Origin: Acidobacteriota bacterium
GTDB taxonomy: Bacteria; Acidobacteriota; Aminicenantia; JBFLYD01
DNA length: 34,557 nucleotides
Direction: 5' to 3'
Assembly (NCBI GenBank): GCA_040756905.1
Contig: JBFLYD010000022.1
Coordinates: 55,014-89,570, forward strand
Of the stretch, positions 1-34,557 are shown piece after piece (the stretch's first letter is position 1; each line of letters opens with the position of its first letter). Made by a program: the position numbers and the translations under genes. Below the pieces are notes generated by a model. That model was not told the DNA's origin. It ran no database searches and saw only the letters and a list, made by a program, of their open reading frames with translations.

Positions 1-2610
1 TATTTTTAAAAAATATTCTTTTCCTGATATTCCTTCAAATAATATTTCCAATTTTTTCCCCTTTCCATAAATTCCAGTAATTTTTAGAAATCTATCTGTA
101 TCTCCAACTTGAATTTTTTCCTCTGGAACTAATATTACAGGGCCTTCTGTAAACTGTATCTCCAAGATATCTTTTTTATCCGAAGAGAATTTTATGTCTG
201 GCGAAATCCCACTTGATAAATTTTTTATTTTAAATGGGATGTCTTTATCATTCAGTTTAACTTTTAAAATTTTAGTTCCAAATGGAAAAAATGGAGAAAA
301 TTGAAAATCTATTCTATCATCGCCATTTTTTAATATTTTTAAATTAATTTTTCCATCCTGTTTTTTCAGATATAAGCTTAATCTGTTATCATTTATTTTA
401 ACATTTTCCACATTCAAAAATTTCCATTCCTCTGGAATCTGTGGATTGAAATGAACAACATTTTTTAATGAATCCACTGATAACCCCAGAAGTCCTTTTA
501 TCAAAGGTAATAAAAATCCATTCGATGAAAAACCCTGATGGGGAACAGATTCATTAAGGGGAATGAAATTTTCACCAGAGAAAACTTCATGACATCCCCC
601 GTAAAAAAACATTAAATGATTCCTTATCGCTCCCTTTAAAAGAAAATAGGCAGAATAATTCTGATGAAATTTATACATTGAAAGAGAAACAAAACCTGTG
701 ATAAAAGGCCAGACAGCTCCATAATTATAATTCAGCGGATCATATATCTCATTGTACTTACTAAGAACCCTGCATCCCCATGAAGTTGAAATTTCTGATG
801 AGGCCATTTTTTCTATAGTCTTTAATAATTTTTTTCCTTCAAGTAATCCAAAAGATATGGCAAGGGAAGGCCAAGGAGTTATTGCTGAAATTTTTTCTTC
901 TTTTTCTCCGATTGCATATATATACGATTCTTTCTTGTCATCCCAGAATTTATTCTTTAAATTTTCTGAGGCTTTTTGATAAATTTCTTCAGCTTTGCTT
1001 TTTAAATCATTGTCTCCGATAATTTCAGACATCCTGATAAATGAATCAAGGGCTTTTACCCAGATTCCACCCAGATATACATCAGTCAAAACACCTATCA
1101 TCTGACCAAATTCAAGAGCTCCCAGACCAGCTTTTTTATTATCCATAAGGCCATCACTGTTTTCATCTGTTGAAATACACCAGTGAAAAGCCTTTTTTAT
1201 AGATTCCCAGCTTTCTTTCAGAAACTCTACATCTCCAGAAGTTCTAACATAATCATAGAATGACCAAATATAAAATGGAGTTGTATCCGCATGAATAAAA
1301 GCATATGGATATTCTTCAAACCACTTTATCATTCCTGCAGACTGGGATATCTCATGGGTAATTTTCCCATCCTGTCTCTGATATCTCTTAAAAAATTCAA
1401 GAGATTTTTTTACAGGCATAAAGTTTCCAAAAGAATTTAAAGAAAATGAATTTATAAACGAATCTCCTCCAAAATACCATCCAAACCCTGGTCTACCGCT
1501 TCCTCCAGAGGCTCCAAAACCTGCCACCAGAGCCTCGCCTAAATCTGGATTTTCAATAAAAAGAGAATCAAGAGCAAGCTTAGCAAGGAGAAAGGCAAGG
1601 TTTAAATCTTTATCAGGAGTTTCTATTCTGAGAGCATTTTTATTAAAATTATCGTAATAATTCAGATTCTCTTTATAAAATTTCTCTGGTTCATTTATCA
1701 ATTCTTCGTAAAATTTTCTTGCTTCATCCCTTGTATGCATTCCTCCTGTAATTGCTACTGGAATAAAATACTCTCCTTTTAAATTCGCAGGCAGTTCAAT
1801 CTTAAACTGATAGGGTGCATCAGAAAATTGATGAGCAGGAGGTGACGAAATCCTTATTCCTGAGGGAGAGCCAATAACCGCATTAAATTTTCTTCTGCTT
1901 TCAGAAATTATGTATGCATTTAATTTATCATCCCAGAAACAATACTGTCCTCCTAAAGATCCAGGCCACATAGGTTGTAAAACCGGGATAAAATTAACTA
2001 TCACTGTCAAAGGCCTGACCGTATAAAAATTCAATAAAATTATTGCACCTGGAAATGATTTTGGAACAATGAAAATCTCTTTAAGGGTAAAGTATTGATT
2101 GGCATAGGTTAATATTTTTACTTCTGGAGTTGTCTCAAATGTCTTTATGAATTTTTCTCCAGGTTCAGGATTAGCTTTATCAGGGAAAACAAAAGATAGC
2201 TCAAAATCCCTCAGTATCTTAAAAGGAAACCCCCAGACTTCAAAATTCCCATTTTCATACCCCAGTATTGCAAATTTTCTTCCTATCTGGTCAAAATAAT
2301 TATTCCTTATAATATTTCTGCTAAAGTACAGAAAGTCCTTTTTTATTTCAAAAGTTTTTATGAAATTCTTCTCCAATTTAGTTTGGACTTCAGTGCATTT
2401 TAGTGTCATGTCACTTAATTGCATTTCGTTATTTTTATCAGTGTGCTTTATGAGAAACTGATTGAGAGGGAAGAAATTTATGGGACAGCACACTAAAACG
2501 AAAGCTGGCAAAAGAGAAAGAGAAAACATTAAAAAAAATATAACTGGAATATTTTTTTTAAATCTTATCTTATATCTAAAATTCTTACTTACATTGGAAT
2601 ACATATCCAT
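1..2610 (-). CDS. Membrane-anchored amylo-alpha-1,6-glucosidase-like six-hairpin glycosidase (3' part outside window)
   Basis: The frame is open from the ATG at 2610 to base 1, exactly 870 codons with no stop, so the C-terminus lies outside the window. An in-frame TAG just upstream of 2610 limits the start; ATG at 2604 is an alternative. Residues 21-41 form one hydrophobic segment after a basic N-terminus, so it is a signal anchor or signal peptide. The middle resembles the catalytic (alpha/alpha)6 region of glycogen-debranching/amylo-alpha-1,6-glucosidase-like enzymes: GWYFGGDSF around residues 377-385 (Asp383 the likely acid), an EFGQM segment, and a late YNYGAVWPF motif. It probably cleaves alpha-linked glucans or oligosaccharides in the periplasm or on the cell surface. 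The substrate cannot be read from the sequence, and other GH15/GH63-like families are possible. No partner gene is visible. Confidence 0.65.
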   Translation of the reverse strand, partial: MDMYSNVSKNFRYKIRFKKNIPVIFFLMFSLSLLPAFVLVCCPINFFPLNQFLIKHTDKNNEMQLSDMTLKCTEVQTKLEKNFIKTFEIKKDFLYFSRNIIRNNYFDQIGRKFAILGYENGNFEVWGFPFKILRDFELSFVFPDKANPEPGEKFIKTFETTPEVKILTYANQYFTLKEIFIVPKSFPGAIILLNFYTVRPLTVIVNFIPVLQPMWPGSLGGQYCFWDDKLNAYIISESRRKFNAVIGSPSGIRISSPPAHQFSDAPYQFKIELPANLKGEYFIPVAITGGMHTRDEARKFYEELINEPEKFYKENLNYYDNFNKNALRIETPDKDLNLAFLLAKLALDSLFIENPDLGEALVAGFGASGGSGRPGFGWYFGGDSFINSFSLNSFGNFMPVKKSLEFFKRYQRQDGKITHEISQSAGMIKWFEEYPYAFIHADTTPFYIWSFYDYVRTSGDVEFLKESWESIKKAFHWCISTDENSDGLMDNKKAGLGALEFGQMIGVLTDVYLGGIWVKALDSFIRMSEIIGDNDLKSKAEEIYQKASENLKNKFWDDKKESYIYAIGEKEEKISAITPWPSLAISFGLLEGKKLLKTIEKMASSEISTSWGCRVLSKYNEIYDPLNYNYGAVWPFITGFVSLSMYKFHQNYSAYFLLKGAIRNHLMFFYGGCHEVFSGENFIPLNESVPHQGFSSNGFLLPLIKGLLGLSVDSLKNVVHFNPQIPEEWKFLNVENVKINDNRLSLYLKKQDGKINLKILKNGDDRIDFQFSPFFPFGTKILKVKLNDKDIPFKIKNLSSGISPDIKFSSDKKDILEIQFTEGPVILVPEEKIQVGDTDRFLKITGIYGKGKKLEILFEGISGKEYFLKI

Positions 2611-2685
2611 GAAGCTTATCTTAATCTAACTATTTTAATTGAGTCAAGAAATATGAAGTGCGTGAAAATAGTCTCCTATATATTC

Positions 2686-2726
2686 ATTTTGATGCGAGGA
2701 GATCTGAGCGAAGGGGATGGTTGACC
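2686..2726 (+). repeat. Intergenic direct repeat, copy 1
   Basis: Bases 2692-2726 (35 nt, beginning atgcgaggagatctgagcg) are identical to 9310-9344, and the match extends to 41 nt with one difference (2686-2726 against 9304-9344). Both copies are intergenic and in the same orientation. This one sits just upstream of the perR-like promoter. It encodes no recognised protein or RNA. Confidence 0.85.
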
Positions 2727-2757
2727 CCTTTTAAAAATACTATTTTTTCAAAGGCAC

Positions 2758-2786
2758 TTGACAAGAAATAATTTATTAATTAAAAT
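2758..2786 (+). promoter_or_regulatory. Sigma70-like promoter of the perR-like gene
   Basis: TTGACA at 2758-2763 is followed by a 17-nt spacer and TAAAAT at 2781-2786. The expected start of transcription is near 2793, about 9 nt before the ATG at 2802. No Shine-Dalgarno sequence fits in so short a leader. Confidence 0.7.
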
Positions 2787-2799
2787 TATTTTTAATTAA
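2776..2799. promoter_or_regulatory. Perfect AT-rich palindrome over the perR promoter (candidate autoregulatory operator)
   Basis: TTAATTAAAA at 2776-2785 and TTTTAATTAA at 2790-2799 are perfect inverted repeats separated by 4 nt. The site covers the -10 box and the predicted start of transcription, where a bound repressor would block polymerase. Fur/PerR boxes are AT-rich inverted repeats, and many perR genes are autoregulated. That this regulator binds here is an inference. Confidence 0.55.
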
Positions 2800-2801
2800 A
2801 A

Positions 2802-3200
2802 ATGATTATAAATAAATTAAAAAGGATAAACCTAAAGGCAACTCCTCAGAGAATTGCCATCGTGAAATTTTTAGAAGGTAATACATCCCATCCCTCAGCT
2901 GAGGATATATATAATGCAATATCAAAAATATATCCATCAATTTCTTTTGCTACAGTTTATAATACACTGAAAGCTTTACATGAAAAGGGAGAGATTCTTG
3001 AGCTTAGTATTGACCCGGAAAGGAAACGATATGATCCAAATGTAACTCCTCACAATCATTTTATATGTCTCCTCTGTGGCAAAGTTGTTGACATCTTTAA
3101 TGATGTGAATGTAAGTTTAAAGCTTCCTGGCTACGAGATAAAGAGTAAACATGTAGAATTTCATGGTTTCTGCCCTAAATGCAAAGAAAAAAGGAAATGA
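2802..3200 (+). CDS. perR: PerR-type peroxide-sensing repressor (Fur family)
   Basis: A 132-residue Fur-family protein with an N-terminal winged helix (TPQR at 14-17, SFATVYNTL recognition helix at 48-56) and a C-terminal metal-binding dimerisation domain. The five regulatory-metal ligands of Bacillus PerR (H37, D85, H91, H93, D104) match H30, D78, H84, H86 and D97, all with the same offset of seven. Asp at position 78 favours PerR over Fur, which usually has Glu there. The structural zinc site is present as C89/C92 and C124/C127. In this family, iron-catalysed oxidation of His ligands releases DNA under peroxide stress. The gene lies 33 nt ahead of rubrerythrin and is probably co-transcribed with it. 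The short leader lacks a ribosome-binding site. Confidence 0.9.
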   Translation: MIINKLKRINLKATPQRIAIVKFLEGNTSHPSAEDIYNAISKIYPSISFATVYNTLKALHEKGEILELSIDPERKRYDPNVTPHNHFICLLCGKVVDIFNDVNVSLKLPGYEIKSKHVEFHGFCPKCKEKRK

Positions 3201-3233
3201 TAAATTGAATATAATTTTTTTAGGAGGATTAAA

Positions 3234-3737
3234 ATGAAAAAAATGACTGAAAAAAATTTAAGAGATGCATTTGCAGGTGAAAGCCAAGCTCATATGAAGT
3301 ATTTAATTTTTTCTGAGATTGCTGATAAAAAAGGACTGACAAACATATCTAAATTATTCAAAGCTATAGCTTTCGCAGAATTTGTCCACGCAAAAAATCA
3401 TTTAAAAGAACTTGGCGAAGCCAAAGATACTATTAACAATCTTCAAGCTGCAATCGATGGTGAAACTTATGAAGTAACAGAAATGTACCCTGCATTTAAT
3501 GAAACAGCAAAATTCCAGGAAGAAAAAGGAGCTGAAAGAAGCACTTTTTATGCCCTTGAAGCAGAAAAGATTCATAAGTACATGTATGAAAAAGCAAAAG
3601 ATATTGCATCAGCAGGAAAAGATATCGAACAAAAAGATATTTATGTCTGTTCTGTATGTGGACATACAGTAGAAAAAAACTTGCCGAATAAGTGCCCTGT
3701 ATGCGGTACTGCCTCTAAATCTTATGTTAAATTTTAA
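3234..3737 (+). CDS. rbr: Rubrerythrin
   Basis: A 167-residue rubrerythrin that reduces hydrogen peroxide with electrons passed through its rubredoxin-like tail, in the cytoplasm of anaerobes. The ferritin-like domain carries the di-iron ligands: E16 in GESQAH, E49xxH52, the E77/E80/E83 stretch before MYP, and E111xxH114. The C-terminal rubredoxin-like domain has C139xxC142 and C154xxC157. A clear AGGAGG ribosome-binding site lies 7 nt before the ATG. Its place directly after a PerR-like repressor fits induction by peroxide. Confidence 0.93.
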   Translation: MKKMTEKNLRDAFAGESQAHMKYLIFSEIADKKGLTNISKLFKAIAFAEFVHAKNHLKELGEAKDTINNLQAAIDGETYEVTEMYPAFNETAKFQEEKGAERSTFYALEAEKIHKYMYEKAKDIASAGKDIEQKDIYVCSVCGHTVEKNLPNKCPVCGTASKSYVKF

Positions 3738-3762
3738 AAAATATCCTATGATTTGACATCTG

Positions 3763-3771
3763 TGTTATAAT
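3763..3771 (+). promoter_or_regulatory. Extended -10 promoter of the bacterioferritin-like gene
   Basis: TGTTATAAT at 3763-3771 is a consensus extended -10 element. Transcription would start near 3778, inside the short palindrome AAAAAGCTTTTT (3772-3783). No good -35 box stands at the right distance. The same nine bases occur upstream of panB. Confidence 0.5.
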
Positions 3772-3798
3772 AAAAAGCTTTTTTAAGAGGAGGGAATA

Positions 3799-4212
3799 AT
3801 GGGTAAAGAATTGCTGGACAAATTAAACGAGGCTATCTCAAGCGAGATGCAAGCGAGCATTCAATACATGTGGCAACATGTAATGTGGGCTGGAACCAAA
3901 GGTGCTGCAGTAAAGGATGATTTTAAAAAAATTGCTATAACAGAGATGAAGCACGCTGAAGCAATTGCTGAAAGATTATACTATCTTGGAGGAACTCCAA
4001 CTACTGAACCTGCACCCATAAAATTAAGCAAAAAATTGGAAGATATGGTTAAAGACAATGTTAAAGCTGAGGAAGAAGCAATTTCAATGTATAAAGAAAT
4101 AATAAGATTGGCAGAAAAAGAAGGAGACATAACCACTAAATTTCTTTTCGAATCTATCCTATCAGATGAAGAAGATCATCATGACTACTTCACTACTCTT
4201 TTAGAAGAATAA
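3799..4212 (+). CDS. Bacterioferritin-like di-iron protein
   Basis: A 137-residue four-helix ferritin-like protein. The ligands match Escherichia coli bacterioferritin with a constant offset of two: E16, E49, H52, E92, E125 and H128 (Bfr E18, E51, H54, E94, E127, H130). M50 corresponds to the Bfr haem-ligating Met52, so haem binding at a dimer interface is possible. It is about 20 residues shorter than classical Bfr. Its likely role is iron oxidation and storage, lowering free iron during peroxide stress together with the two genes before it. AGAGGAGG lies 5 nt before the ATG. A Dps-like assembly cannot be ruled out. Confidence 0.8.
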   Translation: MGKELLDKLNEAISSEMQASIQYMWQHVMWAGTKGAAVKDDFKKIAITEMKHAEAIAERLYYLGGTPTTEPAPIKLSKKLEDMVKDNVKAEEEAISMYKEIIRLAEKEGDITTKFLFESILSDEEDHHDYFTTLLEE

Positions 4213-4283
4213 CAATTAATTTAATTATAATACTTAATTTCAGAGGGAAGGATCTCTAATTCCATGATTGAAGAGAAAAAAAT

Positions 4284-4331
4284 CCCCCTCACCAACCTCT
4301 CCCCTTAGGGGAAAGGATTTAGGTGAGGGGG
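4284..4331. repeat. GC-rich hairpin repeat, copy 1, between convergent genes
   Basis: Outer arms CCCCCTCACC (4284-4293) and GGTGAGGGGG (4322-4331) pair perfectly. An inner stem is centred on the CCCCTTAGGGG at 4301-4311. The same outer arms enclose a related hairpin at 22344-22393. It lies between the plus-strand bacterioferritin-like gene and the minus-strand M14 gene, where it could end transcription from both sides. Similar intergenic palindromes occur widely in bacteria. Confidence 0.8.
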
Positions 4332-4441
4332 ACTCAAAAGTTTCATAGAATTTACGGATAAAGTCGATCCTACCCCCTGTAATTGCTATCACGGAAAAAA
4401 AGAGATGCTTACGTTTCAGACTTTCTATTTAATCAAATCTT

Positions 4442-7006
4442 TTAGTATTGTATGGCATTAAAGAGTAATTTGAAAGTGCCGTGCGATTGAGCATGGTGCA
4501 ATACATCAAATCCTATCAAGATAACATTACCTTTTTCATAGGGAACATCAACAAAAGTGCTTTTTCCAAGAATCATTTTTTCTTCTTTTACAATTCCACT
4601 TAACAATGAATTGAATTCAGGGAATTTCATGACTGAAGTACCTTTTTTAACTTCAAAGACTGGCTCCTCATTGTAAAAAATAGAAATCTCCTTAGGCAAT
4701 CCAAATGCTACTGGAGTCGAATGAGTCAACTCATTAATAAAAATTGAGCCAGGGCAGAAAAAACTTCTTTGATTTCTCGGCTTCTCCAGCTCTTTTTTCA
4801 ATGCATTTGAAACATCTATCCCAAAATATTCGATAGGAAGATCAGAAGAACTACCGATTGTAATTAATTTTCCTCCGTTTCTTACAAAATCTCTTATATT
4901 AATTGTGCCATCAATTCCAATACCTCCTGCATATTCTGGAGACACTTCTCCCTTATCCTTTCCCTCAAGAATTATTTTTAATGGCATGGGTGGAATGATT
5001 ATTACATCAAACTTTTCTGCTAAATTTCCTGCCTTTATTTCGCTGTTTTGTACAACTTTGAACTCAAAATCAAATTTTTCAAGGACAAATCTGAGCCATC
5101 CCTCATCCATATTTGGAACGAATGACTGATACACTCCTATCCTTTTATTTTTCATCTTTAAAGTTTTTGTCCTTGGTAATTCATCTGTTCCAAGAATTTC
5201 AACTGGTATGCTTTTTGTAAAATCTATCAACAATTTATCCACCTCACCTTTATTTAGAATAATAACAGTGCCGCGATTGAATTTCTCTCCTGAAACAGAA
5301 AATTCATTCAGAGCTATTTCAACATTATAATTTTTCTTAAGAAGCTGATTAATTAGGGTTGATTCCTCGTTTGTCTGATTTTTCAACAGAAAATATCTCT
5401 TTCCTTTAATCTTTATTTTTCCGTGCAAGCTATATCCATAGGGTAAAATTTGGAGCTCAGCACTGAAAGGTTTTTTAATTTCAATACATTTAACCCCCAT
5501 CTGTAGAGGAAGTGTCCAGGTAGACTCATCATATGGGTATTCCAATCTGCCACCACCTAAATCCCTTGCAGGGTATTGCTTCATTTCCAGAAGGTCTTTT
5601 ATAAATGATCGATATGGCTGGGAGAGAGGAACTATAAATGTACCGGAAGGAAATTCAATTCCATCTGCTTCAAACTCTTTCTTTGCTTCATAAACTTCTG
5701 CTCCACCTCTTTGAAGAACATTTATCAATTTTATCGCTGTCGGCAAATCTCTCTGATTTTTTGGAATAATGTAAGCATATGGAGGCTCTGACTTTCCTTT
5801 TTCAATTTGATTCAATGCAAACCTATAATAATTATACATATATTTTTCTTTATCCTCAGAAATTCTCCTTAATATTGAATCCGCAAAAATCTCTTCGTAC
5901 TCAATTATATCTTTCAATCTCCACCATCCTCCTTCCCATGGTTCCAGATATGAAGATTGAATATCCATGCTATATATTCCCCTTCCTCTATCCTGAAGGT
6001 CGCTTTTTCTCAAAAATAAAGGAGAGGCAAGGTTACATGAGGCAGCCTCTGTTAGAATTCCGATTGCATTGTGTCTTATAGGAGCTGCTCTATTTGCCAT
6101 GTTATACCAGCTATCAAAAATCATATTGGTTGCAATTCCTTTTTTCCCTCTTTTAGTAAATTCAAAGGCAGCTTCTGAGCAAAGAAGATTTAACTCTCTT
6201 AGGAGAAGAGGTTCAATGTTGGGATTTGTCGGATCATAGTAAGGTGGGATAAAAAGCCTGGGCCCTCTCTGTCCCATTTGATGAACATCCCAGACTACTA
6301 TAGGGAAAAACTCTCGATACAATATTTTTGTCCACATTTCAGTTTCTTTTTGGGTGATCATAAACCAATCTCGGTTATTATCATGTCCTGTATAGTAATG
6401 GTAGAGCCAGGGCATGGAAGAAGCCTCATACTGGGTTCCCAAATTCCTGTAGTACCACTCTACAACCATATCAATTCCATCTGGATTTACTGACGGAACG
6501 AGTAATAAAACTGTATTGTTCAAAATCTTTAAGACCTCAGGATCGTTCGAAGAGACAAGTCTATATGCAAGCCTCATAGAAAACAGTGTTGAAGCAATTT
6601 CAGTAGAATGAATCGCACAAGATATTGCTACAATTGCTTTTCCTTCTTTTATTAAAGATTCAACTTCTTCCTCAACAGTCTTTCTTGGATCCTGAAGTTT
6701 TCTCTGAATTTCTTTAATTCTATCTAAATTTTTTAAATTTTCAGAACTTGAAATAACTGCAAAAATAAACCTCCTGCCTAAAGTCGATTTTCCAAGGTCA
6801 ATCACTTCAATTCTATCTGAGGCTTTATCCAGGCTATCAAAATAGTCAAGAATCTGATTCCATTTAGCAAGCTTAAAATCTTCTCCAGGCTCAAACCCTA
6901 AAATTTCTTTTGGTGCAGGAATTTTTTCATCAGAATAGATTAAAATTACTGTCAGAGTAGCAATAAAAAGAAAAAATAGTTTAAAAACAGAAACTTCTCT
7001 CTTCAT
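4442..7006 (-). CDS. Exported M14-family zinc metallocarboxypeptidase
   Basis: Predicted 854-residue protein with a signal peptide (hydrophobic run at residues 9-25). The peptidase M14 domain fills roughly residues 45-380. It has HSTE (zinc ligands H133 and E136), the NPDG stretch after a hydrophobic strand, NNRDW (substrate-binding R212), VHQMG (zinc ligand H242) and TEAAS (catalytic E320). The remaining 450 or so residues resemble the C-terminal region of large secreted M14 peptidases, including a Rossmann-like segment. It probably trims peptides in the periplasm or outside the cell. An in-frame TTG at 7018 extends the frame but uses up the GGAGGAG ribosome-binding site, so ATG 7006 is preferred. 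The neighbouring M29 peptidase is on the same strand. Confidence 0.85.
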   Translation of the reverse strand: MKREVSVFKLFFLFIATLTVILIYSDEKIPAPKEILGFEPGEDFKLAKWNQILDYFDSLDKASDRIEVIDLGKSTLGRRFIFAVISSSENLKNLDRIKEIQRKLQDPRKTVEEEVESLIKEGKAIVAISCAIHSTEIASTLFSMRLAYRLVSSNDPEVLKILNNTVLLLVPSVNPDGIDMVVEWYYRNLGTQYEASSMPWLYHYYTGHDNNRDWFMITQKETEMWTKILYREFFPIVVWDVHQMGQRGPRLFIPPYYDPTNPNIEPLLLRELNLLCSEAAFEFTKRGKKGIATNMIFDSWYNMANRAAPIRHNAIGILTEAASCNLASPLFLRKSDLQDRGRGIYSMDIQSSYLEPWEGGWWRLKDIIEYEEIFADSILRRISEDKEKYMYNYYRFALNQIEKGKSEPPYAYIIPKNQRDLPTAIKLINVLQRGGAEVYEAKKEFEADGIEFPSGTFIVPLSQPYRSFIKDLLEMKQYPARDLGGGRLEYPYDESTWTLPLQMGVKCIEIKKPFSAELQILPYGYSLHGKIKIKGKRYFLLKNQTNEESTLINQLLKKNYNVEIALNEFSVSGEKFNRGTVIILNKGEVDKLLIDFTKSIPVEILGTDELPRTKTLKMKNKRIGVYQSFVPNMDEGWLRFVLEKFDFEFKVVQNSEIKAGNLAEKFDVIIIPPMPLKIILEGKDKGEVSPEYAGGIGIDGTINIRDFVRNGGKLITIGSSSDLPIEYFGIDVSNALKKELEKPRNQRSFFCPGSIFINELTHSTPVAFGLPKEISIFYNEEPVFEVKKGTSVMKFPEFNSLLSGIVKEEKMILGKSTFVDVPYEKGNVILIGFDVLHHAQSHGTFKLLFNAIQY

Positions 7007-7068
7007 ATTCTCCTCCAATTTGATAATCTTTTAGCCAATTTTTATAAGGATGGGGAGACCTGATTTAA

Positions 7069-8016
7069 TCAAATTAAGAATTTTCCATTTTTTGCAATGA
7101 AGCGACCCTTAGCTTTTATTGTAACTTTTTCTACAAGAGAATCATAATGATGTTTTGAAGAATTTTTACCAAGGCCATATGAATCGCCAATTGCTACATG
7201 TATTGTTCCAAATGCCTTTTCTGCTTCGAGCATATTAGGGCATATCTTTGCTTTTTTGTTTGTTCCAATCCCAAATTCTCCTACTATGAACCCTGAGGGA
7301 TCATCTCCGATATTTTTGATAATATCCAATATTCCTTTTCCGCTCCATCTGATTAGTTTTCCTTCCTTAAATTCCATAATTCCTTTTCCTATCTTATTAT
7401 CTATAAGGCTTACCACCATCTTTCCATTAAAAGTTTCCTCTACAGGGGCAGTGTAACACTCTCCAGCTGGAAGATTTCCATGTTTTCCTTTCTGAGATAT
7501 ATCTCCGTTGTCATTTTCCCATTTCCTTCCTTTTACTGAAAACTCTAATCTTGTTCCAAATGGATTCTCAATCACTACATCTTCTGCTTCTCTCATCGCA
7601 TCAATTATTTTTCTTGTAAACTTATCCATCTCTTCAAAATCAATATTTACAAGCCTTTCCATCATCTCTTTTGTTATACCTGGCATCATACATATTCTTC
7701 CGTATTGAGAACCCATCTTAACCATAAATCCTCTGAATGGCTTCTCTTCAATTCTACTATCGAGCAAATAGGCAGTAACATCCGCTATCTTAATTATTTC
7801 TTCAAAAATTTTTGTTTCTTTTTTTATGGGTCTTAGGGTTTCTATCATTAAATAAGTTGTTATCTCTGCTTTCTGTTTTTTAGCCCAGTATGCTAAAGCT
7901 TCTGCAATTTCCATTTTTTGTTTATCTGTAACTAATAGAAAATTCTCTCCTTCCTTTATCTTAAGGGCATGGACAACTGCCTTTTCCGCAGCTGATAATA
8001 ATTTAGAATGACGCAT
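7069..8016 (-). CDS. M29-family aminopeptidase
   Basis: Predicted 315-residue cytosolic metalloaminopeptidase of clan MQ/family M29, which removes N-terminal residues from peptides with two metal ions. Ligand motifs seen are GECYTAP (Glu186), GEFGIG (Glu247), GTIHVAIG (His273) and KHHYD (His/Asp near 289-292). It is shorter than classical M29 enzymes of about 400 residues, mainly in the N-terminal part. ATG 8016 has GGAGG 8 nt upstream; a GTG five codons earlier would destroy that site. It lies 62 nt upstream of the M14 gene and would help complete breakdown of imported peptides. Confidence 0.82.
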   Translation of the reverse strand: MRHSKLLSAAEKAVVHALKIKEGENFLLVTDKQKMEIAEALAYWAKKQKAEITTYLMIETLRPIKKETKIFEEIIKIADVTAYLLDSRIEEKPFRGFMVKMGSQYGRICMMPGITKEMMERLVNIDFEEMDKFTRKIIDAMREAEDVVIENPFGTRLEFSVKGRKWENDNGDISQKGKHGNLPAGECYTAPVEETFNGKMVVSLIDNKIGKGIMEFKEGKLIRWSGKGILDIIKNIGDDPSGFIVGEFGIGTNKKAKICPNMLEAEKAFGTIHVAIGDSYGLGKNSSKHHYDSLVEKVTIKAKGRFIAKNGKFLI

Positions 8017-8099
8017 TATTATCTCCTCCACAATATGACCTTATTGGATTATATTGATTTAGAAACATAATTTCAACCAAGAAGTAAGCATTTTTTCTA

Positions 8100-9113
8100 T
8101 TAACTTAATAAAAATACATTGCCTAAGTAAACATTTTTCAAGCCATTTTTTTCTGCGATTTCTTTTGCTTTGAATGCCTGCATTCTTGATGATCTCAGAA
8201 GGTCGTAAAAGAAAAAATGAGGAGAGAACCCAAGGAGAACATAGGGAATATCTCTGTCAAGGTCTGAAATGAATTTTGAAATTTTATATATCTCTTCTTC
8301 ATCTATGTATCCAGGGATTAAGAGTGTGCTTGCAATCAAACCCTTCTTCAATCCGTACTCTTTCTTTAATTCAGCCAACATCGAAAAATTTTCAAGAGTC
8401 CATTCATTGTTCGTTCCACATAAAGCATAATTCAATTTAGTATCAAAAGTTTTGATATCAAATTTTATCCATCCATTACTACTCCAAGAAATCTCTGCAA
8501 TTTTTCTTGCAATTTTTGAGTTCATTGAACCATTTGTCTCCCAGCAAATAGTTGCTTTTTTATTTTTTAATATTTCCCTTGAAGCTCTTATTGAATGAAC
8601 AATTTGAGGGGTTGGATCTCCTCCAAAATAACAGACGCAGAAAGTATTTTTATCGATCAAATTTTTAAATTCCTCAGATGGAATAGTTTTAGTTCGATAT
8701 CTTGAATTTTTAAAGTGCCAGTTCTGACAGAAAAGACAGTTAAATGAGCAGGATCTATAAAAAACTGCAAGATTTTTCATTCCAAATTTTTTAGTCCCTT
8801 CACAAACTTTATCAGCAACGCAATTGGTTGGAAGAGGATCATAATAATAGTCAAGTGTTCCTAATTCTAATGATCCGCAATATCCTGACTCATCCTTTGA
8901 GAAAATACACTGATTGACACAAACCTTACATTTCTTTCCGCCTTCTTTTTTCGGTGGAAAAGGAGGAAGATTAAATTTTTTTCTCGATTCTGAATGGGCT
9001 CTGTCAATTAAAGGTTTTACTCTCTCAAAATTATTTCTTATACAATCCAGGCACAACTTTAAATACTCAGAAATTATAGGTGACTCTCTTCTGCAATTTA
9101 AACAAATCGCCAT
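8100..9113 (-). CDS. Radical SAM protein, pyruvate formate-lyase-activating-enzyme-like
   Basis: Predicted 337-residue iron-sulfur enzyme. The radical SAM cluster motif CxxxCxxC is SCSFNCLFC (C122, C126, C129), followed by a GGDPTP segment that normally contacts SAM. The N-terminus has a zinc-ribbon-like pair, C4xxC7 and C21xxC24. A further Cys-rich stretch (CKVCVNQC ... GYCG ... LPTNCVAD ... VC) is typical of an uncharacterised PflA-like subgroup. The protein it modifies is unknown and no glycyl-radical enzyme is nearby. An in-frame TTG at 9137 is possible, but ATG 9113 matches the start of the zinc-ribbon module. Confidence 0.75.
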   Translation of the reverse strand: MAICLNCRRESPIISEYLKLCLDCIRNNFERVKPLIDRAHSESRKKFNLPPFPPKKEGGKKCKVCVNQCIFSKDESGYCGSLELGTLDYYYDPLPTNCVADKVCEGTKKFGMKNLAVFYRSCSFNCLFCQNWHFKNSRYRTKTIPSEEFKNLIDKNTFCVCYFGGDPTPQIVHSIRASREILKNKKATICWETNGSMNSKIARKIAEISWSSNGWIKFDIKTFDTKLNYALCGTNNEWTLENFSMLAELKKEYGLKKGLIASTLLIPGYIDEEEIYKISKFISDLDRDIPYVLLGFSPHFFFYDLLRSSRMQAFKAKEIAEKNGLKNVYLGNVFLLS

Positions 9114-9248
9114 TTTAATTATCTCTTGAGCAGTCAAAGTTTCTGGAAAGAGAAATTTTTTTAAAGAATTTTTTTGATATAATGGGACTCAAGAACACGG
9201 AATTAAATGAAGAGAGCAGCCATCTTCTGAGCGACATATCTCCGAGTA

Positions 9249-9290
9249 TTGTGGCACTTAAAAGGTAATTTTTTATTTTAAGTGCCACAA
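9249..9290. repeat. Perfect 15-bp stem-loop followed by a T-run
   Basis: TTGTGGCACTTAAAA (9249-9263) and TTTTAAGTGCCACAA (9276-9290) pair perfectly around a 12-nt loop. CTTTTTTCTTTT follows on the plus strand, as in an intrinsic terminator reading plus, yet both flanking genes read minus. It may be a terminator of unseen plus-strand transcription or the core of a mobile repeat (see copy 2 of the direct repeat at 9304-9344). Confidence 0.75.
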
Positions 9291-9303
9291 CTTTTTTCTT
9301 TTG

Positions 9304-9344
9304 ATTTTCATGCGAGGAGATCTGAGCGAAGGGGATGGTTGACC
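9304..9344 (+). repeat. Intergenic direct repeat, copy 2
   Basis: This is the second copy of the 41-nt element at 2686-2726, with one mismatch and 35 identical bases (9310-9344). It lies between the OPT transporter and the radical SAM gene, 14 nt after a 15-bp hairpin. A looser inverted resemblance (CATCTTCTGAGCG ... ATATCTCC) can be seen at about 9219-9243 on the other side of that hairpin. Confidence 0.85.
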
Positions 9345-9382
9345 TCTTTATCATAGCTTGGTCACCTTTGCTGCCCAAATTA

Positions 9383-11383
9383 TTAACTAGCTTTTTTAGA
9401 ATCTCTATAAACCCAGATAGATAAAAGAACAAAAAATATCAAACTTAAAATTTCTCCGTAATCTGTAAACCATTGATAGGGGGTCCCTTCAATCCATCTT
9501 CCATCGCTGAAAATAACAGGAACTCCTATGGATAAAACTCTATCAGCATTAAAAAGCTTTAAAACTGCTCCGATAATTCCCATTAATGCACCACCTGCAA
9601 TAAATCCAGAAGCAATTAACGTTCCCCTTTCTTTTCTCTTTTCAGATGTATCTTTTTCCTTTGATGACTTTCCTACAAGATAAGAGACAAGACCTCCGAT
9701 GAATAATGGAGTATTCAATTCAAGAGGAATGTACATACCCAAAGCAAAAGCAAGGGCAGGGACTTTTGACATCTCTATTAGTAAAGCAACGACTCCGCCA
9801 GTACCGTATAAAATCCAGGTGATCGGCTCTTTTGCCATTAATGAAGAGATTATCGCTGCCATCAAATTTGCTTGAGGTGCTGGAAGTATACCACTTTTAA
9901 ATGAATAAGTTTTTTCAAGCAAAAATATGGCAATTCCCACAACCAATGCAGCTATAAGAGTCCCAGAAAACTTATATCTTTCCTGATTCCTTGGTGTAGC
10001 TCCGAGCCAGTATCCTATCTTCAGATCTGTGATAAAACTTCCTGAAATGGAAAGAGCTGTGCAAACAACTCCACCGATTAGAAGAGCAACAGCCATGCCT
10101 TCCTTTCCAGAAAGACCAGCTCCAATCAATACCACAGAACTGATTATCAGTGTAACAAGAGTCATTCCTGAGACCGGGTTTGTTCCAACTATAGCTATTG
10201 CATAGGCAGCAACAGTTGTAAAGAGAAAACTAAGAATCACACAGATTAAAACGCCTAAAATTGCTATTTTTGGGTTTGATAGATGGTTAAAGAAAAAGAA
10301 AATCGAAATTGAAGCAATAATTAAACCTATTAAAATTGTTGACATCTTCAGATCAACGTTTGTTCTTTCAGTAAAACTTTCCTTCTTTCTGCGCTTAAAA
10401 ATTTCTTTTATTCCCAGAGAAAAAGCATTGATGAGAATCGGCAGAGATTTTATTATGCTAATAAATCCAGCAGTAGCAATTGCTCCTATTCCGATTTTTT
10501 GAACGTAACTTTTAAAAATCAGAGTCTCATTCATCAAAGAAATTGGTATAGTTCCTGGAAACACAGGCTCTGGGAGAAATTTTCCTAAATACCATATAAG
10601 AGGAATGAACACAAAAGTTGAAAGAAGGCTTCCAGCCAGTATGACGGCAGAATATCGAAGTCCCACTATATAACCAAGCCCAAAAATAGCGGCTAAAGCA
10701 TCTATTTTAAGCATCATTCTTGCTTTTTCTGAAAGCTTTCTCCCAAATTCTACCCACTGAAAAGTTATCATCTCATTCCATAATTTCATCGATGTGGAAA
10801 GAAAATCATAAACTCCTCCTACAATCATGCTAACTACTAAAACTTTTGCTTGAGCTCCTCCAGCCTCTCCTGCTACTAAAATTTCTGTTGTGGCTGTTGC
10901 TTCTGGAAAAGGGAGCTTTCCGTGCTGTCCCATGCAGAAAAATTTTCTAAGGGGGATCAGGAAAAAGACTCCGAGGCAACCACCAAGAAACGAAGCTAAA
11001 AAAATGTAAGAAAATTTTGCATCCAGATCAAGAATGAACAAAGCAGGAGTTGTAAATATTGCTCCAGCAACCACAGCTCCTGATGCAGAGCCAATCGATT
11101 GAATAATGACATTTTCCAGGATTGTGCTTTTTCTCTTAAACCAGTTTGCAAAACCAACAGCAAGAATAGCAATCGGAATCGCAGCTTCAAAGACCTGACC
11201 AACTTTCAAACCAAGATAGGATGCTGAAAAAGTAAAAAATAGAGACATTATAAGACCCAATGTAACTGAACGGATGCTTATCTCATGAATTAATGATTCA
11301 GAAGGGACATAAGATATATATTTCTCTCCTGGCTTAAGCTCCCTGTATGCTTCTGGAGGTAAACCTTTTTTCTTGTTTTCCAT
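9383..11383 (-). CDS. OPT-family oligopeptide transporter
   Basis: A 666-residue inner-membrane protein of the oligopeptide transporter (OPT) family, which imports peptides or metal-peptide complexes using the ion gradient. It has many long hydrophobic segments (about 14-16) from residue 40 to the C-terminus. Family-like stretches include the N-terminal NVIIQSIGSASG, TNPVSGMT in the middle, DLKIGYWLGATPRNQ and GGLVSYLVGKSS near the end. ATG 11383 has AAGGAG 3-4 nt upstream. It would supply substrate to the M29 and other peptidases nearby. The exact substrate is unknown. Confidence 0.88.
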   Translation of the reverse strand: MENKKKGLPPEAYRELKPGEKYISYVPSESLIHEISIRSVTLGLIMSLFFTFSASYLGLKVGQVFEAAIPIAILAVGFANWFKRKSTILENVIIQSIGSASGAVVAGAIFTTPALFILDLDAKFSYIFLASFLGGCLGVFFLIPLRKFFCMGQHGKLPFPEATATTEILVAGEAGGAQAKVLVVSMIVGGVYDFLSTSMKLWNEMITFQWVEFGRKLSEKARMMLKIDALAAIFGLGYIVGLRYSAVILAGSLLSTFVFIPLIWYLGKFLPEPVFPGTIPISLMNETLIFKSYVQKIGIGAIATAGFISIIKSLPILINAFSLGIKEIFKRRKKESFTERTNVDLKMSTILIGLIIASISIFFFFNHLSNPKIAILGVLICVILSFLFTTVAAYAIAIVGTNPVSGMTLVTLIISSVVLIGAGLSGKEGMAVALLIGGVVCTALSISGSFITDLKIGYWLGATPRNQERYKFSGTLIAALVVGIAIFLLEKTYSFKSGILPAPQANLMAAIISSLMAKEPITWILYGTGGVVALLIEMSKVPALAFALGMYIPLELNTPLFIGGLVSYLVGKSSKEKDTSEKRKERGTLIASGFIAGGALMGIIGAVLKLFNADRVLSIGVPVIFSDGRWIEGTPYQWFTDYGEILSLIFFVLLSIWVYRDSKKAS

Positions 11384-11407
11384 TTTCTCCTTTTTACAAA
11401 TTTAGTA

Positions 11408-11498
11408 ACACTTCCCAAATTTTTTTAATAGCACAAATTAAATTAATATTTTTCATTTTTAACTACCCTAAAAATTTATTAAAAAAATTGGGAAGTGT
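11408..11498. repeat. 91-bp element with 22-23-bp inverted ends
   Basis: Bases 11408-11430 (start ACACTTCCCAAATTTTTTT) and 11477-11498 (end AAAAAAATTGGGAAGTGT) are inverted repeats differing only by one extra A. The 46-nt interior is almost pure A/T. It occupies nearly all the gap between the PpiD-like and OPT genes. It could be a tiny non-autonomous mobile element or a long-loop terminator. No target-site duplication is obvious. Confidence 0.7.
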
Positions 11499-11504
11499 CC
11501 CTAA

Positions 11505-13424
11505 TTAAAATCTTCCGAGTATCTCATCAACGGAAGTTTTATAAACTTCATAATTCAATTTCACCTGGAGTTCTTTCTGTATTCTTGCTAAATAAGCCTG
11601 GTAAAATTTTTTCTGTTCTAATTCTTTCAAAGTCTTCTTTATTCTTTCTTTTTCTTCTTTAAAAGCATTCTTATCCAATTCCTTTTTTTCGGAGACTTTC
11701 ACGATAAAATATCCATTTTCATACTTTAATGGCTGAGAAACCTCTCCTTTGTCCATTACAAAGAGTCTTTCTTCAATTGAAGGAATTGTTCCAATTCCTT
11801 CTAAATAATCTCCTCTTTTGAAATCTTTTTGATAATATTCAAAATTGTATTTTTTAACATCATTTTCGAAAGATTCAGAATTTCTTACTACTGTAAATAA
11901 TGAATTTGCCCTTGTCAGAGCGTGATCATCCTTTAATTTTTCCATCAGGTCAATTTTTACTTTTTCTCTCACTTCCTGGAATGATGGATCTCTTTCCTTT
12001 TGAATCTCTTTGAGTTCAACAACTACAGCTCCATTAAAAGTAAAAAATGGCTCGCTTATCTCGCCTTTTTTTATTTGAAATAAAGTATTGCTTATGTATC
12101 CTGAAGGATCTATCTCCTCTAATGAAGCACCTTTTGTAAGATAAGTTGTCCAGTTTATTTTAATTCCTTTTCTTTTTGCAACTCTTTCCAGGCTCTTTTC
12201 TTTTCTGGTCTCTTTAAAAATTTCCTGAGCTCTCTTTTCTCCCAATTCCTGAGCCTTCTGATAATGGAGAATTTCTTTTATCTGAAATTTAACTTCCTCG
12301 AATGGCCGTGTCACTGGAGGAATTTTCTCTGTGATTTTTAAAATAGAGTACCCATGTTCTATCTCTAACACTTCTGAAACACCACTTTCTGGAAGATCCA
12401 TTATTCTTCTCTGCTCTTCTGAAGAAAGTTGATGCCACTCAGTATATCCCCAATCTCCTCCTGAGGAAGCCTTTTCATCCTCGGAGAAAATCTTTGCCAG
12501 ACTTGAAAAATCCTCACCTTTTTTAACTCTCTCATAAAGCTCGTTTGTCTTATCTTTGATTAAATCCAGATGTTTATCATCTTTTTTCAGAAATATTCGA
12601 GAAACTCTTATTTTTTCAGGAATCTGGAATTGTTCCTGATTATCCTCATAATAAGAAAGTTGCTCACCCTCTGTAACATCAATCTCTTTTTTTAAGTCCT
12701 CAAAATTTAAGAGCACATAAATTCCTTTTCTCTTTTCGGGAATTCTAAATTTTTCTTTATTAATTTTAAAGCATTCTTGCACTTCTTTCAGAGAAGGCTC
12801 ATTTTCAAGAATTATTTTACTTTTATCTATCTTAGCATATTCCATTCTGATTGTTTCTTTTTCTTTTTTAAACTCGTTCAAAATCTCCTGTTCAGAAATG
12901 GGGATGCCGGATGAAATTATTTCCGAGAATTTTCTCATCAGAGCTTCTTTTCTTACACTATTTTCATACTCCTTTATGGAAATTCTATTGTAGGCTAAGA
13001 TTCTCTGATACTCTTCAAAACCGATGAATCTTCCATCTTTCTGAAATAGAGGATTATTTAAAATTGCATGTTTTATTTCTTCCTTTGTTACAGAAATACC
13101 CATTTTCTTAGCAACCTGAAATACTATTTCTTCCTGGATCATCTGGTTTAATACCTGCTCAGGAATTCTTAATTGTTCGATAAGTGATCTTTTCAATCTT
13201 CCTTTATAATTTCTTGATATTTGTTGAAGTTGCGAAAGGAGACTATATTTAAAATCTTCTGTTGTTATTTTTTTCTTTCCTACAACTGCAAGGGAATTTT
13301 CTGACTGATTAAAAGATAATCTTCCGCTTCCCCAGCTATAAAAAATGAAGAAAATAAACGAAGCTATTACAATCCATAACGATACTGAAAGGGATTTCAA
13401 ATTTCTCCTCATTGCCTCAAGCAT
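11505..13424 (-). CDS. PpiD/SurA-like periplasmic peptidyl-prolyl isomerase and chaperone
   Basis: A 639-residue protein anchored by one N-terminal transmembrane helix (about residues 15-32) with the rest in the periplasm. Residues 40-220 look like the SurA/PpiD N-terminal chaperone domain, with repeated helical segments (QIPEQVLNQMIQEEIV-like). A parvulin-type rotamase domain follows at about 265-375: VSRIFLK, then FSEDEKASSGGDWGY, then GVSEVLEIEHGYSILKI. A second parvulin-like or chaperone region, then a charged coiled-coil-like tail, complete it. It should help fold exported and outer-membrane proteins. ATG 13424 has AAGGAGG 9 nt upstream. It diverges from thyX across 109 bp. Confidence 0.82.
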   Translation of the reverse strand: MLEAMRRNLKSLSVSLWIVIASFIFFIFYSWGSGRLSFNQSENSLAVVGKKKITTEDFKYSLLSQLQQISRNYKGRLKRSLIEQLRIPEQVLNQMIQEEIVFQVAKKMGISVTKEEIKHAILNNPLFQKDGRFIGFEEYQRILAYNRISIKEYENSVRKEALMRKFSEIISSGIPISEQEILNEFKKEKETIRMEYAKIDKSKIILENEPSLKEVQECFKINKEKFRIPEKRKGIYVLLNFEDLKKEIDVTEGEQLSYYEDNQEQFQIPEKIRVSRIFLKKDDKHLDLIKDKTNELYERVKKGEDFSSLAKIFSEDEKASSGGDWGYTEWHQLSSEEQRRIMDLPESGVSEVLEIEHGYSILKITEKIPPVTRPFEEVKFQIKEILHYQKAQELGEKRAQEIFKETRKEKSLERVAKRKGIKINWTTYLTKGASLEEIDPSGYISNTLFQIKKGEISEPFFTFNGAVVVELKEIQKERDPSFQEVREKVKIDLMEKLKDDHALTRANSLFTVVRNSESFENDVKKYNFEYYQKDFKRGDYLEGIGTIPSIEERLFVMDKGEVSQPLKYENGYFIVKVSEKKELDKNAFKEEKERIKKTLKELEQKKFYQAYLARIQKELQVKLNYEVYKTSVDEILGRF

Positions 13425-13497
13425 TTAGCTATTCCTCCTTACTCCAAGAGAACTTTATATTACACATCCATAAATTAATCAAGCTACTAAAATAAAC

Positions 13498-13527
13498 TTG
13501 ATAATTTAAAGATTCTTCAAGTATCAT
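13498..13527 (+). promoter_or_regulatory. thyX promoter giving a leaderless mRNA
   Basis: TTGATA at 13498-13503, an 18-nt spacer and TATCAT at 13522-13527 form a reasonable sigma70-like promoter. Transcription would start at about 13534, which is the GTG start codon itself. Confidence 0.5.
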
Positions 13528-13533
13528 AGGACT

Positions 13534-14325
13534 GTGAAAATTTCATTAATTTCTATTACTCCAAATCCAGAAAAGGTTATTGAATTAGCCGGCAGAACCT
13601 CATATCTTTCTTTTGACAAGTATACAGAATTTCCAATTTTAGAGGCATCTCCTGAAAATTCAAGAGAATTCAAAATCTTCCGAACCGAAGATTTTCCTGA
13701 GTTAAAGAACTTGAATGAAGGAGATGAATTTTCCTTTGAGAAAAAGAAGTGGAAAATTCATAAAAAATGGAGAAACTCCGCGGAGAAATTTATAAAAATG
13801 ATAATAAGAAATGGACATCTCTCCGTTCTTGAACATGCGTACGCCACATTCAGAATTTCCGGCGGATCAAGAAGCTTTACCCATCAGCTTGTGAGACATC
13901 GATTGGCTTCCTATACACAACAAAGTCAGAGATATGTTGATGAGGAAAATTTTAATTATATCATACCTGATTCTATTAAAAAAAATAAAGAAGCTAAAAA
14001 AATTTACAATACTTTTATTGAACAATCACGAGATTCATACAAAAAATTGAAAGAATTGGGAATTCCAAAGCAAGATGCAAGGTTTGTATTGCCAAACGCA
14101 ATTGAAAGCGAAATAGTTGTTTCGGCTAACTTTAGGGAATGGCGTCATATAATAGATTTAAGGGGCAATTCTAAAGCCCAGTGGGAAATTAGAAAAGCAA
14201 TTATAAAAATCCTGAAAATTTTAAAGAAAAAAGCTCCCATTGTTTTCGATGACTACATTTTAGATGAAAAAAAGATACTTATAACAAAGAAAGAACAAAG
14301 AATAATTAAATCTGAGGTAGAATAA
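13534..14325 (+). CDS. thyX: Flavin-dependent thymidylate synthase
   Basis: A 263-residue ThyX, which makes dTMP from dUMP using FAD, NADPH and methylene-tetrahydrofolate. The signature RHRxxSxxxxSxR is present as R121-H-R-L-A-S ... S131-Q-R133. The N-terminus (PNPEKVIELAGRTSY) and GHLSVLEHA (94-102) are also typical. Between them, residues about 30-75 form a charged segment some 35 residues longer than in many ThyX proteins. The start is a GTG with no convincing ribosome-binding site, but it matches the family N-terminus. No thyA is visible. The later deoxynucleoside-kinase-like gene also belongs to nucleotide metabolism. Confidence 0.92.
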   Translation: MKISLISITPNPEKVIELAGRTSYLSFDKYTEFPILEASPENSREFKIFRTEDFPELKNLNEGDEFSFEKKKWKIHKKWRNSAEKFIKMIIRNGHLSVLEHAYATFRISGGSRSFTHQLVRHRLASYTQQSQRYVDEENFNYIIPDSIKKNKEAKKIYNTFIEQSRDSYKKLKELGIPKQDARFVLPNAIESEIVVSANFREWRHIIDLRGNSKAQWEIRKAIIKILKILKKKAPIVFDDYILDEKKILITKKEQRIIKSEVE

Positions 14326-14345
14326 GGTAATTATTGTATTTTATT

Positions 14346-14374
14346 TTGATAAGATTAAATAAATTTGATATAAT
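14346..14374 (+). promoter_or_regulatory. Promoter of the rpmE-prfA-prmC operon
   Basis: TTGATA (14346-14351), a 17-nt spacer and a perfect TATAAT (14369-14374). Transcription should start near 14381, just before the AGGAGG ribosome-binding site at 14386-14391. Confidence 0.75.
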
Positions 14375-14395
14375 TTATTTTTAATAGGAGGAAAG

Positions 14396-14608
14396 ATGAA
14401 GCAGGGCATTCATCCAGAATATGTCGAATGTGTGGTTCATTGCGCATGTGGAAATACTTTTATCACCCGTTCGACAAAAAAAGAGATAAGGGTGGAAATA
14501 TGTTCCCAATGCCATCCCTTTTTTACGGGTAAACAGAAACTCATCGATTCAGCTGGAAGGGTTGAAAAATTTAAGAAAAAATATGAAAAAAGAAAAACTT
14601 TAAAATGA
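14396..14608 (+). CDS. rpmE: 50S ribosomal protein L31, zinc-binding type
   Basis: A 70-residue L31 protein of the large ribosomal subunit. The four zinc cysteines C16, C18, C36 and C39 are all present, which marks the C+ form rather than the zinc-free paralogue. HPFFTGKQK near residue 40 is family-typical. A strong AGGAGG site lies 4 nt before the ATG. Its TGA overlaps the ATG of prfA (ATGA), so translation is coupled. The rpmE-prfA-prmC order is common in bacteria. Confidence 0.95.
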
Positions 14609-15687
14609 TAGAGCATTTAGAAACAATAGAAAAGAAATATGAAGAAATAATAAATAAACTGAGCCTTCCAGAAATATTTACAGACAATACAAAATACGTA
14701 TTTCTTTTGAAAGAAAAATCCTATCTCGAACCTATAGTTAAAAAATACAAAGAATACAAAGGCCTTTTGAAGAGAAAAAATGAAGCCCTTGAAATAGTCG
14801 AAGATCCAAATTCAGACCAAGAATTTAAAAAGTTAGCCAGGGAAGAGTTAAAAGAAATTGAAAAAATAGAAAATAACATAACAAAGGAATTGAGAATGTT
14901 GCTAATCCCAAAAGACCCGAATGATGAAAAGAATGTATTTCTTGAAATAAGAGCAGGTGCAGGAGGTCATGAAGCCTCTCTTTTTGCTCAGGAACTTTTC
15001 AGAATGTATACTAAATTTGCAGAAAAAAATAACTGGAAAGTGGAGATATTAGATGAAAGCCTTTCAGAAATAGGAGGAATAAAAGAAACGATAATCTCTG
15101 TCTCAGGAAAAGATGTATGGAAAAAATTGAAATGGGAAAGGGGAGTCCACAGAGTCCAGAGAGTTCCAAAAACTGAAACATCAGGAAGAATTCACACATC
15201 AACAGTTACTGTAGCTGTTCTTCCTGAAGTAGATGAAATAGAAGTCAATATCAACCCAAAAGATTTAAGAATAGAAGCTTTTGGAGCATCTGGACCTGGC
15301 GGTCAGAATGTAAACAGGAATTATACTGCAATCAGGATAACTCATATTCCCACAGGAATTGTTGTAAGCTGTCAAGATGAGAAATCCCAGCACAGAAATA
15401 AAGAAAAAGCATCAAGAATTCTTCGGTCCAAACTTCACGAGATGGCTTTAAACGAGCAACAGGCAAAAATCTCTGAGGATAGAAAAAAGCAGGTTGGAAA
15501 CGCAGAAAGGGCTGAAAAAATAAGAACCTACAATTTTCCCCAGGGGAGAGTAACTGATCATAGAATTAACCTCACTCTCCAGAAACTACAAAATATCCTG
15601 GATGGAAATCTTGATGAAATTATAGACTCCCTTTCAGAATTTTATAATTCAAAAGCTTTAGAAGAAACAATCGCAATACCTGCATAA
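14605..15687 (+). CDS. prfA: Peptide chain release factor 1
   Basis: A 360-residue class I release factor reading UAA and UAG. The catalytic GGQ is at 232-234 in GPGGQN. The codon-recognition tripeptide is PKT at 188-190, the PxT form of RF1 rather than the SPF of RF2. The start overlaps the rpmE stop by 4 nt. The next gene is prmC, whose product methylates the glutamine of GGQ. Confidence 0.96.
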
Positions 15688-15712
15688 ATTCTTCTTCTAT
15701 TCTCCATCAAAG

Positions 15713-16573
15713 ATGACATCCATTGCTGATTTTTTAGAATCAGCTTCAAGCTATTTATACCAGGATAATCATCTTGCCTCAAGGAGAGAAATAGTTCAAA
15801 TAATTTCGTTTGTGCTAAATAAAAGTAAGGAATATCTTTATGCAAACATGGAAAAAGATTTAAAAGAAACGGAGATGGATAAAATCTTGAAATTTATTCA
15901 AAAAAGAAAAAATGGATTTCCGTTACAATATATTGTAAAGAAACAGGAATTCTGGTCACTGGATTTTAAAATTTCAAAGGGTGTTTTTATACCAAGACCA
16001 GAGAGTGAATTAATAGTTGAAAAAACAATTGAATTATTTGGCAAAGAAGAAGGGATTATTGTAGATGTAGGAACAGGATGTGGAAATATTGCGATATCCA
16101 TTGCCAGAGAATTGCCCAAAGCTAAAATAATAGGAATTGATGTGTCATTGAAGGCAATTAAATTCGCCCAAATAAATGCTAAATTGCATAAAGTCGAAGA
16201 TAGAGTTGAGTTTTTAAAGGGAAGATTTCTGAAACCCCTGGACGAAAAAGAATTTTTAGAAAAAATTGATATAATTGTATCCAACCCTCCTTATATCTCT
16301 CCCGAAGAATGGAAATCTTTACCCTCTGAAATTAAAAAATTTGAACCAAAAAGAACTCTTGTATCTTCAAATAATGGATTATCTTTCATTAAAAAATTAA
16401 TTAATGATTCTTCTATTTATGTAAAAAAAGGGGGGTATCTCATTTTCGAAATAGGAAATGAGCAAGGAGAAATCATTAAATCTTTTTTACCAAACCAATG
16501 GAAACTTTTAAAAATAGAAAAAGATTTAGCTAACTTCCCTCGGGTCATTATTTTAAAAAAGCAAATACATTAA
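15713..16573 (+). CDS. prmC: Release factor glutamine N5-methyltransferase
   Basis: A 286-residue SAM-dependent methyltransferase that modifies the GGQ glutamine of release factors. It has a helical N-terminal release-factor-binding domain (1-90), the SAM-binding loop DVGTGCGNIA near residue 117, and the catalytic NPPY at 191-194. It starts 25 nt after prfA. No clear ribosome-binding site precedes the ATG, so the start could rely on coupling. It is the last gene of the rpmE operon. Confidence 0.93.
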   Translation: MTSIADFLESASSYLYQDNHLASRREIVQIISFVLNKSKEYLYANMEKDLKETEMDKILKFIQKRKNGFPLQYIVKKQEFWSLDFKISKGVFIPRPESELIVEKTIELFGKEEGIIVDVGTGCGNIAISIARELPKAKIIGIDVSLKAIKFAQINAKLHKVEDRVEFLKGRFLKPLDEKEFLEKIDIIVSNPPYISPEEWKSLPSEIKKFEPKRTLVSSNNGLSFIKKLINDSSIYVKKGGYLIFEIGNEQGEIIKSFLPNQWKLLKIEKDLANFPRVIILKKQIH

Positions 16574-16670
16574 ATAGGCCTCTGAAAAAGTAATTTCGTA
16601 TTAATAAAATAACTTTTTAAAATTTGATAATTTACATTGTAGATATAAAAGAGATCTCCTTAAAAATTAA

Positions 16671-16700
16671 TTGACTTTATCTTTTCAATAATAAGATAAT
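16671..16700 (+). promoter_or_regulatory. Promoter of the B12-binding-type radical SAM gene
   Basis: TTGACT (16671-16676), an 18-nt spacer and GATAAT (16695-16700). Transcription would start at or next to the ATG at 16707, so the mRNA is probably leaderless. No ribosome-binding site is present. Confidence 0.5.
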
Positions 16701-16706
16701 AAAAAA

Positions 16707-18104
16707 ATGAAAATAGAAAGAGTAACACTAATCGAACCAAAATCCAGTAGTTTCAACATCTATACTGGTACTAAAATTCTCAGATTGGGACTTCCAATAA
16801 TTTCTTCAATATTAAAAGAAATGAGAATCGAATCTAAAATTTATTATGAGGAGATTTCTGAGATTGACTGGGAAGAGATAAAAAAATCAGATTTAGTAGG
16901 AATCTCTACGATTACATCTACATCAAACGAAGCCTATCAAATCTCCGATAGAGTTAAATCTCTTGGAATTCCAGTAGTTATGGGAGGAGCCCATGTAACA
17001 TTCTTACCGGACGAGGCTCTTGAGCACTGCGATTTTGTTATACGGGGAGAAGGGGAAGAAACAATAAGAGAGCTAATCTCAGCGTTAAGAAATGATGGGA
17101 CACTGGAAACTATAAAAGGACTTTCATATAAAAATGAATTGGGAAGAATCGTCCATAATCCTCTTAGGCCATTGATTACCGACCTCGATAAAATTCCTTC
17201 TCCTGATTTTTCCTCAATAGTAAACTTCAAAAAAATTCATACCATTCCAGTTTATTTTTCAAGAGGGTGTCCATATCTTTGTGAGTTTTGTTCTGTTACA
17301 TCTTTATTCGGAAGAAAAATCAGAATCAGAAACATAGAAAATGTAATAAGTGATATAAAAAAGTTTTATCCTGAAAGAAAGAATTTTTTCTTCATAGATG
17401 ACAATTTTGTTATTGATCCGGAGAAGACGAAAGAACTTTTAAAAAAAATAAAAGAAGAGAATCTGAAAATAAAATGGTCAGCTCAGATAAGAGTGGATGC
17501 AGCAAAAGACGAGGAACTCCTCAAGATAATGAAAGAATCTGGATGCGTTTTTGTGTATGTTGGATTTGAATCGATAAACCCCGAATCCTTAAAAGGAGTA
17601 AAAAAGAACCAACTTGTCTCAGAGTATAAAAATACTGTAAAAAAATTGAGAAGACATAAAATAAATGTTCATGGAATGTTTGTTTTTGGCTTTGATGAGG
17701 ATGACGAATCTATCTTTTCAAAAACATTGAAATATGTTTTAAAAATTAAAATGACAACCATTCAATTTCTAATTCTCTGCCCGATTCCCGGATCTAACCT
17801 ATATAAGATTCTTAAAGAGAGAGCAAGAATTCTATCATCAGCTTGGAATAGATATGATGGCCATTTTGTTGTATTCAAGCCACTAAAAGTTTCTGCATAC
17901 AAATTACAAACCGAAACAATCAAGGCAATGAAAAAATTCTATTCTCTTCCTCAGATAATTAAGCTATTTCTGAAAATTAGATTCTCAAAAAATTATTTTA
18001 CAACTATCTTTTTAAGAATCTATGGCAATATCCTCGTAAGAAAATGGATCAGGAATGACTTAAATAAGAATTACATAAAACATTTGAAAGAGTCAAGTTC
18101 GTAA
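16707..18104 (+). CDS. Radical SAM protein with N-terminal B12-binding-like domain
   Basis: A 465-residue protein of the B12-binding-domain radical SAM class. Residues 1-130 look like a Rossmann-type cobalamin-binding domain (VGISTITST, VMGGAHVTFLPDEAL, VIRGEGEETI). The radical SAM core follows with CxxxCxxC at C188, C192 and C195 (GCPYLCEFC), then a DDNF strand. It ends with a basic C-terminal region. Members methylate unactivated carbons or catalyse other radical reactions in lipid, hopanoid or antibiotic pathways. Lying upstream of two phospholipid genes, it may act on lipids, but that is only suggested by position. Confidence 0.8.
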   Translation: MKIERVTLIEPKSSSFNIYTGTKILRLGLPIISSILKEMRIESKIYYEEISEIDWEEIKKSDLVGISTITSTSNEAYQISDRVKSLGIPVVMGGAHVTFLPDEALEHCDFVIRGEGEETIRELISALRNDGTLETIKGLSYKNELGRIVHNPLRPLITDLDKIPSPDFSSIVNFKKIHTIPVYFSRGCPYLCEFCSVTSLFGRKIRIRNIENVISDIKKFYPERKNFFFIDDNFVIDPEKTKELLKKIKEENLKIKWSAQIRVDAAKDEELLKIMKESGCVFVYVGFESINPESLKGVKKNQLVSEYKNTVKKLRRHKINVHGMFVFGFDEDDESIFSKTLKYVLKIKMTTIQFLILCPIPGSNLYKILKERARILSSAWNRYDGHFVVFKPLKVSAYKLQTETIKAMKKFYSLPQIIKLFLKIRFSKNYFTTIFLRIYGNILVRKWIRNDLNKNYIKHLKESSS

Positions 18105-18124
18105 ATTAATTCTTATTTTCTTAA

Positions 18125-18754
18125 ATGGAGAATCTAATTCCAAAAGGAGTAGCAAATAAAGTTTTAAGTGTTTTTAATCTTCTTTCAAAATTGATTGCAT
18201 TAAAAAAAATAAACCCAAATATAATTACAATCTCAGGGATTCCCATAAATATTTTAGGAGGATATCTATATTCAAAAGGATATGTGCAAATTGCAGGGCT
18301 TATTGTATTATTGGCTTCTTTTACCGACATTTTAGATGGTCAGGTAGCAAAATTATTAAAAAAAGAATCAAAATTTGGGTCGGTTTTTGATTCCACGCTT
18401 GATAGATACAGTGAAATTATTATCTTTACAGGATTAATCCTTTTTTTTATAAAAAGATCTGAAAATTTATATTCCTTTTTAACATTCCTTGCCTTAACCG
18501 GATCAATCATGGTCAGCTATGTCAAAGCAAGGGCTGAAGGTGCCGGAATACCGATCAGCGGAGGATTTTTCAAAAGAGCTGAGAGAATAATTCTCCTCAG
18601 TGTTTGTTCAATTTTAGGAATTGATGTCTTGAAAATTTTTCTGTATATTATCACATTCACAACTCATTTAACTGCGGTTCAGAGGTTAATTTTAGTATAT
18701 AAAAAAGAGAGGATAGAAACTCTGAATAGAAAGGAGGAGCAATGGGAAAAATAA
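18125..18754 (+). CDS. CDP-alcohol phosphatidyltransferase, probable inositol-phosphate phospholipid synthase
   Basis: A 209-residue integral membrane enzyme. The CDP-alcohol motif is D68xxD71GxxA75K76 ... G85xxxD89xxxD93; the usual Arg after Ala is Lys here. The DSTLDRYSE segment after the second half resembles phosphatidylinositol-phosphate synthases (compare DRISD in the actinobacterial enzymes). Such enzymes join CDP-diacylglycerol to inositol 1-phosphate. Its 3' end overlaps by 13 nt the gene for inositol-phosphate synthase, which would make that substrate. Phosphatidylglycerol-phosphate or archaetidyl-type synthase are alternatives. No ribosome-binding site is evident. Confidence 0.75.
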
Positions 18755-19836
18755 AAGTTGCAATAATAGGTGTTGGAAATTGTGCTTCTTCTCTGGTGCA
18801 AGGTGTTGAATATTACAAAAAAGTGGAAAAAGATGTTTATATACCTGGGCTAATGCATACCAATATAGGAGGCTATTATGTTAAAGACATAGAATTCGTA
18901 GCTGCTTTTGATGTTGATAAATCCAAGGTGGGAAAAGATTTAAGTAAGGCAATTTTTTCTCCACCCAATAATACCAAGAAATTCTCAGAAGTACCTAAAT
19001 TGAATGTAAAAGTTAGAAAAGGAATTGTCTTGGACAGTATCGGAAAGTACTTAAAAGAGGTAGTCGAAGAAGCCTCTGGAAAAACCGAAAATATCACAGA
19101 AATATTAAAAGAAAGCAAGGCTGAGGTTGTAATAAATTTTATTCCTGTAGGGAGCGAGAAAGCAACAAAATGGTATGCAGAAAAAATTCTTGAAGCTGAC
19201 TGTGGAATGATTAATGCAATTCCTGTATTCATAGCAAGCAATAAGGAATGGCAGAAAAAATTTAAAGATAAGGGGCTTCCCTTAATTGGAGACGATATCA
19301 AAAGTCAATTGGGAGCTACAATACTTCACAGAACCCTTGTAAATCTATTTATGGATAGAGGTATGATTATTGACAGGACCTATCAAATCAATTTTGGAGG
19401 GAATTTAGATTTTTTAAATATGCTTGAAAGGGAAAGATTAACTTCAAAAAAGAAGTCAAAAACCAATGCTGTCCTTTCACAATTTAAAGCTCGAAAGATA
19501 AAGTTCGATGAAGAAAACCTGCACATAAGTCCAAGCGACTATATTCCATGGCTTAAGGATAATAAAATATGCTATTTAAGAATCGAAGGAAGACATTTTG
19601 GAGATGTTCCCATGACTCTCGAATGTAAGCTCTCAGTAGAGGATTCTCCAAATTCAGCAGGAATTGTAATAGATGCGATCCGTATTCTAAAACTTGCGTT
19701 GGATAATGGCATAGCTGGAGTTCTTGAGGGACCATCAGCTTATTTAATGAAATCTCCTCCTGTTCAATATGATGACCAGGAAGCAAGAAAATTAACAGAA
19801 GAATTCATCAATAAATACAGTAAAAAGTCATCATAA
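18742..19836 (+). CDS. ino1: Myo-inositol-1-phosphate synthase
   Basis: A 364-residue NAD-dependent enzyme that converts glucose 6-phosphate to inositol 1-phosphate. The N-terminal Rossmann loop is [11 protein letters not shown] (9-19). [20 protein letters not shown] and the catalytic-region [11 protein letters not shown] stretch are characteristic of the short bacterial/archaeal form. AGGAGG lies shortly before the ATG, inside the preceding gene. Together the overlapping pair supports synthesis of an inositol phospholipid, or of another inositol-derived solute. Confidence 0.9.
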
Positions 19837-19897
19837 ATTTGAAACAAAATACTTCTCTTTTTCCTTTAAAAAATATTGTTTTTTTATTTATAAAAAA

Positions 19898-19906
19898 TGA
19901 TATACA
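19898..19906 (+). promoter_or_regulatory. Extended -10 promoter of the dNK-pan operon
   Basis: TGATATACA (TGn plus TATACA) at 19898-19906, with TTGTTT at 19876-19881 as a loose -35 (19-nt spacer). Transcription would begin about 7 nt before the ATG at 19920, leaving no room for a ribosome-binding site. Confidence 0.4.
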
Positions 19907-19919
19907 TTAATTTTAAAAA

Positions 19920-20549
19920 ATGAAATTTTCATATATCGCTATAGAAGGACCTATGAAGACAGGGAAATTTAAGCTTGCAAATATTCTTGCCAATGAATTT
20001 GATGGAGGTGTAATACACGACATAGTTGACAATCCTTTTCTTAAAGAATTTTACAAGGGAAAGGAAAATGTAGCCTTGCTAACTCAACTTGTATTTCTTA
20101 TCAATAGATACAATCAGCTAACCGAACTTTTTCAACAAAGACTTTTTGAACGAACCATTGTGTGTGACTACATTTTTGAAAAGGATAAAATTTACGCTTA
20201 TCAGATTTTATCGGATAACGAGCTGGAAATATACAATAAAATATTTGATATATTTTGCAAAAGGGTTCCCAAGCCTGATTTAGTGATATACTTGCAAATC
20301 TCCGATGAGAATTTAATTAAAAGAATCAGAAAGAGTAGAAACCAGTATGAAAGATACATATCCGAACAATATCTCAGGGATATAAACGAAGCCTTTAATT
20401 ATTTTTTCTTCCATTATACTATCTCTCCTCTATTGATAATAAACACTGATGAAATAAACATAGATGAAGATAAAAATTTAGATATCCAGGGAATTAAATC
20501 AGCAATAGAAGAAATTAAAGGCGGAGTAAAAATTTATGTCCCAAAATAA
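19920..20549 (+). CDS. Deoxynucleoside-kinase-like protein with altered P-loop
   Basis: A 209-residue protein of the deoxyadenosine/deoxycytidine kinase family, which phosphorylates salvaged deoxynucleosides. Family stretches are CDYIFEKDKIYA (substrate/catalytic region), PDLVIYL, and YISEQYLRDINEAF followed by a Phe-rich segment (lid and after). The Walker A loop is GPMKTGKF (10-17), where the family expects a small residue and then GKS or GKT: the Mg-binding Ser/Thr is Phe17, and the next residue is Lys. Lys16 remains. It may be a divergent kinase or a non-catalytic homologue. It sits 21 nt ahead of panB, in a dNK-panB-panC run. Confidence 0.78.
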   Translation: MKFSYIAIEGPMKTGKFKLANILANEFDGGVIHDIVDNPFLKEFYKGKENVALLTQLVFLINRYNQLTELFQQRLFERTIVCDYIFEKDKIYAYQILSDNELEIYNKIFDIFCKRVPKPDLVIYLQISDENLIKRIRKSRNQYERYISEQYLRDINEAFNYFFFHYTISPLLIINTDEINIDEDKNLDIQGIKSAIEEIKGGVKIYVPK

Positions 20550-20553
20550 GAAA

Positions 20554-20562
20554 TGTTATAAT
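20554..20562 (+). promoter_or_regulatory. Extended -10 promoter of panB
   Basis: TGTTATAAT at 20554-20562 is a consensus extended -10, identical in nine bases to the one before the bacterioferritin-like gene. It would start transcription about 1-2 nt before the panB ATG (20571), separately from the upstream gene. Confidence 0.5.
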
Positions 20563-20570
20563 TAATAAAA

Positions 20571-21443
20571 ATGGAAAAAATAAACTCAGAGAAAATAACC
20601 GTACCGTGTATAATCGAAAAAAAGAAAAAAGGAGAAAAAATTGTTTGTTTAACAGCTTATGATTATCCTACAGCAAAACTCCTGGATGAAAGCGAAATTG
20701 ATATTATACTCGTTGGTGATTCAGTAGGGAATGTCATCCTTGGTTACAGCAGCACAATCCCTGTTTCAATGGAAGAGATGCTCCACCATACTAAGGCAGT
20801 GGCAAGAGGAATAAAAAATTCACTTTTGATAGCAGATATGCCTTATCCTTCCTTTCATATAAAAATTGAAGACTCAGTTAAGAATGCAACAAGATTTATA
20901 AAAGCAGGAGCTGAAGGAGTAAAGATAGAAGGGGGTAAAAAAAGAGTCCCTGTGATAAAGGCTATGCTCGACGCTGAGATCCCAGTCATGGGACATTTAG
21001 GCTTGACTCCCCAATCCATCCACAAATTTGGTGGATACAAAGTGCAGGGAAAAGAATTCGATGATGCAAAAATTCTTGTAGAAGATGCTCTAATTCTTGA
21101 AGAAGCTGGAGTATTTTCAATTGTTCTTGAATCTATCCCATTGGAATTAGCAGAGATAATAACTAAAAAATTAAAAATTCCCACAATCGGTATAGGAGCA
21201 GGACCTTACTGTGATGGACAGATTCTTGTCTTTCATGACCTGGTTGGACTTTCGCCAGGTTATCTTCCGAAATTTGTGAGAAAATACCTTAATCTTCAGG
21301 AATTAATTTCAAAAGCAATAAGAGATTATTCAGAAGATGTAAAAAATGGAAAATTTCCCGGAGATTCAGAATCTTATCACCTGAAAGAAGAAATAAAAGA
21401 AAAATTGATGAAGATAAATCTATGGAAACATACAAAAAGATAA
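20571..21443 (+). CDS. panB: 3-methyl-2-oxobutanoate hydroxymethyltransferase
   Basis: A 290-residue cytosolic TIM-barrel enzyme that adds a hydroxymethyl group from methylene-tetrahydrofolate to ketoisovalerate, giving ketopantoate. TAYDYPTAK, VGDSVGN (metal-binding Asp), GHLGLTPQ and GIGAGPYCDGQILV are diagnostic. It overlaps panC by 22 nt. An extended -10 box ends 8 nt before the ATG and no ribosome-binding site is seen. The product feeds PanC after reduction to pantoate; no panE is visible here. Confidence 0.96.
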   Translation: MEKINSEKITVPCIIEKKKKGEKIVCLTAYDYPTAKLLDESEIDIILVGDSVGNVILGYSSTIPVSMEEMLHHTKAVARGIKNSLLIADMPYPSFHIKIEDSVKNATRFIKAGAEGVKIEGGKKRVPVIKAMLDAEIPVMGHLGLTPQSIHKFGGYKVQGKEFDDAKILVEDALILEEAGVFSIVLESIPLELAEIITKKLKIPTIGIGAGPYCDGQILVFHDLVGLSPGYLPKFVRKYLNLQELISKAIRDYSEDVKNGKFPGDSESYHLKEEIKEKLMKINLWKHTKR

Positions 21444-22291
21444 AAGAGATAAAGAAGAGGATTCAGTTTGAAAAAAATAAAAGAAGAACAATTGGATTCG
21501 TACCTACGATGGGATACCTTCATGATGGTCATATTAGCCTTATAAGAGCCTCAAAGAAAAGATCTGATGTTACTGTAGTTTCCATCTTTGTAAATCCTAC
21601 CCAGTTCGGCCCATCAGAAGACTTTAGCCAATACCCAAGAGATATAAACAGAGATAAAACTATTCTTGAAAGAGAAAAAGTTGATTTACTTTTCTCGCCA
21701 TCGGTAGAAGAAATGTATTTTGAGGATTATAAAACATATGTTGAGGTCACTGAATATCAGGATAAACTGTGCGGTAAATCAAGGAAAGGGCATTTTAGAG
21801 GAGTAGCAACAATTGTCCTGAAACTATTCCACATAATTACTCCGGATATTGCATTCTTCGGACAAAAAGATGCCCAGCAGGCATTGGTAATAAAAAAAAT
21901 GGTAAAAGACCTCAATTTAGACATAAAAATTGAGGTTCTTCCTATTGTAAGAGAAAAAGATGGGTTAGCACTGAGTTCAAGAAATACTTACCTAAACGAG
22001 GAAGAGAGGGTCTCGGCAGTGGTTCTTTATAATAGCCTTTTAAAAGCAAAGGAATTAATAAAAAAAGGAGTTAGAAACTGCTCTGAGGTAATTTCAGAAA
22101 TGGAAAAGATAATTCTTTCCTCCCCTCATACGAGAATTGACTACATTGAGATAGTTAATGATAAATTAGAGCCTTTGGAAGAAATAAATCACAATTTCCT
22201 GATTGCCCTTGCAGTTTACATAGGAAAAACAAGATTGATTGATAATATGATGGTAAAAAAGAAAGGGCGTTTTTTTAAATTTATAATCTGA
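21422..22291 (+). CDS. panC: Pantothenate synthetase
   Basis: A 289-residue cytosolic ligase that joins pantoate and beta-alanine using ATP. The HIGH-type motif is HDGH (H34, H37) after FVPTMGYL. NPTQFGPSEDF, GHFRGVATIV, FFGQKDAQQ and the LSSRN loop (the KMSKS equivalent) are all present. The start lies inside panB, so the two are translationally linked. The beta-alanine substrate would come from PanD, encoded convergently just downstream. Confidence 0.96.
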   Translation: METYKKIKEIKKRIQFEKNKRRTIGFVPTMGYLHDGHISLIRASKKRSDVTVVSIFVNPTQFGPSEDFSQYPRDINRDKTILEREKVDLLFSPSVEEMYFEDYKTYVEVTEYQDKLCGKSRKGHFRGVATIVLKLFHIITPDIAFFGQKDAQQALVIKKMVKDLNLDIKIEVLPIVREKDGLALSSRNTYLNEEERVSAVVLYNSLLKAKELIKKGVRNCSEVISEMEKIILSSPHTRIDYIEIVNDKLEPLEEINHNFLIALAVYIGKTRLIDNMMVKKKGRFFKFII

Positions 22292-22343
22292 TTGGACTTC
22301 TCAAAAATTTAATATAAACGCATTTAATTCTGATGCATTCCTG

Positions 22344-22393
22344 CCCCCTCACCCCTCCCTCTCCCCTGAGGGGAGAGGATTGAGGTGAGGGGG
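22344..22393. repeat. GC-rich hairpin repeat, copy 2, between convergent genes
   Basis: Outer arms CCCCCTCACC (22344-22353) and GGTGAGGGGG (22384-22393) are identical to those at 4284-4331. The inner stem CTCTCCCC/GGGGAGAG is perfect here. It lies between panC (plus) and panD (minus), as copy 1 lies between another convergent pair. A bidirectional transcription stop is a plausible role. Confidence 0.82.
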
Positions 22394-22458
22394 AAAACGA
22401 GTAAGGCGTAACAAATATTAGTGTGTTCGTATTAGTATTGTAAATTAATTTTTTATAA

Positions 22459-22806
22459 CTAAATAACTTCATTACGATCATTAAGAGACACTATAACAGG
22501 AGAGATTTTTTTTGCATCGTTTTCGTTTAAGATTGCATAAGAAGCTATTATGACCCTGTCTCCAGGAGAAGCCAATCGAGCAGCGGCTCCATTCAAACAG
22601 ATGGTCCTACTTCCCTTTTTCCCTTCAATTACGTAAGTTGTAAACCTCTGTCCATTGTTAACATTATAAATCTCAACCTGTTCATAGGGAAGAAGATTAG
22701 CCTTTTCCATCAATTCTTTGTCGAGTGTTATGGAACCCTCGTAATAAAGATTCGTCTCAGTAACAGTACCAAGGTGTATTTTAGATTTAAGCATTATTTT
22801 TAGCAT
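22459..22806 (-). CDS. panD: Aspartate 1-decarboxylase proenzyme
   Basis: A 115-residue pyruvoyl enzyme that makes beta-alanine from aspartate. The self-cleavage site is G24-S25 (YYEGSI), at the usual position. K9, H11, R54, T57, Y58 and the NGAAARL loop (72-78) are conserved. It completes the pan set with panB and panC, but on the opposite strand and facing them. The first Met is kept because family members begin a few residues before MLKSKIH. Two overlapping TATAAT boxes lie on the minus strand at 22828-22838. Confidence 0.95.
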   Translation of the reverse strand: MLKIMLKSKIHLGTVTETNLYYEGSITLDKELMEKANLLPYEQVEIYNVNNGQRFTTYVIEGKKGSRTICLNGAAARLASPGDRVIIASYAILNENDAKKISPVIVSLNDRNEVI

Positions 22807-22900
22807 TCCTATTTCCTTTAAAGTGAAATTATATTATATAAAATTTTACATTATTTAAATTAATAAAACAACTCTACTACATCCCCCTTTATCTTACACC

Positions 22901-22929
22901 TTGACGAGGCTTATTTTCTAAAATAGAAT
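22901..22929 (+). promoter_or_regulatory. Promoter of the S9 peptidase pair
   Basis: TTGACG (22901-22906), a 17-nt spacer and TAGAAT (22924-22929). Transcription should begin near 22936, giving a leader of about 75 nt before the ATG at 23011. Confidence 0.6.
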
Positions 22930-22931
22930 TT

Positions 22932-22949
22932 TTTTGTTACGAAACAAAA
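22932..22949. promoter_or_regulatory. 18-bp palindrome at the S9 transcription start (candidate operator)
   Basis: TTTTGTT (22932-22938) and AACAAAA (22943-22949) form a perfect inverted repeat around ACGA. It lies immediately after the -10 box, over the predicted start of transcription, a classic repressor position. The regulator is unknown. Confidence 0.5.
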
Positions 22950-23010
22950 TGAATTCAATAATAATAGCCTTCGAAATTACAAATCTAAACATTTCCAGGG
23001 AGGGGAAGAG

Positions 23011-24966
23011 ATGAAAAAATTTATTAATCTTTTATTTGCGCTTATTTTAATCTTTCCTCTGTTTTCAGATAAAAAACCAATGGAAATTGAGGATGTATTA
23101 AAAATAAAGAGTGTATCAAACCCAAGAATTTCTCGAGAAGGAAAATTTATTGTTTTTGAAGTCCGCGAAGTCCTCATGGATAAAAATGAATACAATTCAG
23201 ATCTGTATTTAATTAATTTAGAAAATATCCAGATCATAAGATTAACTTATGACCTAAAAAATGATTTCTATCCAAGATTTTCACCTGACTTGAAATATTT
23301 AGCATTTTTATCTGATAGAGAGGAGAAAAACCAGATTTTTCTTTTTTCTTTAAAGGGAGGAGAACCATTTAAACTCACAGATTCAAAAACAGGGATTACC
23401 TCATTTGCCTGGACTACGGATGGTAATTACATAATCTATCGAGCTCCAGACCCTCCAACAGAAGAGGAGGAAAAGAGGAAAAAAGAAAAAGACGACGCAA
23501 TCATTGTGGATAAGGACTTAAAGAATAACCATTTGTGGAAAATCAATATAGAATCGAAAGAAACAAAGAAAATAACAGATGGAAATTTTAATGTAAATTC
23601 ATTTGAAATCTCTCCTGATGATTCAAAAATTGCCTTTACCGCTTCTCCAACTCCAAAAGTTGCCGATACTCTCGAAACAGAAATCTATATCATTCCAATT
23701 GATGGAGAAAAACCTGAAAAGATAACAGATAATAAAACTTCAGAATTTAACTTAGTTTGGGATGATAATAATCAATACCTCTATTTCTTGGCAAACAGTA
23801 ATGAATTTCTGAAATATCCTGGCCAGGGAAAAATATTTTCATTAGAATTGAGCACACGGTTACCAAAGTGCCTAACAAAAAACTTTTCCGGCGATATCTT
23901 ATCATTTATCCTTAATAAGAATAAAGGCAACATAATTTTTGTGGCCCATGAAGGAGTAAACCAAAACCTCTACTCATTTTCCCTTACAGGCAATACAATT
24001 ACTGAATTTTCTAAAGGAAATCATGTAATTTCATCAATCAACTATGTAAACGGAGAGGTCCTAACTTTTATCCTTCAAGATCCTGAAAATCCTGGCGAAG
24101 TTTTTATTTCTAATGTAGAACACTTCAACCCCAAGAAACTTACTGATTTAAATGCCTCCATCAAAGATTTCAATCTTGGAATTTACAAAACTGTTAAATG
24201 GAAAAGTAAGGATAAAAAAGAAATTGAGGGTTTATTAGTCCTTCCCCATGATTATGAGGAAGGTAAAAAATATCCTTTAATCGTTCAACTTCATGGTGGC
24301 CCTGCCTCAGCATATCTCAATTCTTTCTCATCAAGTTGGTCCACATATGTAAATGTTCTAACTGGAAAAGGCTTTACAATATTCCAGCCAAATTACAGAG
24401 GCTCAACAGGGTATGGCGATGATTTTATGAGGGAGATAGAAGGGAAATATTTTGATAAAAGTATAGACGACATAATAACTGGAATTGACCATCTCATAAG
24501 TAAGGGAATTGCTGACGAAGCTAAAATAGGAGTTATGGGATGGAGTGCGGGAGGACACATGACAAACTGGTTGATAACTCATTTTCCTTATAAATTCAAA
24601 GCAGCTTCTTCCGGAGCCGGCGTTGCTAACTGGGTCTCCCTTTACAGTCAGACTGATATTCAATACACAAGGGAACAGTATCTTCTTGATAAGCCATGGA
24701 ATAATTTAGACCATTACATAAAATATTCCCCTTTAACTTACATAAAAAATGTAAAAACTCCAACTTTAATCTTGTTTGGAGAAAAAGACGAAAGAATCCC
24801 AACTCCCCAAGGCCAAGAGTTATACATGGGGCTTTTGAAGAATGGAGTGCCTGTGGAATTTGTAATTTTTCCGAGAGAGCCCCGTGGACTTAGAGAGCCA
24901 AAACATCAAATCTTTAAAATGAAAAAGGAATTGGAATGGTTTGAAAAATGGATATTAAAAAAATAA
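23011..24966 (+). CDS. Exported S9-family peptidase homologue lacking the catalytic His
   Basis: A 651-residue protein with a signal peptide (residues 3-18), a TolB/WD40-like beta-propeller (about 40-390, repeated FSPD-type strands) and a C-terminal alpha/beta-hydrolase of the prolyl oligopeptidase/acylaminoacyl-peptidase family. The nucleophile is S512 in GWSAGGH and the acid is D593 in GEKDER. At the place of the catalytic His the sequence is PREPRG, with R625 (codon CGT), where the tandem paralogue has PRQPHG. Unless a nearby His (EPKH, 632-635) substitutes, peptidase activity should be lost. GGGAGGGG precedes the ATG. It is followed after 18 nt by the paralogue and shares its operon. Confidence 0.88.
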   Translation: MKKFINLLFALILIFPLFSDKKPMEIEDVLKIKSVSNPRISREGKFIVFEVREVLMDKNEYNSDLYLINLENIQIIRLTYDLKNDFYPRFSPDLKYLAFLSDREEKNQIFLFSLKGGEPFKLTDSKTGITSFAWTTDGNYIIYRAPDPPTEEEEKRKKEKDDAIIVDKDLKNNHLWKINIESKETKKITDGNFNVNSFEISPDDSKIAFTASPTPKVADTLETEIYIIPIDGEKPEKITDNKTSEFNLVWDDNNQYLYFLANSNEFLKYPGQGKIFSLELSTRLPKCLTKNFSGDILSFILNKNKGNIIFVAHEGVNQNLYSFSLTGNTITEFSKGNHVISSINYVNGEVLTFILQDPENPGEVFISNVEHFNPKKLTDLNASIKDFNLGIYKTVKWKSKDKKEIEGLLVLPHDYEEGKKYPLIVQLHGGPASAYLNSFSSSWSTYVNVLTGKGFTIFQPNYRGSTGYGDDFMREIEGKYFDKSIDDIITGIDHLISKGIADEAKIGVMGWSAGGHMTNWLITHFPYKFKAASSGAGVANWVSLYSQTDIQYTREQYLLDKPWNNLDHYIKYSPLTYIKNVKTPTLILFGEKDERIPTPQGQELYMGLLKNGVPVEFVIFPREPRGLREPKHQIFKMKKELEWFEKWILKK

Positions 24967-24984
24967 AATTTTTAGGAGGTTTTA

Positions 24985-26973
24985 ATGAAAAATACATTTA
25001 AAACAATCATCAACTCTTTTGTGATTTTAACATTTATACTTTTTTCTTCATTCGATTCTCAATCTGGAGAGAAAAAACCATTAACGCTTGATGATATCTT
25101 AAAAATAAAATCAATATCAGATGTATCGATGTCTCCTGATGGAAATTCTATTCTGTATGTAATTTCAAAACCTGATTTCAAAGAAAATGTTTTTGACTCT
25201 GATGTATGGATGGTTAGAATCAAAGAAAGAGAGATAGTGCAAATCACAAGATCTCCAAAAAGAGATTACTCTCCTCGATTTTCTCCTGATAGTAAATTAA
25301 TAGCATTTTTATCAGATAGAGAAGAAAAATCTCAAATATGGATAATAAACCCTACCGGAGGAGAGCCTTACAAGCTAACCTCTCATAAAACAGGAATTAA
25401 TTCATTCCAGTGGTTTCCAGAATCCAATAAAATTGCATTCATAGCTCAGGACCCTTTAATAGAAGAGGAAGAGAAAAAACAGAAAGAAAAGGATGACGCT
25501 TATGTTGTGGATAAAAATCTCAAAATGAACCACATCTGGATGATAGATTTAGAGAAAAAAGAGGAAAAAAGAATTACTGAGGGAAACTTTAATGTTTTGA
25601 ACTTTTCGATTTCTTCGGATGAAAAGGAAATAATTTTTTCAAGCTGCTCTTCTCCGACAGCAAATGAGTCGATGAATTCTGATTTATTTAAAATTTCTAT
25701 TGAGGGAGGCGAAGTAAAAGAATTTATAAAAAGACCTGGAATCGATACCTCTCCGAAATATTCTCCTGACGGAGAACAGATTGCTTTCATAACCACAGAT
25801 GGAAAGTATACCTGGATTGGAAATAACTTTTTAGCAGTAGTTAACTCAAAAGGAGGCATTCCTAAAAATATCTCAAAGAAATTCGACGAAGAAGTAAATG
25901 CTTTCTGGTGGCACCCAAACAATAAAGAAATATTTTTTATCGCTTATCAAAGAATGAATCATCATCTTTTTAAGATTTCCCTAAAAGATGAAAATCCTAT
26001 TCAGATAACCAAAGGAGATGGCTTTTACAGTAATTTCTCTTTTTCTGAGGATTTTTTAAGAATGGCTTTCATTTTCCAGACCCCAATGATTCCTCCTGAT
26101 TTGCATGTATCAGAATTGAAAGAATTATCCCCGGAAAAATTAACAGAAGTTAATCCAGAACTTAAAGAGTTTGAGATAGCATTGACAGAAATTGTGAAAT
26201 GGAAAGCTAAAGATGGAATGGAAATGGAAGGACTTCTCGTAAAGCCGCTAAACTATAAAAAAGACACTAAATATCCTCTTCTCACAATTGTGCATGGAGG
26301 ACCTGCAGGTGTTTTCAGCAATCTTTTTGCTCCAAGAAGAGGTGCCTATCCAATTCAGACTTTTACAGCCGAAGGTTATGCTGTGTTTATGCCAAATCCG
26401 AGAGGAAGCGGAGGCTATGGAGAAAAATTTAGACGTGCTAATTGGAAAGACTGGGGGTATGGAGACTATAATGACATTATGAGCGGCATAGATTATCTTG
26501 TTAAAATCGGCATTGCTAACCCTGATAAATTAGGAATCATGGGATGGAGCTACGGTGGATTTATGACATCCTGGGTTATTACCCAGACAAACAGGTTTAA
26601 AGCTGCTTCAGTAGGTGCTGGAGTCACTCATACAATAAGTATGTATGGATTAACAGACATTCCTGATTTTATGGAAGACTATTTCGGAGGCAAACCGTGG
26701 GAAAATTTCAAAGAATATGAAAAACATTCTGCATTACATTATGTCAAAAATGTAAAAACTCCTACGCTAATTCAACACGGAGAAAAGGACATCCGAGTGC
26801 CCTACTCTCAGGGCCAGGAATTCTATCTCGCATTAAAAAAACTTGGCGTTCCCACTGAATTTGTTTCTTATCCGAGACAGCCCCATGGAATTCAAGAACC
26901 TAAATTAATAAAGGACTCGATGAAAAGAAATGTTGATTGGTTCAATAGGTGGATTTTAGATAAAAAAGAATAG
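24985..26973 (+). CDS. Exported S9-family peptidase with intact catalytic triad
   Basis: A 662-residue paralogue of the preceding protein with the same plan: signal peptide (about 1-25), beta-propeller (about 45-400) and hydrolase domain. The triad is complete: S522 in GWSYGGF, D602 in GEKDIR and H634 in PRQPHG. It should cut short peptides in the periplasm, supplying the cell with amino acids. AGGAGG lies 7 nt before the ATG. The close spacing indicates co-transcription from the promoter at 22901. Confidence 0.92.
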   Translation: MKNTFKTIINSFVILTFILFSSFDSQSGEKKPLTLDDILKIKSISDVSMSPDGNSILYVISKPDFKENVFDSDVWMVRIKEREIVQITRSPKRDYSPRFSPDSKLIAFLSDREEKSQIWIINPTGGEPYKLTSHKTGINSFQWFPESNKIAFIAQDPLIEEEEKKQKEKDDAYVVDKNLKMNHIWMIDLEKKEEKRITEGNFNVLNFSISSDEKEIIFSSCSSPTANESMNSDLFKISIEGGEVKEFIKRPGIDTSPKYSPDGEQIAFITTDGKYTWIGNNFLAVVNSKGGIPKNISKKFDEEVNAFWWHPNNKEIFFIAYQRMNHHLFKISLKDENPIQITKGDGFYSNFSFSEDFLRMAFIFQTPMIPPDLHVSELKELSPEKLTEVNPELKEFEIALTEIVKWKAKDGMEMEGLLVKPLNYKKDTKYPLLTIVHGGPAGVFSNLFAPRRGAYPIQTFTAEGYAVFMPNPRGSGGYGEKFRRANWKDWGYGDYNDIMSGIDYLVKIGIANPDKLGIMGWSYGGFMTSWVITQTNRFKAASVGAGVTHTISMYGLTDIPDFMEDYFGGKPWENFKEYEKHSALHYVKNVKTPTLIQHGEKDIRVPYSQGQEFYLALKKLGVPTEFVSYPRQPHGIQEPKLIKDSMKRNVDWFNRWILDKKE

Positions 26974-27025
26974 AAAAATAGGAGATTTTTAAATTTTAAA
27001 CGATAAGCCCTGACAAAGAGCCATA

Positions 27026-27343
27026 ATGAATAAAAAAATATCAACAGATAACGATGCTAAGAAGATTACAATCATCGGAATAGCTTTAAACATAATCCTT
27101 ATCATTTTTAAGTTTATTGCAGGAATATTCGGAACAAGTAAAGCAATGATCGCAGATGCTTTTCACTCAACCTCTGATTTAATCGCAGATGTAATTGTGC
27201 TTTTTGGGTTGAAAGTCTCATCAAAGCCAAGGGATGAGGCTCATCATTATGGACACGGAAAAGTTGACTCATTAGTTTCCCTTTTTATAGGAATTATATT
27301 AATAGTGTTATTAGCTGGTTTAATCGTCAATTCTTATACATAA
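27026..27343 (+). pseudogene. Truncated cation diffusion facilitator (N-terminal third only)
   Basis: The 105-residue frame matches the first two or three transmembrane segments of a CDF zinc/iron/manganese exporter, including the metal-site motif ADAFHSTSDLIAD and the following PRDEAHHYGHGKVDSL. CDF proteins are about 290-400 residues. Here the match ends near FIGIILIV and the frame stops soon after, where IS21 remnant sequence begins. The missing C-terminal part is not found downstream. It is probably non-functional. No strong ribosome-binding site precedes the ATG. Confidence 0.82.
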
Positions 27344-27350
27344 AAAACAG

Positions 27351-27563
27351 GTCAATGAGACGCTCTTTGTCTCAGCAGCATCTTTAATAAATGACCTTGC
27401 AAAAGCAAATGAAGAAAGATGCCTTGAAAGTAGACTGAAGTTTTACTCCCAGATGAGACTTTTAATTGTTGATGAGATAGGTTATGTACCGATTGACCGA
27501 TATGGAGCAAACTTATTCTTTTTTTATTGCATATCTTCCATCCATTGGAAATTCGGATATTGA
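27351..27563 (+). pseudogene. IS21-family IstB ATPase fragment
   Basis: Translation from 27351 gives an internal piece of IstB, the AAA+ helper of IS21 transposases: LFVSAASLINDLAKA, then the Walker B strand LLIVDEIGYVPID, then RYGANLFF. The match ends near 27512; the frame runs on to a TGA at 27561 without family similarity. The N-terminal Walker A region and the C-terminus are absent. It begins right after the broken CDF gene, so an IS21 element probably caused that break and then decayed. Confidence 0.8.
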
Positions 27564-27635
27564 TCTTATCTTTCCTTTTATAATCCCATACTCCATAAAA
27601 GGATAACTCATGAGTTTAATATTTATATCCTGTCT
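27513..27635 (-). pseudogene. HlyD-like membrane fusion protein, C-terminal fragment
   Basis: On the minus strand a frame ends with TAA at 27513-27515 and reads QDINIKL, then YPFMEYGIIKGKIRSI, then EFPMDGRYAIKKE. This pattern resembles the beta-barrel region of HlyD-type periplasmic adaptor proteins of ABC exporters (NIKL..YP..EYG..KGKV.SIS). The rest of the gene is missing: the match stops at 27635, exactly where the inverted-repeat element at 27636 begins. Its strand agrees with the ABC-2 locus further right. The call rests on a short stretch. Confidence 0.5.
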
Positions 27636-27762
27636 CGGTGTCAGGCTTAACTTATGACTTTACTGTTTTGATTTAAGCTTTCAATATTTTTTTAAATGCG
27701 ATAACAAATATTCTAAAATTTTAAACTCCTAAATATAAAGTCAAAAGTCAAACCTGACACCG
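27636..27762. mobile_element. 127-bp MITE-like element with 27-bp terminal inverted repeats
   Basis: Left end 27636-27662 (begins CGGTGTCAGGCTTAACTTAT) and right end 27736-27762 (ends AAACCTGACACCG) are inverted repeats with 24 of 27 bases matching. The interior is AT-rich and non-coding. It abuts the HlyD-like fragment on the left. No clear target duplication is visible. It is probably a non-autonomous transposon or a REP-like hairpin. Confidence 0.7.
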
Positions 27763-27866
27763 TTAACTTCGAATATCATCTGGATTCCCTTTTGAGTTAC
27801 TTAGCGGAGGAGAGTTCTGAGGTTATCATGGTGACAAATCCGGTCAGAAAGGAAAACACCGTATGA
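27762..27866 (+). other. Possible transposase remnant frame (unassigned)
   Basis: An open frame running out of the inverted-repeat element gives a short soluble-looking peptide (EYHLDSLLSYL, then EVIMVTNPVRKEN). It vaguely recalls the early HxxNLxxYL...VVMVNP region of IS110-type transposases. It ends in a TGA that overlaps the ATG of the next small ORF (ATGA). The assignment is weak; it may be chance coding. Confidence 0.2.
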
Positions 27867-28057
27867 AGAATCAGTTAGAGAAAGAGTTACAACAGCTTGA
27901 GCGTTTTCTAGCTGAGAAATTTAATGTTGCAAGAAAACGTGCTCAAAGCAAGCGAATGGGTCAGAAAATCCATAAGGCTCAGCAATATGTCACTGACATC
28001 AGGGAATCCATAAAAAGGCTTAATATCCAGCATCGGCAGATGCCCAAGAATAAGTAA
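27863..28057 (+). CDS. Small basic coiled-coil protein or gene fragment, unknown function
   Basis: A 64-residue frame, rich in Lys, Arg, Gln and Glu, with heptad-like helical stretches (LEKELQQLERFLAEKF and TDIRESIKRLN). I do not recognise it. It lies in a 1-kb scar made of broken genes and its start overlaps the stop of another short frame, so it may be the end of a decayed transposase rather than a working gene. Codons in the frame look plausible and the start has no strong ribosome-binding site. Confidence 0.35.
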   Translation: MKNQLEKELQQLERFLAEKFNVARKRAQSKRMGQKIHKAQQYVTDIRESIKRLNIQHRQMPKNK

Positions 28058-28095
28058 AAATTATCTTTAGCAGATTTTATTATATTATTTTAGGT

Positions 28096-29157
28096 TCATT
28101 TCTTTAGGGAAATCGAATACTTGCATAGATCCATCGTCCTGGCAAAATCAAGGATATATAAGGATTCTTCATCTAATAAAAAGCTCCAAAAAATACCTGG
28201 TACATCAAAACTATCGAGATAGATGCCATCATTGGTGTACCTTTCAATTGTACTACTTTTTGCATCCTCCAGTAAATAATTATTGCCCAATAATATGTAT
28301 ATTATTCCATCATATGCGAAAATGTCTAAAGTTTCAAAGCTTTCGGCAAAAAATCCTCCATGCCCCGTTCCGCTCTCTTCTTCCTCCCACTCCCACCTCC
28401 AAGTATATTTGGCACTGTATGGCCTCTTTCGGCTAAATTCCAATAATAAAGTACCCTGCGTATCATATTTTTGCACCAAGTTTCTATAAAAATAGGTAAC
28501 GTAAATGTATTGTTCTGAATCAATTGTTATCACATTCTTATTCAAAGCGTTTTGCAATAGAAAATTTTCATACTTTTTTATTTGGCCAAACGAAGTCAGC
28601 AATTCACCGGTCTGCGTATATTTATAAATCAAAGCAGTATCAGGCTTAGTCACTGACGCAAAAATATTACCCTCTTTATCTACCACAATACTGGATACAT
28701 TCTTCCTTACTTTAAAACTTAAAATGAACTCACCAGTGAGGGATAGAATTTGAATGCGTGCATTACCAGTATCTGCTACATAGATTTTATCATTATCATC
28801 AATAAAAATATCAGATGGTTTCATAAATTCCCCTGGACCTTCCCCTTTCCTACCAAGGCTCAAAATAACTTGACCATTTGGATTAATTTTCTGAATTCTA
28901 TTATTACCAGAATCGAGCACATAAATATTTTTTAAGCTATCCAATGCTAAAGCTTTTGGTTCGAAGAAAATCTTTGATTGATCCGTTTCCTTTAGGCCGC
29001 CAATTGCCCAGATTTGATTTAATTCGACTTTCTTTCTCGAGTCTTTTTCCCATAAACCTTTTTTTGTATTTGTAACTACGTGAGGAAGTGATTCTTTTGA
29101 TTTATTGCTGCAACTGTTTATTAGCAAGATAATCAATAAGCATAGAAGAATTTTCAC
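28096..29157 (-). CDS. Lipoprotein with six-bladed beta-propeller (NHL-type repeats)
   Basis: Predicted 353-residue lipoprotein. From the GTG at 29157 the N-terminus is MKILLCLLIILLINSC, an ideal lipobox signal with GGAGG 8 nt upstream; the in-frame ATG at 29172 would put that site inside the gene. The body contains repeated NHL-like blades, such as DSLKNIYVLDSGNNRIQKIN and DDNDKIYVADTGNARIQIL. This kind of six-bladed propeller is common in secreted proteins of Bacteroidota and Acidobacteria-like groups and usually binds ligands or proteins. No enzyme motif is seen. The next gene upstream is another repeat lipoprotein, 42 nt away. Confidence 0.78.
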   Translation of the reverse strand: MKILLCLLIILLINSCSNKSKESLPHVVTNTKKGLWEKDSRKKVELNQIWAIGGLKETDQSKIFFEPKALALDSLKNIYVLDSGNNRIQKINPNGQVILSLGRKGEGPGEFMKPSDIFIDDNDKIYVADTGNARIQILSLTGEFILSFKVRKNVSSIVVDKEGNIFASVTKPDTALIYKYTQTGELLTSFGQIKKYENFLLQNALNKNVITIDSEQYIYVTYFYRNLVQKYDTQGTLLLEFSRKRPYSAKYTWRWEWEEEESGTGHGGFFAESFETLDIFAYDGIIYILLGNNYLLEDAKSSTIERYTNDGIYLDSFDVPGIFWSFLLDEESLYILDFARTMDLCKYSISLKK

Positions 29158-29199
29158 TTCAGAGACCTCCATTTACAAGGCTCTATGATATTTTCGCTC

Positions 29200-30282
29200 T
29201 TAATTGAGCCAGCGGGAATAGAGGTACCCCTCAAAAGTTTCTTCTTTCCCAATGCGAATTCCACCTCGTCGGCCATCCGTTCCAACAATTAATCTACGGG
29301 GGTTGTTTGGGTCAATATAAAGAACCGAAATAACTTTTCCAATTTCCATTCCATCGTTAAAGCTCAACCAATTATCTCCTCGATCCTTAGAAATCATAAT
29401 TTTGGTATTTAACCCACCAATAATTAGGGTGCTTGGCTTGATTGGATTAACTATCAGACAGTTCATCCGAATCGCATCGGCATCAGGCAAAGTTTTTTTC
29501 CCCCATGTTTTACCGTTGTCTAAAGATACATAAAGATAGCCATCAAGTGTCTCAATATAAATAGAGCTATCGTACGGGCTAATTTGACAAAACTTTCCAG
29601 AATGATCTAACAGAATTTTCCGCCATTTATTCCCTGAATCTTCAGAAAACAAAATACCTTTAGAAGTTACTACAAAGATTATATCAGGACGATTTTGATC
29701 TAATACGATATAATAGACATCATAATCGATTTTGGCATTTGTTCTGAACCAAGCCTTGCCATTATCTCTGGATTCAAACAAACCGAGAACTGTACCGAGA
29801 AAAATTCTCTTCGAATTGTTTGGATCAAATGCAATATCATAAATGCCCGGTTCCTCTTTTAGGAGGAGTCGTTGAAAGGGTGATAACTCGCGATTGGGAA
29901 AATAGTCTATTTTGCTCCATGTTTGTCCACCATCGAAAGTTTGATAGAGTGTACTTTGCGGTCCCTTTGGATTGTAAGACGCTGCCAGCATTCTTTTAGG
30001 GTTAGTTGGATCAATATCCAAAGCACGTATCTTTCCTTTCTCTTTCATTAAATATTGAAATTTCTTTTCTTTTTCCTGATACTGAATTATTCCATCTTCA
30101 GTGGTAACGTAAATGATGCCGCTAAAGCCTTTTGGAATTTTTACCAAATTAACACCAAAAAATGGCCCTCCTATTTTCTCCCATTTATTTTCATCCATGC
30201 AGTGTAGGAAACATGAAATCAGTAGTACAGATGTAACGGTTGCAAAAAGTAAAGATTCAACCTTCAAGGTAAAACTATTCAT
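29200..30282 (-). CDS. Lipoprotein with BNR/Asp-box beta-propeller repeats
   Basis: A 360-residue exported protein; LISC after the hydrophobic N-terminus is an acceptable lipobox. At least five Asp-box turns are visible: FDGGQTW, RDNGKAW, EDSGNKW, LDNGKTW and KDRGDNW. Such repeats build sortilin/sialidase-like or YCF48-like propellers; no sialidase catalytic set is evident. The ribosome-binding region is GAGGAGGAG directly before the ATG. It is probably co-transcribed with the NHL-type lipoprotein and sits in the same envelope-oriented block as the ABC-2 genes. Confidence 0.75.
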   Translation of the reverse strand: MNSFTLKVESLLFATVTSVLLISCFLHCMDENKWEKIGGPFFGVNLVKIPKGFSGIIYVTTEDGIIQYQEKEKKFQYLMKEKGKIRALDIDPTNPKRMLAASYNPKGPQSTLYQTFDGGQTWSKIDYFPNRELSPFQRLLLKEEPGIYDIAFDPNNSKRIFLGTVLGLFESRDNGKAWFRTNAKIDYDVYYIVLDQNRPDIIFVVTSKGILFSEDSGNKWRKILLDHSGKFCQISPYDSSIYIETLDGYLYVSLDNGKTWGKKTLPDADAIRMNCLIVNPIKPSTLIIGGLNTKIMISKDRGDNWLSFNDGMEIGKVISVLYIDPNNPRRLIVGTDGRRGGIRIGKEETFEGYLYSRWLN

Positions 30283-30422
30283 CTCCTCCTCGATTGATTA
30301 TACCTCAGATAAAAATTAATTTAAATCGTTCATCAGTTTTTTCAAATCATTCTAAATCAGAAGAGAAAGTGCCTGGCAAAATTGACGGGGAAATGATTAA
30401 CCAGCGTCGCTTCGCTCCTATA

Positions 30423-30466
30423 GGTGGCCGGTTTCGTTCGGAATCAGTGGCCAGATTCATCGGAAT
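30423..30466. repeat. Tandem repeats resembling an IS21 terminus
   Basis: Two adjacent units, GGTGGCCGG...TCGGAAT (30423-30444) and AGTGGCCAG...TCGGAAT (30446-30466), lie in a locally GC-richer patch (about 30371-30470) of an otherwise AT-rich 292-bp gap. Tandem TGGCC/CGGAAT repeats of this sort are found at IS21-family ends. With the IstB fragment at 27351 it may mark the far side of the same old insertion or rearrangement. Confidence 0.5.
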
Positions 30467-30574
30467 ATGCAATTTTCTGAAGAATCCAAACATAACTGGG
30501 ATAAATTCATTTTTAAATCTTATCTCTTCTTAATAAAAATCTTACAATGGCAGGTTCTCTTATAAAATTGAGAG

Positions 30575-31927
30575 CTACCTAACATCAGCCTTTTGAATTA
30601 CAAAATTTGATAATATTAAGAAAAGTGGGAAGTAAAAAAACAAGATAAAAATAAAAGGATAATTAGAAGAGATTCTCTCTGAAAGCTTTTTATTCTTAAA
30701 AGTAAAAAATGGACGATCAGAAAGATCCAATCTATCATTTACACTAAAGTTCGGATTTTTTCTCAATTGTCCTGCATATTTTCTCTTGACATAGCTCCAA
30801 AAAATGTTATCGAAACTGTCTTTTTGCTTATTATATTCTTCCACACTATCTAAACCGGTGGATGATATTTCTGTTACAAGGTAAATAAACGAAGGTATCG
30901 GCGATAATATTGATGATACCCACTTAGTTATTTTGACCTGATATTTTGTTTTCCTTTTATAATTAGTAACTATTTCAGATCTCTTTTTACTATATTTTTT
31001 CTTAATTTTCTCAATTCCCGCAAGCTTGTGAATCTCTGACTCTGGCATTTTGACATTACTAATGTAGTAAGGTCTTAGAGCCCTTTGAATCTCACCTTGT
31101 CTTTCTTTCTCTAACTGCGCTAATTGATGGTCTATAATATCGGGAGATGAGATTTTGTACACCTTTGTGCTAATATAGGAGCTTAAAGTGGGAGATATCA
31201 AGATAAAAAATGCCCAGAAAAAAAGGGATATCAATATAGATCGGAAAGAATTCAGTGCAAGAATAGATATAAATACACCTATGCAATAAAATATGCTTAG
31301 ATAAAGAATAGAAAAGATCACAATAAAAAGGATAGCGTACCAGTGCTGGGATTCTAAATTTATTTTGGTCCCCAAGACTAATATTATTAGCCCTGTTAAG
31401 AAAGAGGGAAGGAATATCATAATCGAAATGGTGAGCATTCCTCCTAACCACTTTGACAAGAAGAGGGTATTGCGTCTCAAAGAGTTTGATAATACTAATG
31501 GCAATGTTCTCCCCTCTTTCTCAGTTGAAATGGTATCATAAGAAAAAAGGATTGCCATTAAACTTAGAAGAGTTGAAATCACAAATAATGGATCAAAATT
31601 CTGATAAAGTAAAGAAATTGAATCCATATCCAATGACTCTATTTCAATATTTTCATCAAAACCTTTCGCAAAGATACTGAGAGCAGAAGGGGATTTTAAC
31701 TTGGTAATTATTAATCCTCCTATATCATTAATATTAGCGTGAGAATCCAACGCTTGATTTTGAAGTTTTGTCCTTTCTTTATAAGTATGAAATCTGTTCT
31801 GATAATCCCTTTCTGAAACTACCATTGAGACAATCATTACTAAAAAACATAGCATAGCACCAATTGTAAATCTGAGATTTAATATGTTGGTTAATGCTTC
31901 TTTCTTAACTATATGCCAAAACATCAT
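30575..31927 (-). CDS. ABC-2-type permease with large extracytoplasmic loop (DUF3526-like)
   Basis: A 450-residue inner-membrane protein. One transmembrane helix lies near residue 25-40, then a long loop, then a cluster of five helices at about 110-260 with the ABC-2 signature FSYDTISTEKEGRTL. A second large charged loop (about 265-400) and a final helix follow. This plan matches NatB/NosY-like ABC-2 permeases with DUF3526-type insertions. The signature shared with the next protein (FDAICREKENGTLKMAL) marks them as paralogues, probably one heterodimer. They need an ATPase, which is not in the window. It starts 11 nt after the upstream permease gene. Confidence 0.78.
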   Translation of the reverse strand: MMFWHIVKKEALTNILNLRFTIGAMLCFLVMIVSMVVSERDYQNRFHTYKERTKLQNQALDSHANINDIGGLIITKLKSPSALSIFAKGFDENIEIESLDMDSISLLYQNFDPLFVISTLLSLMAILFSYDTISTEKEGRTLPLVLSNSLRRNTLFLSKWLGGMLTISIMIFLPSFLTGLIILVLGTKINLESQHWYAILFIVIFSILYLSIFYCIGVFISILALNSFRSILISLFFWAFFILISPTLSSYISTKVYKISSPDIIDHQLAQLEKERQGEIQRALRPYYISNVKMPESEIHKLAGIEKIKKKYSKKRSEIVTNYKRKTKYQVKITKWVSSILSPIPSFIYLVTEISSTGLDSVEEYNKQKDSFDNIFWSYVKRKYAGQLRKNPNFSVNDRLDLSDRPFFTFKNKKLSERISSNYPFIFILFFYFPLFLILSNFVIQKADVR

Positions 31928-31938
31928 AAAGATATAAC

Positions 31939-33177
31939 CTATCGAAGATCGTATTTATTGAAGGATGCAATAAACCCTGTAAAGAAAATAGAAAAATAAA
32001 TAGTTAGGATAATTAAATCATTGATAATACCATACCCAATTGTTTCGGAAAGTGATGTCCTTTCAAAAAAGAAATCTTCTGTTTTCCCTGTTATTAAATA
32101 TTTTAATGCATTTCTTTCCCTGAATCTCAGAATAAAGTTTTTAAATCTTCTCTCATCTTGGATACTTGTTCTCAGGCTTTTGGTCGTTGCTTCTGTAAGA
32201 CCTCCTACAGGGAATATCCTTCCTATATTCCTTGCAAGATTCGTATAATAATTCAATTTTATTCTAAAATCTTCCTCTAATCTACTTACATTTTCCTGTA
32301 TTTGTAAAAACCCATCATACCCGAGGAAACCAGGATGCTCCTTATTTTTTTCAAATTTAGTCTTTATAAAAGCCCTTATTTTTTCCTCCTCTAATTTATC
32401 AGTAGGGGGAACATTTGCCAAAGCCTTTGCAATCAGAGCTGAAGAATTTGGAGTAACAAAAATGAAAATAGCCCATATCAATAGGACAATGGACATGCTC
32501 TGTGCTGAAGAGTGGAAAAGAGAGGATATGAAAAGACCTAAGGCCAGGAAAATAAGTATATAGATATTTGAAGCTAAAATAAACAATAATAACCTTATCA
32601 ACTCCTCACTTCCTATTGTGAGAATCCCACCTAAATTTAATAAAACAGCTGAAAGAAGAACCAAAAAATTAAATGGGAAAAGGATTATGATTATTTTTCC
32701 TAAAAACTTCGCCAGTATAAAGGAGATTCTCGGTACTTTATTGCAAAGAGCCATCTTTAGGGTGCCGTTCTCTTTTTCTCGACAAATTGCATCAAAAGAG
32801 AGTACGATAGCAATAAGACTCGTGAAAAGCTTGATCACAAATAATAAATCAGGGGTTGTGAAGAGGGATAACAATAAATTTACCTTCTCTTTACGAGAGC
32901 CTACTTGGATCAAAAAACCGTAGCTAAGGTCATAAAGGCGAGATATGTTTTTATCTACACCGGAGACAAATATGCTCAGGGGCTCTGGAGAGACGATTAT
33001 TTCAGAACTGGAATGTGATGAAATATGAGTTTGATAATTTAATAGGCGAGCTTTGTAGTCATCTACTCCTATATAGATTGAACTGATTACAATACCTGTC
33101 AATATGAGCATACAAAATTGAAATCTAAAGCTTAAGAGATCCTCAATAATTTCCTTTTTCAGGATATGTTTTATCAC
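31939..33177 (-). CDS. ABC-2-type permease, paralogue of the adjacent gene
   Basis: A 412-residue inner-membrane protein with the same layout as its neighbour: first helix near residues 20-38, a loop, a cluster of helices at about 115-255 with the motif LSFDAICREKENGTL, a charged loop (about 260-365) and a last helix. Its ATG overlaps the stop of the lipoprotein gene (33174-33177), so the operon is tightly linked. The cargo is unknown; such pairs export lipids, peptides or proteins or act in lipoprotein handling. Confidence 0.78.
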   Translation of the reverse strand: MIKHILKKEIIEDLLSFRFQFCMLILTGIVISSIYIGVDDYKARLLNYQTHISSHSSSEIIVSPEPLSIFVSGVDKNISRLYDLSYGFLIQVGSRKEKVNLLLSLFTTPDLLFVIKLFTSLIAIVLSFDAICREKENGTLKMALCNKVPRISFILAKFLGKIIIILFPFNFLVLLSAVLLNLGGILTIGSEELIRLLLFILASNIYILIFLALGLFISSLFHSSAQSMSIVLLIWAIFIFVTPNSSALIAKALANVPPTDKLEEEKIRAFIKTKFEKNKEHPGFLGYDGFLQIQENVSRLEEDFRIKLNYYTNLARNIGRIFPVGGLTEATTKSLRTSIQDERRFKNFILRFRERNALKYLITGKTEDFFFERTSLSETIGYGIINDLIILTIYFSIFFTGFIASFNKYDLR

Positions 33178-34022
33178 TTACTTTTCGGCTTTTGGAATAA
33201 AGAATCACTCAGGTTTGTATTCACCTCTACTTTTATTACTATGGTCTCCATCTCTTCCTTAAAAGGTCCAATCGACGAAGATCTTTTCGTCTTGCCCTGT
33301 AGCATAAACCCTTCAAGATTAATATAATTTAATATATAATTTTTCAACCTTACTTCGGTAAACCCCATCAACTTTGGTACAGCTACTTCCTCTATTATTG
33401 GGAGATATGAATTGGTATCAATGTAGATGTTAAAATTCCTTTTCTCTCCCCCTTTCGAATGCATCTTAATCACATAATATCTTCCTTCATTTTTTTCTTC
33501 GTATGCTTCGTCAAATTCATATTCTCCTATTGAAAGAAGATATAAGGGTCCCTTTAAACTCGAAATAGAAGCCAATCCTTTCAGTTCTTTTTCTTTTCCC
33601 TCTGAAACATCCTTGATGATATTATTTTCACTCATCCAAGATGAAACCCCATCATAAACCTCGCTTACTAAGGCTTTTGTATTTTTCGCAACAAAATATA
33701 CCTCAGTATCCATTCTGATTTTATCGGGAAATTTATAAAATAGCGTTAAATTAATCTTCTTAGAACCATCGGGTGATTTAGGAATCTCTCGGTAATAGTA
33801 AATGGTTAAATCTTTAAATCTATCAAGCTTATCAATCCCTTTTGCCTTCAATGAAAGCTTAACTATCTCCAATGCTTCCTTTTTCTCAATCTTTTTAATT
33901 ATTCTTGAGAGTATTTGTTCGGATGCTTCCTTTTCCCTGTGATTGGTTTCAGTGGAATTCTGGGAACATGAAATAATAAGTATTAAAAATAAAATCATTA
34001 ATAAAGTCTTAAGATATTTCAT
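33174..34022 (-). CDS. LolA-like outer-membrane lipoprotein-sorting family lipoprotein
   Basis: Predicted 282-residue lipoprotein: MKYLKTLLMILFLILIISC is a strong lipobox signal. Residues 45-280 look like the LolA/LppX-type half-barrel fold used to carry or sense lipids (YKFPDKIRMDT, VYDGVSSWMS, then a NIYIDTNSYLPI strand pair). ATG 34022 has GAGAGG 6 nt upstream; an in-frame ATG at 34043 overlaps the stop of the truncated permease (ATGA) and is also possible. It is the first complete gene of the permease operon and overlaps the next gene by 4 nt. Confidence 0.7.
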   Translation of the reverse strand: MKYLKTLLMILFLILIISCSQNSTETNHREKEASEQILSRIIKKIEKKEALEIVKLSLKAKGIDKLDRFKDLTIYYYREIPKSPDGSKKINLTLFYKFPDKIRMDTEVYFVAKNTKALVSEVYDGVSSWMSENNIIKDVSEGKEKELKGLASISSLKGPLYLLSIGEYEFDEAYEEKNEGRYYVIKMHSKGGEKRNFNIYIDTNSYLPIIEEVAVPKLMGFTEVRLKNYILNYINLEGFMLQGKTKRSSSIGPFKEEMETIVIKVEVNTNLSDSLFQKPKSK

Positions 34023-34039
34023 TTTCCGCCTCTCATCTT

Positions 34040-34222
34040 TCATAATGAAAGTCTCTTTGAGGATATAAGAGCCATAGAAAATGATAAAATAGCAAAAAAC
34101 AGAAGCATCATCAAATCTTTATTCAATAAATATATGTCTTGCAAGAAGAAACCTTTTCTCATGAGATTGCAAGTATAAGTTAAAGGGTTAAATGTTGATA
34201 TAATGCGCCCCTTTGAGGCTTT
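34040..34222 (-). pseudogene. 5'-truncated ABC-2 permease, last 60 codons
   Basis: The minus-strand frame between an in-frame TAG (34223-34225) and the TGA at 34040-34042 encodes FNPLTYTCNLMRKGFF, then one hydrophobic helix (MMLLFFAILSFSMALI) and a basic end. This is how many ABC-2 permeases finish (NPLTY, a short loop, the last helix). The remainder of the gene is absent upstream. It ends in an ATGA overlap with the possible start at 34043, as in an intact operon, so the operon has lost its front part here. Confidence 0.65.
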
Positions 34223-34224
34223 CT

Positions 34225-34253
34225 ATTTAAGCAGTTAGAATTTAATTTGTCAA
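34225..34253 (-). promoter_or_regulatory. Possible promoter of the LolA-like/ABC-2 operon
   Basis: On the minus strand TTGACA (34248-34253), a 17-nt spacer and TTAAAT (34225-34230). It would start transcription near 34218, just inside the truncated permease, and so could still drive the three complete genes downstream. Confidence 0.45.
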
Positions 34254-34490
34254 ATTAATTTCTCAATCAGTTTAGGAAATCAAATACTGAGAGATATATT
34301 AAAAAAGTATTGGATCTGTAGATTGTTTTCTGTAAAGGCTTTATTATCCATTCTAATCTTAAATTTCCCATTTACTAATCACTTTAAATCAACTAAAATA
34401 TGAAATTCAATCTATCCTGAAAAAAGAATGACTTCATGGTGAGGAAAAGAATTAATTGAACCCGAATTACGCAAGGTTTATTGCAACCTA
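34254..34490. other. Non-coding stretch without recognised genes
   Basis: This AT-rich segment is interrupted by stops in the frames examined. I see no RNA gene or protein remnant beyond the promoter-like boxes at its left edge. It separates the broken permease from the terminal hairpin. Confidence 0.5.
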
Positions 34491-34557
34491 TTGGAGGGCA
34501 AGCCTTTAAGTTTGCTTTATATCACCTAACAAGCACGACTAAAGCCCTGCCCTACAA
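34491..34557. repeat. Imperfect inverted repeat at the window edge
   Basis: 34491-34517 (begins TTGGAGGGCAAGCCTTTAAG) pairs with 34531-34557 (ends AAAGCCCTGCCCTACAA) in about 20 of 27 positions, with a 13-nt loop. The right arm ends at the last base of the window, so the element may continue. It resembles a small palindromic or mobile repeat. Confidence 0.55.

Follow-up and report, generated by a model that had tools for sequence, protein, structure and literature searches.

The locus considered here lies on the minus strand at the right end of a 34,557 nt stretch of DNA (the window) from an uncultured Aminicenantes-type bacterium, and raises the question of how two ABC-2 permeases and a LolA-like lipoprotein could work as an exporter when no ATPase gene is found beside them. 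Its core consists of an intact gene for the LolA-like lipoprotein (289 aa; nt 33174–34043) and two intact ABC-2 permease genes, permA (412 aa; nt 31939–33177) and permB (450 aa; nt 30575–31927). The start of permA and the stop of the LolA-like gene overlap by 4 nt, and the gap between permA and permB is 11 nt. A first-pass annotation had described an operon lacking an ATPase, and within the window this was borne out, as no ORF of at least 50 aa matches the ABC ATPase on contig C21 of the same genome at E 0.1. Nor was a NEW3 adaptor matched at E 0.1 in the window, which stops at the contig end: contig C22 terminates at the right window edge, 514 bp upstream of the LolA-like gene, so the right flank is unseen. 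We give nearly even chances to the trio (nt 30575–34043) being an orphan NosY-type ABC-2 exporter module, powered in trans by the C21 ATPase and passing its substrate to the LolA-like lipoprotein; supply of the ATPase in trans is the leading hypothesis.

The permeases had been described as DUF3526-like. Both match PF12679 (ABC2_membrane_2; E 1.9e-25 for permA, 3e-24 for permB), while DUF3526 itself is absent from the Pfam matches. These comprise ABC2-type families and one chance match (E 0.27), with no match to FtsX or MacB models up to E 1. The predicted fold of permA is that of a NosY/ABC-2 type permease: the model (pLDDT 74) aligns with NosY over 249 residues (VIA-align Z 25.1, rmsd 2.6, 18% identity), and a PDB profile search also matches NosY (E 2.4e-8). 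A scan of the genome contigs with permA alone yielded nothing, and a plasmid search returned two records covering 31–34% of the query. In the tree, permA groups with the A-type clade (support 97/94) and permB with the B-type clade (99/98) of an operon that is canonical in Aminicenantia, and the A-type then B-type order of the adjacent window genes is that of the canonical operon. Identity to the canonical A- and B-type permeases is about 32–34%, and the branches of permA (1.46) and permB (1.24) are long compared with those of the C21 copies (0.40 and 0.46), a pattern with which relaxed constraint and specialisation are equally compatible. Invariant residues of permA are kept at 9 of 11 positions in the presumed coupling loop versus 17 of 40 in extracytoplasmic parts (Fisher p 0.04); against the whole rest of the protein (48 of 88) the difference is not significant (p 0.11).

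Where contig ends do not cut it, the canonical operon consists of a NEW3 adaptor, an ATPase and 2–8 ABC-2 permeases, with the ATPase upstream of the A/B pair. A complete copy on C21 has the adaptor, the ATPase and five permeases. No published description of this arrangement was found in a literature search. The genome carries 11 permeases of the family and one close ATPase, that of C21 (one at E 1e-60; the next best has 38% identity), while as a control the 7 other ABC2_membrane_2 permeases found in the genome are each no more than about 300 bp from an ATPase or clustered with one. Across 15 genomes, hand-chosen by the author, 100 permeases of the family (fragments included) were counted against 23 cognate ATPases, and 22 of 43 loci have no ATPase. 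Sixteen of these 22 are on contigs of known extent, 4 lying 8 kb or more inside their contigs and 12 near ends, and for the other 6 the contig extent is unknown, so that many may be assembly cuts. Three of the 4 interior loci show no ATPase-like ORF in the 14–20 kb fetched. In the fourth (genome G037, 7 contigs), the adaptor is followed by A- and B-type permeases without room between them for an ATPase, and the sole cognate ATPase is on another contig; about 3.7 kb upstream, beyond two oppositely oriented genes, there is another ABC ATPase of lower similarity (103 bits). The suggestion that a missing ATPase marks a broken system is thus not supported by these loci, subject to the choice of genomes and the contig-end caveat. 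Since relatives have many such membrane genes per ATPase gene, the ATPase is probably borrowed.

The LolA-like protein, which alone has no Pfam match above chance, aligns over its full length with a LolA family found throughout the class (hhalign prob 98.1, E 7.6e-14). PF17131 (LolA_like) is matched by 17 of the 20 rows of the family alignment, the window protein being one of the 20. Its true start is likely the ATG at nt 34022, followed by a signal sequence and the lipobox IISC as read by eye. A PDB search with the alignment gave 4z48_A, an uncharacterised protein, as best match (E 0.0015), together with 3bk5_A, a putative outer membrane lipoprotein-sorting protein (E 0.028). A single-sequence structure of the protein was set aside (pLDDT 36). 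Of 100 genomes searched, 29, its own among them, contain relatives, and most relatives in the class sit beside genes that we take, from their order and length, to be an ordinary Lol/Bam/Lpx locus, in which the ATPase alone was matched. That the gene is simply the genome's normal LolA was rejected, as most relatives occupy that different locus, by gene order an ordinary Lol system. The LolA-permease-permease unit itself was found nowhere else among the 142 class genomes searched. The check proposed in the first-pass annotation, for recurrence of a permease pair with such a lipoprotein, was negative for the 23 A-type permeases found in other class genomes: the gene upstream is a permease, an ATPase or NEW3 in 20 and is cut off in 3 (L091, L234, L237). 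A profile of the LolA family likewise found no member among the ORFs of 45 A-type permease loci, a set in which some places were fetched twice and 12 have 1.5 kb of flank or less. In one instance an ATPase upstream of an A-type permease was read in a single frame with that permease.

The first-pass annotation also proposed a front end lost at a promoter, with a truncated third permease. A stop-to-stop frame (nt 34043–34222, minus strand) may be a C-terminal remnant of such a gene; it ranks third, after permA and permB, among window frames of at least 20 aa in a search with a permease C-terminus HMM, where its own match is not significant (E 0.082). The frame is open to within 14 nt of repeated promoter DNA. 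On contig C51 this DNA (nt 34208–34486) lies between the divergent genes of an AraC-GAF/GAF pair (96–97% by blastn and alignment), with one copy at C51:16788–17041, upstream of the AraC-GAF gene, and another, in the sister copy described below, at C51:10918–11147. The loss of the front end is supported as a probable rearrangement: the operon adjoins an AraC/GAF regulator promoter region, probably following a recombination cut in a preceding permease. A general promoter scan of the window (23 found, 18.4 expected) was given no weight. The contig ends in a repeat of about 102 bp (nt 34457–34557) with copies on C25 and C11 (94%) and on C47 and C48 (77–78%).

On the left side, two propeller lipoproteins on the same strand had been counted with the permeases. 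Both are real, one BNR/sortilin-like (nt 29200–30282; PF15902, E 2.7e-23) and one a six-bladed NHL propeller (nt 28096–29172; PF01436, E 5.9e-14), but they are probably not members of the unit and were rejected as such, as they are separated from the permeases by the end remnant of a multi-copy mobile element (nt 30402–30475) and the resemblance to the sister copy does not extend past nt 30333. Besides C51, this remnant occurs in at least 20 other places (87–92% identity; 40 of 107 candidates scored), 11 of them 55–60 bp from a contig start. The NHL propeller has relatives among the NHL genes in the peptide clusters on C51 and C61 (E 8.2e-32 to the C51 protein). A proposed HlyD-like fragment (nt 27516–27629) has no Pfam match up to E 10 and was dropped as part of the unit; an IstB/IS21 fragment (PF01695, E 2.5e-10) adjoins it.

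A sister copy of the locus on C51 has both flanks 95–97% identical to the window, with 3,576 bp deleted between them. The segment of nt 30333–30653, which comprises the last 26 permB codons with the stop and downstream DNA, is 95% identical to C51:10603–10918 (minus strand in the window). The deleted copy is located about 0.4 kb upstream of a thiazole/oxazole-peptide (TOMM) cluster, beside YcaO, ThiF-like and SagB-like genes, and this position lends support to the link with peptides suggested in the first pass. The window itself has no YcaO, ThiF-like or SagB-like gene at E 0.1, and it yielded neither a peptide precursor nor a maturase. A parallel is seen on C61, where a LolA-like gene immediately precedes a permease fragment, best matched by the A-type permease of C21, beside a PqqD-domain gene. 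This C61 protein was assigned to the LolA family through Pfam; directly, it matches the window protein weakly (E 0.015) and in a second comparison not at all, and by hhalign it shows no significant similarity to the class family (prob 0.7). A second C61 candidate (L010:8454–9395) is marginal, its match to PF17131 (E 0.006) falling below the cut-off.

The trio could instead be the decaying leftover of a longer, rearranged exporter operon whose frames are open and whose function is lost. The possibly truncated third permease and the recombination junction, both upstream, the deletion of the sister copy, the mobile-element remnants on the left and the long permease branches all favour decay; against it stand three long frames without stops, overlapping or closely spaced, the better preservation of the coupling-type loop of permA than of its extracytoplasmic parts, and the rearrangement by which the operon came to adjoin a promoter-containing region. 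On this evidence decay appears unlikely, with a real share of the probability. We judge it quite improbable that an ordinary complete exporter has its ATPase just past the contig end. Canonical relatives do place the ATPase upstream of the A/B pair, and the contig stops close to the LolA-like gene, but the final 335 bp of the window hold no frame above 54 codons, the equivalent region of the sister copy runs into a divergent GAF gene rather than an ATPase, and the genome's sole close ATPase is on C21.

Similarly small chances attach to a Lol-like device that sorts lipoproteins or lipids by a LolA-like carrier and has no tie to peptides. The permeases are of NosY/ABC-2 rather than LolC/E type, most class relatives of the lipoprotein are in a different locus (by gene order the ordinary Lol system), and the sister copy on C51 and the parallel on C61 are located within peptide clusters or close to them. 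In its favour are the membership of the lipoprotein in the LolA family and the Borrelia cluster BBJ26–BBJ28, which, according to PMC13078400, combines a LolA-like protein with an ABC transporter for export and is proposed to hand over a non-polar ligand. The permeases of that cluster are described there as MacB/LolE-type with their own ATP-binding protein, whereas those of the window are ABC-2 with no ATPase in the window; the likeness lies in a LolA-like protein encoded with permease genes, as it does for LolCDE-LolA, from whose LolC/E type the window permeases also differ.

In the preferred account of an orphan module energised in trans, permA and permB would pair as the two membrane halves of the exporter, the single close ATPase of the family, on C21, would supply ATP, and the LolA-like lipoprotein would act as periplasmic partner, accepting from the permeases a hydrophobic substrate, either a lipid or a modified peptide. 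Originally the module was probably preceded by one or more further permeases and was cut at that point by recombination, so that it may now be under the AraC/GAF regulator promoter region, and a second copy would have headed the TOMM peptide cluster before losing all but the last 26 permB codons. Such a module resembles NosDFY (NosY permease, NosF ATPase, NosD periplasmic partner; PDB 7o0y, 7znq) in the predicted permA fold, but its two permeases differ from each other and carry larger extracytoplasmic insertions, the part of the operon that is seen has no ATPase, and a LolA-like protein stands in the place of NosD. With the canonical operon it shares the A- and B-type permeases, and differs in having the LolA-like gene and, within the window, neither NEW3 nor ATPase gene.

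In group II ECF transporters, several importer modules share one ATPase. The same plan is reported for importers served by MsmK (PMC4519317) and MceG (PMC9947336). Unlike these, the modules described here are of ABC-2 exporter type, and their sharing of an ATPase is inferred from gene counts: in the 15 chosen genomes, with the contig-end caveat, membrane modules outnumber ATPases and are scattered. A broader and rather speculative reading, which we hold to be unlikely as a whole, is that an ECF-like ABC-2 exporter network operates in Aminicenantia and in one or more further acidobacterial families, where one or two ATPases would serve scattered, interchangeable permease pairs. The window trio would then be a specialised exit, with a LolA-like lipoprotein that takes the adaptor's place and passes on the product of a peptide cluster, the module having moved between such clusters by recombination. 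In annotation, an ABC exporter is readily taken for a broken one where its permeases have no adjacent ATPase. The excess of ABC-2 permeases over ATPases, about 4:1 in the 15 sampled genomes, means that the sharing of ATPases by exporters can be tested directly, and the footprint of a module beside a TOMM cluster hints at what one such module may serve in this uncultured group.

The right end of the window, which is also the end of contig C22, carries a compact group of genes on the minus strand. A LolA-like lipoprotein gene (289 aa; nt 33174–34043) overlaps the permease gene permA (nt 31939–33177) by 4 nt, and permB (nt 30575–31927) lies 11 nt beyond permA; both products match Pfam ABC2_membrane_2. 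After a gap of 292 bp come, as the first-pass annotation had it, two propeller lipoproteins, shown by Pfam to be of sortilin/BNR (nt 29200–30282) and NHL-repeat type (nt 28096–29172). Pfam found nothing above chance in the 289-aa protein by itself; it resembles the class-wide LolA family along its length (hhalign probability 98.1, E 7.6e-14), and PF17131 is matched by 17 of the 20 aligned rows of that family, the window protein being among the 20. Window ORFs of at least 50 aa gave no match at E 0.1 to the ATPase on contig C21 of the same genome, nor to its NEW3, YcaO, ThiF, SagB, radical SAM or M16 proteins, so the description of paired permeases and a LolA-like lipoprotein lacking an ATPase in the window holds.

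Matches to permA at 1e-25 occur in 27 of 396 phylum genomes, including the source genome, and at 1e-40 in 24 of 142 class genomes, one per genome and two in the source genome (at most 12 candidates were scored in each genome). Scanning named genomes yielded 24 loci, of which 22 come from records titled Candidatus Aminicenantes or Acidobacteria/Acidobacteriota. Conserved around full-length matches is an operon of a NEW3-domain adaptor (~500 aa), a CcmA-like ATPase (~240–270 aa) and 2–8 ABC-2 permeases, preceded in the one case tested by an outer-membrane efflux protein gene; several loci are truncated at contig ends or have their ATPase on the opposite strand. In a tree of 71 permeases (one search, with a program warning on long rows), permA falls in the A-type clade of this operon (support 97/94) and permB in the B-type clade (99/98), which also includes a single long row belonging to a different acidobacterial family. 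Long branches lead to permA and permB alike (1.46 and 1.24, vs 0.40 and 0.46 for the C21 copies). The structure model of permA (pLDDT 74, pTM 0.77) resembles NosY (Z 25.1 over 249 residues, rmsd 2.6; Foldseek E 4e-4), and the NosY profile matches permA at 2.4e-8. Using 12 canonical A-type permeases as reference, the presumed coupling loop of permA, as expected for ABC-2 permeases, keeps 9 of 11 invariant residues vs 17 of 40 in two extracytoplasmic parts (Fisher p 0.04), a difference that is not significant against all the rest of the protein (48/88, p 0.11). Overall, permB keeps 58 of 112.

The recurrence envisaged for the permease pair with its LolA-like lipoprotein was not seen in the genomes searched. 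None of the 23 A-type permeases found in other genomes of the class has a visible LolA-like gene beside it, the upstream neighbour, where visible (20 of the 23), being a permease, ATPase or NEW3 gene, and no ORF in 45 loci surrounding A-type permeases matched the LolA profile. As far as searched, the three genes together are thus private to their own lineage, the 99 other genomes of the search for LolA relatives being related to the source genome at class level only.

Within the source genome, a second, mostly deleted version of the locus lies on contig C51. Window segments nt 30333–30653 and 34230–34557 correspond to C51 nt 10603–10918 (95% identity) and 10918–11244 (97%), where they directly abut, so that this sister copy is missing 3,576 bp: the LolA-like gene, permA, and all of permB except its last 26 codons (stop included), which show one silent base difference. 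Strain mixture could lie behind some of this duplicate-copy picture, given that both copies come from one fragmented draft assembly of 69 contigs; the left flanks of the copies differ, which argues against simple strain variation. Window nt 34208–34460 occurs a third time at C51 nt 16788–17041, flanked on one side by an AraC-GAF gene and on the other by the beginning of a GAF-gene copy, which indicates that the window operon adjoins the promoter region of a regulator. Beyond the shared DNA in the sister copy is a divergent GAF gene, and this predicts that something other than an ATPase gene lies to the right of the window; as the last 102 bp of the window are a dispersed repeat (40 of 66 candidates scored), this reading stays a prediction only.

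A putative permease remnant, a 60-codon frame (nt 34043–34222), reaches to no more than 14 nt from the promoter-DNA junction. Annotated earlier as a truncated third permease, it does rank third among window frames of at least 20 aa against a permease C-terminus profile, after permA and permB, but its E of 0.082 is not significant and the assignment can only be called suggestive. The proposed HlyD-like fragment (nt 27516–27629) is not confirmed, Pfam giving no match for it even at E 10. It adjoins an IstB/IS21 fragment (nt 27342–27560, plus strand; 2.5e-10), which directly follows a cation efflux gene (105 aa; nt 27026–27343, plus strand; PF01545) seemingly truncated by an insertion element. 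The gap that separates permB from the propellers holds a 74-bp remnant (nt 30402–30475) with, besides C51, at least 20 copies elsewhere in the genome at 87–92% identity and 18 further matches of ~80% (40 of 107 candidates scored). It is the end of a mobile element present in many copies, and this element probably breaks the assembly, since 11 of the 20 copies lie 55–60 bp from the point where a contig begins.

About 0.4 kb downstream of the sister copy, and on its strand, lies a Cys-rich ORF of 37 aa that resembles a precursor (C51 stretch L209, nt 10100–10213, minus strand) and is matched weakly and below cut-off by TOMM (thiazole/oxazole-peptide) precursor models (best 2.4e-4). This ORF belongs to a TOMM/LAP cluster (L209 nt 2–10213) in this Aminicenantia-type genome, with its own ABC ATPase and permease. 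After the ORF come a ThiF-like gene (1.9e-26 with the SagC model, under its cut-off; 9.2e-9 with Pfam ThiF), a SagB-like gene (5.5e-38, above cut-off) and a YcaO gene (2e-49 with the SagD model, under its cut-off; 2.2e-35 with Pfam YcaO). On contig C61, a LolA-like gene (PF17131 5.4e-11, above cut-off) is immediately 5' of a permease fragment that best matches the A-type permease of C21 and continues into an apparent transposase end (rve_2, weak, E 0.056) at the contig edge; a PqqD-domain gene adjoins the pair, and radical SAM/SPASM and M16 genes are 15–19 kb away. A permease with a LolA-like neighbour is therefore found in three settings: on a radical SAM peptide-type contig, beside a TOMM cluster (the deleted copy) and in the window, where no peptide gene was found. 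Any substrate named for it would be a guess.

Stretch L010 (C61 nt 18007–38006) also carries a radical SAM/SPASM gene, NHL propellers, an MsbA-type ABC transporter, a PqqD-domain gene, ABC-2 permeases and two putative M16-like peptidase genes. A cassette recurs at L209 nt 12975–16777 and L010 nt 10514–13988, consisting of an AraC-type regulator, a thioredoxin-like protein (a weak AhpC/TSA match, and by eye), an NHL propeller and Cys-rich peptides (60–79 aa) whose N-termini look like signals and for which Pfam has no match; C61 carries two of them in tandem.

We regard permA and permB as an orphan A/B pair that derives from a family of NosY-type exporters, has undergone rearrangement and has the LolA-like protein as its partner. 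The source genome has 11 permeases of the permA/permB family, spread over three contigs, but its single close ATPase gene is on C21, together with NEW3 and five of the permeases; the seven other ABC2_membrane_2 permeases found in it (two below curated cut-off) have an ATPase within ~300 bp or share one cluster with it. In 15 genomes that we picked from the 27 with a permA match at 1e-25 (the source genome, three members of family f28, and 11 genomes of the class in which an A-type permease was matched), we counted 100 permease matches (E 1e-20, contig-end fragments counted) vs 23 ATPases (E 1e-60, a threshold too strict for at least one partial gene, that of G015). With loci joined at 8 kb, 22 of 43 permease loci were ATPase-less at E 1e-60; distance to the contig end is known for 16 of these and is at least 8 kb in only 4. 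No ATPase-like ORF was present in the 14–20 kb fetched around each of three such inner loci, one in G049 and two in G119. In the fourth (G037, 7 contigs) NEW3, A and B are consecutive, an ATPase would not fit between, and the sole cognate ATPase sits on a different contig; ~3.7 kb upstream, past two opposite-strand genes, there is, however, an ABC ATPase of lower similarity (103 bits). In G119 (stretches L218 and L123), ATPase-less ABC-2 permease pairs adjoin M1 peptidase-domain genes, one pair being followed also by an M14 carboxypeptidase gene. Absence of an adjacent ATPase thus seems usual for the family, and the simplest reading is that permA and permB would be supplied with an ATPase in trans. 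This family-wide excess of permeases over ATPases is the most interesting part of the case.
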